Of a stretch of DNA of 64,000 nt, positions 1 through 64,000 are shown in pieces. The stretch's first letter is position 1. Each line of letters starts with the position of its first letter. Source of the stretch: Porodaedalea pini. Its lineage: Eukaryota > Basidiomycota > Agaricomycetes > Hymenochaetales > Hymenochaetaceae. The notes below the pieces were generated by a model, which worked only from the letters and a program-made list of their open reading frames with translations, did not search any database and was not told the origin of the DNA. The DNA lies in the NCBI GenBank assembly GCA_002794775.1, contig NBAY01000053.1, forward strand, positions 186,001 through 250,000, given 5' to 3'. A program made the translations under genes and the position numbers.

Positions 1-518
1 GGACTGTAATATGTCACAGGTATGAAATATAGCTTTCGCACAGTTCATACGGACTTAACTTACTATTCTTCGCTCGATGCACTGCTCGCGAACCCGCTGG
101 GTTAGATGAAGCTCCTGTATTTGCGAGTAGTATGAAAGTGCGAGCACGTTCCTGCACTTTCGAGGGAGAAGCTGCCATAATTCCCCGTATGTGGACCTGC
201 AAGATAATCAAGTACTGAAGCAGAATATACTGTTCCGCTATAATGGCCGTCCACCTCAGCGATAAGCCCGAAGCCGCCGCCATTTGAACCTCTTAGACTC
301 AAAATTCAGAACGAAACGCACTTCAGTGCTATACCATTTCCACAGAGACTGTGAAGCGTTAAGTCATAGCCTAGATACAAACTGCAGCTGATTTTAGAGG
401 CGAAAGTGGAACCTAAGTTGGGGGCTTCAGATAATAAGAATTGTCCTACTGCCAAATTGGGAATTACTACACCTTCCTTCGCCACTCCGTTCTTGCCGCT
501 CCGTACCGGCTCGTCCTC
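1..518. other. Left edge, unassigned
   Basis: No gene can be assigned. On the minus strand the frame at 302-102 is open for 66 codons and has a protein-like composition, so it could be an exon of a gene running off the left edge. I see no start codon or splice pair that decides it. The Arl8-type gene begins at 519 on the other strand, so this stretch should also hold its promoter; no clear TATA box was seen. Confidence 0.3.
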
Positions 519-2091
519 ATGTCCTTCTTCTCGAGCATCTTTCAGTGGCTCACTGGTCTCTTCTTCTCAAAGAACGCTGAAATATGTGTCGTCGGACTGC
601 AAGTGAGCTTGTCCATCGTTTGTGGCGACTGCTTTGTTGAAATGATATGATGGATAGGCCTCGGGAAAGACATCGTTCGTGAATGTGCTCGTCCAAGGCC
701 AGGTGCGTTCTCCGGCTTTATTGTATACCCATGGTCAGAGCTGATTGTTTTCGTTGGTAGTGGGTCGATGATGCAGTTCCGACCGTCGCCTTCAACCTGC
801 GCAAGGTCCGCAAGGGAAATGTAACGATGCGGATATGGGACGTCGCAGGTACGCTATCCTTGTCTGGATGGTTTGGCCTTGGAGGCCTTGGATATGGATT
901 ATAATTGCCTTTGCACAGGGCAGCCAAAGTTTCGCTCGATGTGGGAGCGGTACTGCAAGGGAAACGACGCTATCGTGTCAGTACGCGTGTCTCGCGACCC
1001 CGCTTCCCTTTTCCGGCTGACCTGACCTGACTTCATTTACCCTTGAAATGCACCAGATTCGTAGTGGACTCTACCGACGTAAGCATTGCTCCGCTCCAGC
1101 TTTCCGCCGGCCTCTTCCATTTATCGTGCATACTGTGCTGACACCCGTACTCTCGTACGTGAACCCATAGAAGGAGAAATTTGACTCGGCGCGCTTTGAG
1201 CTACATTCGCTCCTCGCAAGCCCCCAGCTCACGGGTGTGCCCCTCCTCGTGGTACGTCCCTGCACCATTCTCCCTCTTCGTCGTGCTCTGCTCGTGCAGC
1301 CGCACTGCACCGCCTCCTGCGGCCCGCCACACCTCTTACACTTACTTCGTGATATATGTTCTGCAGCTCGGGAATAAGTGCGATCTTCTCCACCTCGAGC
1401 CCGCGCGTGTTGAGGAGCTCATTGAAGCATTGTACGTCCTCGCTCTTGCTCTTGTTTGCCGACCTGCAATCGTCACGGCGCTGTTACAATAATGTTGCAT
1501 GCTGATTATGAATGTGGTTATGTGCAGACAACTGGACAAAATACAGGGCCGGACGGTCTCCGTGAGTAGCATCTAGTTGTTCTGATATGCTGTTTATGCT
1601 GTGTTCTGATCCGGGTTCATTCATTCGTAGTGTTATTCTGTGCGTTTATTCATCTTGTGTTTTGCCACATTTTACCGCATCAAACTGAACCCGACGCCTA
1701 CATTCTCAGTGCTCAATGAAAGAGCAACACAACCTGTGCGTACCACCACATTCATCCTTCCCAATATTCTCTAGTCGCTCAACCATATTCCATTCTTTTT
1801 TTGACACTATGGAATGCTTCCGCCTGGCGCCGGCGCTCTGCTCCACTCCACAAACCCCAAAATTTTGACTATGCGCCTCCGACATCCCGGATTTCGGATC
1901 TGTGCGGATCCCTGTGGAATCTCGTTCCGGTCCGCGGTCCCGCATGTGTCGCATACCTCATGTTCCATCGCCGCCTCTTCAAAAACGCAAAAATTGCCTA
2001 ATTGGGTCATTCCTCCGTGTCTTCGACACTGCCTCGTTCCTCGTTCCTCAGCGACATCATCGTGCGATGGCTATCGGAACGCGGACACTAA
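519..2091 (+). CDS. arl8: Arl8-type ARF-like small GTPase
   Basis: Predicted 183-residue GTPase of the Arl8 family, which in eukaryotes controls lysosome/vacuole positioning and membrane traffic. Eleven exons join in frame: 519-602, 658-702, 761-848, 919-976, 1057-1078, 1171-1251, 1367-1431, 1528-1561, 1631-1639, 1710-1735, 2052-2091. All introns are GT-AG. Motifs in order: P-loop GLQASGKTS, switch I threonine in VPTVAF, WDVAGQP, NKCD, and a CSMK-type G5 loop, ending in the helix around VRWL. There is no N-terminal glycine after Met; the amphipathic [11 protein letters not shown] start fits Arl8 rather than Arf. Length matches the family (about 186). Odd points are a 9-nt exon (Cys-Tyr-Ser) and a 316-nt last intron, without which the last 13 residues would be missed. 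The Arl8 assignment is by remembered family pattern. Confidence 0.9.
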
Positions 2092-2848
2092 GCGACGCCG
2101 GTCTCACAACACCGACATGCGATACTTCTTTTGGCCGGAAATGTTGGCATGCGCATTATGAACCTATTTATTCCATTTCGTTCTTCACATTAGGTTTCTC
2201 ACCCTACCTCTTCGCATTTGCATACGTACAGACCAGCTCTTTGTATCTTAACTTGTACTATACGCCAGCCCGAGGAAATCATACTAGACATCCACACGTC
2301 GACATTGACGATCACCATGGCACAGTCTCACTCGTCCCGGCTTGGTATTCCAGCTTGACTGGGCAAGGAAGCAACCGGCGAAGGTTCGAGATACAAGATT
2401 TAAGCATACATGCTTAACCTTGTCCATGGATCTCGAGGCCGTCGAATTTTGACTCAGATGTTTAGGGACCTGGCGCTAAAACATATGCGTTCATGTTATG
2501 GAGTGCTTCCGTCCCGACTGCAGGGAGAAATGCTCTTCAATCGCGATCGGGGACCCGGTCGGTGAGAAGCTCTGAAAAGAATGTTGAAGTTGGGAAGAAA
2601 CAAGAGCACTGCGCGCTGCACACGTTATTGATACATTGTCACCAAGTCTTCTAGCGGAAATATCGTTCTTTGGGCCATCGAGCCTCGGGCCTCATCTTTT
2701 TGCGTCTCGCTCCTTTTGTCTTTTATGTTATAGTGAAGAAGTATGAGCAGACGCCGCCGACGTTTCTAAGAGAACCTTATTGTTAGTGGAGGCACAGCGG
2801 CCCAGCTTGTGGTACTTCTCAAGTGCTTCTGTAATCCGAATTCTGCCC
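2092..2848. other. Intergenic, no supported gene
   Basis: Downstream of the Arl8 gene. A CACCATGG context occurs near 2318 after a plausible leader, but the frame closes after about 13 codons and no splice pair extends it convincingly. It could be a gene remnant. Nothing else recognised. Confidence 0.3.
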
Positions 2849-3461
2849 TCGAGGTTCAGGAGGGAAAAGTGCTCGAGATAGCTACAGTTACTTGACTTGG
2901 CTTCTTGCTTTCTCTTGCCTTTGATGCACCTTTGCCGTGATATGTCGGATAACACGGCTCGAGTGCTTATTAGCCTAAGCAGTCTGCCTTTGGTTGGAAT
3001 TCATAGCCGATTATGAATGCCTTCATATGAAATTCCTATCGGACTCAATCACTGCTAGCGCTGCAGACCGTACGCTTAGGATGAAGTCGAAGACCATCGA
3101 TGAAAACTAAAGATGTTCGAGTCTTCCATATCGTCGGTGGGAGAGTGGGTAGTGCCCTCGAGGCTCGGGAGGGAAAAGTGCTTGAGATAGTTATAGTTAC
3201 TTAACTTGGCTTCTTGCTTTCTCTTGTTTCGATGCACCTTTGCCGTGATGCGTCGGAGTGGTTATTAGCCTGAGCAGTCTGCCTTCGGCTCGAATTCACA
3301 ATCGATTATGAACGCCTAGACGCCTTCATAGGGCGTTCATATGAAATTCCTATAGGCGTCAATCACTGCTGGCGCTGCAGACCGTGTATTAGGATGAAGT
3401 CGAAGACCGTCGATGAAAACTAAAGACAATCAAGTCTTCCATAATGTTGGTGAGAGAGTGG
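2849..3461. repeat. Tandem segmental duplication, two ~300 bp units
   Basis: Unit 1 is about 2849-3147 and unit 2 about 3157-3461. Both carry the same ordered blocks: a GGGAGGGAAAAGTGCT stretch, CTTCTTGCTTTCTCTTG, GATGCACCTTTGCCGTGAT, AAATTCCTAT, GCGCTGCAGACCGT, and GATGAAGTCGAAGACC followed by CGATGAAAACTAAAGA. Identity is high but with many substitutions and a short insertion in unit 2 (around 3309-3330), so the duplication is not recent. No coding frame spans both units. Confidence 0.8.
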
Positions 3462-4509
3462 CGCACGCCGACATGCTGAAAGATCTTCCAACGCAAGCAT
3501 ACGCGTCCCTTCGTCCTTCTCGAATTCTCCTGACGGCGACTTTTCCTGAGCATGAGAAAGTCGGTTTCGTGTTGTCTCTTGAGAAGTCATGTAGCGCATT
3601 GGCAATTTTGAATTGAGTCACGATTGCACAAACCTCCTAAACCAAGAATATTCGGCCAAAAAGGAATGCAAGTCAGGAGTTAGGAGGCGGATCGACCCTA
3701 AAGCCCTCAGACGGGCCCTCTTCAGATCAAGTTGGAAGACAAGCAGATTTTCAATCAAAGACCGCATCGGATCCGTGAGAAAAATGAGTCACGGGATCAG
3801 AGTCATTAATAGTAAATGTTACCATAAGAGGCAAGCTGAAGGAGACGTGTTCCGACTGTTCGTTCATGCGTTTTGCTCCCTAGCTACGCGTTCTTCGAGT
3901 CAACTTGTTACTATCCTGCACCTTGCAATGTTCTCGGTCAAGACAAATGGACACTAATTATGCAGATAGAGCGTTTCAGACTCAGACTCAGTCACACGAT
4001 GTGGAATCAAAGTGCTTATTATCACAAAGACACGGCTACGGGTCACTTTGATCAGACAATAACAATAGGACCTTCGGAATGCAGGCACGAGGCCATGTAC
4101 TCTCTATAGGTCTAGTGAGCCCGTCTTCGTATGAGCCCCAGCCTTTTGTCTTTTGTCTGGCACCGCCGCCCACTAGCCTACGCGTCTACCGCGCTATTAT
4201 CACCAAGCACCCGCGCGTCTGCCCAGTCCAGATCAGTTTGCCTCCACTTGACTTCCCATCCTATCGGGCTATCTGGCTTTTTTGTCCGATCAGAATCGAC
4301 GTCTTCTCTTTGGGCCCTTGGTTCTTCCGCGTTCGGCGACGCGATGCAACAATGGCAATGCTAGCATACCAAAAGACTGAAGCAAACCCAATCCGAAAGC
4401 TGGCAACGCAAAATGACGGATTGAAGGTTCCGGAACCAAACGGCGCAGAAGCATCAATTGACATTGACTCTTGACGGAAGGACAATCGAGGAGAAGCCCT
4501 CGACTTTCG
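3462..4509. other. Intergenic, no supported gene
   Basis: Several short frames are open (3613-3957 and 4079-4474, plus strand) but none has a recognisable motif or splice structure. The latter ends close to the promoter of the next gene and may simply be chance. Confidence 0.3.
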
Positions 4510-4684
4510 TATTTATTGCCCGCAACTTACGCATTCTGAAGATCCCCACACTTCTCTCCCGTCTCTCGTCTTCTCCTCTAGACCTCGCTCGCGCGCCACA
4601 AAGGCCTCGCATCACCTCTAGACGTCCGTCGTCTCCGTCTCATCTCTCCAGTTCGGATTACTTCGTCCCTCTTGTCTCACAATA
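4510..4684 (+). promoter_or_regulatory. Probable promoter and CT-rich leader
   Basis: A TATTTATT element at 4510-4517 precedes a strongly CT-rich stretch (about 4540-4680) leading to the ATG at 4685 in the context CACAATAATG. CT-rich tracts just upstream of the start are common in highly expressed fungal genes. The role is inferred. Confidence 0.4.
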
Positions 4685-5501
4685 ATGCAAGTCTATCCCT
4701 CTGCTTCGCCTGTGCCGTCTCCGCCCTACGGGTCGCACTCCGAGAACCGACACTCCCAGCTCCTTACACCGGTCTCGCACTTCCCATCTCGTATGCTTCC
4801 GCCCCCGGGCACGACGCCGCGCGTTCTCCCAGGGGCTCTGAGCTCGGCACACGGACGCACCATTCCTCTAGGCGCCTCGGTCGAAGTGCGGCGTTTTAAC
4901 ATGCGGCTCCGAGAATGGATGCCGTGGATCCCGGGCGTCGTCGTCGGTCATCGCGTGGAGCGCTTCCACGTCGGCATGGAGGTGGATTTGTACGACGTGC
5001 GAACGTCATATCCGCAGACATGGGTTGAGACGTACATCCCGTTCGTTGGCGAGCTGAGAGACGGTGTTCATTTCTGCCCGTCAGACAGCGCGCAGGATAT
5101 GATGGACAAGGTCACGGACATGGTCAGTGACTTCAAACGGAAACCATATTCTGACTTTCTAACGTGCTCTTCAACGTATACAGAAGAAAGTCTTCGCATG
5201 CGTGAATGTGCCGTGCTCGAACGGTTCGGGAACCACGCCAGCCTGGTCTGCCGCTATTGTCATGGTACGTCTTCTCCAGCCCCATTCTTTCTTTTATCGC
5301 GAACAGTGACACATGCTCATATCGTCCCTCCTCCAACAGAGCAGACGCAGCGACCCGAACCCTCAGGTGTACGTGCTTGCGGGGCCCTTACGCGGACGCA
5401 AATCTGTGCCAGCGCCACATATCCTGCCGTACACTCCCGAGACGGCCGACGCGCTTCGCAAGTCGGGGCAGGCCATTTACCTGGAGAAGGGCGCTAATTA
5501 G
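4685..5501 (+). CDS. Conserved-looking hypothetical protein, three exons
   Basis: Not recognised. Exons 4685-5122, 5184-5264 and 5340-5501 are joined by phase-0 introns (GTCAGT...TACAG, 61 nt; GTACGT...AACAG, 75 nt), giving 226 residues. The single-frame reading through both introns gives an implausible C-terminus, so the spliced model is preferred. Residues 1-55 are Pro/Ser-rich and probably disordered. The middle (about 60-125) has VEVRRFNMRLREWMPW and a WVETYIPFVGELR strand pattern that could be a small beta-barrel domain. The C-terminus contains VYVLAGPLRGRK and LPYTPE. This C-terminal module resembles that of the gene at 61,898-63,593, including an intron at the matching position. A long pyrimidine-rich 3' region follows. 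Confidence 0.72.
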
Positions 5502-6962
5502 CAACCCGTCTTCCTTATCCCAGTTCGATGAGGACTGAGAGTTTCGCCGCGCGTCTGGCTACGCTTTGCGACCACCCTCTCTCTTTCTCGTTTTTGTTTC
5601 GCGTTTTTTCTTTCTCTTGCCCGCTTTCCTCTTCTTCAGACTGACTCTTCTTTTCCTCTCTCCGTCGAGCTCTTGTCCTTACTCCTCTATTTCCTTTCTT
5701 TATTTCTGTCTCGTTCCATTTCTTGGTACTCCATTTCCGTTACACTGCATGCTGATATTGTTATACACCGCAATGATCGTCCCGTCATCGTCCTCGCTCT
5801 GCTTCGTACTCACGCTCCGTCCTATCTGTTTCCTTCACCACTCCGCCTATTCATCCTTCATGTTTTCTTCAGGACTGTCTTTCTCTCTTGGGTTTCGGCT
5901 TTCTTTGACTGACTTATGATGAAACTTACGGCATCACGCCCACACAAAACGACAATTCGACGCCTGTTTGGTTTTGGTGTTGCTTCAAAGTACTATACCG
6001 CTGTATACACATGTAACCGTAATCTGAAAATTACAATCTCCAAATCGTTTGGCATTGGATGATATTTTACGAACACAGAGAATTTGGCATGGGCATTATC
6101 CAAGGGCATCAACTGCTGAGGTTGTCGACTACAACCTCCTTGCGCACAATAGAATTAGCATGCGGTATAGGGTGAACAATTGAGGCCCGTCCAGCTAGAG
6201 TGCATTCAGCATTTACCCGAAACACAAGCTCCACGCCTCTGAGGAATAATAAGTATATCGAAGGCCGATGAAAATCACAAGTACGATCTTCTAGCGCAGC
6301 CTTTCAGCCCCATGCTATTGTCTGAGTTGAAAAACCACGCAAGAAGCGACTTGCTTCGCGATGTCTCCGTTTTCCCTGACGCCACAAAGACATACGAGGA
6401 ATCATGCCTCGTGCCGTTATGGTATGACTCGGACTCTCGGACTCTCGGGAGAGTGTGGGAGACGCGAAGGGGAGCGGGAAGGAGGCTAAGCGTGGAAGGC
6501 CCATGTTTTTCTTGTTCTCGTCGAGTGCATTGTCATGTATAGACGGGCTCCGCGGAAATAAGTGAAATTGCGCTGGGCGGAAGAACGGGTGGAAGGTCCC
6601 CGGAGAAGGTTAAAGTTCCAGAGCGTCCGATACGAACTCGGAGGAGGCTTGCAGTCTTCATACGTTACTTATTACCCACGAGGTACAGGTACAATAGGGA
6701 TCATATGTACGATATTGGTTCGGAAGCCTGGGGTTGTACCGGTGCGTAGGACCGTAAACTTGAGCACCGTTAGACAAAAGCTTAGCGAGCAAGTTGAGTG
6801 AGCGCGTGATTGAGTATCTTGTGGACTGTGATTGTCGCCAATAGGACATTATGAACGCTTCAGTAAGCGCGAAGTTAAATTTGGAGAAGTTCTGCCGAAC
6901 ATACCATAAGTGATAAGATTATCGAAACAAGACCTCGATAGACTGGTGAGCTGTTCAACAAC
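5502..6962. other. Intergenic, pyrimidine-rich 3' region then unassigned DNA
   Basis: 5566-5900 is strongly pyrimidine-rich and is probably the 3' UTR and terminator region of the preceding gene. Long open frames there are low-complexity artefacts (Ser/Phe/Leu-rich). 5940-6960 shows no supported gene. The downstream minus-strand BTB gene ends at 6963. Confidence 0.4.
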
Positions 6963-8223
6963 TCATTCCTGTGGCTCCGCGGTCACTGTAGCGGAGTAAA
7001 CGACGTTATCATTGCACATAAGAAAAGCAACTCTTGAAAACATACAACCGAAGAACTCAGGTAGCTTCGTCCAGAGTTTGGACCGAATCTCGAGAAGCGT
7101 CTCCTCCGGGGCTCGCGCGAATAAGCATTCCTCACAGAGCAGAAACTCGGTAGCTAGCATGTCTGCATCAGCCTTGCACTTTAATGAGAACAGGGGGCTG
7201 CGAGCGTAATGCACCGCAAGGACCACGTTGCGCATAAGCCGCTCAAAGTTGCTGTAGCAGACAGCCTCTGAGGTGCAGCCCGTTACCACTGTGGGGTCTC
7301 CTATGTCAAACCCGAAGGGACGAAAGTAGTTGGATAGAGTACTGCACTCTCGATGAACATATTGACACATCTTTGTAAGAGCTGTCTCCATTTGTAGGCG
7401 ATCTTCTGCTGTGACCCGACTCCACCGTGCAGTCATAATATTCACACCGTATTGTGAGTAGCCATCCCTGCGCACGGTATCGTAGTCAGCCTGAGGATTG
7501 ATGTTCGATAGGTGGTAAAGCGCGGCTGGAAGGACGCTAGGAATATTATGCCGCCGTGCGATTTGGATAGCGGCGACCGGCTCGGGAAGTATCATATCAA
7601 CTTTGAGACGGTGTTCGGGGGGCTGATCGTGTATGGAGGCGACTTCAATTTCCGCATCCTCAATCATATTCTGGAAATCATCCCACTCAGCGATATTGGA
7701 GGGCCAGTCAGCTTCAATATGTTCAACGATCCGTCTCCGAATTGTATCCATCTGATACTTCGTCGTAAGTTGGCAGGTACGTCCGGATCATATTTTTTGA
7801 GCCTAAATTCCCTGATTGTGATAAGGAAACAGGTTGGGGTTAGAGGCAAAGCACTGTATACTGACCGTACGCACGTTGAGAATCAACTTACATCGGCTTG
7901 TAGAGAATATTCAACAACTTCTCCCACTCTTCCGCGGTATCATGCAAGTACACAAGAGGCAAGGACTCGTACATCTCAGTGGCTTCTGATGTGGCGACTG
8001 AAGGATCTGGGTCCGGAAAACTGAACATATCGGAGAAGACAATCGATTCCCTTGTCAGGACTGACTTGTGCACCTTGAACAGGACGTCATGGTCTTTCAC
8101 TGCCGATGGGACAGACAGTATGATGTTTCCGTCGAACATCCAAAACGGTTCGTGGTGTACTCTGTTTGGCATGGTGAAAATTAGACGCAAAGCTTTGGCA
8201 GAAGTGACATAAAAACGTGACAT
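6963..8223 (-). CDS. BTB/POZ domain protein, frame broken
   Basis: BTB/POZ proteins mediate protein-protein contact, often as cullin-3 adaptors; the target here is unknown. Exon 1 is 8223-7892 and holds the BTB fold start (FWMFDGNIIL, DVLFKVHKSVL, SVVFSDMF-type pattern, LLNILY). A GTAAGT donor at 7891 and CAATCAG acceptor ending at 7812 define an 80-nt intron. Exon 2 starts in one frame (EFRLKKYDPDVPAN) but the rest of the protein (LTTKYQMDTIRRR, EADWP, LPEPVAAIQIA) is in another frame, open to the stop at 6963. The switch is near 7770. Compared with the polypore pattern as I remember it, about seven residues (the LEGTLRLA-type segment) are missing there, so a deletion of about 20-22 nt is likely. 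It is either a pseudogene or an assembly error. Its start lies 35 nt from the 3' end of the GST remnant on the same strand. Confidence 0.7.
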
Positions 8224-8257
8224 ATCCTGTTAGCGCTGGTGACCAACCGCGAGACTG

Positions 8258-9209
8258 TCACGCGATCGTCACCTCCGAGTCTGTAACTACTAAACTAGGT
8301 CCTCCGCTGACACCGGTTGTATCAATGTATGTACTGTACACTGAAGATGCATACCCTAGTTCGTAAAACCCGAACAAGCAGCCAAGAGTCTGTCCCATCT
8401 ACCGTTCCCACAACCGCCGACCTCCTGCTCAAACTCGTCACCAAGCCCCAGTTTCATCACTTATGCAAATCAAAGAAGCAAATGTTGCGACCGGAAAAGA
8501 AAGGCGTATCGTCACCGCGTCCTTCGTCCTTTTCGATAAAGGATCCGAGCCGTTCGAAAGCGGCGTGGACTTCCTTCCATGCTTCCTCTCCGTCCACTCC
8601 GGTTGGCACCACCTGTTCAATACTCTTCCCGTACATCCCTTCATAATGAGCACGGAACAAGGTCCGCGAGCCGTCTGTCTGGAGTGCATCTATCTTGAGC
8701 AGCATCAGCGGAAACATCAGCGGGAGCACTTGCTCCTGGAAGTAGTGGAACGCGAGCGCTTGAAATGCAGGAGTGCCTTCCGGGAAGAGCGCACGTTGTG
8801 GATCGGTATCTGGGTATATGTACTCGAGGTAGTCGATGATGACGTGAGAGTCGGCGAGCCGGACTGGGGCGTCCGGACGCGTGAGATCGACGAGGGCGGG
8901 CACTCTGTCGTGTGGTCCCATCTGAGTGGGTGACCACCTTCGGAATGCCGGCCGCGATGTAAGTCGGCTCAACGTCTGGTCCATCCAGCCAGACCGTCTC
9001 ATAATCTAGCTGCTTGTAATTCAACACGAGCCTAAACCAGAGCGGGTTAGCAGAGCAAATTAAGCCATAAAAGATTACTAATAAGCTCACCGCGCATGCC
9101 AGGTATTCGGCGATGTAGCAGCATTGGTAAGGCGGGCCTTAACGTCGTAGAAGACGATGTTTGTTTTCGTCTTTTCCGTAGACTTTGGCCCTTCGATAAT
9201 ATGATACAT
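8258..9209 (-). pseudogene. Glutathione S-transferase (fuA/Ure2p-like), broken
   Basis: GSTs conjugate glutathione to electrophiles; the fuA class is expanded in wood-decay fungi. Exon 1 (9209-9091) gives NIVFYDVKA and SPNTWHAR, the N-terminal thioredoxin-fold start. A GTGAGC donor at 9090 and TTTAG acceptor ending at 9032 lead into exon 2 with LVLNYKQLDYETVWL and PDVEP. Near 8910-8915 the frame slips by one base, after SDGT and before DRVPALVDL, then continues as DSHVIIDYLEYIYPDTDP and ALFPEGTPAFQ. A second break at about 8450-8465 loses roughly eight residues between CFFDL and MKLGLGDEFEQ, after which GRWDRLLAA is in a third frame. The stop at 8258 is the nearest in that frame, and the true end may be earlier. 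Two independent lesions argue for a pseudogene. Confidence 0.78.
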
Positions 9210-11010
9210 GGATTCTATAAAGTATCGAAGCAATTGCAAATGAGCTCGGCTCACTGCTCAGTGGACCACGAGGAAGCACGTAGCGTCTCGGTGGTTCCGA
9301 CTCAATGATCAAGGTAAGCCCATCAGTCAGCGAAAAGGTTACAAGTCAGAGATTACTTCAACTTGGCCGTGGAAGCAATATAAACCATCTAATTCTATCG
9401 AAACGAGTTCGTGCTCTGCCTGCAAAGTGGGCATGTCCGGCGATAGCTGAAAAAAGTTGCAGGATGAAGTTATACTGACTTCCATACTCACGAGAAGTTG
9501 AAATTATATTACTTGATTTGTGATATCCTTTCCATGACCGACGCCGGCGGCGAAAGAAGCGAGATTATAGCATCATACACTGACTTGAGAGCTGACTGAA
9601 AGGTAAAATTAACGTGAAGCCCACTGACTCAAGACTGATATCCTGACGAGATGGTACTCACATGGCAATAACTGATAATTTCGTATTTGATATCGTAGCC
9701 TTGAGGAGTAGTAGCACGTTTGAGACCTCGGTCAAGACACAAGAAGCGAACAATATTAATGATCTAGATTGTGATATTGCAGAAATACAGCAGGCTTTCA
9801 AACTCTCAAAGAGTTAAAGGTGTGGAAAAAATTGATGGTGCAGCAGGTCCAGAATAGTCTGAATTGAGTTACGCCGACGCTATCATATAGCGATAATCGG
9901 TGTGCCGCGAATTGAGCTCAAAGGCAGGTCCACTTCACGTGTCGCGATAGCCTCTCCAAAATCACCGGTACATCCTATCCTCGAATGCTACATCCTCACT
10001 TCGGTCTGCATCTCATCCACCAGCAGAAAGATATTGACCATACATTGATATGCCAACAGCCCCGCCGTCCGTGCCCTCGATCCGCCATCAAACAAATGGT
10101 ACATCAAGTTCAACACAGAAGACCGCGTCACCAAATACAGGATTAGCGGCCTGGATCGATGCCTAAATCCCGCCGGTCCAACAAGTGGACTAGAGAGATC
10201 GGCACACTGAAAATGTGACAAAATCTCCAAGCCGGACCGACTACGGTTCGTAAACGCGTGCCAGAGGCTCCCGTGATCGATGTCTGCAAGTTCGGGACGT
10301 CGAGGACGCAGCGAAGACCGCATCTACGACAAGCGAGGGGCACTGTCTGAGACAATGTTTGACCCCCTCGGACTCTCCACTACTGGGAAAAGAGCCAGTG
10401 GACAACCGGGCGAACGGAGAAAGGCGTGACACCCGAATGAAAAGACCGACCTGATTCCCACCACGCATCTCAAGCAGCCCCAGATAATTCAACCCCCTCA
10501 CCTCTTCTACAGAGTCGTCAGTTCAGGGGAGATGCATTGTTGTCCACTATGCAGAGACTCTGTGAGGATTGCGCATGTCTGGTACGTGGTTCGAGCGATG
10601 GTGCTCGGACTCGTTGGGAGTCAGTATTATTCCCTATAGATGGGAATGAGGAATTTAAATACTCAGACCTTAGCCCGCTCGCGATGAGGGATGAGCAACA
10701 CAGCGAGTACGTCGTCATCTTGCAGATTGCGAGCGTCGCGGCCTTGGACCTGCTGCATGAAAGGAAAAAGAGGAAGACTCGGAAGATTTATACACTTCTG
10801 TACTCGTGCCAAGGCATTACGTAGGTGCCGCGTCATGTCAGACGCAAATACATACGATACGTACACTGAAGCAACACTACATAGTACTAATATTAATATT
10901 CTGACTCTGAGCTTTATTTTTCTCCGTTAGCTTGGAAAATGGCATTAAATCATAAGACTGAGATGCCTATAAGCTGGATCTTGCATTTCTACAAGTAGTC
11001 CAGGCAGCGT
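9210..11010. other. Unassigned, possible gene remnants
   Basis: No gene is supported. Minus-strand frames at 10,501-10,241 and 10,323-9988 overlap in different registers. The second ends in a hydrophobic LILYLV and VNIFLLVDE pattern that faintly recalls multi-pass membrane proteins of the DUF6533 type. I could not build an exon model. 9300-9960 and 10,850-11,010 hold nothing recognisable. Confidence 0.2.
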
Positions 11011-11746
11011 ACTATGGTGCATAAAGGCACCTCGCGGCAACTCAAGTCGCGTCAACTTCAATGTCCTACTCCTCCACCACGTCATAATAAATAGGCCTGG
11101 AAAAAATTACAGTAGATACAGGGAGTCAATATGAATATAGTTTGTACCTCAAAATTTTTTTTTATGAGGGATTTTTGTTTTGAGACAAGATTTGAAACAT
11201 GTCGGCTAATGTATTACAAATCCATCCGCATATGGTAATTACATAACAAAATGTCGATCATAACTACTATTTTTGTTGTTTGAGGACCTCCTGAGTTATC
11301 ACACTGTCTGGAATACAACCCTGCATAGCACCCTTCAGAATCTCCACCTCACTCTCGTAACCTCCATCTGTGTCATCTGCTTCATAAGCACCATCTTCTT
11401 TGGGTTCCTTGTGGGCTTGAGTGAGTGAGGCAAAGCCTGTTTCCCCAGCTTTCCTTTTCTCAAGGGCAATTCTGCCCTTCACGTGCCTGCATGGCATGTT
11501 TTTTTTCATGTGGTGTGCACCAAACAGCAAAAAAAAAAAAACCATGCTGAGCATGTGGGAACTTTTTTCCTGAATTTATTCATATTTTTTTTTCACAAAA
11601 AATTAGAAACATTTCTTGGGTTTTTCTAAAAATGCGAGAAATTGCAGCTTTTGGCTACTTTCATGATAGATTTCAATTGGTACTTAAAAATTCTAAAAAT
11701 TACAGGCTGGGCAGAGTTGCCATGAGGTGCCTTTATGCACCATAGT
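11011..11746. mobile_element. MITE-like element with 33 bp terminal inverted repeats
   Basis: Left end 11,011-11,043 and right end 11,714-11,746 are inverted copies of a 33-bp sequence beginning ACTATGGTGCATAAAGG. They differ at two positions, CGCG versus CATG, both explained by CpG deamination. The interior is AT-rich with homopolymer runs and no transposase. A minus-strand frame of 95 codons (11,554-11,267) has no recognisable motif. I find no clear target-site duplication. If the next base outward is counted, the right end reads CACTA and the left TACTA, which recalls CACTA/KDZ-type ends, but the superfamily is undecided. Confidence 0.75.
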
Positions 11747-11808
11747 GCCACAGCCTAGGAGTGGTCAGGCACTTTAAGCCCATAAATGAAAGTCTGACTT
11801 GTATGCAT

Positions 11809-12247
11809 TGTTAGGTGGAAGTCTGGGAGATGACTCAGACTAGGCAGGCCTGGGCTGACTGTCTGGGATGTGTTATACTTGAGTGGGGACTTGGGACACA
11901 TTGTACTCAGGCTAGGTCATCATAGAGGTAAGAGGATTAATACAATATACTCTACTACAGGAGGGGGACGTGGTCTCACCTAGGTCATTGTAGAGGTAAG
12001 GGGAAAAGCAGAACAGGTGTTCCAATGCGATTCCTCTTCCTTATATACAGCGATCACCTTGTGAGAACCGGTTGCCCAATTGTCTAAGATTATATAAAGG
12101 GAGTGGAATGGAACGAATGAAGGTCATGTGAAAGGGGTGTGGGAAATGATTGAAAAGACAATTAAATGTAATGGAAAGGGGTGATTAAAAATAAAAGAAA
12201 TGGTAAAAAAGGAAAATGAAAGAAAATGAATAGTTCGAGTTCTAACA
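11809..12247 (-). repeat. Element A 3' LTR
   Basis: 439 bp, TGTTAG...CTAACA ends. It is similar to the LTR at 41,500-41,941 with many C/T and G/A differences. Its right edge abuts the polypurine tract (TTACCCCCTCCTC at 12,248-12,260, read on the opposite strand). Confidence 0.93.
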
Positions 12248-14510
12248 TTACCCCCTCCTCAAGGTTAGGCGTCCTGACCAACCAAGATTGTGGTCATCTG
12301 GCTCGGTGTTAACAAAGAGTGGATGGAGTCATTGGCAAAGAATGTTGAGTTTTCGAGGAGCGCCGGGATGTTTTCAATAGAACTCAGTGATCGCCTCATT
12401 TGCATTCTCGCCGAAGTCTGTCTCAGGCTGCCAAGTCAGTTCGCTGTACCCAACCCACTTGACAAGGTACTGTAGTCTTCCTCAGTGCAGACATGAGTCA
12501 ATGACCTCTTCGATCTCATACTCCTCATTGTCGACAATGTCTGGCAGCAGCGGTGGTGGCTGTTTCTGGCTTTCAAAGGATGGTTCAACGGCGGGTTTCA
12601 GCAAGGCCTCATTGAAGACAGGGTGAACCTTTTTCCATCGCTTTGGGAGCTTGAGCTTATATGTGCTCACTCCTACCTTGTCAATGATGTCGAAGGGGCT
12701 GTACCACTTGTTGGCTAGCTTCTTTGTTGGTGAATCGGTGCTAATGTTTTGCCCATCGAGGAAGACCTTGTCTCCAGCCTTGTACTCCACCAAAGTCCCT
12801 GCTGTCCGGTCATGGTAGCGCTTCATGTTCTCTGCTGCCTTGACCAGATTGTCCTTCACAATGCGATGAGTCTCCTTGATGTGTTTTGCAAATTCTTCTG
12901 CTGACATGTTAGTAGATGAGGTTTGTGTCGTGTCAAAGCTCAAGGGATGATGTCTGGTATTTGCATAGAAGGGGGACATCTTTGTCGCCGAGTGTTCGCA
13001 GTTGTTGTATGCAAACTCTGTGAGAGGGAGCCAGTCCTTTCAGTCTGATTGCTGATGGTTAACAAAGAGTTGAAGGTACTGTTCAAGCTCTTGGTTGACT
13101 TGTTCTGTTTGACCATCCATTTGCGGGTGATATGCCATTGACAGGTTGCCTTCGATGTGCAGGAGTTTGTACAGCTCCTTCATCATTGACACATTGAACT
13201 GCATGCCTCTGTCGTGGATGATTTTCTTTGGTAGGCTGTGGAGGCAGAAGATGTGGTCCCAGTACAATTGAGCCATGCCTTCTGCTGACAGTTTTGTTGT
13301 TGTCGGGATTGCATGCATCTGCTTTGAGAATCTATCCATGAAGATGCAGATTGCATTATATCCCTTTGAGTCTGGGAGTTCTCCGATGAGATCGACTGTG
13401 ATGATTTCCCAAGGACCTTCAGAGACTGCATTCGGATGGAGTGGCCTTGATCTCGATGCCCTCAGAGCCTTTGTTCACTGACAGTGATCACACCCTCAGA
13501 CGTATGCTCGGATGTCTGAGAACATCGACACCTACCAGAAGTCTCAACGGACCAGCTCCACCATCTTTGACGCTCCCGGATGTCCTGCCAGGACTGAATT
13601 GTGGCACTCCCATAATATGGCCTCCTTCACTGTTGATGGTACGTACACCTTGCCCTTCATTTGCCATAACCTGTCGACCTCCATCATACCTGTCGGCCTC
13701 TCCAACTTGTTCTGTGCCCTCTGCACTTCACCCACTCTGTCCAACACCTCATCACATGATGTCCTCACCACCCCACAGTTCAACCACTTCTCCTTGATGA
13801 ACACAACACTGTCGTTGTCATCCTTGCCCTTGTCGTAGCCTGCTTTGCACAACAGTAGGTCTGCCTTGCCCATGGTCTTCCCTGGCTTATGTTCGAGGTG
13901 GAAGTCGAACTCTTCCAGTTCCGTCCACCAGCGAGCTTGATGATAGCTTAGCTTTTGTGCTGACCTGAAGTACGTGAGGTTAGCATGGTCAGACCAGATC
14001 TCGAATTTGTGTCGGGCACCGAGGAGATATTGTCACCACTCCTTCAGCACCAAAATGATTGTGAGCATCTCTTTGTTGTAGATCTCGTAATTTTGTTCAG
14101 TGGGTAGTAGTGCTTCCGACTGGTAGGTGATCACCCTCCACTTGCCTTCCTGCTTCTGCAACAACATGCCTCCAAGTGCAAAGTTTGATGAGTCCGCCTC
14201 CATGCAGAAAGGGCCCTTGTCATTGGCATTCACCAGGACTGGAGGTGAGCTGAGACAACGCTTCAGCTCCTCGAACACTCCCTGCTGTTCGGTCTCCCAT
14301 ACCCAGCCCTTCTTGCCTGTCAGTGACATTAATGGAAGGACCACCTTGCTGTAGTCCTTGATAAATCATCGTAGCCAGTTACCTATGCCGAGGAACTTTT
14401 GGGGTTCCTTGAGGTTCCTCGGGGTGGGCCAGCTGGCAATTGCTTCCATCTTTGCCAGGTCAGCCTTCAGTTCGCTGTTGCCGATGATGTGGCCAAGGTA
14501 TTTTATGACC
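12248..14510 (-). pseudogene. Element A pol, 3' part (RNase H, integrase, chromodomain)
   Basis: Minus-strand remains of pol. In coding order (descending coordinates): end of RT and RNase H (14,344-14,033; FCMEADSSNFALGGMLLQ, YNKEMLTIILVLKEW), integrase zinc-finger region (13,873-13,544; CHNSVLAGHPGASK), integrase core (13,339-13,040; IIHDRGMQFN, YHPQMDGQTEQ), then the integrase C-terminus and linker (12,979-12,482). The chromodomain follows at 12,482-12,250 but is interrupted. Open pieces share one frame and are separated by stop codons. Non-functional. Confidence 0.88.
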
Positions 14511-14515
14511 TTGAT

Positions 14516-14955
14516 GTCAGAACTCGAACTTTCACCCTTTCTTTATTTTCCCCTTTCCCTTTTCCTTTTCTTTTAACCGCTCCTTTCCATTATAATTAAT
14601 CATCTTTTCAATCATTTCCCACACTCCCTTCACATGACCTTCATTCGTTCCATTCTGCTCCCATTATATAATCCTAGACAATGGGGCAACCAGTTCTCAC
14701 GAGGTGATCACTGTATATAAGGAAGAGGAATTGCATCTGAACACCTGTTCTGCTTTTCCTCTTACCTCCATGACGACCTAGGTGAGACCGCGTCCCCCTC
14801 CTGTAGTAGAGTATATTGTATTAATCCTCTTACCTCCGTGACAACCTAGCCTGAGTATAGCGTGTCCCGAGCCCCCGCTTGAGCATAACACATCCCAGAC
14901 GACAGTCAGCTGAGGCTTGCCCAGTCCAAGTCGTCTCCCGGACTCCTGCCTAACA
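14516..14955 (+). repeat. Element B 5' LTR
   Basis: 440 bp, TGTCAG...CTAACA. Contains TATATAAGG at 14,714-14,722 and GTTCTGCTTTT at 14,747-14,757, 33 nt apart. The complementary 11-mer AAAAGCAGAAC follows the LTR at 14,957-14,967 after a single T. Confidence 0.93.
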
Positions 14956-16254
14956 TAAAAGCAGAACCCACCCAGGCTCATCCCCAGTGTACGTCGTCGC
15001 TGTCGACTCGCCTTCACTCAGTCTAGAGGAGCGCTCCCCTCGACGGACTTGATGTGTAAACCCCCTAAACGACAACCCTCAACCCTGCCCAGACGTTTTT
15101 GGATGTTTGCGTATTATGTAAACATCGCAACCAACCTTTTCTGGCCCTGGCTCTCCAAATTAGCCTCTGGTGGAGCACGCACCTGACGTGGACATGGATA
15201 ACCAGACGAGTACAAACTTCGACGGCAATCTCATTTGTGATCTCGCTCAGATCCTACCGCCTCGTCATCAACTTCGCCAACGAACCCGTTCAACGTTGGC
15301 GTAACCCCGGATCGAACGCACAACCGATCCCTGTCCCTCTGCCAACGTCAAGATAGATCTCACCGACGAACAGCAATGGGCCCTTCCTGCATCAGCCCGT
15401 TGGGATCCAGACCAACCAGGCTACGTCGCGACCAATAATAGCGGCGTCACTCACAACATCTGGTGGAGTGAAATCCGGCGCAGCTGGTATTCATCAGACG
15501 AACGAGGAAGGAGAGCAAGGTGGCCCCCAGCCGCTCCATCATTGCCTGCGCCGTCGATGTCTACGGTCAACCTACCACCGACCCCAGGTCCTTACTGCGA
15601 GACTAACAGAGACCCCTCACCGCCGACTCCCCCGGAACCTTCGACACCTGCACCCGAACCCGTGATGTCAGCAGAAGGTTTCAGCCAACAACAGATGGTG
15701 CAGATCGTGGCCATCGTCGCAAATGCCTTCGCCCATCAAGCAAACAACGCCCCGGCACCGGTCGCGGCAGCTAACCCCCCGACCCCAAACATCGACATCG
15801 CCCGGCCACGTGAATTCACTGGCGGCGACGACTATCTAGACTTCAAGCGCGGAGTCCTCCTCTTCATCTCAGCCAACCCGAACCAATACCCCACGTCGGA
15901 AAGCAAAATCTACATTGCGCTCTCCTACTTGAAGGGCGGTAATGCGGCAACGTGGGCGCAGAATTACGTAGAGGAATCAACAACGGCCAGCATCATAATC
16001 TTCACCGACAGCTGGACAAGATTCCAAGAGCGCCTGGATGCCTCGTTCGACGATCCAAACCAGAAGGAAAAGTCGCTGGCGAAATTCCAGACCAAGGTTC
16101 AGAAGGACCTTACCGCCGATGAGTTCTTCCAGGATCTCGACGTTGTCATCACAAGAGCAGGTTTAACGGACGACAGCATCATCTGTGATTGACTGAAGTG
16201 GGCAATGAATATCGAAGTGGTGAGAGGGGTACTACGGTCGATGCCAGTCCCGAC
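14956..16254 (+). pseudogene. Element B leader and gag, 5' part
   Basis: The leader (14,956-15,660) has a conserved frame around YRLVINFA and QRWRNPGSN (15,250-15,356) that breaks into the gag frame near 15,350. Gag proper probably starts at the ATG at 15,665 (MSAEGFSQQQM) and reads PREFTGGDDYLDFK and ALSYLKGGNAATWAQNY. An in-frame TGA at 16,190-16,192 (CGA/CGC in the siblings) interrupts it. The frame then runs on to VPVPT at 16,254, where element C is inserted. It resumes at 22,508. Confidence 0.85.
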
Positions 16255-16667
16255 TGTCAGAACTTGAACTTTCACCTTTTCCTTTATTTTCACTTTTACC
16301 TTTTCCTTTATTATATTCGTCCTTTTCATTATATTTACCCATCTTACACAATCATTCCCACACTACCTTCATTCATTCCATTCCCACTCATTATGTAACA
16401 TTAGGTAATATAGTCTCACGGTCGTCGCTATATAAGGTCTCAGGAATCGCATGAACTCCTTGTTCTGCTTTTCCTCTTACCTCCACGACGACCTAGGTGA
16501 GACTCGTCCCTCTTGTATTAGTCTAGTCTTGTATTAATCCTCTTACCTCCGTGATGACCTAGCCTGAGTAAGCGTGTCCCGAGTCTACGCTCGAGTATAG
16601 CACGTCCCAGACGACAGTCAGCCGAGGCCTGCCCAGTCCGAGTCGTCTCCCGGGCTCCCACCTAACA
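16255..16667 (+). repeat. Element C 5' LTR
   Basis: 413 bp, TGTCAG...CTAACA. Its partner at 22,090-22,502 ends CTAATA, one C-to-T change. T-rich U3 start, TATA box at 16,429, then the U5-like part with CCTAGG motifs. Confidence 0.95.
16429..16472 (+). promoter_or_regulatory. LTR promoter and predicted transcript start (self-primer sequence)
   Basis: TATATAAGG begins at 16,429. GTTCTGCTTTT lies at 16,462-16,472, 33 nt downstream, where RNA polymerase II would be expected to start. This 11-mer is the exact complement of the sequence just inside the 5' LTR (16,669-16,679). The start site is inferred from spacing only. Confidence 0.65.
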
Positions 16668-16668
16668 T

Positions 16669-16679
16669 AAAAGCAGAAC
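16669..16679 (+). promoter_or_regulatory. Predicted primer-binding site, self-priming type
   Basis: AAAAGCAGAAC sits one base after the 5' LTR, where a retrotransposon primer-binding site belongs. It does not look like the usual complement of an initiator tRNA-Met 3' end (TGGTAGC...). It is complementary over 11 of 11 bases to the predicted transcript 5' end. The same pair is found in elements A, B, D and I. Confidence 0.7.
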
Positions 16680-17389
16680 CCCACCCAGGCTCATCCCCAG
16701 CGTACGTCGTCGCTGTCGACTCGCCTTCACCCAGTCTAGAGGAGCACTCCCCTCGACGGATTGGACGTGTAAACCCCCTAAACGACAACCCTCAACCCTG
16801 CCCGGACATTTCCAGACGTTCGTGTATTAAGTAATCACTCCAACTAACCTTTCCCGACCCTGGCTCTCCGGATTAGCCTCTGGTGGAGCACGCACCTGAC
16901 GTGGACGTGGGTAACCAGACGAGTACAAACTTCGACGACAATCTCGTTTGTGATCTCACTCGGATCCTACCGCCTCGTCATCAACTTCGCTGACGAACCC
17001 ACTCAACGTTGGCGTAACCCCGGTACCAACACACACCCAATCCCTGTTCCTCCTCCATCGTCAACATAGACCTCAACGAGGAACAACGTCGTGCTCTCCC
17101 GTCTCGTTCCTGGTACAACGAGGAACGCCGCTCCTGGTTCACGGTTACTCAAACAGGCGTTGAATACATTATCTGGTGGCGTCCAGAGAAAGGACTCTGG
17201 TATTCGACGCTTGAAGGAGGAAGAAGATTGAAGTGGGCTCCTGCGCCGATAGATCAGACAACCCCGATTTCGCCATCGCTTTCGACGTCAACCACTCTCC
17301 CACCGAACCCAGGACCATATAGAGAAGCGCGACGAGATTCATCACCCCCGACCCCCCCTGAGCGACAAACGGACACGCCTAGAACAACA
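16680..17389 (+). other. Element C leader with conserved extra reading frames
   Basis: Leader between primer-binding site and gag ATG. The gag frame is open from about 17,000 and reads EEQRRALPSRSWYNEERRSW and IIWWRPEKGLWYS, which is conserved in the sibling copies. Upstream, another frame reads YRLVINFADEPTQRWRNPG (about 16,960-17,020). No ATG in the gag frame precedes 17,390. Either gag has a spliced or non-ATG N-terminal extension, or these are structured RNA. See findings. Confidence 0.5.
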
Positions 17390-18463
17390 ATGTCGACGGG
17401 AAGCTTCAGCACACAACAGTTGGAGCAAATCGCGGTGATCGTAGCAGGTGCCTTCGCCCATCAAGCCGCAAACGCCCCAGCGGGCCCTAGTACCGCTACC
17501 GTACCAAACATCAACGTCGCCCGACCACGTGAATTCACTGGTGGCGACGATTACCTCGACTTCAGACGTGAAGTCCTCCTTTTCGTATCCGCAAATCCAA
17601 GTCGATACCCTACGTCAGAGAGTAAGATCTATGTAGCTCTCTCCTACCTGAAGGGTGGTAATGCGGCAACGTGGGCACAGAACTATGTCGAGGAGTCGAC
17701 AACGTCGGGAATCGTCACCTTAACCGACAGCTGGGAAAGATTCCAGGAACGACTCGACGCCTCGTTCGACGACCCGAATCGCAAGGAGAAAGCGCTGAAG
17801 GATTTCCAAGATAAGGTTCAGAAGGACCTAACCGCGGACGAGTTCTTCCAGAAGTTCGACGTGATCATTAAGCGCGCCGAGCTGAAAGACGACAGCGTCA
17901 TCTGCGATCGCCTCAAGCGAGCGATGAACATCGAGGTGGTCCGTGGAGTGCTAAGGTCGACGCCAGTCCCAACGAAATACGAGGATTGGAAGAACAAGGC
18001 GATTGAAATAGACCGCGGCGAACAGCAGATTCGCGCTATCCAACGAGGACGTGCCTTTCTTCCCCCTCCTCGCCTACCACAACAAGCACCCCCAGCTCGC
18101 CGTCAGGTGGCGGCCCCTCACGTCGATAGACGTGACGCGACCGGCGTCACCTTCGGAGGCGCTGGTCAGCCGATGGACGTCTCGATGAATGAGGCGCAAC
18201 GACGACGTGCATGCTGGATCTGTGGCGGGTTGGGCCACTTCAAGGACAAGTGCCCGCAAGCGAAACCGATCATCCAGTGCATGCTGGAACTGATGGCGCC
18301 AGGCGAACGTTGTGTCCTCGCCGACGAGCTCGGAGCAATGAAGGAGTCGGCCTTCGAGGAAGTCGTAGACACTCGGAGGTCGACTGTGGAGGACTATGTG
18401 GAGGAAGAAGACAATGACGAAGAGGTCGTCGACTCGCAGGGTTTTGCGAGTGGTCAGGCGTAG
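17390..18463 (+). CDS. gag: Element C Gag (capsid/nucleocapsid)
   Basis: 357-residue Gag from the first ATG in the open frame (MSTGSFSTQQLEQI). It forms the retrotransposon particle and binds the RNA. The capsid-like part holds PREFTGGDDYLDFRREVLLF, ALSYLKGGNAATWAQNY, FQERLDASFDDPN and RAMNIEVVRGVL. A CCHC zinc knuckle CWICGGLGHFKDKC is at about 18,212-18,253. An acidic C-terminal tail (VEDYVEEEDNDEEVVD) precedes the TAG at 18,461. The frame is also open upstream to about 17,000. The pol frame overlaps its last 46 nt in the -1 register. Confidence 0.9.
   Translation: MSTGSFSTQQLEQIAVIVAGAFAHQAANAPAGPSTATVPNINVARPREFTGGDDYLDFRREVLLFVSANPSRYPTSESKIYVALSYLKGGNAATWAQNYVEESTTSGIVTLTDSWERFQERLDASFDDPNRKEKALKDFQDKVQKDLTADEFFQKFDVIIKRAELKDDSVICDRLKRAMNIEVVRGVLRSTPVPTKYEDWKNKAIEIDRGEQQIRAIQRGRAFLPPPRLPQQAPPARRQVAAPHVDRRDATGVTFGGAGQPMDVSMNEAQRRRACWICGGLGHFKDKCPQAKPIIQCMLELMAPGERCVLADELGAMKESAFEEVVDTRRSTVEDYVEEEDNDEEVVDSQGFASGQA
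18439..18445 (+). promoter_or_regulatory. Candidate -1 ribosomal frameshift site GGGTTTT
   Basis: In gag frame the codons are CAG GGT TTT, so the heptamer reads G GGT TTT. This fits the X XXY YYZ slippery rule exactly. It lies inside the 46-nt window (18,418-18,463) where gag and the -1 pol frame are both open. B and I keep GGGTTTT, while the older A and D have GGATTTT. Downstream RNA structure was not assessed. Confidence 0.55.
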
Positions 18464-21400
18464 CCATCGGGGCGACTGACCGAGAGGAACAAGGGACTTC
18501 GACTCTGGACTCGTTAAAATATAACCAACCGTCTGTACAATACATAAATGCGAACGACGTTGATGGTTTTCCCGAGTACAAAGTCCCCACCGATGTGAAG
18601 GAAGGTGAAGAGTATGAGCAGCTGTTCATGAGAGGAACTGGCGGACGCCAGCTGGACCTTCTCCTGAACGTCGAACACAGTGTGGAAGGTGAAGTGAGGG
18701 AGGTGGACGCACACGCGCTCGTGGATTCGGGATGTATGGGGTCGTGCATTGACGTGAGATTCGTCGAACGGTATGGGCTAGAGACGAAGCGTTATATCCG
18801 GCCCCTTGCGGTACTCAATGCCGACGGCACACACAACGAAGCCGGGTTGATCGAGGAGTATGTCGACGTTGAACTTACGATTGATCACCATAAGGAACAG
18901 ATCGTCCTGGCGGTAACCTCACTGGCATCGTCTAACATCTTCCTGGGGTACGACTGGCTTCGACGACACAACCCAGAGGTCGACTGGAAGACGGGTACAC
19001 TTGACTTTACGCGCTGCCTGAGCGAATGTGTGATCGAAAAGAAGCAGGTGGAGAACCTAAACAAGGTGAAGGAGGAGGTGGAGCAGATGAGGAGGGTGAG
19101 TGAGATGCGAATGGACAAGGCGTCCTGGCCCGCATACCTCAACGACTACACCGACGTCTTCAGCGAAAAAGGTTTTGAGAAGCTGCCGGAGCACCGACCC
19201 TGGGACCATGTCATCGACTTGAAGCCCGACTTCAAACCGAGCGACTGTAAGATCTACCCGCTCACGCCAACTGAGCAGCAGTCACTCAAGGACTTCCTTG
19301 ATGAAAATCTGAAGTCGGGTCGCATTCGACGGTCGATATCGCCCATGGCGTCGCCCTTCTTCTTCATAAAGAAGGCCGACAAATCGCTACGCCCGATCCA
19401 GGATTACCGTAAGCTCAATGACGGTACGATCAAGAATAAGTATCCCCTCCCTCTCATTGACGAACTCGTCGACAAGGTCAAGAAAGCGAAGTACATCACT
19501 AAGCTTGACCTTCGCTGGGGGTACTACAATATCCGGATCCGCGAGGGTGACGAATGGAAGGCAGCTTTTCGCACGAACATGGGCCTCTTCGAACCAACGG
19601 TCATGTTTTTTGGCCTTTGCAACGTGCCGGCCACGTTCCAGGCCTTTGTCAACCACATCTTTAAGGACCTAATCTACGCGAACTTGATCATCGTATACCT
19701 CGACGATATTCTGATCCTCTCGGAAACCATTGAGGAGCATATCGACACGTCGAGGCGTGTACTCCAGATCCTCCGAGAAAATGGCCTGTACCTGAAGCCG
19801 GAGAAGTGCGAGTTTGACGCCAAGGTCGTCAAATACCTCGGCCACGTCATCGGCAATGGTGAGATCAGGGCTGACCCAGCAAAGACGGAGGCGATTGCGA
19901 ACTGGCCAGTCCCACGGAACCTCAAGGAGCTGCAACAGTTCCTCGGTATGGGAAACTGGCTAAGACGGTTTATTAAGGACTACAGCAAGGTGGTCCGACC
20001 GTTGACGTCGTTAATGGGCAAGAAGGACTGGGTATGGGAGACCGAACAGCAGGAAGCGTTCGAGGAGCTGAGACGATGTCTCTGCTCACCTCCAGTCCTA
20101 GCCATCGCCAATGACGAGGGCCCTTTCCGCGTAGAAGCGGACTCGTTGAACTTTGCGCTCGGTGGTGTGTTGTTACAGAAGCAGGAAGGGAAGTGGAGGG
20201 TGATCGCCTACAGGTCAGAGGCACTGGAACCAGCGGAACGAAACTACGAGATCTATGACAAAGAGATGCTCGCGATCGTTTCGGCGCTCAAGGAGTGGCG
20301 GCAATACCTCCTTGGCGCTCGCCACAAGATTGAAATCTGGTCCGACCACGCCAACCTCACCTACTTCAGATCGGCGCAGAAGCTGAGCTATCGCCAAGCT
20401 CGCTGGCGGACCGAACTTGAAGAATTCGACTTCCACCTCGAACACAAGTCAGGCAAGATGATGGGCAAGGCCGACCTGCTATCGCGCATGGCGGGCTATG
20501 ATCAGGGCAAGGATGACAACGATGGGGTCGTGTTCATCAAGGATAAGTGGTTGAACCGTGGAGTGGTGCGGACCTCGCGCGACGAGGTGGTAGAACGAGT
20601 GGGTGAAGCGCAGAGGGCGCAGGACGAGTCGGAGAGGCCGACGGGAATGACAGAAGTTGACGGATTGTGGCGCATAAAAGACAAAGTATACGTGCCATCG
20701 TCAATGAAGGAGGCTGTATTACGGGAATGTCACGACTCGGTACTGGCTGGACACCCAGGAGCGTCGAAAACGGTGGAACTCGTCCGATGAGACTTCTGGT
20801 GGACGTCGATGTTCTCCGACGTCAGAGCATATGTCCAAGGGTGTGATCGCTGCCAGCGAACAAAGGCTCTGAGGGCATCGAGGTCGAGGCCACTTCACCC
20901 GAACACGGTCCCGGAGGGCCCATGGGAAATTGTCACGGTCGACCTCATCGGAGAACTCCCGGACTCCAAGGGACACAACGCAATCTGCGTTTTCGTCGAC
21001 AGGTTCTTGAAACAGATGCACGCGATCCCGACGACGACAAGGTTGTCGGCGGAAGGCATGGCTCAACTGTACCGCGACCATGTCTTCCGCCTCCACGGCT
21101 TGCCGAAGAAGATCATCCATGACCAAGGCACGCAGTTTGACGCATCGATGATGAAGGAGCTGTACAAACTCCTGCACATCGAAGGCAACCCATCAACAGC
21201 ATACCATCCACAGACGGACGGTCAAACGGAACGCGTTAACCAAGAGCTCGAACAGTACCTTTGACTCTTCGTTAACCATCGGCAATCGGACTGGAAGGAC
21301 TGGCTCCCCCTCGCAGAGTTCGCATACAACAACCGTGAACACTCAGCAACGAAGATGTCCCCCTTCTACGCGAACACAGGACGTCACCCCTTGAGCTTCG

Positions 21401-22089
21401 ACACAACGCGAACCTCATCTGCTAACATGTCAGCGGAAGAATTCGCAAAGCACATCAAGGAGACTCATCACGTTGCTAAGGACAACCTAGTCAAGGCAGC
21501 AGAGGACATGAAGCGCTACCATGACCGGACGGCAGGAGCTTCAGTGGAGTACAAGGCTGGAGACAAGGTCTTCCTTGACGGGCGAAACATCAGTACGGAC
21601 TCGCCGACAAAGAAACTCGCAGACAAATGGTATGGCCCCTTTGACGTCGTCGACAAAATAGGAGCGAGCGCGTACAAACTCAAACTCCCGAAGCGATGGA
21701 AAAAGGTCCACCCTGTCTTCAACGAAGCCCTATTGAAACCCGCCGTCGAACCGTCCTTTGGAAGCCAAAAGCAACCGCCGCCGCCGCCGCCAGACATCGT
21801 CGAGAACGAGGAGGAGTACGAACTTGAGGAAGTCTTAGACTCACGTCTGCACCGAGGGAAACTACAGTACCTTGTCAAGTGGGTCGGCTACAATGAACCT
21901 ACTTGGCAGCCTGAGACGGACTTCGGCGAGAACGCGAAGGAGGCGATCGCTGAGTTCTACCTCAAACATCCCGGGGCACCTCGGAAACTCGACATCCCTC
22001 GTCAACGACTCCGTCCGCTCTTCGTCGACACCGAGCCTGACGACCGCGATCATGGTTGGTCGGGACGCCCAACCTTGAAGGGGGGGTAA
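18446..22089 (+). CDS. pol: Element C Pol (protease-RT-RNase H-integrase-chromodomain), two TGA stops
   Basis: One frame carries the whole polyprotein. Order: aspartic protease (HALVDSG at 18,712-18,732), reverse transcriptase (YLDD at 19,696-19,707; FFFIKKADKSLRPIQDYRKLN upstream), RNase H (FRVEADS, YDKEMLAIVSALKEW), integrase zinc finger (H..H..CDRCQRT, about 20,730-20,850), integrase core (VTVDLIGELPD, IIHDQGTQFD, YHPQTDGQTERVNQE) and a chromodomain (LQYLVKWVGYNEPTW, about 21,865). Only two stops interrupt it, at 20,788-20,790 and 21,262-21,264. Both are TGA where siblings have CGA (Arg). There are no frameshifts. The stop at 22,087-22,089 abuts the 3' LTR, and the polypurine tract codes for the last residues (LKGG). 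Pol lies in -1 frame to gag. Confidence 0.9.
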
Positions 22090-22502
22090 TGTCAGAACTT
22101 GAACTTTCACCTTTTCCTTTATTTTCACTTTTACCTTTTCCTTTATTATATTCGTCCTTTTCATTATATTTACCCATCTTACACAATCATTCCCACACTA
22201 CCTTCATTCATTCCATTCCCACTCATTATGTAACATTAGGTAATATAGTCTCATGGTCGTCGCTATATAAGGTCTCAGGAATCGCATGAACTCCTTGTTC
22301 TGCTTTTCCTCTTACCTCCGTGACGACCTAGGTGAGACTCGTCCCTCTTGTATTAGTCTAGTCTTGTATTAATCCTCTTACCTCCGCGACGACCTAGCCT
22401 GAGTAAGTGTGTCCCGAGTCTACGCTCGAGTATAGCACGTCCCAGACGACAGTCAGCTGAGGCCTGCCCAGTCCGAGTCATCTCCCGGGCTCCCGCCTAA
22501 TA
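22090..22502 (+). repeat. Element C 3' LTR
   Basis: 413 bp, partner of 16,255-16,667. Differences seen (for example CACGG/CATGG, CAGCCGAGG/CAGCTGAGG, GTCGTC/GTCATC, CTAACA/CTAATA) are transitions at CpG positions. Confidence 0.95.
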
Positions 22503-22507
22503 CCGAC

Positions 22508-23000
22508 AACGTATGAAGACTGGAAAAAGAAAGCGATCAAAATTGACCAGGGCGAGCAACAAATTCGCACCATACAACGAGGCCGCGCCTTCCCACCCCC
22601 TCCACGCCCACAGCAGCAGCATGGACCCCCAGCTCATCACCAGGTGGCTGCCCCCCATGTTGACAAACACGATGCGACAGGTGTAACGTTTGGAGGAGCT
22701 GGCCAGCCGATGGACGTCTCCATGAACGAGGCGCAACGTCGACGCGCGTGCTGGATATGTGGCCAGCTCGGTCACTTCAAGGATGCGTGCCCACAAGGGA
22801 AGACGATTGTGCAGCGTATGCTGCAGATGATGGCACCCGGCGAACGTCGCCTCCTCACCGACGAACTAGGGGTGATGAAGGAATCGGCATTTGAGGAAGT
22901 CGTAGACACTCGAAAGTCGACTGTGGAGGACTATGTGGAGGAAGAAGACAATGACGAAGAGGTCGTCGACTCGCAGGGTTTTGCAAGTGGTCAGGCGTAG
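22508..23000 (+). pseudogene. Element B gag, 3' part
   Basis: Continuation of B's gag after the C insertion: TYEDWKKKAIKIDQGEQQIR, then a Pro/Gln-rich linker, then the CCHC knuckle CWICGQLGHFKDAC (about 22,749-22,790) and the acidic tail EEEDNDEEVVDSQGFASGQA ending at TAG 22,998-23,000. GGGTTTT is retained at the gag-pol junction. This half shows no stops. Confidence 0.88.
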
Positions 23001-26000
23001 TCATCGGGGCGACTGACCAAGAGGAACAAGGGACTTCGAATCCGGATTCGCTAAAATATAACCAATCATCTGTACAATACGTAGATGCAAACGACGTCAA
23101 TGGTTTTTCCAATTATGAAGTCCCCACCGGTGTGAATAAAGAGGAGGAGTACGAGCAGCTGTTCATGAGAGGAACTGGCAGATGCCAGCTGGACCTTCTC
23201 CTGAACGTCGGACACAGCGTAGCAGGTAAGACGAGAGAGGTGGATGCGCATGCCCTCGTAGATTCGGGATGCACAGGATCGTGCATTGACGTGAGGTTCG
23301 TCGAGCGCTACAGGTTGGAGACCAAACGATACATTTGGCCCCTCGCAGTGCTCAATGCTGATGGCACACACAATGAAGCTGGGTTGATCGAAGAATACGT
23401 CAACGTCGAGCTTATGATTGGGCACCACAGGGAGAGGATTGTCCTTGTGGTGACATCGCTGGCGTCGTCAAACATCTTCCTTGGTTACAATTGGCTTCGA
23501 CGTCACAACCCAGAGGTAGACTGGAAGGTGGGTTTGATTGAATTCACCCATTGCCCGGAGGAGTGCACAATCGAGAAGGAGGACGTAAAGGAGATGAGGA
23601 GGGTGAGAGAGGTGCGAATGGACAAAGCGTCCTGGCCCGCATACCTCAATGACTACGCCGATGTATTCTCGGAGAAGGGGTTCGAGAAGTTACCTGAACA
23701 CCGACCATGGGACCACATCATCGATCTGAAACCCGACTTCAAGCCCAGTGACTGCAAGATCTACCCACTCACGCCAACAGAGCAGCAGTCACTCAAGGAC
23801 TTCCTAGATGAGAACTTGAAGTCTGGTCGCATCCGAAGGTCTATATCGCCTATGGCGTCGCCTTTCTTCTTCATCAAGAAGGCCGACAAATCGCTACACC
23901 TGATCCAGGATTACCGTAAGCTCAATGACAGTACGATCAAGAACAAGTATCCCCTCCCTCTCATCGACGAACTTGTCAACAAGGTCAAGAAAGCGAAGTA
24001 CATCACTAAGCTTGACCTTCGCTGGGGATACCACAACGTCCGGATCCAGGAAGGTGATGAGTGGAAGGCAGCCTTTCGCACGAATATGGGCCTCTTTGAA
24101 CTGACGGTAATGTTCTTCGGTCTTTGCAATGCACCGGCGACGTTCCAAGCTTTCGTCAACCACATCTTAAGGGACTGATCTACGACAACCTGATCATCGT
24201 ATACCTTGACGATATACTGATTCTCTCACAAACTCTTGAGGAACATATCAAGACCTCGAGACACGTCCTTCAGATCCTGCGAGAGAACGGCTTATACCTG
24301 AAACTGGAGAAGTGCGAGTTCGATGCCAAAGTGGTGAAGTACCTCGGCCACATCGTCGGCAATGGCGAAATCAAAGCGGACCCGGCAAAGACGGAAGCAA
24401 TCGCAGACTGGCCCGTCCCACGAAACATCAAACAGCTGCAACAATTCCTCGGTATGGGCAACTGGCTGTGATAGTTCATCAAGGACTACAGCAAGGTAGT
24501 CCATCCGCTAACGTCACTGACGGGCAAGAAGGACTGGGTATGGGAGACTGAACAGCAGGAGGCGTTCGAGGAGTTGAGACAACGTCTCTGCTCACCTCCA
24601 GTCCTGGCCATCGTGAATGATGAGGGCCCTTTCCGTGTTGAGGCGGACTCATCAAACTTCGCTCTTGGAGGAGTGTTGTTGCAAAAGCAGGAAGGCAAGT
24701 GGAGGGTAGTTGCCTACAGGTCGGAAGCACTCCTACCGGTGGAACGAAACTACGAGATCTACGACAAGGAGATGCTCGCAATTGTTTCGGCACTCAAGGA
24801 GTGGAGGCAATACCTCCTCGGTGCCCGTCATCCCATCGAGATCTGGTCCGATCACGCTAACCTTACCTACTTCAGGTCGGTGCAAAAGCTAAGCTATCGA
24901 CAAGCTCGCTGGCGGACAGAGCTCGAGGAATTCGACTTCCACCTCGAACACAAGTCAGGGAAGACGATGGGCAAGGCGGACTTACTGTCGCGCAAGGCGG
25001 GCTATGACGAGGGCAAGGATGACAACAACGGCGTTGTGTTCATCAAGGACAAGTGGCTGAATCGTGGGGTGGTGAGGACGTCACGTGATGAGGTGTTGGA
25101 CAGAGTGGGTGAAGCGCAGAGGGCGCAACACGAGTCGGAGAGGCTGACGGGCATGACAGAGGTCGACGGGTTGTGGCGTATGAAAGGCAAGGTATACATG
25201 CTGTCGTCAATGAAGGAGGCCATATTGTGGGAATGTCACGACTCGGTTCTGGTGGGTCATCCGGGAGCGTCAAAGACAGTAGAGCTCATCCGTTGTGATT
25301 TCTGGTGGGCGTCGATGTTCTCCGACGTCCGAGCGTATGTCCGAGGATGCGACCGTTGTCAACGGACGAAAGCCTTAAGAACATCGAGGTCGAGGCCGCT
25401 TCATCCAAATGCAGTCCCTGAAGGTCCCTGGGAAATCGTCACGGTTGACCTAATCGGAGAACTCCCGGACTCTAAGGGACACAACGCGATCTGCGTCTTT
25501 GTGGACAGGTTCTCGAAGCAGATGCATGTGATCCCGACAACGATGAAATTGTCAGTGGAAGGCATGGCTCAGTTATACCGCAACCACATCTTCCATCTCC
25601 ATGGCCTACCAAAGAAGATCATTCACAACTGAGGCACGCAGTTTGATGCGTCGATGATGAAGGAGCTGTACAATCTCCTGCACATCAAAGGCAACCCGTC
25701 AACCGCATACCACCCACAAATGGATGGTCAGACGGAACGTGTCAACCAAGAGCTCAAACAGTATCTCCGACTCTTCGTTGACCACCGGCAATCAGACTGG
25801 AAAGACTGGCTCCCCCTCGCAGAGTTTGCTTACAATAACCGCGAACACTCGGCGACGAAAATGTCACCCTTCTATGTGAACACTGGACGTCACCCTAAGA
25901 GCTTCGACACCGTACGAACCTCCTCTGCCAACATGTCGGCAGAAGAATTCGTGAAGCACATCAAGGAGACTCATTGTGTAGCAAAGGACAATCTGGTCAA

Positions 26001-26595
26001 GGCGGCAGAGGATATGAAGCGCTACCATGACCGGACAGCAGGGGCTTCGGTGGAGTACAAGGCTGGAGACAAGATTTTCCTCGATGGGTGAAACATCAGC
26101 ACAGACTCACCAACAAAGAAGCTAGCGGACAAGTGGTATGGTCCCTTCGAGATCGTCGACAAGGTGGGAGCGAGTGCGTACAAGCTCAAGCTCCCAAAGT
26201 GATGGAAAAAGATCCACCTGGTCTTCAATGAGGCCCTGCTGAAACCTGCAGTTGAACCGTCTTTCGAAAGTCAGAAACAACAGCTGCCGCTGCCACCTGA
26301 CATCGTCAATAACGAGGAAGAGTACGAGATCGAGGAAGTCATAGACTCATGTCTGCACCGAGGGAAACTACAATACCTCGTCAAGTGAGTTGGCTACAAT
26401 GAACCGACATGGCAGCCAGAGATGGACTTTGGCGAGAATGCAAAGGAGGCGATCGCTGAATTCTATCGAAGACACCCCGGTGCCCCTCGAAAACTCGAAA
26501 TTCCTCGCCAACGACTTCGCCCACGCTTCATCGACACTGAGCCAGACGACTGCGATCTTGGTTGGTCGGGACGCCCAACCTTGAAGGGGGGGTAA
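23001..26595 (+). pseudogene. Element B pol, several stops and one frameshift
   Basis: Protease (HALVDSGCTGSC, about 23,247) and RT are open to 24,178. A one-base deletion in the HIFKGLI-coding stretch near 24,165 shifts the frame. RT YLDD, RNase H and integrase continue from about 24,180. Stops: TGA-TAG pair at about 24,469-24,474 (siblings read RR), TGA at 25,630-25,632, TGA at 26,089-26,091, another near 26,201, and TGA in the chromodomain near 26,386. All but one fit CGA/CGG changed by C-to-T or G-to-A. The integrase stop at 25,630 is shared with element I. Confidence 0.88.
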
Positions 26596-27036
26596 TGTCA
26601 GAACTTGAACTTTCACCCTTTCTTTATTTTCCCCTTTCCCTTTTCCTTTTCTTTTAACCGCTCCTTTCCATTATAATTAATCATCTTTTCAATCATTTCC
26701 CACACTCCCTTCACATGACCTTCATTCGTTCCATTCTGCTCCCATTATATAATCCTAGACAATGGGGCAACCAGTTCTCACAAGGTGATCACTGTATATA
26801 AGGAAGAGGAATTGCATCTGAACACCTGTTCTGCTTTTCCTCTTACCTCCGTGATGACCTAGGTGAGACCACGTCCCCCTCCTGTAGTAGAGTATATTGT
26901 ATTAATCCTCTTACCTCTGTGACGACCTAGCCTGAGTATAGCATGTCCCAAGCCCCCACTCGAGCATAACACGTCCCAGACAACAGTCAGCCAAGGCTTG
27001 CCCAGTCCGAGTCGTCTCCTGGACTCCCGCCTAACA
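26596..27036 (+). repeat. Element B 3' LTR
   Basis: 441 bp, partner of 14,516-14,955. Preceded by the polypurine tract with seven G and the pol stop TAA. Followed by CTTGA, the duplicated target. Confidence 0.94.
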
Positions 27037-27041
27037 CTTGA

Positions 27042-28241
27042 CATCAAACTCACATTTCTCCAGTTTCAGGTAGAGGCCGTTCTCTCGAAGGATTTGAAGT
27101 ACGTGCCTTGACATCTCGATGTGTTCCTCGATGGTTTCCGAGAGGATCAGGATGTCATCAAGGTAGATGATGATCAGGTTCACATAGATCAGGTCCTTGA
27201 AGATGTGGTTTATGAATGCCTGGAACATTGCCGGCACATTGCAAAGACCAAAAAACATCACCATCAGTTCGAAGAGACCCATGTTCATGCGGAATGCTGC
27301 CTTCCATTTGTCACCTTCACAGATCTGGACATTGTAGTACCCAAAATGAAGGTCAAGTTTGGTGATGAACTTTGCCTTCTTGACCTTGTCGACGAGCTCG
27401 TTGATGAGGGGGAGAGGATATTTATTCTTGATTGTACCCTCATTGAGTTTCCAGTAATCCTGAATCGGGAGTAGGGACTTGTCGGCCTTCTTGATGAAGA
27501 AGAAGGGTGATGCCATCGGTGAGATCGACTTTTGTATGCTGCCCGACTTCAAATTCTCCTTGAGGAAATCCTTCAGTGACTGTTGTTCTGTTGGTGTCAA
27601 TGGATAGATCTTACAGTCACTGGGCTTGAAGTTGGGTTTCAGGTTGATGACGTGGTCCCATGGTCAGTGTTCTGGCAACTTCTCAAATCCCTTCTCTGAG
27701 AAAATGTTGGTGTGGTCGTTGAGATATGTGGGCCAGGATGCCTTGTCCATTCGCACTTCTCTCACCCTCCTCATCTCTTCCACTGCTCCCTTCTTGATTG
27801 CACATTCCTCTGGACAGCAGGCAAATTCAATTGAACCCGTCTTCCAGTCAACCTCTGGGTTGTGGTGTTGAAGCCAGTTGTAGCCAAGGAAGATGTTTGA
27901 TGATGCCAGGGATGTCACTGCAAGGACAATCTGTTCCTTGTGATGTCCAACCATTAGCTCAATGTCAACATATTCCTTGATCAGGCCAGCCTCGTTATGT
28001 GTGCCATCAGCATTGAGCACTGCAAGAGGCCTGATATGGTGCTTGGTCTCCAACCTGTACTGTTCGACGAATCCTATGTCGATACATGATCCCGTGCACC
28101 CTGAATCCACAAGGGCATGTGCATCCACCTCTCTCATCTCACCCGCTATGTTGTGTCCGATGTTCAGGAGGAGGTCCAGCTGGCATCCACCAGTTCCCCT
28201 CATGAACAACTGTTCATACACTTCATCCTTGTTCACACTGG
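27042..28241 (-). pseudogene. Element A pol, 5' part (protease and RT N-terminal half)
   Basis: Minus-strand continuation of A on the far side of B. Open stretches: RT 27,600-27,042 (FFFIKKADKSLLPIQDYWKLN, IIYLDDILILS, EKCEFDVK) and protease 28,236-27,664 (HALVDSGCTGSC, ALVDSG aspartate intact; NIFLGYNWLQHHNPEVDW). The two lie in the same frame, separated by a stop near 27,664. The piece ends at 28,241 where E is inserted within the NKDE coding region. Confidence 0.87.
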
Positions 28242-28950
28242 TGTAGAGCTGTGCTGATCATCCCATCACTGCCAACCACTCCAGAAGCACTCAAGAACTG
28301 GTTCCAACACGTATCACTCAGTACTGGACTGAATCCGATCGGTCCGGTTTTGAATCAGAACCTTGTGATCACATCAGCAACATGTTCTGGGACCTCCAAA
28401 AGCATACCAGAACGTACCAGAGATCTTATCTGGATGACTAGGGATGTGGTCACATGGAGCATACAGCCAAGATGCATACCAGACTACTGTCCGATGACAG
28501 GAGCCATGTACCGATTGAACGATCTGAGTTCTGGTGGAGCACCGGTATGGTCGGACGCAATGCGGACATTTTTCTTCATTATGATTTATGTTTTTCCTAT
28601 ATTCTTCTGATTTCTATGCTCTCTATGTGCACCTCTATGACCTATGACATTTCCTTTTGACTTCTCTATGTTTCAACTGATATGCACATTATGCCCGTAT
28701 GGAAATTATTAACTGTAGATAGATCTTTGGACTTAGTATAAATATGCACCTCATGTCGTAGGTAGAGGACAAGTCAGTTCTACCGCAGAGTCTCCCTCAG
28801 ATAGGGTAACTTGAGTGCAACTCATCTTAGCTCTTGTAAACCTCATAGTCATTCCGTCTTCGTCTTAGCATCCCACCTCTCAAAACCGTCTCTCGTCTCT
28901 TACTCCGTAACTCAAACCTCGTTGCTTGTAGTGATCACATCGTACCAGTG

Positions 28951-29319
28951 TGTCAGGACTTGAACCTTTCCTTTCCTTTATTTTCCTTTTATCATTCCCA
29001 CACTTCCTCCACATGACCTTCATTCATTCCATTCCGTTCGTTTATGTAACTTTAGATAATATAGTCTCATGGTCGCCGCTATATAAGGTCTCAGGAATCG
29101 CATGAACTCCCTGTTCTGCTTTTCCTCTTACCTCCGTGACGACCTAGGTGAGACTCGTTCCCCTTGTATTAGTTTAGACTTGTATTAATCCTCTTACCTC
29201 CGCAATGACCTAGCCTGAGTATAGCATGCCCCGAGTCCCCGCTCGAGTACAGCACGTCCCAGATGACAGTCAGCCGAGGCCTGCCTAGTCTGAGTCGTCT
29301 CCCGGACTCCCACCTAACA
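28951..29319 (+). repeat. Element D 5' LTR
   Basis: 369 bp. GCTATATAAGG lies near 29,079 and GTTCTGCTTTT at 29,113-29,123. The complementary AAAAGCAGAAC follows at 29,321-29,331. Confidence 0.94.
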
Positions 29320-30029
29320 TAAAAGCAGAACCCCACCTGGGCTCATCCCCAGCATACGTCGTCACTGTCGACTCGCCTTCACTCAGTCTAGAGGAGCGCT
29401 CCCCTCAACGGACTTGAAGTGTAAATCCCCTAAACGACAACCCTCAACCCTGCCCAGACGTTTTCGGATGTTCGTGTATTACGTAAACCTCGCAACCGAC
29501 TTTTCCCGACCCTGGCTCTCTGCATCTCCCTTTGGTGGAGGAGCCACTTAACTTGGACATGGGTGATGTTATGTGTACAGTCATCGACGTCGTTGTCGAT
29601 TGTTATCACTGTCACCTCCTTCCGTCTCATTATCAATTTCGCTGACGAACCCATTCAACGTTGGCGTAACCCCAGATCGAATGTGCAACCGATCCCTGTC
29701 CCTCCACCATCGTCAAGATAGATCTCACCGACAAACAGCAATGGGCCCTCCCTGCATCAGCCCGTTGGGATCCAGACCAACCAAGTTACGTCGCGACCAA
29801 CAACAGCGGCGTTACATACAACATCTGGTGGAGTGATATCTGGCGTAGCTGGTATTCGACGAACAAAGAAGGAAGGAGAGCTAGGTGGCCCCCAGCCATC
29901 CCGTCGTCACCTGCACCATCAACGTCCACTGTCAACTTACCACTGACTCCAGGACCCTACTGCGAGACTTGGAGAGATCTTTCACCGCCAACCCCTCCTG
30001 AACCTTCGACGCCTACGCCCAAACCTGCA

Positions 30030-31112
30030 ATGTCAGCAGGAGGTTTCAGTCAGCAGCAGATGGAGCAGATCGCGGCCATCATCGCGAATGCCTTTGCCCA
30101 TCAGGCAAACAACGCCCTGGCACCAGTCGCAGCAGCTAATCCCCCGACCCCCAACATCGACGTCGCCCGGCCACGTGAATTCACTGGCGGCGATGACTAT
30201 CTAGACTTCAAACGTGAGGTCCTCCTCTTCGTCTCCACAAACCCGAATCGATACCCCACATCGGAAAGTAAAATCTACGTGGCTCTCTCCTACCTAAAGG
30301 GTGGCAATGCGGCGACGTGGGTGCAAAACTACATGGAGGAGTCAACAACAGTGGGCATCATAACCTTCACCGACAGTTGGACAAGGTTCCAAGAGCGCCT
30401 AGATGCCTCATTTGATGACCCGAACCGGAAGGAAAAAGTGTTAGCGGAATTCCAAACCAAGGTTCAGAAGGACCTCACCACCGACAAATTCTTCCAGAAG
30501 CTTGACGTCATCATCACAAGAGCAGGATTGACAGACGACAGCATTATCTGTGACCGCCTGAAGCGTGCGATGAACATCGAGGTGGTCCACAGAGTACTGA
30601 GGTCAACGCTGGTCCCAACGACATATGACGCCTGGAAGAAGAAGGCCATCGAGATTGATCGGGGTGAACAGCAGATCCGTGCAATCCAGCGAGGTTGCGC
30701 GTTTCCACTTCCACCACACCAGCCTCAGCAGCAGGCACCCCCGGCTCACCATCTGATCGCGACCCCCCACGTCGACAAATGCAACGCAACTGGCATCACC
30801 TTCGGAGGGGCTGGCCAGCCAATGGACATCTCAATGAATGAGGTGCAATGGCAACGGGTGTGCTGGATCTGTGGCAAGCTCGGTCATTTCAAGGACGCAT
30901 GCCCGCAGGGGAAGACGATCGTGCAGCGTATGCTGCAGATGATGGCGCCCGGTGAACGTCGCCTCCTTGCCGATGAGCTAGGAGCAATGAAGGAGTCAGC
31001 CTTCGAGGAAGTCGTAGACACTCAAAAGACGATGGTGGAGGACTATGTGGAGGAAGAAGGTGATGACAAAGAGGTTGTCGACTCGCAGGATTTTGCGAGT
31101 GGTCAGGCGTAG
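30030..31112 (+). CDS. gag: Element D Gag
   Basis: 360-residue intact Gag (MSAGGFSQQQMEQI start), with the same order as element C Gag: PREFTGGDDYLDFKREVLLF, ALSYLKGGNAATWVQNY, RAMNIEVVHRVL, the CCHC knuckle CWICGKLGHFKDAC near 30,861-30,902, and an acidic tail. The frame extends upstream of the ATG through the conserved QQWALPASARWDPDQ leader. The junction heptamer is GGATTTT rather than GGGTTTT, so the predicted frameshift site is damaged. Confidence 0.88.
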   Translation: MSAGGFSQQQMEQIAAIIANAFAHQANNALAPVAAANPPTPNIDVARPREFTGGDDYLDFKREVLLFVSTNPNRYPTSESKIYVALSYLKGGNAATWVQNYMEESTTVGIITFTDSWTRFQERLDASFDDPNRKEKVLAEFQTKVQKDLTTDKFFQKLDVIITRAGLTDDSIICDRLKRAMNIEVVHRVLRSTLVPTTYDAWKKKAIEIDRGEQQIRAIQRGCAFPLPPHQPQQQAPPAHHLIATPHVDKCNATGITFGGAGQPMDISMNEVQWQRVCWICGKLGHFKDACPQGKTIVQRMLQMMAPGERRLLADELGAMKESAFEEVVDTQKTMVEDYVEEEGDDKEVVDSQDFASGQA

Positions 31113-34100
31113 CCACCGGGGCGACTGACCGAGAAGAACAAGGGGCCTTGTATCTGGACTTGATAAAATATAACCAACCATCTGTACAATACGTAGATGC
31201 AAACAACGTCGATGGTTTTTCCGATTATGAAGTCCCCACCAGTGTGAACAAAGAGAATGAGTACGAACAGCTGTTCGTGAGGGGAACTGGCAGATGCCAG
31301 CTGGACCTCCTCTTGAATGTCAGATACAATGTGGAGAGTGAAGCAAAAGAGGTGGATGCACATGCCCTTGTGGATTTGGGGTGTACGGGATTGTGCATTG
31401 ACGTGAGGTTCGTCAAATGGTATGGGTTGGAGACCAAATGTTACATCAGACCCCTCACAGTGCTCAATGCGGATGGCACGCACAACGAGGCTGGTTTGAT
31501 TGAGAAATATGTTGACGTCGAGCTGATAATTGGACACCACAAGGAAAGAATTGTCCTTGCGGTAACATCCCTGGCGTCGTCAAACATCTTCCTTGGCTAT
31601 GACTGGCTTTGATGACATAACCTGGAGGTTGACTGGAAAGCGGGTTTAATTGAATTCACCCATTGCCCAGAAGAGTGCACGATCGAAAAGGAGGCCGTGG
31701 AAGAAATGAGGAGGGTGAGAGAAGTGCGAATGGACAAGGCGTCCTGGCCCGCATATCTCAATGACTACACTGACGTCTTCTCGGAGAAAGGATTCGAGAA
31801 GCTACCGGAACACCACCCCTGGGACCACGTCATCGACCTGAAGCCTGACTTCAAGCCTAGCGACTGCAAGATCTATCTGTTGATGCTGACGGAACAACAG
31901 TCACTAAAGGACTTCCTTGAAGAGAACCTGAAGTTGGGCTGTATATGAAAATCGATCTCACTGATGGTGTCGCCTTTCTTCTTCATCAAGAAGGCTGACA
32001 AATCCCTACGCCCAATACAGGACTACCAGAAGCTTAATGAGGGAACGATCAAGAACAAGTACCCTCTCCCCCTCATTGACAAACTTGTTGACAAGGTCAA
32101 GAAGGTGAAGTTCATCACCAAACTTGACCTCCGATGGGGATACTACAACATCCGGATCCATGAAGGCGATGAGTGGAAGGCAGCTTTTCACACGAATATG
32201 GGTCTCTTCGAGCTGACAGTCATGTTCTTTGGTCTTTGCAATGCACCAGCGACGTTCCAGGCCTTTGTCAACCACATCTTCAAGGGACTAATCTACGATA
32301 ACTTGATCATCATCTACCTCAATGACATCCTCATCCTCTCACAAACTCTTGAGGAACATATCGAGATGTCAAGGCGTGTTCTTCAGATCTTGTGAGAAAA
32401 CAGTCTGTACCTGAAGCCAGAGAAGTGTGAGTTCGATGCCAAGGTCGTAAAATACCTCAGCCACATTGTTGGTAATGGTGAGATCAAGGCTGACCCAGCA
32501 AAGATGGAAGCGATCGCAGACTGGCCAGTCCCGCGAAACCTCAAGCAGCTGCAACAATTTCTCAGCATGGGCAACTGGCTACGATGGTTCATCAAGGACT
32601 ACAGCAAGTTGGTCCATCCGCTAACGTTGCTAACAGGCAAGAAGGACTGGGTATGGGAGACCGAACAGCAAGAAGCATTTGAGGAGTTGAGACAACGTCT
32701 CTGCTCACCTCCAGTCCTGGCCATCACGAATGATGAGGGCCCTTTCCGCGTTGAGGCGGACTCATCAAACTTCACGCTTGGAGGCATGTTGTTGCAAAAG
32801 CAGGAGGGCAAGTGGAGGGTAGTCACCTACAGGTCCGAAGTGCTCCTACCGGCGGAACAAAACTATGAGATCTATGACAAGGAGATGCTTGCAATCGTTT
32901 CGGCACTCAAAGAGTGGAGACAGTACCTTCTTGGCGCCCATCACCCTATTGAGATCTGGTCTGATCATGCCAACCTCACCTACTTCAGGTCGGCGCAAAA
33001 GCTGAGCTATCGACAAGCTCACTGGCGGACAGAACTCGAGGAATTTGACTTCCACCTCAAGCACAAGTTGGGTAAGATGATGGGCAAAGCGGACTTACTG
33101 TCACGTAAGACCAGCTATGATGAAGGGAAGGATGATAACAACAGCGTCATGTTCATCAAGGAGAAGTGGCTGAATCGTGGAGTGGTGAGGATGTCGCATG
33201 ACGAGGTGTTGGAACAAGTGGGTGAAGCGCAGAGGGTGCAGAACGAGTTGGAGAGGCAAACAGGAATGACAAAGGTTGATGGTTTGTGGCGGATGAAGGG
33301 CAAGGTATACCTCCCGTCGATGATCAAGGAATCGGTGTTATGGGAGTGTCACGACTCAGTATTGGCTGGGCATCCAGGAGCGTCAAAGACGGTAGAACTT
33401 GTCCGTCGAGACTTCTGGTGGGCGTCGATATTCTCCGACATCTGAGCGTACATCCGAGGATGTGATTGCTGTCAGCGAACAAAGGCTCTGAGAGCATCGA
33501 GGTCGAGGCCACTCCATCTGAATACGGTCCCCGAAGCCCCTTGGGAAATTGTCACGGTCAACCTCATTGGAGAGCTTCCAGAATCGAAGGGACACAACGC
33601 GATTTGCATCTTTGTAGATAGATTCTCGAAGCAGATGCATGCGATTCTGACGACGACGAAGCTGTCAGCAGAAGGCATGGCTCAGTTGTACCATGACCAC
33701 GTCTTCCGCCTCCACAGCCTACCCAAGAAGATTATCCATGACCATGGCATGTAGTTCGATGCGTCGATGATGAAGGAACTATACAAACTCCTGCACATCG
33801 AAGGCAACCCGTCGACAGCATATCACCCACAAACAGACAGTCAGACGGAACGCGTTAACCAAGAGCTCGAACAGTACCTTAGGCTCTTTGTTAACCATCG
33901 GCAATCAGACTGGAAGGACTGGCTCCCTCTTGCAGAGTTCGCATACAACAACTGCGAACACTCAGCAACAAAGATGTCTCCCTTCTATGCGAACACAGGA
34001 TGTCATCCTCTGAGCTTTGACACGACACAGACTTCATCCACTAACATGTCGGCAGAAGAATTTGCAAAACACATCAAGGAGACTCATCGCGTTGCGAAGG

Positions 34101-34708
34101 ACAACCTGGTCAAGGCAGCTGATGACATGAGGTGCTACCATGACCGGACAGCGGGGGTATCAGTGGAGTACCAGACCAGCAACAAGGTCTTCCTGGATGG
34201 TTGGAACATCAGCACAGATGTGCCGACAAAGAAGCTAGCAGACAAGTGGTACGGACCCTTTGAAATCATCGACAAGGTGGGCGCGAACACGTACAAGCTC
34301 AAACTCCCCAAGCAATGGAAGACAGTCCACCCCATCTTCAACGAAGCCCTGTTGAAACCCGCCATTGAACCATCCTTTGAAAGCCAGAAACAACCTCCAC
34401 CGCCACTGCCTGACATTGTTGACAACGAGGAGGAATACGAGGTTCAGGAAGTTATCGACTCACGTCTGCACTGAGGAAAGCTACAGTACCTCGTCAAGTG
34501 GGTCAGATACAATGAACCGACTTGGCAGCCGGAGACAGACTTCGGCAAGAACGCAAAGGAGGCGATTGCGGAGTTCTACCAGAAACACCCTGGCGCTCCT
34601 CGGAAACTCAACATTCCTTGCCAACAACTCTGTCCACTCTTCGTAGACACCGAGCCAGACAACCACGATCTTGGTTGGTCGGGACGCCCAACCTTGAGGG
34701 GGGGGTAA
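31113..34708 (+). pseudogene. Element D pol with multiple stops
   Basis: Protease (the DSG motif reads DLG in VDLGCTGLC, so the active site is altered), RT (IIYLNDILILS: the second Asp of YLDD remains but the first is Asn), RNase H, integrase (YHPQTDSQTERVNQE) and the start of a chromodomain. Stops: TGA-TGA at about 31,610-31,615, TGA at 31,946, TGA at 32,393, TGA at 33,443, TAG near 33,752, TGA at 34,472. All open pieces share one frame, and most stops are CGA-to-TGA or CAG-to-TAG. Catalytic residues are lost, so it is dead. Confidence 0.88.
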
Positions 34709-35077
34709 TGTCAGGACTCGAACCTTTCCTTTCCTTTATTTTCCTTTTATCATTCCCACACTTCCTCCACATGACCTTCATTCATTCCATTCCATTCGTT
34801 TATGTAACTTTAGATAATATAGTCTCATGGTTGCCGCTATATAAGGTCTCAGGAATCGCATGAACTCCCTGTTCTGCTTTTCCTCTTACCTCTGCAACGA
34901 CCTAGGTGAGACTTGTTCCCCTTGTATTAGTTTAGACTTGTACTAATCCTCTTACCTCCGCGACGACCTAGCCTGAGTACAGCGTGCCCTGAGTCCCCGC
35001 TCGAGTACAGCATGTCCCAGACAACAGTCAGTCGAGGCCTGCCCAGTCCAAGTCCTCTCCTGGACTCCTGCCTAACA
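34709..35077 (+). repeat. Element D 3' LTR
   Basis: 369 bp, partner of 28,951-29,319. It follows the purine tract and the TAA of pol directly. Confidence 0.94.
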
Positions 35078-35307
35078 CGGTGTTGATTACCTGTGCATAC
35101 TGACTCCATACCAGTCAAGTACAGACCCAACAGGAGTTCCCGACCTTAGTTCTCAATATCAACACATACCGGCACATACCGAAGTGTACCAACACGTACC
35201 GGTACGTCGAGTGATCTCATTGCAGTCAACCTCTAACCTCCCAGAGCAACACGATCATGTCCCCAAAAGGACCGCTGATCCCAGACACCCCTAAGTCAGG
35301 ATCTACA

Positions 35308-35826
35308 CCGGTGGGGGTCTCGTATTCAGAAAAGTCATTGACGCCGTTTGCATCTAAGTAATGTACAGGCGGTTGACTATATTTTAGCGAATACGGAATC
35401 GAAACCCCTTGAATTTCTTGGTCAGTCGCCCCGATGGCTATGCCTGACCACTCGCAAAATCCTGTGAATCAACGACCTCTTTGTCATCACCATCCTCCTC
35501 CATGTAATCCTCCACTGTCAATCTCTGAGTGTCTATGACTTCCTCAAATGCCAATTCCTTCATTGTGCCCAGTTCATCGGTGAGGAGGCGATGTTCGCCT
35601 GGCGCCATCATCTGCAGCATGCGCTGCATGATCGTCTTCCCCTGTGGGCACTTGTCCTTAAAGTGACCCAGCTGGCCACAGATCCAGCATGCCCATCGTC
35701 ATTGTGCCTTGTTCATCGAGACGTCCATCAGCTGGCCAGCGCCCCCGAAGGTGACACTGGTCGCGTTGCGCTTATTGACATGGGGAGCCGCAATCAGGTG
35801 GTGAGTCAGCAGTGCCTGCTGTTGTT
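35308..35826 (-). pseudogene. Element A gag 3' end and gag-pol junction
   Basis: Minus strand. 35,629-35,438 reads MQRMLQMMAPGE and EFEEVIDT-type tail ending DSQDFASGQA. Upstream is the CCHC knuckle (CWICGQLGHFKDKC, about 35,690-35,650). The junction heptamer is GGATTTT. 35,437-35,308 is the start of the pol frame up to the E insertion. The piece ends at 35,826 where F is inserted in the Pro/Gln-rich gag linker. Confidence 0.85.
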
Positions 35827-35844
35827 CATCAGGAAAGTGGAAGT

Positions 35845-36300
35845 ATCTTTACAGCTCTTTACACTGCTATACACTGCTATATAGTGACCATAGTTCTGTA
35901 AAGCTCCATAGTACTCTATGATTACCCCCCCACTATGCAGCTCTGTAAAGCAACATATAGTTCAGAGCTCTGTATAGCTCCCCATAGTGCATATTTTCAT
36001 ATCTATATAGTAATGTATAGTAGAGTATAGCTTCATATTCCATAGCAGTATAGTGTTCAGTAGTGTTCTATAGCTGGGAATAGCTTCATAGTCCATAGTA
36101 GTATAGTGTCCAGTAGCATTCTATAGCTGGTAATAGCTGGTAAAAGGCTGTAGCTCTGTAGTAATAAAGCAGCACATAGTTGCTTAAAGCTGCACTAGCA
36201 GCAGGTAGTAACACCTGCTAGGGTAGCTTACACATTTGTTTAGATAGCGGGCAGATTGCAAAATTTATATATTATCATATGCAAAATACATTGGATATCT
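35845..36300. repeat. Element F left subterminal AT-rich repeats
   Basis: Many degenerate copies of short CTATAG, CATAGT and GTATAG words, about 10-30 bp apart. There is no coding potential. The mirror region at 39,780-40,165 has the same word usage in a more regular ~60 bp pattern (ACTATGAGAGGCTATGAG). Confidence 0.7.
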
Positions 36301-36329
36301 ACTACCCTAGTGGTATAGCACTTCCAACT

Positions 36330-37470
36330 GCCTACTCATCTCCCTGACTTGTCCATGACCTCTGCCACATGAATAATTTGCCACCGTTCGGACCCATACC
36401 CTGCAGATCGTCCAGGTCTTCGACCACATGTTGAACATCTCTGGCCATGAGAAGTTTTGGCGAAGGCAATGCAACATTGCAGCTTGGATGCCACGACCAG
36501 TCGTCAGAATGAAGCCTTCCACAGTCGTTGTGTACAGACCACTGGCAAACTTCTCCTTCTTGGACTTGACGCTGGGGATGACGGATACGGTGAGCAGCTC
36601 CTTGTACACGTGATGATATAAGTCAAGAATTTCCCGTACTTCAGTATCAGCCTCTTTCTTCATGAGATGAGCAGTGTGACCTTCCTGCCATAGGAAATTG
36701 CACATACAGAGGAACAGCTGGGGGCTCTTGAACTCCCAGTGCACAATGCTGTTCCACTGGTTGAGGTTCAGCTCTTGATCCATTTGGCATAGTAGGGATA
36801 CATGGCCGTTTCCGAGGTCAGACGGATTGCTATGGGCTCCGCAAGCTCGGAGCTCCCTCTCAGGACGTAGATGTCAACATCGAGTCGGAAATCGAAAAAT
36901 TCGAACACGTATGCCCTGGTCACCCATGACACTTCCAGAGAAAAGTCCTCAATGTCGTCCCTTTCACACTCGAGGACCTTTTGAAATACAAACACCAGGA
37001 AGTAAGCATTCTGTACACCCAAATATTTGATTCTTGCATTGAACCATTCTGTGGCGAGTAAGAACCTGAGATGCACAGTCTTGTCTTTTTAAATACCTTG
37101 GACTGCTCCCCAGATGCTGTATGACCATGGCTTAAGAATGTAGCATCTACTAACACTATAAGTTGTACATGTTGGCCTTGATCAGCAGCTATAATACTTG
37201 TCAGCACAAAGCGAGGGATTACAGAACAATCAACACACATTCGTATACCAAACCGTACAGTCGACTCCTTCTTCACGCCAATAGCAATCTTCACCGCACT
37301 GCCAATTCTCGCTTTTTGTTGACTTTTCCTGGGCGGTGATTGCAGATGTGGGTGCCGCAGGAGCTGCCACATCGGTCTTGAGTTCCACAAAATCTACTTC
37401 ATGAAGCTTGGTCTTCCCAGTTTTGAGAATGCGCAAGTGTGAAGCAATGTCGGCATGACATCGTCCCATT
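36330..37470 (-). pseudogene. Prolyl-tRNA synthetase fragment, copy 2
   Basis: Second, shorter ProRS copy (ProRS charges tRNA-Pro, EC 6.1.1.15). In coding order: Ala/Pro-rich linker then AVKIAIGVKKE, the [16 protein letters not shown] and [18 protein letters not shown] segment (37,060-36,900), an unspliced intron, [11 protein letters not shown] and [14 protein letters not shown] (36,860-36,780), NLNQWNSIVHWEFKSPQLFL, LWQEGHTAHL, EKFASGLYTTTVEGF and RGIQAAMLHCLRQNF (to about 36,440). It stops after the catalytic core and lacks the anticodon-binding domain. Introns are retained, so it derives from genomic DNA. Confidence 0.85.
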
Positions 37471-37574
37471 GGTCACGACGTGCAGGCGAGACATGTACAA
37501 TGCCTTCGTGTGCTCGAACATCTGCTGTTGGATAGTCTTGAGATGTGCAGACAAACTGAGGAATAAGGAATAAT

Positions 37575-38990
37575 TGTATTTTCACACCTTCTGTTCCCAG
37601 TCGATGAACTTGTAGCCAGGAGTGTAGCCGTCCCATACATCTGCCTCCGTGTGGATACCGGCTTTCCTGAGCGTCTTTGCGAGCTCCTCACAGCGGTCAT
37701 ATAGCTCCTACTCATTAGTGCGCATGGCAATACTGCAGGGGACGACAATTGCTTGGACGCGAGTGACACGTGATGGAGAACAAGACCCTGGTTGTCGCTG
37801 CGAATCATGACTATGAATCCGTTTGTGTGCATGCTAAGGCCCCATGAGTTCTACCACTCAAATAATTTGCCACTGTTCAGACCCATACCCTGCGGATCAT
37901 CCAGGTCTTCGACCACATGTTGAACATCTCTGGCCGCGAGAAGCTTGGCCAAGGCAATGCGACGTTGCAGCTTGGATGCCACGGCTGGTCGTCAGAGTGA
38001 AGCCTTCCACAGTCGTCGTGTGAAGACCACCGGCAAACTTCTCCCTCTCGGACTTGACGCCTGGGATGACGGGTACAGTGAGCAGCTCCTCGCACACACG
38101 ACAATATAAGTCAAGAATTTCCCGTACTTCAGTATCAGCCTCTTTCTTTGTGAGATGAGCAGTGTGACCTTCCTGCCATAGGAATTCGCATGTACAGAGG
38201 AACGGCTGGGGGCTCTTGAACTCCCAGCGCACAACACTGATCCACTGGTTGAGCTTGAGGGGTAGATTGCGATAGTTCTTGATCCATTTGGCATGGTAGG
38301 GATACATGGCTGTTTTTGTAATCAGATGGATTGCTATGGGCTCTGCAAGCTCGGAGCTCCCTCTGAAGATGCATGTCAACATCGAGCGGAAATCAAAAAA
38401 GTTCGAACACGTACGCCCTGGTCACCCACACCACTGCTGGAGAAAAGTCTTCAATGTGGTCCTTGTCATGCTCGATCACCTTTTGAGAGATGAATGTGGG
38501 GAAGTAAGCATTCTCTACACCCATCTCCCTGACTCTTGCGCTGAACCATTCTGTGTCAAGTAAGAACCTGATATACAGATGCTTGTTTTTTTAAATACCT
38601 GGGATTGCTTCCCAGATGCTGTATGACCAGGGCTTAAGAATATAGCATCCACTAACACTGTAGTAGTCTAGCATATCGACCTTGATCAGCGCCTATAATA
38701 CTTGTCAGCACAAAGTGAGGGATTATAGAACAATCTGCACACCTTCGTAGTCCAACCTGGAAAGTCGATCTCTTTCTTCGTGCCAATAGCAATCTTCACC
38801 GCGCTGTTGATCCTCGCTTTTCATTGCCTTTTCTGGGGCGGCAATTGCAGACATAGGTGCAGCAGGCGCCGCAGCATTGGTCTTGAGTTCCACAAGATCT
38901 AAAGCTTGGTCTCCCAGTTTCGAGAGCACGCAAGTATGAAGCAATGTTGATTCCAGAGAGGAAGACAGTAGAATGGGAGGCGACCGTGAC
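37575..38990 (-). pseudogene. Prolyl-tRNA synthetase fragment, copy 1
   Basis: The longer ProRS copy. In coding order: linker (AAPAAPMSAIAAPEKA), VKIAIGTKKEIDFPGW (about 38,790-38,745), DMLDYYSVSGCYILKPWSYS (about 38,680-38,610), EWFSARVREMGVENAYFPTF and KDHIEDFSPAV (38,560-38,430), an intron, [61 protein letters not shown] (38,330-38,170), EKFAGGLHTTTVEGF, CLGQ (to about 37,940), then GLVLHHVSLASKQ and LYDRCEELAKTLRKAGI-like anticodon-binding sequence, ending GYKFIDWEQK near 37,587. Several joints need introns, and stops are present. The identity of ProRS is clear from these motifs. Confidence 0.87.
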
Positions 38991-39052
38991 GGTGGTGAAG
39001 TTTAGAAGTTGAAGTTGGCAATGGCATGCATCAAAACCAACATACATGTGAC

Positions 39053-39116
39053 TGATTTCCCACACCTTCTGCTCGCACATGCGCGCGCATGTGCGAGCAG
39101 AGGTGTGGGAATTTGG
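39053..39116. repeat. Near-perfect palindrome, ~30 bp arms
   Basis: Arms meet at about 39,084/39,085. The central part reads GCACATGCGC/GCGCATGTGC, flanked by CACACCTTCTGCTC and GAGCAGAGGTGTG with one base missing in the right arm. It would form a long hairpin in single-stranded form. It lies just beyond the 5' end of ProRS copy 1 inside element F. Confidence 0.85.
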
Positions 39117-40165
39117 ACTTAGGTGAATTTCACACATCTCAATTTCATAGTACCTACCTACACCTGCTCAGTGGCTCCTTCATCCTGAACCACACCTACC
39201 TCCTTAACAACCAATGTGTCAAGATTAGATGTCAGACCAACAAGGAGAGCATCTCTGGAAAGCACAATGTTTACTTTGACTTGAAGGATAACTATAACTA
39301 TATTCCTCTTTCTCTTCCATTGTTTCACTGTTTATCATTTGTCCTGGACCCATCACCCATCTATTTCAACTCCTTGAAATTCTTAGCTTCTCTATACTCA
39401 ATCTCCACATGTTCACTTATGCTAGTTGTACAGTTTTTCATTCCACATGTCTTTTTCTGTTTAGCTTGTTTTGATATCTTCTTTCTTACCTTCTGAACTT
39501 TCATTTGTGTTTACTGAGCCCATGAATTGTGATGAATATATAGTATTTATTCATACTCTCTGCTGCATTTTTAATTATTTGATTTTCAAATGAGTGATAT
39601 AATGCAGGCTTGGGAGCAGCCAAAAATGATCTCCTAACTGTAACTATTCTATGCAGATGTTTCTCTGATTAATAGATACAGATTATACATGCAAGGCATG
39701 ATTCAGTTGTGATCTCAGGTTGGTTTTGATACATGTTAAGATTCATTACTTAGTGTCCTTATAGACACTTACTATAAAATACTATTGCAGTTATATATGC
39801 CTATTGATACTATATAACTATATGCTATATAGCTTTATGTAACTATGAGAGGCTATGAGCTATATAAAACTATATGTACTATATAGTGCTCTATTACTAT
39901 GTGCTATGCAACTTTACATGACTATGAGAGGCTATGAGCTATGAGCTATATAGTTTTATGTGACTATCAGAGCCTATCAGCTATATGAAACTATATGTAA
40001 TATATAGTAATCTATCACTGCAACTTTACATGACTATGAAAGGCTATGAGCTATATAAAACTATATGCACTATACAATACTCTATCACTATGTACTATGC
40101 AACTTTACATAACTATGGCATGCTATATACTACTATATGACTATATACTACTATAGCCAACTATG
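39117..40165. other. Element F right part: AT-rich DNA and subterminal repeats
   Basis: 39,117-39,780 is AT-rich with no supported gene (a 135-codon frame at 39,089-39,496 lacks any motif). 39,780-40,165 contains about six tandem degenerate repeats with ACTATGAGAGGCTATGAGC and TATATAAAACTATATG. Confidence 0.6.
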
Positions 40166-40189
40166 GGTTTTTGCTGTTTTCCTGATGTT

Positions 40190-41499
40190 GTGGGCGTGGT
40201 GGGGGAGGAAATGCACAACCTTGTTGGATGGCCCAGATCTGTTGTTCACCCTGGTCGATCTCAATGGCCTTCTTTTTCCAGTCATTGTACGTCGTTGGGA
40301 CCAGCATCGACCTCAACACTCTGTGGACCACCTTGATGTTCATCGCACGCTTCAGGCGGTCACAAATGGTGGCGTTGTCTGTCAATCCTGCCATCATGAT
40401 GATCATGTCAAGCTTTTGGAAGAACTTGTCAGCAGAGAGGTCCTTCTGGACTTGGGTTTGGAAGAGTGCCAAGGCTTTCTCTTTCTGATTTGGATCATTG
40501 AACAAGGCATCCAGCCATTCCTGGAACCTGGTCCAGCTGTCTGTGAAACTCACAATGCCATTTGTCGTGAATTCCTCGATGTAGTTCTGCACCCACATTG
40601 ATGCATTGCCACCCTTGAGGTATGAGAGGGTGAGGTAGATCTTGCTCGACAATGAGGGGTACTTCGTGGGGTTTGCTGAGACAAAGAGAGTGACTTCACG
40701 TCTGAAGTTGAGGTAATTGTTGCCACCAGCGAATTCACGTGGTCAGGCAACATCAATATTGGGGTTCAGGGCAGCAGGGGCATGTGCCACTTGGTGAGTG
40801 AAGGCACCCGCTATGATGGCTGCAATTTGTTCTGGCTGTTGCTGGCTGAAACCTCCCATCAACATTGCTGGTTTGGGTGTAGGTGTTGAGAGTTTGGGGG
40901 GGGGGGGGGGGGGTTGGTGGCGACAAGTCTCTGGTTCTACATGCTCTGTCATCTGTTGAGTACCATGCCTTCCTGATGTCACTCCACCAGATATTGTGGG
41001 TGACACCTTGATTGTCAGTTGCAACGTACAAGGCTCGTTCGGGGTCAAATCATGACAAAGAAGGGAGAGCCCGCTGTTGTTCCTCTGTGATATCTATCTT
41101 GGCTAAGATGGTGGGGGAACAGGGAGTGGTTGATCGTTCAATCTGGGGTTACACTAATGTTGAATGGGTTCATCAGCGAAGTTGATGACAAGGCAGTAGG
41201 AGCCAAGTGAGATTACAAATGATATTGTTGTTGAAACCTGTACTCATCTGGTTGCCCACGTCCATGTCAGGTGTGTGCTCCACCAAAGGCTAATGCAGAG
41301 CACCAGGGTTGGAAGATGTCGGTTTGAAGGTTTATGTAATACACAAACATCCAAAAACGTCTGGGCAGGGTTGAGGGTTGTCATTTAGGGGTTTTTACAC
41401 ATCAAGTCCATCGAGGAGAATGCTCCTCTAGACTGAGTGGAGGCGAGTTGACAGTGATGACGTACATTGAAGATGAGCCTAGGTGGGGTTCTGCTTTTA
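40190..41499 (-). pseudogene. Element A gag 5' part and leader
   Basis: Minus strand. Gag reads MLMGGFSQQQPEQI (about 40,865), PNIDVA then TGA (CGA in siblings) before PREF, LSYLKGGNASMWVQNY, FQEWLDALFNDPNQKEK, RAMNIKVVHRVLRSM and QGEQQIWAIQQGCAF (to 40,190). An 18-base G run at 40,896-40,913 (poly-C on the coding strand, proline codons) sits in the N-terminal linker. The leader is 41,050-41,487, with the primer-binding 11-mer at 41,488-41,498 next to the LTR. Confidence 0.87.
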
Positions 41500-41941
41500 T
41501 GTTAGGCGGGAGTCTGGGAGATGACTCGGACTAGGCAGGCCTCAGCTGACTGTTGTCTGGGATGTGTTATACTCGAGCGGGGACTCGGGACACATTGTAC
41601 TCAGGCTAGGTTGTCACAGAGGTAAGAGGATTAATACAATATATTCTACTATAGGAGGGGGATGCGGTCTCACCTAGGTCATTGTGGAGGTAAGAGGAAA
41701 AGCAGAACAGGTGTTCTGACGCGATTCCTCTTCCTTATATACAGCGATCACCTTGTGAGAACCGGTTGCCCAATTGTCTAAGATTACATAAAGGGAGTGG
41801 AATGGAACAAATGAAGGTCATGTGAAAGGGGTGTGGGAAATGATTGAAAAGATGATTAAATGTAATGGAAAGGGGCGATTAAAAATTAAAGAAATGGTAA
41901 AAAAGGAAAATGAAAGAAAATGAATAGTTTGAGTTCTAACA
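41500..41941 (-). repeat. Element A 5' LTR
   Basis: 442 bp, TGTTAG...CTAACA. The 11-mer pair is conserved: AAAAGCAGAAC at 41,698-41,708 within the LTR (plus-strand view) and GTTCTGCTTTT at 41,488-41,498 just outside it. Confidence 0.93.
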
Positions 41942-42249
41942 TGTATACCCAAGCTCAAATATTGTTTCCATGTTTCTTTAGTAGAAACTGAGTACAGTTG
42001 AGTTTGTGATGTCATTTTATAGCTTGTAATCATCATACAGTACATGTAGGTTTTTATCTCTTGAGCTGCAGATTTCCAAATTTGGTATATATGTAAGCAA
42101 GTATAGATACTAACTATACCCACAGGCAATATTAATATTAATGCCTCCCTCATGTTCATGCACAAGCCACCATGGTGAGTGTACTACATACTAAATTTTT
42201 GAATGTCTTAGCTTTAAATATAGACTGGAGCTGACAATCTATTAGCTAA

Positions 42250-42809
42250 TGGTGTCATTGTTCTCCATGAAGATACTGCAAAGAAGGCCAGACTCAGAAT
42301 TGGACCACATGAAGTTGCTGTAGGCAATTGTGATGCAATCATTGGTGAGACAATTCCTCTAGTATATCAATATGATTCAGCTTATTCCAGATGTGTAGAG
42401 TGCTAGTCTTTGGGGCTTGTTGCAAAGAAATTGGTACAGAGCCAGACCACATCCACTCAGCAGCAACAATCCAATTCAGACTCAGAAAGGAAAGTTGTAA
42501 AATGGAAAGGCAGAAAGAAGCCATGTGAACAATCAAATAAGAAATCAACTACTGGAAGATACAGGAACAGCAAGATGAGGAAACTTGAGGCACTCATGCA
42601 TATGCCTATTGAGATATTATTCTATAAAGTGTGCTTCTGAGATATGAATTGTGCAACACATGCTGATTATAAGCCTCTAATGACTTTTAGATCACTGCAT
42701 GGCTGACACCACATGACTTACTCATTATGGTGCAAACATCCAAGGCTCTTCATAAGCTTTTGACCTCTAAAGGTTTGAGGGAAATATGGTGCACCTCATG
42801 TTATCACAA
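42250..42809 (+). pseudogene. F-box protein gene, 5' part, disrupted
   Basis: F-box proteins are substrate adaptors of SCF ubiquitin ligases. A leader-like region with PLVYQYDSAYSRCVEC (about 42,355-42,403) is followed by a TAG where CAG would be expected. The frame then continues SLGLVAKKLVQ, a Lys/Arg-rich linker and MPIEILFYK. A GTGTGC donor at 42,629 and TTTTAG acceptor at 42,689-42,690 (62-nt intron, phase 0) lead into ITAWLTPHDLLIMVQTSKAL and HKLLTSKGLREIW, completing the F-box. The coding sequence is lost near 42,800-42,815 where repeat KG1 begins. The matching downstream part is at 55,897-56,430. 41,947-42,250 holds nothing I can assign. Confidence 0.72.
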
Positions 42810-44377
42810 TGCAGACTTGTTTGTGGACTGAATGGTCAACTCAAGGGCAAATCTATATTCTTCCCAAGGGAGACTGTGGTGACTTGATAGTTGAGGGAAG
42901 ACATCCAAATAGAAACAGAGTGATCGAACATTTGAGATGGTGGCTCTACTGGTCCAGAGACTTTGCCAAAGTGCTTGAATCTGTCAGAATCAAGTCACAA
43001 TGCAGACTCTATGACTAGAGTGATGGAAATCTAAAGCTGAGGTAGATGTGGAGCTATATCAGGCTTCCCCAAGTGATTCAAACATGCAGTTGGTACTTGT
43101 CGAGCACTCGAGCATGCTCAAAAATGTGCTTGGAACCCTCCACATGTATTCCAACATGCTTGAGTGGCTTCTTAGTAGGTAGTGAACATGTGATGCAGTA
43201 GAGATAGGTAGGTGTGATACCCCTGTCAGGCATGTCAGATGCTCAAAGCCTTGCAATACTGATTTCAAGCATATGTGGTGAATTGAATGCACTGTTTGAG
43301 CAGTCAAGGAGGCTTGGTAGGACTGTGTAGAGATGATCTGAAGGTGCAAATGACTTATTAGATCCAAAGTATGTGCTGTGGAGTGAACTGGGGCTGTATT
43401 CCCCCTGTAGAACGAGTACAAAGGTGTGTACTATTTATACTCTAGGCAAAACAAGCTCAGTACCAAAGTCGAGCATACACACAGAGGTAGAGGAGTGTGT
43501 GCAGTGCATGTCTGAGTCAGAATAGTCATGTGTTAGGGATAGAATGACTCAAGAACATGATAAATCATGAACTTGAAGGGGAATAATGGTTCGACATCAA
43601 CAAAAAGACCAATGAAAACTAAGAAACTTATCATGCATGCTTCAAGCAGCTCCATTTGAATGTCCCCAAGCATCCCCAAGGGTGTGATAGTGATGCATGC
43701 ACATCATAGGAATGATAGATGATGATAAATAATGCTCAAACCACATGGAGAACGTGGGGAATTGTTAGAGTATGACCATGTACTCCACATGCACTTAGTC
43801 ATCATACCTACAAACAATGTAGATGGAGACAGAGCAATGTAGGGATCGACAGTTGGCAGACACAGGGTGAAGAGGGGAGGAGTTGAACACGTGAGCATCA
43901 TAGACAATGATGTCAAGAGTAAGCAGTGTAGATTAAATGAATATTGAGGTGGGGGACAATGCAGGTGAGGTGCTACCTATATATTCAATGGCCATGTGAT
44001 CTGACTACTATAAAGGGGATGACGTTCCTGGGAAATGAAATGTGATGGAATGTCATGAAATGTTATTACTAACAAGTGGATGATGTCACCTGCGATCACA
44101 TGCAAGGGTCACATGATCAATAAGTCAGGTGACATCAACAAGGGAACAAGTGACGAAAAGAAAGGTAAAAGAAGGAGGGGAAAAGGGACATCGGCAAGGA
44201 TGGAGACAATAAAATAAAAGGGAGCAGAGTGTACACACTTGGGATCCTAACAGGAATGATGGAATCTGGTTGTTCAAGCATGATACATTGAGTGTTGACA
44301 GCTGAAGGCCTGTTCGAGTGACCCATGCTCAAATCCAATGCCTTCTCTGACCCCAATCACATGATCCAGTATTGCGA
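42810..44377. repeat. Repeat unit KG1 (LTR-like), interrupted by solo LTR H
   Basis: About 1.07 kb without H. It starts TGCAGACT and contains, on the minus strand, a TATAAATAG box near 43,430. A second copy (KG2) follows directly from 44,378, sharing long blocks such as TTCTTCCCAAGGGAGACTG and GAGGAGTGTGTGCAGTG. The promoter-like layout suggests LTRs of an unidentified family lying side by side without an internal region. Confidence 0.6.
43763..44252 (+). mobile_element. Solo LTR H
   Basis: 490 bp with TGTTAG...CTAACA ends and a perfect 5-bp target duplication GGAAT (43,758-43,762 and 44,253-44,257). It interrupts KG1 at a point where KG2 (near 48,628) is continuous. A CTATAAAGG TATA-like box is near 44,010. 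No coding sequence. Confidence 0.9.
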
Positions 44378-44640
44378 TGCAGACTCTTTTGTAGACCGAA
44401 TGGTTGACTCAAGGGTGAATCTATGTTCTTCCCAAGGGAGACTGTGGTGACTTGATAGTTGAGGAAGGACAACCAAATAGAAACGCAGTGATTGAACATT
44501 CAAAACGGTAGCTCCATTGGTCCAGAGGCTTTGCCAAAGGGCTCGAACCTGTTAGAATCGAACCCCCAACACAGACTCTGTGACTTGAATGATTGAAACC
44601 AGCTGAAGTCCCGGCAAAGCTGGGACTTCGCTTCAAACAC

Positions 44641-44890
44641 AGTGCTTAGATCCATCCCGGCTTCGCCAGGACTTGTTTTTTAAATGCAATGCTTAGATCC
44701 AGCCTGGCTTTGCCAGGACTTGTTTTTTTAAACACAATGCTTAGATCCATCCTAGCTTTGCCAGGACTTGTTTTTTTAAACACAATGCTTAGATCTATCC
44801 TGGCTTTGCCAGGACTTGTTTTTTTAAATGCAATGCTAAGATCCATCCTGGCTTCACCAGGACTTGGGTTTAAACACAGTGCTCATATCT
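44641..44890. repeat. 48-bp minisatellite, about five copies
   Basis: Tandem repeat with core ATCCTGGCTTTGCCAGGACTTG and a run of T, period 48 bp. The inverted partner at about 57,715-58,065 has about seven copies. The period is 16 codons, so every frame shows a spurious repetitive peptide. Not a gene. Confidence 0.88.
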
Positions 44891-44921
44891 ATTCTGGCTT
44901 TATCTAAGTTCTACAGACAAT

Positions 44922-45026
44922 ATACAGGTGGGTGTAAGTGATGGCTGAGTCATGTGCAAGCTTTATGCAGTAACTCCCAGCCAAACTGGTGCACATGACT
45001 TAGCCTTCACTTATACCCACCTGTAT
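44922..45026. repeat. Foldback (MITE-like) unit inside P
   Basis: About 37-bp imperfect inverted arms starting ATACAGGTGGGT, separated by about 30 bp. It is also present in the inverted P copy near 57,568-57,672. It could be a tiny nested TA-type MITE or a structural part of P. Confidence 0.65.
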
Positions 45027-45887
45027 TATCTTAGTCTGTCTGGAAGAAACTTGATTTTTATTGTAAAATTCTAATTACACTAAAGCCTCACTAAATCCAA
45101 TATTGGTTGTCACATTATGTCAGTTGCCCATGTGTAAGACAGGTGTAGTAAGCTTATTACTAATATGTATAATCTTTTCTTTTGTTCCTGCACATTTCTG
45201 CTTAACTTGCAACTTCTACAGTTATAGACAGCCATATTGTAGATCTCTCTTCCTCAATGTTTTCTAGAATGATGCTCAGTACTGTAGGATGAGGATCATG
45301 TAGGAATTCAATGCTTAAACAAAGATTTCCCTTGCTGACTTTTTCTCTGGAGGCTCTGACTTACTCACTCAGAGCACTGCTTTCAGCCTTACATTTTACT
45401 TCACTGCAATCTTCAGTCTGGCTGCAAGTTATGCTCCTATGTTCTCAGCTTTATGTATCACCTTATTTTTCCTTAGAACATCCATTGGAGTGAGTCCTAA
45501 TATAATATAAAGTGTAAGTCTGCCAGAGCATTCTTACCATAGCCAACATGACACCAACTGTCTGGACATTGTGTCATGACTTGGAGTACTGAGTCTACAC
45601 CACAATACTGAGTCTACACCATGACCATGCTGAGTCTGAGTCTGAGTGCCAAGTCTCATGATCATGCCAAGTCTGAGCCTGAAGATCAAGTCTGAGCCCA
45701 AAACTTGGTGGCAGCATAGCCTCAGGACCTTCGGAGCAGGGCATGTTACATTCTATTTATATCCTTTTCATATTCCCTTCACTCCCCAACCCATCCAAAG
45801 CTAATGCAAACTTGTCTGATGCTTATACACACTTGCACTGAGTCAAGTGATCCTTCAGCATGCAAATGCTGAGTTACATATTCCAAG

Positions 45888-47280
45888 TGTTACAAGAAAT
45901 TGCTATTTTAGGAAGGATCAGCAGATCGACATGGGATCGACAGGATCAATGACAAACCAATTCGCCTACCAGTCAGGATTCGGCCAGGAGGCACCCGCAA
46001 CAATCCATGACAAAGCCAGGAAGCGAGCGCAAGAAGCATATCAAACAGCATGGCCACGAAGAAGCGATAAGATGCATCTACCCGAGTCAATGGAGCTGTG
46101 CAACTTCTGCCGGGAGCTATACCATTACTCATGGGCAGCACATGAGCAAATCTTCCTACGCATTCTGGAAGCAGTATCAGTACAGAACACAATGCTCATT
46201 GCCTCGCAGCACAGACCACTCAGCGAATGACAGCAAGAGCCAGTTATGCAGGGAAGGACAAGTACAGCATACATGCACAAGCTCAAATGGTGGCTAGCAG
46301 ATGAACAAATGTATGCAGCACTAGCAGGCCTTACGATATGGATCACACAAAGGGAACACCACCGACAATGTGGCCGATGGGCAATTCTCCTCAACTGGCC
46401 AATCACTACCCGCCAGACACAACAGGAAGCGCATCACGAACTCTGGGAACTCAGAGATGAAATCATCAATGACCTCATCACTACATGGCGAAGGGGCTTC
46501 AACGGCTACTTAACAGTGGACCACCGCGCCACCCAAACCTATTACGGAGTACAACTCAAAGTGGTAATTGGCATCGATGTAGCACCCAGCGAAGTTGGCT
46601 TGACAACGGGATACACCCGGGTCTATGAAGAATGCCTAATGGCAGCAACCAGACTAGTGGATGATAGAAGTGGTGAAGGAAACCCACTACCAGTCCCCGC
46701 ACCAGGAGGAAGCCAGACAGGCACCACCGAATCTACCAACCAACCAATGGATGACTCATCCCTGGAAAGGGAATAGACGAGACTCTCGGAACCAAGTAGC
46801 TATTTATAGCACAGTGACATCACCATACTCCACAATGGTGGGGTAAAGCACGGGAACTTTGGAGCAAGTGGCGCAAGTGGCTACTTATAGCACACAACGA
46901 TGTCATAATGGAGCAGAAGGTTCTAGGAATTACTGCGGATCGCGGGAGAAGTGGAGAAGCCATTCCCCGACTAGTTAGAATTAGGTTAGCTGTGGAGCTA
47001 AGGTTCAAAGAACCCAAACTCTATAAAGAGGCGAGCAGGAGCGCCCTTGTCTCCTCAGCAAAATTCTTCTGCCCTTGACATGTCTTCAATACTAGTTCAG
47101 CTTGAGCCCACAGCTCGCTGCTATTACTGTTATTCTCCTGCTAAGACCAAGTGCTCAACAAGCCAATCACCCCTCCATACGACTAGCTCAAGAACGCTTC
47201 CCTCGAGTCTTCGAGAAGGACATCTACTAGTTCCGGTACGTCGGACAGATTAGTCACCTGTTCCGACACTGGTCCTAACA
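45888..47280 (+). mobile_element. Element M: LTR-like unit with its own ORF
   Basis: 1,393 bp with TGTTAC...CTAACA ends and a perfect 5-bp target duplication CCAAG (45,883-45,887 and 47,281-47,285). The right Q copy (near 58,130) is uninterrupted at this site. TCTATAAAG lies near 47,020, about 260 bp before the end, as in an LTR with an R-U5 tail. No repeat of the start is found before the end, so M itself looks like a solo LTR of unusual length. It carries the ORF listed next. Confidence 0.72.
45931..46776 (+). pseudogene. ORF of element M, one in-frame TGA
   Basis: Unrecognised protein of 281 residues plus stop if the single TGA at 46,228-46,230 is ignored. MGSTGSMTNQF start, LCNFCRELYHYSW (a CxxC pair), WWLADEQMYAALAGLTIW, ILLNWPITTRQTQQEAHHEL, DLITTWRRGF, then a Pro/Gly/Ser/Thr-rich tail. 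There is no match I can name. It fills most of M upstream of the TATA box. Codon use is smoother and GC higher than in the surrounding AT-rich repeats, which argues that it was a real protein. Confidence 0.55.
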
Positions 47281-48743
47281 CCAAGAGTAATTCTCAATGG
47301 ATTCCTTTCACACTGGTACTGTATAGTTCATATTATATAATCCTTTCTATTTGAACCCTTTCTAATGCCTTTGTTGCCTCAGTCTATCTGACAGCAACAA
47401 AGGTGAGTAGACAATTTTCCTGTATATATTTCCAGTCTATCTGACAGCAACAAATATTGTTTTGTCCTGTCTGTCTTGTGGGCTCAAGTGTTGGTACTAC
47501 CTAGGTGCCTTCCATAAAGGTCCTGTGCTGTCTTATATATGCAAACTATTTTTTCATCATCAAGAAAGCTCAAATTAGTTGATGTGATGTGGCAATTTAT
47601 ACACCAATACTCATGGGGAAGATGGCACATTAAATTTCTAATTAGATTTAATTTTTTAATGATTTTTCCAATTTTGTTCAAGTGAGAAATGAGTTGTTTG
47701 AGCTCAAAGTGTTGTGTGTATGCTGCCACTTTGAGTGATCTGCAGAGTTGCCGCTTTGGGGGGGTACTGTGAAAAGCAGCAGGGAGAAGGCTGATTAATA
47801 GTGACAAATTTTAGTCAGAATTTGTCAGAATTTGTCAGAATTTGTCATTTCTGATGGTGGCTGTGGGCAAAAGGGCCTTCGTCGGTTCAATATTAAGATC
47901 TGAAGTTGAGGTAGGTGCTGGGCTATGTCAATCTTTCTTGAGTGGTTCGCGTCTTTGGATGACACTCATCAAGCATTCAAACAGGCTCAAAAATGAGCTC
48001 AAATGCCCTTGTACATGTTCCAACACACTCAAGTGGCTCCTTAGTAGATAACAAATGTATAGGGCAATGGGGATATGTAGTTATGGTACCCTATTGGGTG
48101 TGTCTGGGGCTCGAAGACTTGGAATATCGACTTTGAGGGTATGTGCTGAATCAAACACACTGTTTGAGTGGTCGAGGAGGTTTGATAGAGCTGAGTAGAG
48201 ATGATCTGAAGGTATGGATGACTTATGGGACTTGAAATGTGTACTGTGGAGTGAACTGGGGGCTGTATTCCCTCTGCAGAATGAGTACAAAGGTGTGCAC
48301 TATTTATACTCTAGGCAAAACGAGCTCAGTACTGATGTCAAGCATACATACGGGGGTAGAGGAGTGTGTGCAGTGTGTGTTTGAGTCAGAATAGTCATAT
48401 GTTAGGAGTGGAGTGACTCGAGAACATGATAAATCATGAACTCGAAGGGGAATAATGGTTTGACATCAACCAAAAGACCAATGAAACCCAAGAAACTTAT
48501 CATGCGTGCTTCCAACAACTCCATTCGACTGTCCTCAAATGTTCCTAGGGCATGATGGCAATGAATGCACATTCTGGAAGTGATAGACAATGATAAATAA
48601 TGCTCGAGCCACATGGAGAATGCGGCGAACAACAGAATCTGGTCGTTCAAGCGTGATACATTGAACATTGATGGCTTGAGGACCATTCGAGTGACACATG
48701 CTTGAACCCAATGCATTCCCTGAGCCCAATTGTGTGATCCGGC

Positions 48744-49102
48744 TGTGCTACAAATGTTCGAATGAGTGAATATGAAGTGGATAGAGTCCTCAAGCATGTA
48801 TATAGTGGGATATGGGATGAATATAAAGGAAATGAAGTGTTTGAGTGTGAATAGGAAGTGGTATGAGCATTTGAATAGGTGTGTGAAGGTATTCAAATGT
48901 ATTTCTGAGGTCACTAAGGGATAATACGAAAGATTCAAAGGTATACTGACACTCAAATGGACATGAAATGCGAAGTATAAGATAGAAAGTGATGAAACGA
49001 AGTGCTTGACTGTGTTTATGTGGTCTGTATCTGTATATAATAATAAATAAAGCAGGTGGTATGCTAGGACAGCTGACGCCTAAGCGCAAATCGAGCACTA
49101 CA
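48744..49102. mobile_element. LTR-like repeat J1
   Basis: 359 bp, TGTGCTACA...GCACTACA. Perfect 5-bp duplication CCGGC at 48,739-48,743 and 49,103-49,107. Homologous to J2, which begins immediately after the right CCGGC. No coding sequence. Confidence 0.72.
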
Positions 49103-49177
49103 CCGGCTGTATTACAAGTGTTCAAATGAGTGAATGTAAAGTGAAAAGAGTGCTTGAGCACATATATAGTGAGATAT

Positions 49178-49667
49178 TGTTAGGCGGGAGTCCGGGAGAC
49201 AGCTCGGACTGGGCAGGCCTCGGCTGACTGTCATCTGGGACGTGCTATACTCGAGCGTAGACTCGGGACACGCTTACTCAGGCTAGGTCGTCGCGGAGGT
49301 AAGAGGATTAATACAAGTCTAAACTAATACAAGGGGGACGAGTCTCACCTAGGTCGTCGCGGAGGTAAGAGGATTAATACAAGTCTAAACTAATACAAGG
49401 GGGACGAGTCTCACCTAGGTCGTCGTGGAGGTAAGAGGAAAAGCAGAACAAGGAGTTCATGCGATTCCTGAGACCTTATATAGCGACGACCGTGAGATTA
49501 TATTACCTAACATTACATAACGAGCGGGAATGGAACAAATGAAGGTCATGTGAAGGGAGTGTGGGAAGTGATTGGAAAGATGATTAAAGATAATAAGGAG
49601 GAGCGGTTAAAAGAAAAGGAAAAGGGAAAAGGGAAATAAAGAAAGAGTGAAAGTTTGAGTTCTGACA
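49178..49667 (-). repeat. Element I 3' LTR
   Basis: 490 bp. Longer than the C LTR because of a tandem duplication near 49,285-49,420 (GAGGATTAATACAAGTC units). Preceded on the coding strand by a polypurine tract with six G instead of seven. Confidence 0.94.
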
Positions 49668-52600
49668 TTACCCCCCTTCAAGGTTGGGCGTCCCAACCAA
49701 CCAAGATCGCGGTCGTTTGGCTCGGTGTCGATGAAGCGTGGGCGAAGTCGTTGGCGAGGAATTTCGAGTTTTCGAGGGGCGCCAGGGTGTTTTCGATGGA
49801 ATTCAGCGATCGCCTCCTTCGCGTTCTCGCCAAAGTCCATCTCGGGCTGCCACGTCAGTTCATTGTAGCCAACCCACTTGACGAGGTATTGTAGCTTCCC
49901 TCGGTGCAGATGCGAGTCTATGACTTCCTCGATCTCGTACTCTTCCTCGTTGTCGACGATGTCAGGTGGTGGTGGCGGCTGTTGTTTCTGACTTTTGAAG
50001 GACGGTTGAACTGCGGGTTTCAGCAGGGCTTCATTGAAGACCAGGTGGACCTTTTTCCATCGCTTTGGGAGCTTGAGCTTGTACGCGCTTGCTCCTACCT
50101 TGTCGACAATCTCAAAGGGACCATACCACTTGTCCACTAGCTTCTTCGTTGGCGAGTCTGTGCTGATGTTTCGCCCATCGAGGAAAATCTTGTTTCCAGC
50201 CTTGTACTCCACCGAAGCCCCTGCTGTCCGGTCGTGGTAGCGCTTCATGTCCTCTGCCGCCTTGACCAGATTGTCCTTCGCTACACGATGAGTCTCTTTG
50301 ATGTGCTTCGCGAATTCTTCCGCCGACATGTTGGCAGAGGAAGTTCGTACGGTGTCGAAGCTCTTAGGGTGACGTCCGGTGTTTGTGTAGAAGGGTGACA
50401 TTTTCGTCGCCGAGTGTTCGCGGTTATTGTAAGCGAACTCTGCAAGAGGGAGCCAGTCTTTCCAGTCTGATTGCCGATGGTCAACGAAGAGTCGGAGATA
50501 CTGTTCGAGCTCTTGGTTGACACGTTCCGTCTGACCATCCATTTGTGGGTGGTACGCGGTTGACGGGTTGCCTTTGATGTGCAGGAGATTGTACAGCTCC
50601 TTCATCATCGACGCATCAAACTGCGTGCCTCAGTTGTGAATGATCTTCTTTGGTAGGCCATGGAGACGGAAGACGTGGTTGCGGTATAACTGAGCCATAC
50701 CTTCCACTGACAATTTCATCGTTGTCGGGATTGCATGCATCTGCTTCGAGAACCTATCCACAAAGACGCAGATCACGTTGTGTCCCTTAGAGTCTGGGAG
50801 CTCTCCGATTAGGTCGACTGTGACAATTTCCCAAGGACCTTCAGGGACTGTGTTTGGATGAAGCAGCCTTGACCTCGACGTTCTTAAGGCTTTCGTCCGT
50901 TGACAACGGTCGCATCCTCGGACGTACGTCCGGACGTCGGAGAACATCGACGCCCACCAGAAATCGCGACGGACGAGCTCTACTGTCTTCGATGCTCCCG
51001 GATGACCGGCCAGTACCGAGTCGTGGCACTCTCGTAACACGGCCTCCTTCATCGTCGACGGAACGTATATCTTGCCTTTCATCCGCCACAACCCGTCGAC
51101 TTTCGTCATGTTCGTCGGCCTCTCCGACTCGTCCTGCGCCCTTTGCACTTCACCCACTCGTTCCACCATCTTGTCGTGCGATGTTCGCACTACCCCATGG
51201 TTCAGCCACTTGTCCTTGATGAACACGATGCCGTCGTTGTCATCCTTGCCCTGATCATAGCCCACCATGCATGACAGCAAGTTGGCCTTGCCCATCGTCT
51301 TCCCCGACTTGTGTTCAAGGTGGAAGTCGAATTCTTCGAGTTCGGTTCGCCAGCGAGCTTGACGATAGCTCAGCTTCTGCGCTGACCTGAAGTAGGTGAG
51401 GTTGGCGTGGTCAGACCAGATTTCGATTTTGTGGCGAGCGCCAAGGAGGTACTGCTGCCACTCCTTGAGCGCTGAAATGATTGTGAGCATCTCCTTGTCG
51501 TAGATCTCATAGTTTCATTCTGCTGGTTCGAGCGCCTCTGATCTATAGGCGATCACCCTCCACCTTCCTTCCTGCTTCTGCAACAACACACCGCCAAGTG
51601 CAAAGTTTGACGAGTCCGCCTCCACATGGAAAGGGCCCTTGTCATTGGCGATGGCTAGGACTGGAGGTGAGCAGAGACGTCATCTCAGCTCCTCGAACGC
51701 TTCCCGCTGTTCGGTCTCCCATACCCAGTCCTTCTTGCCTGTTAAAGACGTCAACAGTCGGACCACCTTGCTGTAGTCCTTAATAAACCGTCTCAGCCAG
51801 TTTCCCATGCCGAGGAACTGTTGCAGCTCCTTGAGGTTTCGTGGGACAGGCCAGTTCGCAATCGCATCCGTCTTCGCCGGGTCAGCCCTGATTTCGCCGT
51901 TGCCAATGATATGACCGAGGTACTTGACGACTTTGGCATCAAATTCGCACTTCTCCGGCTTCAGGTACAGGCCGTTCTCTCGGAGGATTTGGAGTATGCG
52001 CCTCGACGTATTGATATGCTCCTCGATGGTTTCTGAGAGGATTAGGATGTCGTCGAGGTATACGATGATCAGGTTGGCATAGATCAGGTCCTTGAAGATG
52101 TGGTTGACAAAAGCCTGGAACGTGGCCAGCGCATTGCAAAGGCCAAAGAACATGACCGTTGGTTCGAAGAGGCCCATGTTCATGCGAAAGGCTGCTTTCC
52201 ATTCGTCACCCTCGTGGATCCGGATATTGTAGTACCCCCAGCGAAGGTCAAGCTTAGTGATGTACTTCGCTTTCTTGACCTTGTCGACGAGTTTGTCGAT
52301 GAGAGGGAGGGGATACTTGTTCTTGATCATACTATCATTGAGCTTACGGTAATCCTGGATTGGGCGTAGCAATTTGTCGGCTTTCTTAATGAAGAAGAAA
52401 GGTGACGCCATGGGCGATATCGATCGTCGGATGCGACCAGACTTCAAGTTTTCATCGAGGAAGTCTTTGAGTGACTGTTGCTCCATTGGCATGAGCGGGT
52501 AGATCTTACAGTCGCTCGGTTTGAAGTCGGGCTTCAAGTCGATGACATGATCCCAGGGTCGGTGTTCCGGCAGCTTCTCGAAGCCTTTTTCGCTGAAAAC

Positions 52601-53314
52601 GTCGGCGTAGTCGTTGAGGTACGCGGGCCAGGACACCTTGTCCATTCGCGTCTCACTCATCCTCCTCATCTGTTCCACCACCTCCTTTACCTTGCCCAGG
52701 TCCTCCACCGACTCCCTCTCGATTGCACATTCCTCTGGACAATGAGTGAACTCAATTGAACCCATTTTCCAGTCGACCTCAGGGTTATGACGTCGAAGCC
52801 AGTCGTGTCCCAAGAATATGTTTGACGACGCTAGGGACGTTACCGCAAGGACAATCTTTTCCTGGTGGTGGCCGATCATGAGTTCGACTTCGACGTATTC
52901 TTCAATCAACCCAGCCTCGTTGTGCGTGCCGTCAGCATTGAGCACTGCGAGGGGTCGGATGTAACGCTTCGTCTCTAACCCGTACCATTCGACAAACCTC
53001 ACGTCGATGCACGATCCTGTACACCCCGAGTCCACAAGGGCGTGTGCGTCCACCTCTCTCACTTCACCCACTACGCTTTGTCCGACGTTCAGGAGAAGGT
53101 CCAGCTGGCGTCCGCCAGTTCCTCTCATGAACAGCTGCTCGTACTCCTCATTTTTATTCACACCGGTGGGGACTTCGTAATCGGAAAAACCATCGACGTC
53201 ATTTGCATCTATGTATTGTACAGACGGTTGGTTATATTTTAGTGAATCCAGATTCGAAGTCCCTTGTTCTTCTCGGTCAGTCGCCCCGATGACTACACCT
53301 GACCCTTCGCAAAA
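49668..53314 (-). pseudogene. Element I Pol, three TGA stops
   Basis: Coding order: protease and RT (53,161-51,680: HALVDSGCTGSC, YLDDILILS, FFFIKKADK), RNase H and integrase zinc finger (51,490-50,630: CHDSVLAGHPGASK, CDRCQRT, VTVDLIGELPD), integrase core, C-terminus and chromodomain (50,608-49,668: YHPQMDGQTERVNQE, LQYLVKWVGYNE). Stops lie near 51,673, 51,512 and 50,628; each is TGA in place of CGA. The integrase stop is shared with element B. One G is missing in the polypurine tract, so the frame misses its TAA and would run into the LTR. Confidence 0.9.
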
Positions 53315-54372
53315 CCCTGCGAGTCGACGACCTCTTCGTCATTGTCTTCTTCCTCCACATAGTCCTCCACAGTCGACCTTCGAGTGTCTACGACTTCCTC
53401 GAATGCCGATTCCTTCATTGCGCCGAGCTCGTCGGCGAGGATACGACGTTCGCCTGGCGCCATCAGTTCCAGCATGCGCTGGATGATCGGCTTCCCCTGC
53501 GGGCACTTGCTCTTAAAGTGGTCCAGCCCACCGCAAATCCAGCATGCGCGTCGTCGTTGTGCCTCGTTCATTGAGACGTCCATTGGCTGACCAGCACCTC
53601 CAAAGGTGACACCAGTTGCATTGCGCTTGTCGACATGGGGGGCTGCGAACAGACGACGGATGGGCAGTGCCTGCTGTTGCTGTGGGCGTGTGGGGGGTAG
53701 TGCATGGCCTCGTTGGATGGCGCGGATCTGCTGTTCGCCACGATTGATTTTGACAGCCTTCTTTTTCCAGTCTTCGTACTTCGTTGGGACTGGCGTTGAC
53801 CTTAGCACTCCACGGACTACCTCGATGTTCATTGCGCGCTTTAGACAATCGCAGATGACACCATCGTCTGTTAACTCCGCTGCTTTGATGATTATGTCGA
53901 GGTCTTGGAAGAATTCATCGGCAGAGAGGTCCTTCTGGATCTTTTCTCGGAACTTCTTCAACGCCTTCTCCTTTCTGTTCGGGTCGTCAAAGGATGCATC
54001 CAGTCATTCCTGGAACCTTGTCCAGCTATCCGTGAAGCTCACAACGCCGTTTGTTGTGAACTCCTGAACATAATTCTGTGCCCATGTCAACGTGTTGCCA
54101 CCCTTGAGATAGGAGAGCGCAACGTAGATCTTGCTCGATGACGAAGGGTACCTTGTGGGGTTCGCTGATACGAAGAGTAGAACTTCGCGCCTGAAGTCAA
54201 GGTAATCGTCACCACCAGCGAATTCGCGTGGCCGGGCGACGTCAATGTTGGGGGGCAGAGCATTCGTGGTTTGCGTAGCAGGGGCATTCGCCGCTTGTTG
54301 AGTGAAGGCCGCAGTGATTAACGCCGCGAGTTCTCGTTGTTGTTGTTGAGTGAAACCCGTAGACGTCAACAT
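53293..54372 (-). pseudogene. Element I Gag, one TGA stop
   Basis: Gag from MLTSTGFTQQQQREL (ATG at 54,372). PREFAGGDDYLDFRREVLLF and ALSYLKGGNTLTWAQNY, then TGA near 54,003 (FQE-stop-LDA; siblings have CGA), then RAMNIEVVRGVL, the CCHC knuckle CWICGGLDHFKSKC near 53,550-53,510, and the acidic tail. The GGGTTTT heptamer is kept at the gag-pol overlap. Confidence 0.88.
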
Positions 54373-55093
54373 TGTCGGTGCGGGCGTGCGGGACAGGTGT
54401 TTGGGAGGTGTCGGCGGTGATGAGTCTCTACGGGGCGTACAATAACCTCCTGGTTCGCTTGGGAGGATGACTGACGATGTTGAGACCATCGGTGATAATG
54501 GCGCCCGTTGAGTTCTAGGCGCCCACTGAACTCGTTGAGCTTGTTCGTTAGTCGAGTACCAAGCGTGTCTGAGGTCGCTCCACCAGAGGTCGTGGGTGAC
54601 GCTTTTGCTGTCGGTTACGACGTACGAAGCGTGGTCAGGGTCAAACTGCGACGATGAGGGTAGCGCCCGCTGTTGTTCCTCTGTGAGATCTATTTTGACT
54701 AGACCGGAGGGGGAACAGGGATGGGTTGCGAGTTGGATACAGGGTTATGCCAACGTTGAGTGGGTTCGTCGGCGAGGTTGATGACAAGGCGGTAGGAGCC
54801 GAGCAAGATCACGAACGAGATTGTCGTCGAGGCTTGTACTCGTCTGGTCACCCACGTCCACGTCAGGTGCGTGCTCCACCAGAGGCTAATCCGGAGAGCC
54901 AGGGTCGGGAAAGGTCGGTTAGAGTGATTACGTAATACACGAACATCCGAAAACGTCCGGGCAGGGTTGAGGGTTGTCATTTGGGGGTTTACACGTCAGG
55001 TCCTTCGAGGGGAGCGCTCCTCTAGACCGAGTGAAGGCGAGTCAACAGCGACGACGTACGCTGGGGATGAGCCTGGGTGCGGTTCTGCTTTTA

Positions 55094-55583
55094 TGTTAGG
55101 CGGGAGTCCGGGAGACAGCTCGGACTGGGCAGGCCTCGGCTGACCGTCATCTGGGATGTGCTATACTCGAGCGTAGACTCGGGACACGCTTACTCAGGCT
55201 AGGTCGTCGCGGAGGTAAGAGGATTAATACAAGTCTAAACTAACACAAGGGGGACGAGTCTCACCTAGGTCGTCGCGGAGGTAAGAGGATTAATACAAGT
55301 CTAAACTAATACAAGGGGGACGAGTCTCACCTAGGTCATCGTGGAGGTAAGAGGAAAAGCAGAACAAGGAGTTCATGCGATTCCTGAGACCTTATATAGC
55401 GACGACCGTGAGATTATATTACCTAACATTACATAACGAGCGGGAATGGAACAAATGAAGGTCATGTGAAGGGAGTGTGGGAAGTGATTGGAAAGATGAT
55501 TAAAGATAATAAGGAGGAGCGGTTAAAAGAAAAGGAAAAGGGAAAAGGGAAATAAAGAAAGAGTGAAAGTTCGAGTTCTGACA
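55094..55583 (-). repeat. Element I 5' LTR
   Basis: 490 bp, partner of 49,178-49,667, with the same internal duplication. AAAAGCAGAAC at 55,355-55,365 inside and its complement at 55,082-55,092 just outside. Leader and gag follow at descending coordinates (55,081-54,373), with the YRLVINLADEPTQRW leader frame at about 54,800. Confidence 0.94.
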
Positions 55584-55896
55584 GATATGGATGAGTATAA
55601 AGGAAATGAAGTGTTTGAGTGTGAATAGGAAGTGGTATGACCATTCAAATAGGTGTATGAAGGTGTTTGAACATATTTCTCAGGTCACTAATGGATAATA
55701 TAAAAGATTCAAAGGTATACTGACACTCGAATGGGTGAGTGTGACCATTTGAGTGCACAAAATGTGAAGTATAAGATAGAAAGTGATGAAATGAAGTGCT
55801 TGACTATATTTATAGGGTTTGTATCTATATACTATAATAAATAAAGTGGGTAGTATGCTGGGATGGCTGACACCTAAGTGTGAATCAAGTGCTACA

Positions 55897-56430
55897 ACAT
55901 GAGACCATGAAACTACCTGAGTGTCCTTCCAACCTCAGTAAGATGCAATATGCCAATCTTCTTTTCTTCAAAGGTTGCTATGTGTGTAATGTTCTGTGGT
56001 CAGGTTTTTGTGCAGGTTTAAAGAGACTTGGATGTTTTAGCTCTGTGATGCTCCTTGTGTACAATTGCTCCACTTTCCATTTTGCCTCAGACTCTGTAAA
56101 AAAATGTAGACAAAAAAAGCAAGTTTTGTAACTCATCTGTCTGCTTTTCTATGAACTGACTTGGCTTTTGCTAGGATCATCAAGTCAAAATATGTCTTGA
56201 AGATAATTATGGGATGGAACACATCAATATTCTCAATGATCACTTACTTCCAACACTATATCTGTGAACATGATTTTATAGTTGCTTATATCTTTCATTA
56301 CATCTTGTTTTCATAGCTCCTCACTTCTACAATATTGATAAAGTGAAGGCAGCTTGGGCTGAATATCGGTCCCTTTCTCCAGGCTCTGATGAGCATACTG
56401 CCTTTGTAGCTCAGAGGAAGCAGCACATTT
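55897..56430 (+). pseudogene. F-box protein gene, 3' part
   Basis: Open plus-strand exon starting within HETMKLPECPSNLSKMQYAN and LLFFKGCYVC (55,897-55,990), typical of the segment after the F-box in Agaricomycete F-box proteins. After a presumed intron region, a second open stretch reads PHFYNIDKVKAAWAEY and FVAQRKQHIWK (about 56,313-56,430). It fits as the continuation of the gene part at 42,250-42,809. It is cut again at 56,431 by element Q. Confidence 0.68.
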
Positions 56431-58489
56431 GGAAGGCACCTAGGTAGTGCCAACACTTGAGCCCATAAGACAGATGGGACAAAACAATCTTTGTTGCTGT
56501 CAGAGAGACTGGAAATATATACATGGAAAATTGTCTACTCACCTTTGTTGCTGTCAGAGAGACTGAGGCAACAAAGGTGTTGGAAAGGGTTCAAATAGAA
56601 AGGATTATATAATATGAACTATCTTAATATTGAACCAACAAAGGCCCTTTTGCCCACAGCCACCATCAGAAATGACAAATTCTGATAAATTCTGACTAAA
56701 ATTTGTCACTATTAATCAGCCTTCTCTCTACTGCTTTTATACCTGCACCCCCCTCCAAAGCAGCAACTACAGTTGCAGATTACAAAACATCCTCAAACCA
56801 GCATCTCACAGATCACTCAAACTGGCAACTCTGCAAATTACTCAAAGCGGCAACTCTGCAGATCACTCAAAGCAGCAGAATACACACAACACTTTGAGCT
56901 CAAACAACTCATTTCTCACTTGAACAAAATTGGAAAAATCATTAAAAAATTAAATCTAATTAGAAATTTAATGTGCCATCTTCCCCATGAGTATTAGTGC
57001 ATAAATTGCCTCATCACATCAACTAATTTGAGCTTTCTTGATGATGAAAAAATAGTTTGCATATATAAGACAGCACAGGACCTTTATATTATATTAGGAC
57101 TCACTCCAATGGATGTCCCAAGAAAAAATAAGGTGATACATAAAGCTGAGAACATAGGAGCATAACTTGCAGCCAGACTGAAGATTGCAGTGAAGTAAAA
57201 TGTAAGGTTGAAAGCAGTACTCTGAGTGAGTAAGTCAGAGCCTCCAGAGAAAAAGTCAGCAAGGGAAATCTTTGTTTAAGCATTGAATTCCTACATGATC
57301 CTCATCCTACAGTACTGAGCATCATTCTAGAAAACATTGAGGAAGAGAGATCTACAATATGGCTGTCTATAACTGTAGAAGTTGCAAGTTAAGCAGAAAT
57401 GTGCAGGAACAAAAGAAAAGATTATACATATTAGTAATAAGCTTACTACACCTGTCTTACACATGGGCAACTGACATAATGTGACAACCAATATTGGATT
57501 TAGTGAGGCTTTAGTGTAATTAGAATTTTACAATAAAAATCAAGTTTCTTCCAGACAGACTAAGATAATACAGGTGGGTATAAGTGAAGGCTAAGTCATG
57601 TGCACCAGTTTGGCTGGGAGTTACTGCATAAAGCTTGCACATGACTCAGCCATCACTTACACCCACCTGTATATTGTCTGTAGAACTTAGATAAAGCCAG
57701 AATAGATATGAGCACTGTGTTTAAACCCAAGTCCTGGTGAAGCCAGGATGGATCTTAGCATTGCATTTAAAAAAACAAGTCCTGGCAAAGCCAGGATAGA
57801 TCTAAGCATTGTGTTTAAAAAAACAAGTCCTGGTGAAGCCAGGATAGATCTAAGCATTGTGTTTAAAGAAACAAGTCCTGGCAAAGCCAGGATGGATCTA
57901 AGCATTGCGTTTAAAAAAACAAGTCTCGGCAAAGCCAGGATGGATCTAAGCATTGCGTTTAAAAAAACAAGTCTCAGTAAAGCTAGGATAGATCTAAGCA
58001 TTGCATTTAAAAAAACAAGTCCTGGTGAAGCTGGGATGGATCTAAGCACTGCATTTGAAGCAAAGTCCCAGCTTCACCAGGGCTTCAGCTGGTACCATAT
58101 CAGTCTGAAAGGATTCCATTGAGAATTACTCTCAGAATACATAAATCAGCATGTGCATGCCAAAGTGTTGCTCAACTTGGTGTGAGTGCATATGAGCATT
58201 GGACAAGTTGGTGTTAGCTTTAGACAGGTTGGGGAGTGAAGGGAATATGAATAGGATATTAGTAGAATGTAATGTGCCATGCTCTAGAGGTCTAGAGGCT
58301 ATGCTGCCACCAAGTTGCATGCTCAGACTTAGTCTTTGGGCTTAGACTCGGCCTTCAGGCTCAGACTCGGCCTTCAGGCTCAGACTCAGTATGGTCACAA
58401 AACTCAGCACTTGGGATCAGACTTGGCACAATCATGAGACTTGGCACTCAGGCTCAGACTTGGCATGACACAATGTCTAGACAGTTGGT
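56431..58489 (-). mobile_element. Element Q, right copy (interrupted by P)
   Basis: Inverted relative to the left copy. Q parts are 56,431-56,622 and 58,091-58,489, with P inserted between. The outer end at about 58,489 is 43 bp short of the left copy, where other sequence (TGTTAAGG) begins. The left border cuts the F-box exon. Confidence 0.6.
56623..58090 (-). mobile_element. Element P, right copy (uninterrupted)
   Basis: 1,468 bp, inverted copy of the unit at 44,601-47,897, continuous here. Ends CTTAATATTG (left) and CTTCAGCT (right). Contains the 48-bp minisatellite with about seven units (57,715-58,065) and the foldback unit. It lies inside Q, the reverse of the nesting at the left locus. 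Confidence 0.65.
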
Positions 58490-60703
58490 ATTGTTAAGGT
58501 TGGGCAAGTATTCTAATTCTTTAACCACAAAGGTGTTGCCTTCTGGACTGTATGGTCCTCTGAGCAGTGTATTATCAAGATGACTTTATTTATCTTTGAC
58601 CAATCCTGTAACCAGCTTCTTCTTCACTGCCCTTATTAGGTAGAACCTGAGGTTGGTATTGAAAGTACTTAGTTACAGCAGATAGGGAAGGTAATGCCCT
58701 AGAAGGTCAAGAGATGTTTGGTTATGCTGCAATGTTGTCTAGGAGGCAAACTGCAAGGCTTGACATAGCTGAGATGCACTCAACCAGACTTAGTTCTGTG
58801 GACAATGAGAGGAACCTTCTAAGCATGGCATAGCTGAGGGTCTACTCAATCAAAGTCAATCCTTATTCAACTTGGGACAAATCTTCAACCCAGTATAGGG
58901 TGGACTTGTTATTCAACCAAGGAGGATATTACACAGTGATAGTTATAGAGGTAGAGGTAGGGGTAAGAAGTAGCAGTGTTCTGTAACCTGTAGAGGTAAC
59001 TTTGAAAGCAATAGAGAATGGGGATCTGGGGTGCTAGTTACTTAGCCTTATACAGCTTACTGAATTTCTAATTTCTTTACATTCCATTCAACCAGATACC
59101 CTTTTATCTCCTTCCTATGTTTCATGTGGCCATAGCACTTAGCTGCTGTGGTGAGGATGTATGCACATGTACTCCATCCAATGGTTTGCTTGTATTCTGT
59201 AATTTAGACTGCAGGCATAAGTCATGTGATGTCTGCACATGTGTGCTGAAGAGCAAGCAGACTGATTTGGTAGTCAAGCTCCCACATTCTCCACATGCTC
59301 CTGCTTAATTAACTTCCTGCTTCTTCTGAGTGCTTCTTTATTGAGGCTTTGCTTCTCTGGCTTCTCAAAGCATCATCCTTGGTTGTGGCACTGCATGGCC
59401 TATCAGGTGGCATTGCTGCACTTGGGTGGTCATTTCTCCCATTCAAATCTGTTGAGGATAACCATGTGGACCCATAGATTATTCTTGGATCACTATTTAG
59501 TTTCAGGTCCACTCGGTGTTAGGGCTGCTCTGCCAAGACATGTCTCCATTGTAAACAGTGGGTCATGTAATCCAAGAGCCAGGGTGACCTTGAATGTTCG
59601 CCTTTCTGACATGTGCTCAAATTTGTATAGTGTAATCGTACCTTGATACTTTATATCCTGAAGGTATGCCCAACAGCACTTGAGTGCTGTTGTTATGTAT
59701 ATTGGTATGTCATTCCCTTGCACTGGACTTGGGGGTAGGTATTCATATCATCATCCTGCAGTTTCTGCATTCTTCATGTAGTCCTTTATTGTATTGGATG
59801 ACTGTGTCCCATTAGTAGTTCTCCATGCCACATTCTTCCTTGCTAATGTGGACTTTATATGTCTTGGCATCTTGGTAGTAGATTGTCTGGCCTGTTTCAA
59901 AGTATGGGGATTGGCCTTCTCACTTGTGTGCCTGTAATGTGATATCCTAGTCCATTAGTTCTATTGTCTTTAGGAGTTCTGGGACCTTCTGTGCTACATT
60001 CTGTAGTAGCATGCACTTTGTGCATTGAGGGTCAACCTCCATAGGGTGTCCTTTGCTTTCTTGACATTTGTGTACCATGTCACAGGGTGTGACTATGTAG
60101 TGTGACTATGACTGATGGATTTTTGCCTGGGCAAGTATCTATCAAGATCAGGTGACCACATTATGATCAACAATGATTGGCCTTGATCAGCATTTCCGAA
60201 TGTGAAAAAAAAAAATTTCAGGTGCCATGTTGGATGTGGTAAGAACACTCTGGCGGGCTTACAATGTTGTGAATATCTAGAACATATGTCTGTTTATTTA
60301 TCAGGTAATTGCTCCCCCCCTCCTCCCAACTCACTAATCCTTGGCTTTTGGGAGCATGACTATGAGGTACAGGAGTGGATAGACTTGCAAATTATAAAGA
60401 AGGATGCTGCAAGGAAGATAATTAGTGATAAAAGGAAGCCAATGTACATGTATCATCTAATAAACAGTGAAAATAGTGTGCTGAAGAAACCAGGAATAAG
60501 TCAGGATTGATATAGGTCTTGCATGCAATGTTCACTGGCAACACTTATGTCATGCAATGGAGGTAGCTCTTGTTTTCAAGGGACACAAAGCCGCTGATGG
60601 ACTGCAGCATGCCCTTCATACATTCTATTCCATTCCTTCTTTACTTAAAAAACATGTCAATCATTTGGAAGAATATTAATGTCAAGCCAGGATTATTGAA
60701 AGG
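58490..60703. other. Unassigned AT-rich DNA
   Basis: Starts TGTTAAGGTTGGGC at 58,493, which could be another LTR end, but no matching end was found. Minus-strand frames at 59,723-59,493 and 59,512-59,309 and a broken frame upstream (FETGQTIYYQDAKTY-like, about 59,910-59,860) look like a decayed mobile-element protein I cannot name. A plus-strand 102-codon frame at 60,202-60,510 is unrecognised. Confidence 0.35.
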
Positions 60704-60711
60704 CATACAGG

Positions 60712-61341
60712 TATAGTTGCTGCAGTCCAGTCCAGGTCCAGTCCAGGCAAAATGTTGGTGGACCGTAACCCAGACTGTTTTGGATTTTCCTGCTCAGCTC
60801 AGACCTGGAGTGGACCCCAACTGGACCACTTTTGGACTGGACCTCGACCACTGGTAAATTGAGAAGAAGAAGTTGAATTAATTCTATTTATGCTTGAGAC
60901 AAAGACATGCATTTGAAAAGGCCTTTGTAGTACATCTATAGTATCTCTGTACTCAAAAGTTTCAGAAAGAAGGTGGATATGGCACTTGGTATCTGCCAGA
61001 CCTGCTCCTGAGTCCTGAGAAAACCTGTTTACATGGTATGGAAGATCCCCTGGGTAGGCAAGTAGTCATGTCACAGTGCTATGCAAAGCTCAAGCGCATC
61101 TTCCAGTCTCACTAGAGCTGTTCTACTTCTTTGCCAACCAACTTGAGGCCAGTAATGATGTCAAACTAACTCCCACAAATATTTCTTCCGGTCCAGGACC
61201 GGTCCAGGGTCAAGCTCGGTCCAGAAAAATGGCAGGAGAGCTGGACCCAGGACCGGACCACATCTGGACCTTAAGTGGACCGGACCGCGGTCCAGACCAC
61301 TTTGGGTCCAGCAGTCCACGGACCGGACAACGGCAACTATA
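60712..61341. mobile_element. hAT-like MITE, GGTCC-rich
   Basis: 630 bp with TATAGTTGC at the left and GCAACTATA at the right. The 8-bp flanks are CATACAGG (60,704-60,711) and CATACAAG (61,342-61,349), 7 of 8 identical, as expected of hAT elements. Both subterminal regions are packed with GGTCC/GGACC words (about 60,725-60,850 and 61,188-61,330). No transposase. The AT-rich centre has nothing recognised. Confidence 0.78.
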
Positions 61342-61349
61342 CATACAAG

Positions 61350-61897
61350 GGCGCCGAGGAAATAGCGGAGGTACGTTTTGGATGGATATATGCTTTAGCT
61401 TTATTCCTTTGCTACTTATGAGCTTTGTCGGGGAGGAGGAATGATGAATCCCTTTAAGCTTTTACATGCGACTACAACACATACCTACCTTTGTTTCGAC
61501 TTGCCTTTGTCTGGATTCTACCTTCGCCATGAACAGGTGGATTGAAAAGCGATCAAACATACATTGAGTCCAAGAGCTGTACGAATAATCGTACCAAGAA
61601 AAGTCGAGAATTAACATGCCATTCAAGTCAGATATATATACAGATTATTACAGAACTGAAGAAAATAAACGAGAACGAGATGGCCAGACGTAACGAGCAT
61701 CGCCAGCCTGAGAGTAGTGCACAAAGCAGGCACGTGCACACATGGAACGCGATATCCTCCCTCAAGACGCCGCGTCTCTCTGCACTGTCGACAACTTCAT
61801 ATCTGACGGCATTATCTATCGCAGGCATCACGTCGTCTAACACTCTCGTTGTCGGTGGAAGAAGGGAGCAGACACCAGTTAGCTATCAGTAGGGAGA
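61350..61897 (+). promoter_or_regulatory. Upstream region of the right-flank gene
   Basis: Presumed promoter and leader. A plus-strand frame (ATG at 61,542, further ATG at 61,680) is open to a TAG at 61,890-61,892, six bases before the main ATG, and may act as an upstream ORF. A TATATATAC stretch is near 61,630. Role inferred. Confidence 0.35.
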
Positions 61898-63593
61898 ATG
61901 GCCTCATCCTCATCGGGCTCGCACGCGTCGAGCTCGGGTACATCTACATCGACCTTCCCCGATTTCACGCACGATTTCACCATTGATGACTTCGAGGTGC
62001 CGGACGCTGAAAACGAGCAAAAAGATCAAAATCCCGAAAGCGCAACGACCCTTGGGTCCGCTGGTGCCGAAACATCGTTTGACGGGTTCTTCAACTTTGG
62101 CAGGCTGGACAGCTTTGAGCTTGGTCTCGGACAAACAGACTTGTCGACATTTGGTTCGTTCTGCGATTTTGGTCAGCAGGATTTGGGGCTTGGATTAGGG
62201 CCGGTGTCGGGTGTCGATCTTGCGGCCACAACATTCCCAGAACTTGGTATCCTTGATCTCGACACACCACTCGAGGTCGAGCCTTTGCCTAAGCGGACGT
62301 CGTCCCATAGCGCAACAACCGCCTCCCAAACTTTCTTCGATGCTCCAAACTCCCGTTTGGGTGACGAAGACACCCAGGACCAGAGTCCGGAAGACGGGAA
62401 CACAACCAGTCAGAAAGATAGTACGGCGGCGCAAGATTCTGCGCAGCCAGTGACATATCCGACTCGCAATCCGCTTCTCCGACTTCACACTCCGCCAGAG
62501 ATCCCCTCTAAATCTGCTCCTCCTAACATATCGACGACGACTCAGGCTGAGGTCGTGGCTTCGAACCCGTCTTCAGCTCCTTTGACATCCCAAGCACAGT
62601 CTAAACGGAAAACAAAACAAAAACCAAGGACAGGGTCAGACTCTCCAGAAATTCTTCCAATAGGATTTCCTTCGTATCCTATTCCAATGGACCCTAGCGG
62701 TGCGCCAGACCCAATCGTCCTTGCGGCCTTTAGCTTTCCCGTACCTGTAACCGACTCCAACCCGCGCGCCGGTCCGAACCGCACCCGGAACGCCCGCTCC
62801 CGCCACGCACGCACACCGTACACCACTACCGTACAGCCGAAGAAAGGGAAAGAGAAGGCTTTGAAGGACAAGACCAAGGCGGAGAGGAACGTATGGCATG
62901 TGATCACCCCGCCCGTGACCGCGCCTGTACAAGGCAATCCTGCGACTGCTTCTGGGAGCGGGATCACGAGCGTAGAATCCGGCTCTACTAGTGGTTGCAA
63001 CAACAGCGGAAGGCGGTCAGGAAGGCGAAAGGAGGTGTTCCAGCATGTCGAGGCACCGTCGACGGAAAAGAGCGAAGAACCGAAGTGGTTCGTGTCCCCG
63101 CCGCCATGGAAGCCACTTTTGCCATCACCAAAGCCCAGGAAAAAACTGATTACAAGTGACACGCATTCGGATATGGGCTGGGTACTTGCGCGACTGCGCG
63201 AGCCTGATTGCGAGCGACCGCAGTACGGATGGGCGATAGCACAAGTTCATGTAAGTCCTCCGTCCCTTCTCCCGTTCTACACGTAGAGCGACTGGAGACT
63301 CATATTGACTCTTCTGATTCTAACAGAACCCACGTGCGAGCTCCTACCTCGTCCTCTCTGGTCCGCACGTGACCAAGATCAAGACTGTGCGTGCGTATGA
63401 CCGCGTTGCGTACTCTCCCGATAATATTGCTCAGCTTAAAGAGCGTTGCCAAGATGGCTCTCGGGGGAAGGGGCCTGGGGCGAAGGGTGAGAAGGTGTAT
63501 GACACGATCACGCATGATCCTGCTGTGCTTGCGCGACATAGCAGCGTGTTTGGCACAGACCAGGCTACCGAGGGCCTTTTGTCGCTCACTTAA
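61898..63593 (+). CDS. Hypothetical Ser/Thr/Pro-rich protein, possibly nuclear
   Basis: Not recognised. Exon 1 61,898-63,250, intron 63,251-63,326 (GTAAGT...TAACAG, 76 nt, phase 0), exon 2 63,327-63,593, giving 539 residues. Residues 1-130 are acidic with Phe/Leu/Gly-rich stretches (FDGFFNFGRLDSFELGLG), similar in style to an activation region. Basic patches SKRKTKQKPR and RTRNARSRHART/KKGKEKALKDK could be nuclear localisation signals. The last ~100 residues look folded (WVLARLREPDCERPQYGWAI, SSYLVLSGPHVTKIK, YSPDNIAQLKE) and resemble the end of the gene at 4685. The intron lies between QVH and NPR, at the position matching that gene's second intron. Confidence 0.75.
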
Positions 63594-64000
63594 TACTGTA
63601 TCAATTAGATATCTTTTTTCTCGCACTTTCTGACTTGATCTTGTACTCTTTCGATACACGTGTATTTTGGATGGATGGATGGATGGATGGATGGATGATA
63701 CAGACTTGATTTTCTTTTCTCTGTTTCGATAATATCTCGAACATTCTTGCTCGACACCCCATCCTTGATTTATCTTTCCTCTTTGTATCCTACGCATTTC
63801 CAAACAACACTTTTCCTCTTTTTTTCATTCTTCAGTTTTTTTACTCCCACTTTGAAAAATCTATACCGAACACGAACCGTCCTGACTTTGTGATTCCTCA
63901 CCAAAACGCATTTTTATCTCTAGTTTTACTCAAATTGTATATAGATCGGGCTGCTACTGTCTTCCTCGTCGGCCGATCATTCGTGTTCCACACTTCTGAT
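63594..64000. other. 3' region with GGAT microsatellite
   Basis: Downstream of the last gene. A (GGAT)n run of about seven units at 63,669-63,698, then pyrimidine-rich sequence. No gene seen. Confidence 0.6.

Follow-up and report, generated by a model that had tools for sequence, protein, structure and literature searches.

In the basidiomycete Porodaedalea pini, Ty3/gypsy elements that carry a chromodomain very probably prime reverse transcription themselves, as does Tf1, the retrotransposon of Schizosaccharomyces pombe; this mode of priming is known but uncommon. Five such elements, designated A, B, C, D and I, lie in the window, i.e., the whole stretch of 64,000 nucleotides that was analyzed (assembly GCA_002794775.1, contig NBAY01000053.1, positions 186,001 to 250,000), and all belong to one abundant family (family 1), while two further families of the same genome (families 2 and 3) display the same arrangement built from other letters. 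At the level of sequence, the support comes from the position of an 11-nucleotide complement, its exact length, its complementarity to the primer-binding site (PBS), compensated change across the three families and the chromovirus type of the encoded proteins; in addition, the PBSs have no counterpart in the tRNA set examined.

The mechanism that we infer from these features would run as follows. Transcription would start about 33 nt past the TATA box of the LTR, so that the RNA begins with GUUCUGCUUUU; it is this TATA spacing that leads us to regard the 11-mer as the first 11 nt of the mRNA. These 11 nt would then fold back onto the PBS just past the LTR, the element's own RNase H would cut after base 11, and the freed 3' end, adjoining U5, would serve as primer and be extended into minus-strand DNA.

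The 11-mer pair in the window

The 11-mer or its complement occurs 15 times in the window, as five PBSs and ten complements with no stray copy, the complements numbering one per LTR of the five elements; shuffled sequence gives a mean of 1.5 sites even with one mismatch allowed. The sites, together with the anatomy of element C, are the following.

Element C
16255..16667, plus strand: 5' LTR (TG...CA), of which 411 bases are 97.8% identical to 22090-22500
16429..16435, plus strand: TATA box TATATAA, with the self-primer 33 nt on
16462..16472, plus strand: putative self-primer GTTCTGCTTTT, predicted first 11 nt of the transcript and exact complement of the PBS
16669..16679, plus strand: PBS AAAAGCAGAAC, one base past the 5' LTR
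17018..18463, plus strand: gag frame (domain matches Retrotrans_gag and Ty3_capsid)
18418..20790, plus strand: pol frame with protease, reverse transcriptase, RNase H and the start of the integrase zinc-binding domain
20791..21264, plus strand: integrase core piece, with stop codons at its bounds
21265..22089, plus strand: integrase C-terminal piece, SH3_Tf2-1 and chromodomain
22090..22502, plus strand: 3' LTR; its 11-mer lies at 22297-22307 (plus strand)

Element B
14747..14757, plus strand: putative self-primer
14957..14967, plus strand: PBS
26828..26838, plus strand: 11-mer in the 3' LTR

Element D
29113..29123, plus strand: putative self-primer
29321..29331, plus strand: PBS
34871..34881, plus strand: 11-mer in the 3' LTR

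Element A
41698..41708, minus strand: putative self-primer
41488..41498, minus strand: PBS
12004..12014, minus strand: 11-mer in the 3' LTR

Element I
55355..55365, minus strand: putative self-primer
55082..55092, minus strand: PBS
49439..49449, minus strand: 11-mer in the 3' LTR

The coordinates that the first-pass annotation had given for C, B and D proved exact, A and I do lie on the minus strand as it stated, all 15 sites are accounted for, and its remark that the pair persists in element A holds for both minus-strand sites, which are letter-perfect. It had also placed the complement about 33 nt downstream of the LTR TATA box; in C and B the distance from the first T of TATATAA to the start of the complement is 33 nt. 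One detail needs correction: the PBS does lie one base from the LTR boundary, but beyond the LTR end and not inside the 5' LTR, the junction in C reading ...CCTAACA (end of the LTR), then T, then the PBS. In C and B the pairing covers exactly 11 nt and is bounded by a mismatch at both flanking positions. The distance from primer to PBS is 207-210 in four of the window elements and 273 in element I, owing to extra sequence in the R region of the latter. This extra stretch (within window 55082-55365) resembles a repeat of neighbouring sequence, and the other family 1 elements of the window have a shorter R.

Element C and its proteins

The boundaries of C are supported by a 5-bp target duplication, CCGAC, found on both sides. 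The element (16255-22502) sits between the two LTRs of B (window 14515-27036), which is itself flanked by CTTGA on both sides, and C appears to have been inserted in B. The pol region of C is interrupted by stop codons; the best match of its reverse transcriptase region among solved structures is Ty3, and the nearest named proteins come from Sanghuangporus vaninii (64%), S. baumii (63%) and Phellinidium (58%), a similarity that would by itself probably place the host in Hymenochaetales or among related basidiomycetes. The Ty3/gypsy order of pol domains (protease, reverse transcriptase, RNase H, integrase) is found in pieces in family 1, in one frame in family 2 and in two pieces in family 3. 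A chromodomain (PF00385) was detected after the integrase in families 1 and 2, while the piece of family 3 that was searched for domains extended only as far as SH3_Tf2-1. Judged by these domain matches, the window elements are chromoviruses, i.e., chromodomain-bearing Ty3/gypsy elements.

Family 1 across the genome

Counted over all 53.3 Mb of the genome, the 11-mer has 1403 + 1415 occurrences and the reversed control 19 + 17, and exact primer/PBS pairs at the right spacing number 709 versus none for the control; the count refers to spacers of 185-214, and element I, like any other copy whose spacer is longer, falls outside it. Our alignment of family 1 leaders comprised the 14 elements whose 5' LTR could be placed. 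Five loci lacking an LTR pair (L008, L009, L015, L017, L018) and one having just a 577-base repeat pair (L010) were left out, as were L001-L003 and L006; for L020, an extra repeat pair returned by the LTR search (8 nt only) was dropped as non-LTR and the other LTR pair was aligned. Among these 14 leaders the primer is invariant at 11/11 positions and the PBS at 10/11, the eleventh position being an alignment gap in B, whose own PBS is exact.

At the one position tested (primer C4-to-T) we found no compensated pair, and the primer change with unchanged PBS occurs in two pairs, versus 709 unchanged pairs. Likewise, the consensus fold of 13 family 1 leaders gives no covariation support (covariation term +0.32), two-sided change being kept at three of 57 pairs, none of them in the primer helix. 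The one-position test and the consensus fold neither support nor exclude compensation within family 1.

Two further families with 11-mers of their own

Family 2 (L004 and L005) has 55% identity to the protein used to find it, and family 3 is represented by L007, with no second member among the 70 scored matches. Both reproduce the geometry of family 1 with unrelated letters. In both, the PBS is found two bases past the LTR and reads AGGTCGAAACT in family 2 and TTAACAATTCT in family 3. The complement, AGTTTCGACCT in family 2 and AGAATTGTTAA in family 3, begins 35 nt downstream of the start of a TATA-like sequence, TATATAAG and TATTTAAG, respectively. Taking C, B, L005 and L007 together, the predicted primer starts 33-35 nt past the TATA-like box and the PBS 1-2 nt past the LTR, and in each of the three families the pairing is exactly 11 nt, ending at both sides.

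The three families differ at 10 of the 11 base pairs and every difference is two-sided: all 33 primer/PBS pairs are Watson-Crick, whereas the primer of one family matches the PBS of another at 3-4 of 11 pairs. We regard this compensated change between families, which amounts to a natural covariation, as strong sequence evidence for the pairing, with n = 3 families only. The covariation of the two 11-mers envisaged by the first-pass annotation is accordingly present between the three families, but none was found inside family 1, at the one position tested or in the consensus fold. Seen as a natural mutation experiment, in which the number of pairs stays at exactly 11 although 10 of the 11 positions have changed, the comparison suggests that the length of 11 matters more than the sequence. 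Families 2 and 3 appear to self-prime with 11-letter keys of their own.

Within family 2, we sampled 18 stretches from the 69 scored matches besides L007, which are presumed to belong to this family. Both 11-mers are exact in 13 of the 14 readable copies, although identity to L005 is only 90-95% over the stretches compared; L098 carries one C-to-T change in the primer with an exact PBS. The remaining four comprise L090, L095 and L102, which gave no alignment to the family 2 leader (the stretch missed it or the copy has diverged), and L107, whose stretch ends within the PBS. By itself this conservation proves little, since the leaders of both family 1 and family 2 hold conserved blocks besides the two 11-mers. 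One such block, L005:876-917, corresponds to roughly the first 42 nt of the predicted family 2 transcript, is invariant in 14 of 14 aligned copies (chosen for both 11-mers) and can fold as a local hairpin containing the putative self-primer. For a fourth chromovirus relic (L023, contig C89), no LTR pair was found, flanks included.

Search for a tRNA primer

As tRNA set we used the 59 RNA-family matches in the genome, the stretches of which yielded 58 tRNAs with ARAGORN; this number is a lower bound. The best tRNA matches of the three 11-mers are 7, 7 and 6 nt, lengths equalled by 128, 150 and 287 of 300 shuffled 11-mers, respectively, and none of the three PBSs begins with TGG. The sequence checks proposed by the first-pass annotation gave results that favour its reading or are neutral; among the 58 predicted tRNAs, with a best match of 7 nt (128 of 300 shuffles), none explains the site of family 1.

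In a second test, the first 18 nt after the LTR were compared with the LTR and with the tRNAs, both with permutations; C, B and D were the window elements covered. An 11-nt LTR complement is present in all six chromovirus elements (C, B, D, L011, L005, L007), and permuted 18-mers reach it in 0-1 of 1000 cases per element (0/1000 for C, B and D). The tRNA matches of the same 18-mers are 7-9 nt long, and the 9 nt of family 3 is equalled by 28 of 200 permutations. With matches at or near chance among the 58 predicted tRNAs, priming of the three chromovirus families by a tRNA or half-tRNA was rejected.

Half-tRNA priming is known from the copia element of Drosophila, and Copia elements of the P. 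pini genome served as control. Just past the 5' LTR, all four (L078-L081) match the anticodon half of tRNA-Met by 14-15 nt (0/200 permutations), and their self-complements of 4-7 nt are those expected by chance (108 to 998 of 1000 permutations). The LTR ends of these elements were placed by hand and may be a few bases off; the tRNA match is independent of the placement. Since the control matches tRNA-Met, the procedure recognizes tRNA priming when it is present, and half-tRNA priming by tRNA-Met is indicated, on sequence grounds, for the Copia elements of this genome; the two superfamilies contrast sharply in this respect. At locus L027 (G000 C1:917300-917810), four tRNA-Met genes are predicted as a cluster spanning about 500 bases, and their anticodon half matches the Copia PBS.

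Folding of the leaders

In Tf1 the leader adopts a three-duplex "pretzel", in which two extra duplexes between PBS-adjacent and LTR sequences are described as needed (PMC10085805). We searched for such duplexes against composition-preserving shuffles, scoring the best of several candidates. In family 2 (L005), TGTGTCAGC pairs with GCTGACACA directly before the PBS over 9 bp (2/300 shuffles) and TGACTGAG with CTCAGTCA after the PBS over 8 bp (13/300); in family 3 (L007) there are 12 bp with two GU pairs upstream of the PBS (2/300) and 9 bp downstream (15/300). These predictions, made on one element each, suggest that families 2 and 3 could form the side duplexes of the pretzel. In the six family 1 members the upstream duplex is at chance throughout, and the downstream duplex reaches 10 bp in L021 (3/300) and 8 bp in A and D (16 and 29 of 300), the other three being at chance, so that no consistent pretzel signal was found against shuffles in the six members. 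The folding energy of the whole leader points the same way, with z values of -4.49 for family 2, -4.14 for family 3 and -0.13 for family 1 (element C), the last value meaning that this leader is no more stable than its shuffled versions. The predicted folds of families 1 and 3 have the leader closed by the paired 11-mer; in the minimum-energy fold of family 2 the 11-mer lies in a local hairpin, off the PBS, which speaks against a straightforward form of the model, although the program is unable to draw crossed pairing.

Weighing other explanations

Most LTR elements are primed by a tRNA, and it may be asked whether a whole tRNA or a half, as for copia, primes here too. The tRNA set is a lower bound and half-tRNA priming is indicated for the Copia elements of this very genome; yet the PBSs lack a TGG start, their matches of 6-7 nt (11-mers) and 7-9 nt (18-mers) stay at or near chance, and three different tRNA fragments would be needed for the three PBSs, each of which also happens to match the LTR by 11 nt. 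We consider a tRNA primer highly improbable. Chance, or an accident in one ancestral family that was then copied many times, is harder still to uphold: the copies of family 1 are indeed mutually non-independent, but families 2 and 3, with unrelated 11-mers in the same geometry, contradict it, as do the permutations (0-1 of 1000 per element tested), and we give this explanation next to no weight.

The explanation that comes closest to competing, though itself very unlikely, assigns the 11-nt pairing a structural or packaging role, for instance in dimerisation or translation control, and the priming itself to some other molecule. Closure of the leader by the paired 11-mer in the predicted folds of families 1 and 3 would suit such a role. 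Against it, the complement is located where a PBS belongs, 1-2 nt beyond the LTR, and there no other primer candidate was seen, and in all three families the pairing has the length described for Tf1 (PMC7175516). Self-priming is the reading that we retain.

Relation to known self-priming elements

Self-priming was worked out in fission yeast. The analogy with Tf1 and sushi-group elements drawn by the first-pass annotation agrees with what the literature describes (PMC10085805, PMC7175516, PMC4600332, PMC6317226). For Tf1, the first 11 bases of the RNA are reported as complementary to the PBS, with a cut between bases 11 and 12 (PMC7175516), and self-priming is said to be common within the Tf1/sushi group (PMC10085805). 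The elements of P. pini share with Tf1 the 11-nt complement between primer and PBS and, in families 1 and 2, the chromodomain, and pretzel duplexes are predicted as possible in families 2 and 3; they differ from it by three other 11-mers, a basidiomycete host and the unconvincing side duplexes of family 1, and are known here from sequence.

For Tj1 of S. japonicus and for Tosmo1-3/Tcry1, self-priming was deduced from complementarity between the PBS and a segment at the 5' end of the RNA (PMC4600332, PMC10085805). Tj1 has been shown to transpose. Going by these descriptions, the present elements are alike in the predicted presence of such a segment and differ in host. A likeness by description also extends to the Tcn1 clade of Cryptococcus, mosses and club-mosses, likewise chromoviruses and mostly predicted to self-prime (PMC6317226, PMC7175516), although for one member, SM-Tcn1, the description mentions neither a tRNA PBS nor signs of self-priming (PMC2864245). 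The half-tRNA priming of Copia differs, with its tRNA-Met anticodon half and absent self-complement, and plant copia lineages are described as using one half of tRNA-Met (PMC6317226). By the sequence features tested, self-priming of the known Tf1/sushi type is well supported. In the open-access literature searched, no title on self-priming in Hymenochaetales was found, which is weak evidence of absence. What the P. pini genome brings together is three families with a self-primer signature and different keys, beside Copia elements that look tRNA-primed.

How primer and PBS might change together

It is tempting to speculate, although we hold the idea to be rather doubtful, that the self-primer is copied into the plus strand, so that the PBS of each new copy would be re-templated from the self-primer at every round. 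If this were true, the primer and PBS of a family could change in lockstep, and the presence in one genome of three families with unrelated, perfectly matched 11-mers would be explained.

One locus may be considered in this respect. L016 (G000 C71:39000-48900) has LTRs at 939-1627 and 6997-7686 around one internal region, and in both the unit of U3 and 11-mer is doubled, giving the order U3-11mer-U3-11mer-R-U5, the end of the first 11-mer being joined exactly to the LTR start. Within one LTR the two units are 17 substitutions apart, within its partner 24, and corresponding units across the two LTRs show 6 and 3 differences; because units differ more within an LTR than across LTRs, the doubling is older than the split of the LTRs. 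In exact form the junction is confined to these two places in the genome. Under the lockstep scenario it could have arisen by a template switch to an RNA that had been cut after base 11, although a single case is no proof. At this locus elements are arrayed with LTRs in common, and identity between the two LTRs is just 92% in R-U5, so recombination was probably also involved.

Relatives outside the genome and other features of the window

A scan of viral contigs returned no relatives with the protein as query and one remote match with the alignment. In bacterial assemblies, seven contigs (L083-L089; Neobacillus, Shewanella and others) carry chromovirus-like pol genes, which are probably eukaryotic contamination of contigs filed under bacteria; an LTR pair was found at none of the eight viral and bacterial loci. 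Apart from the elements described above, the window contains 837-nt inverted repeats (44676-45512 and 57082-57918) that are 99% complementary and 11.6 kb apart, and that overlap 48-bp tandem repeats (44628-44915 and 57680-58111).
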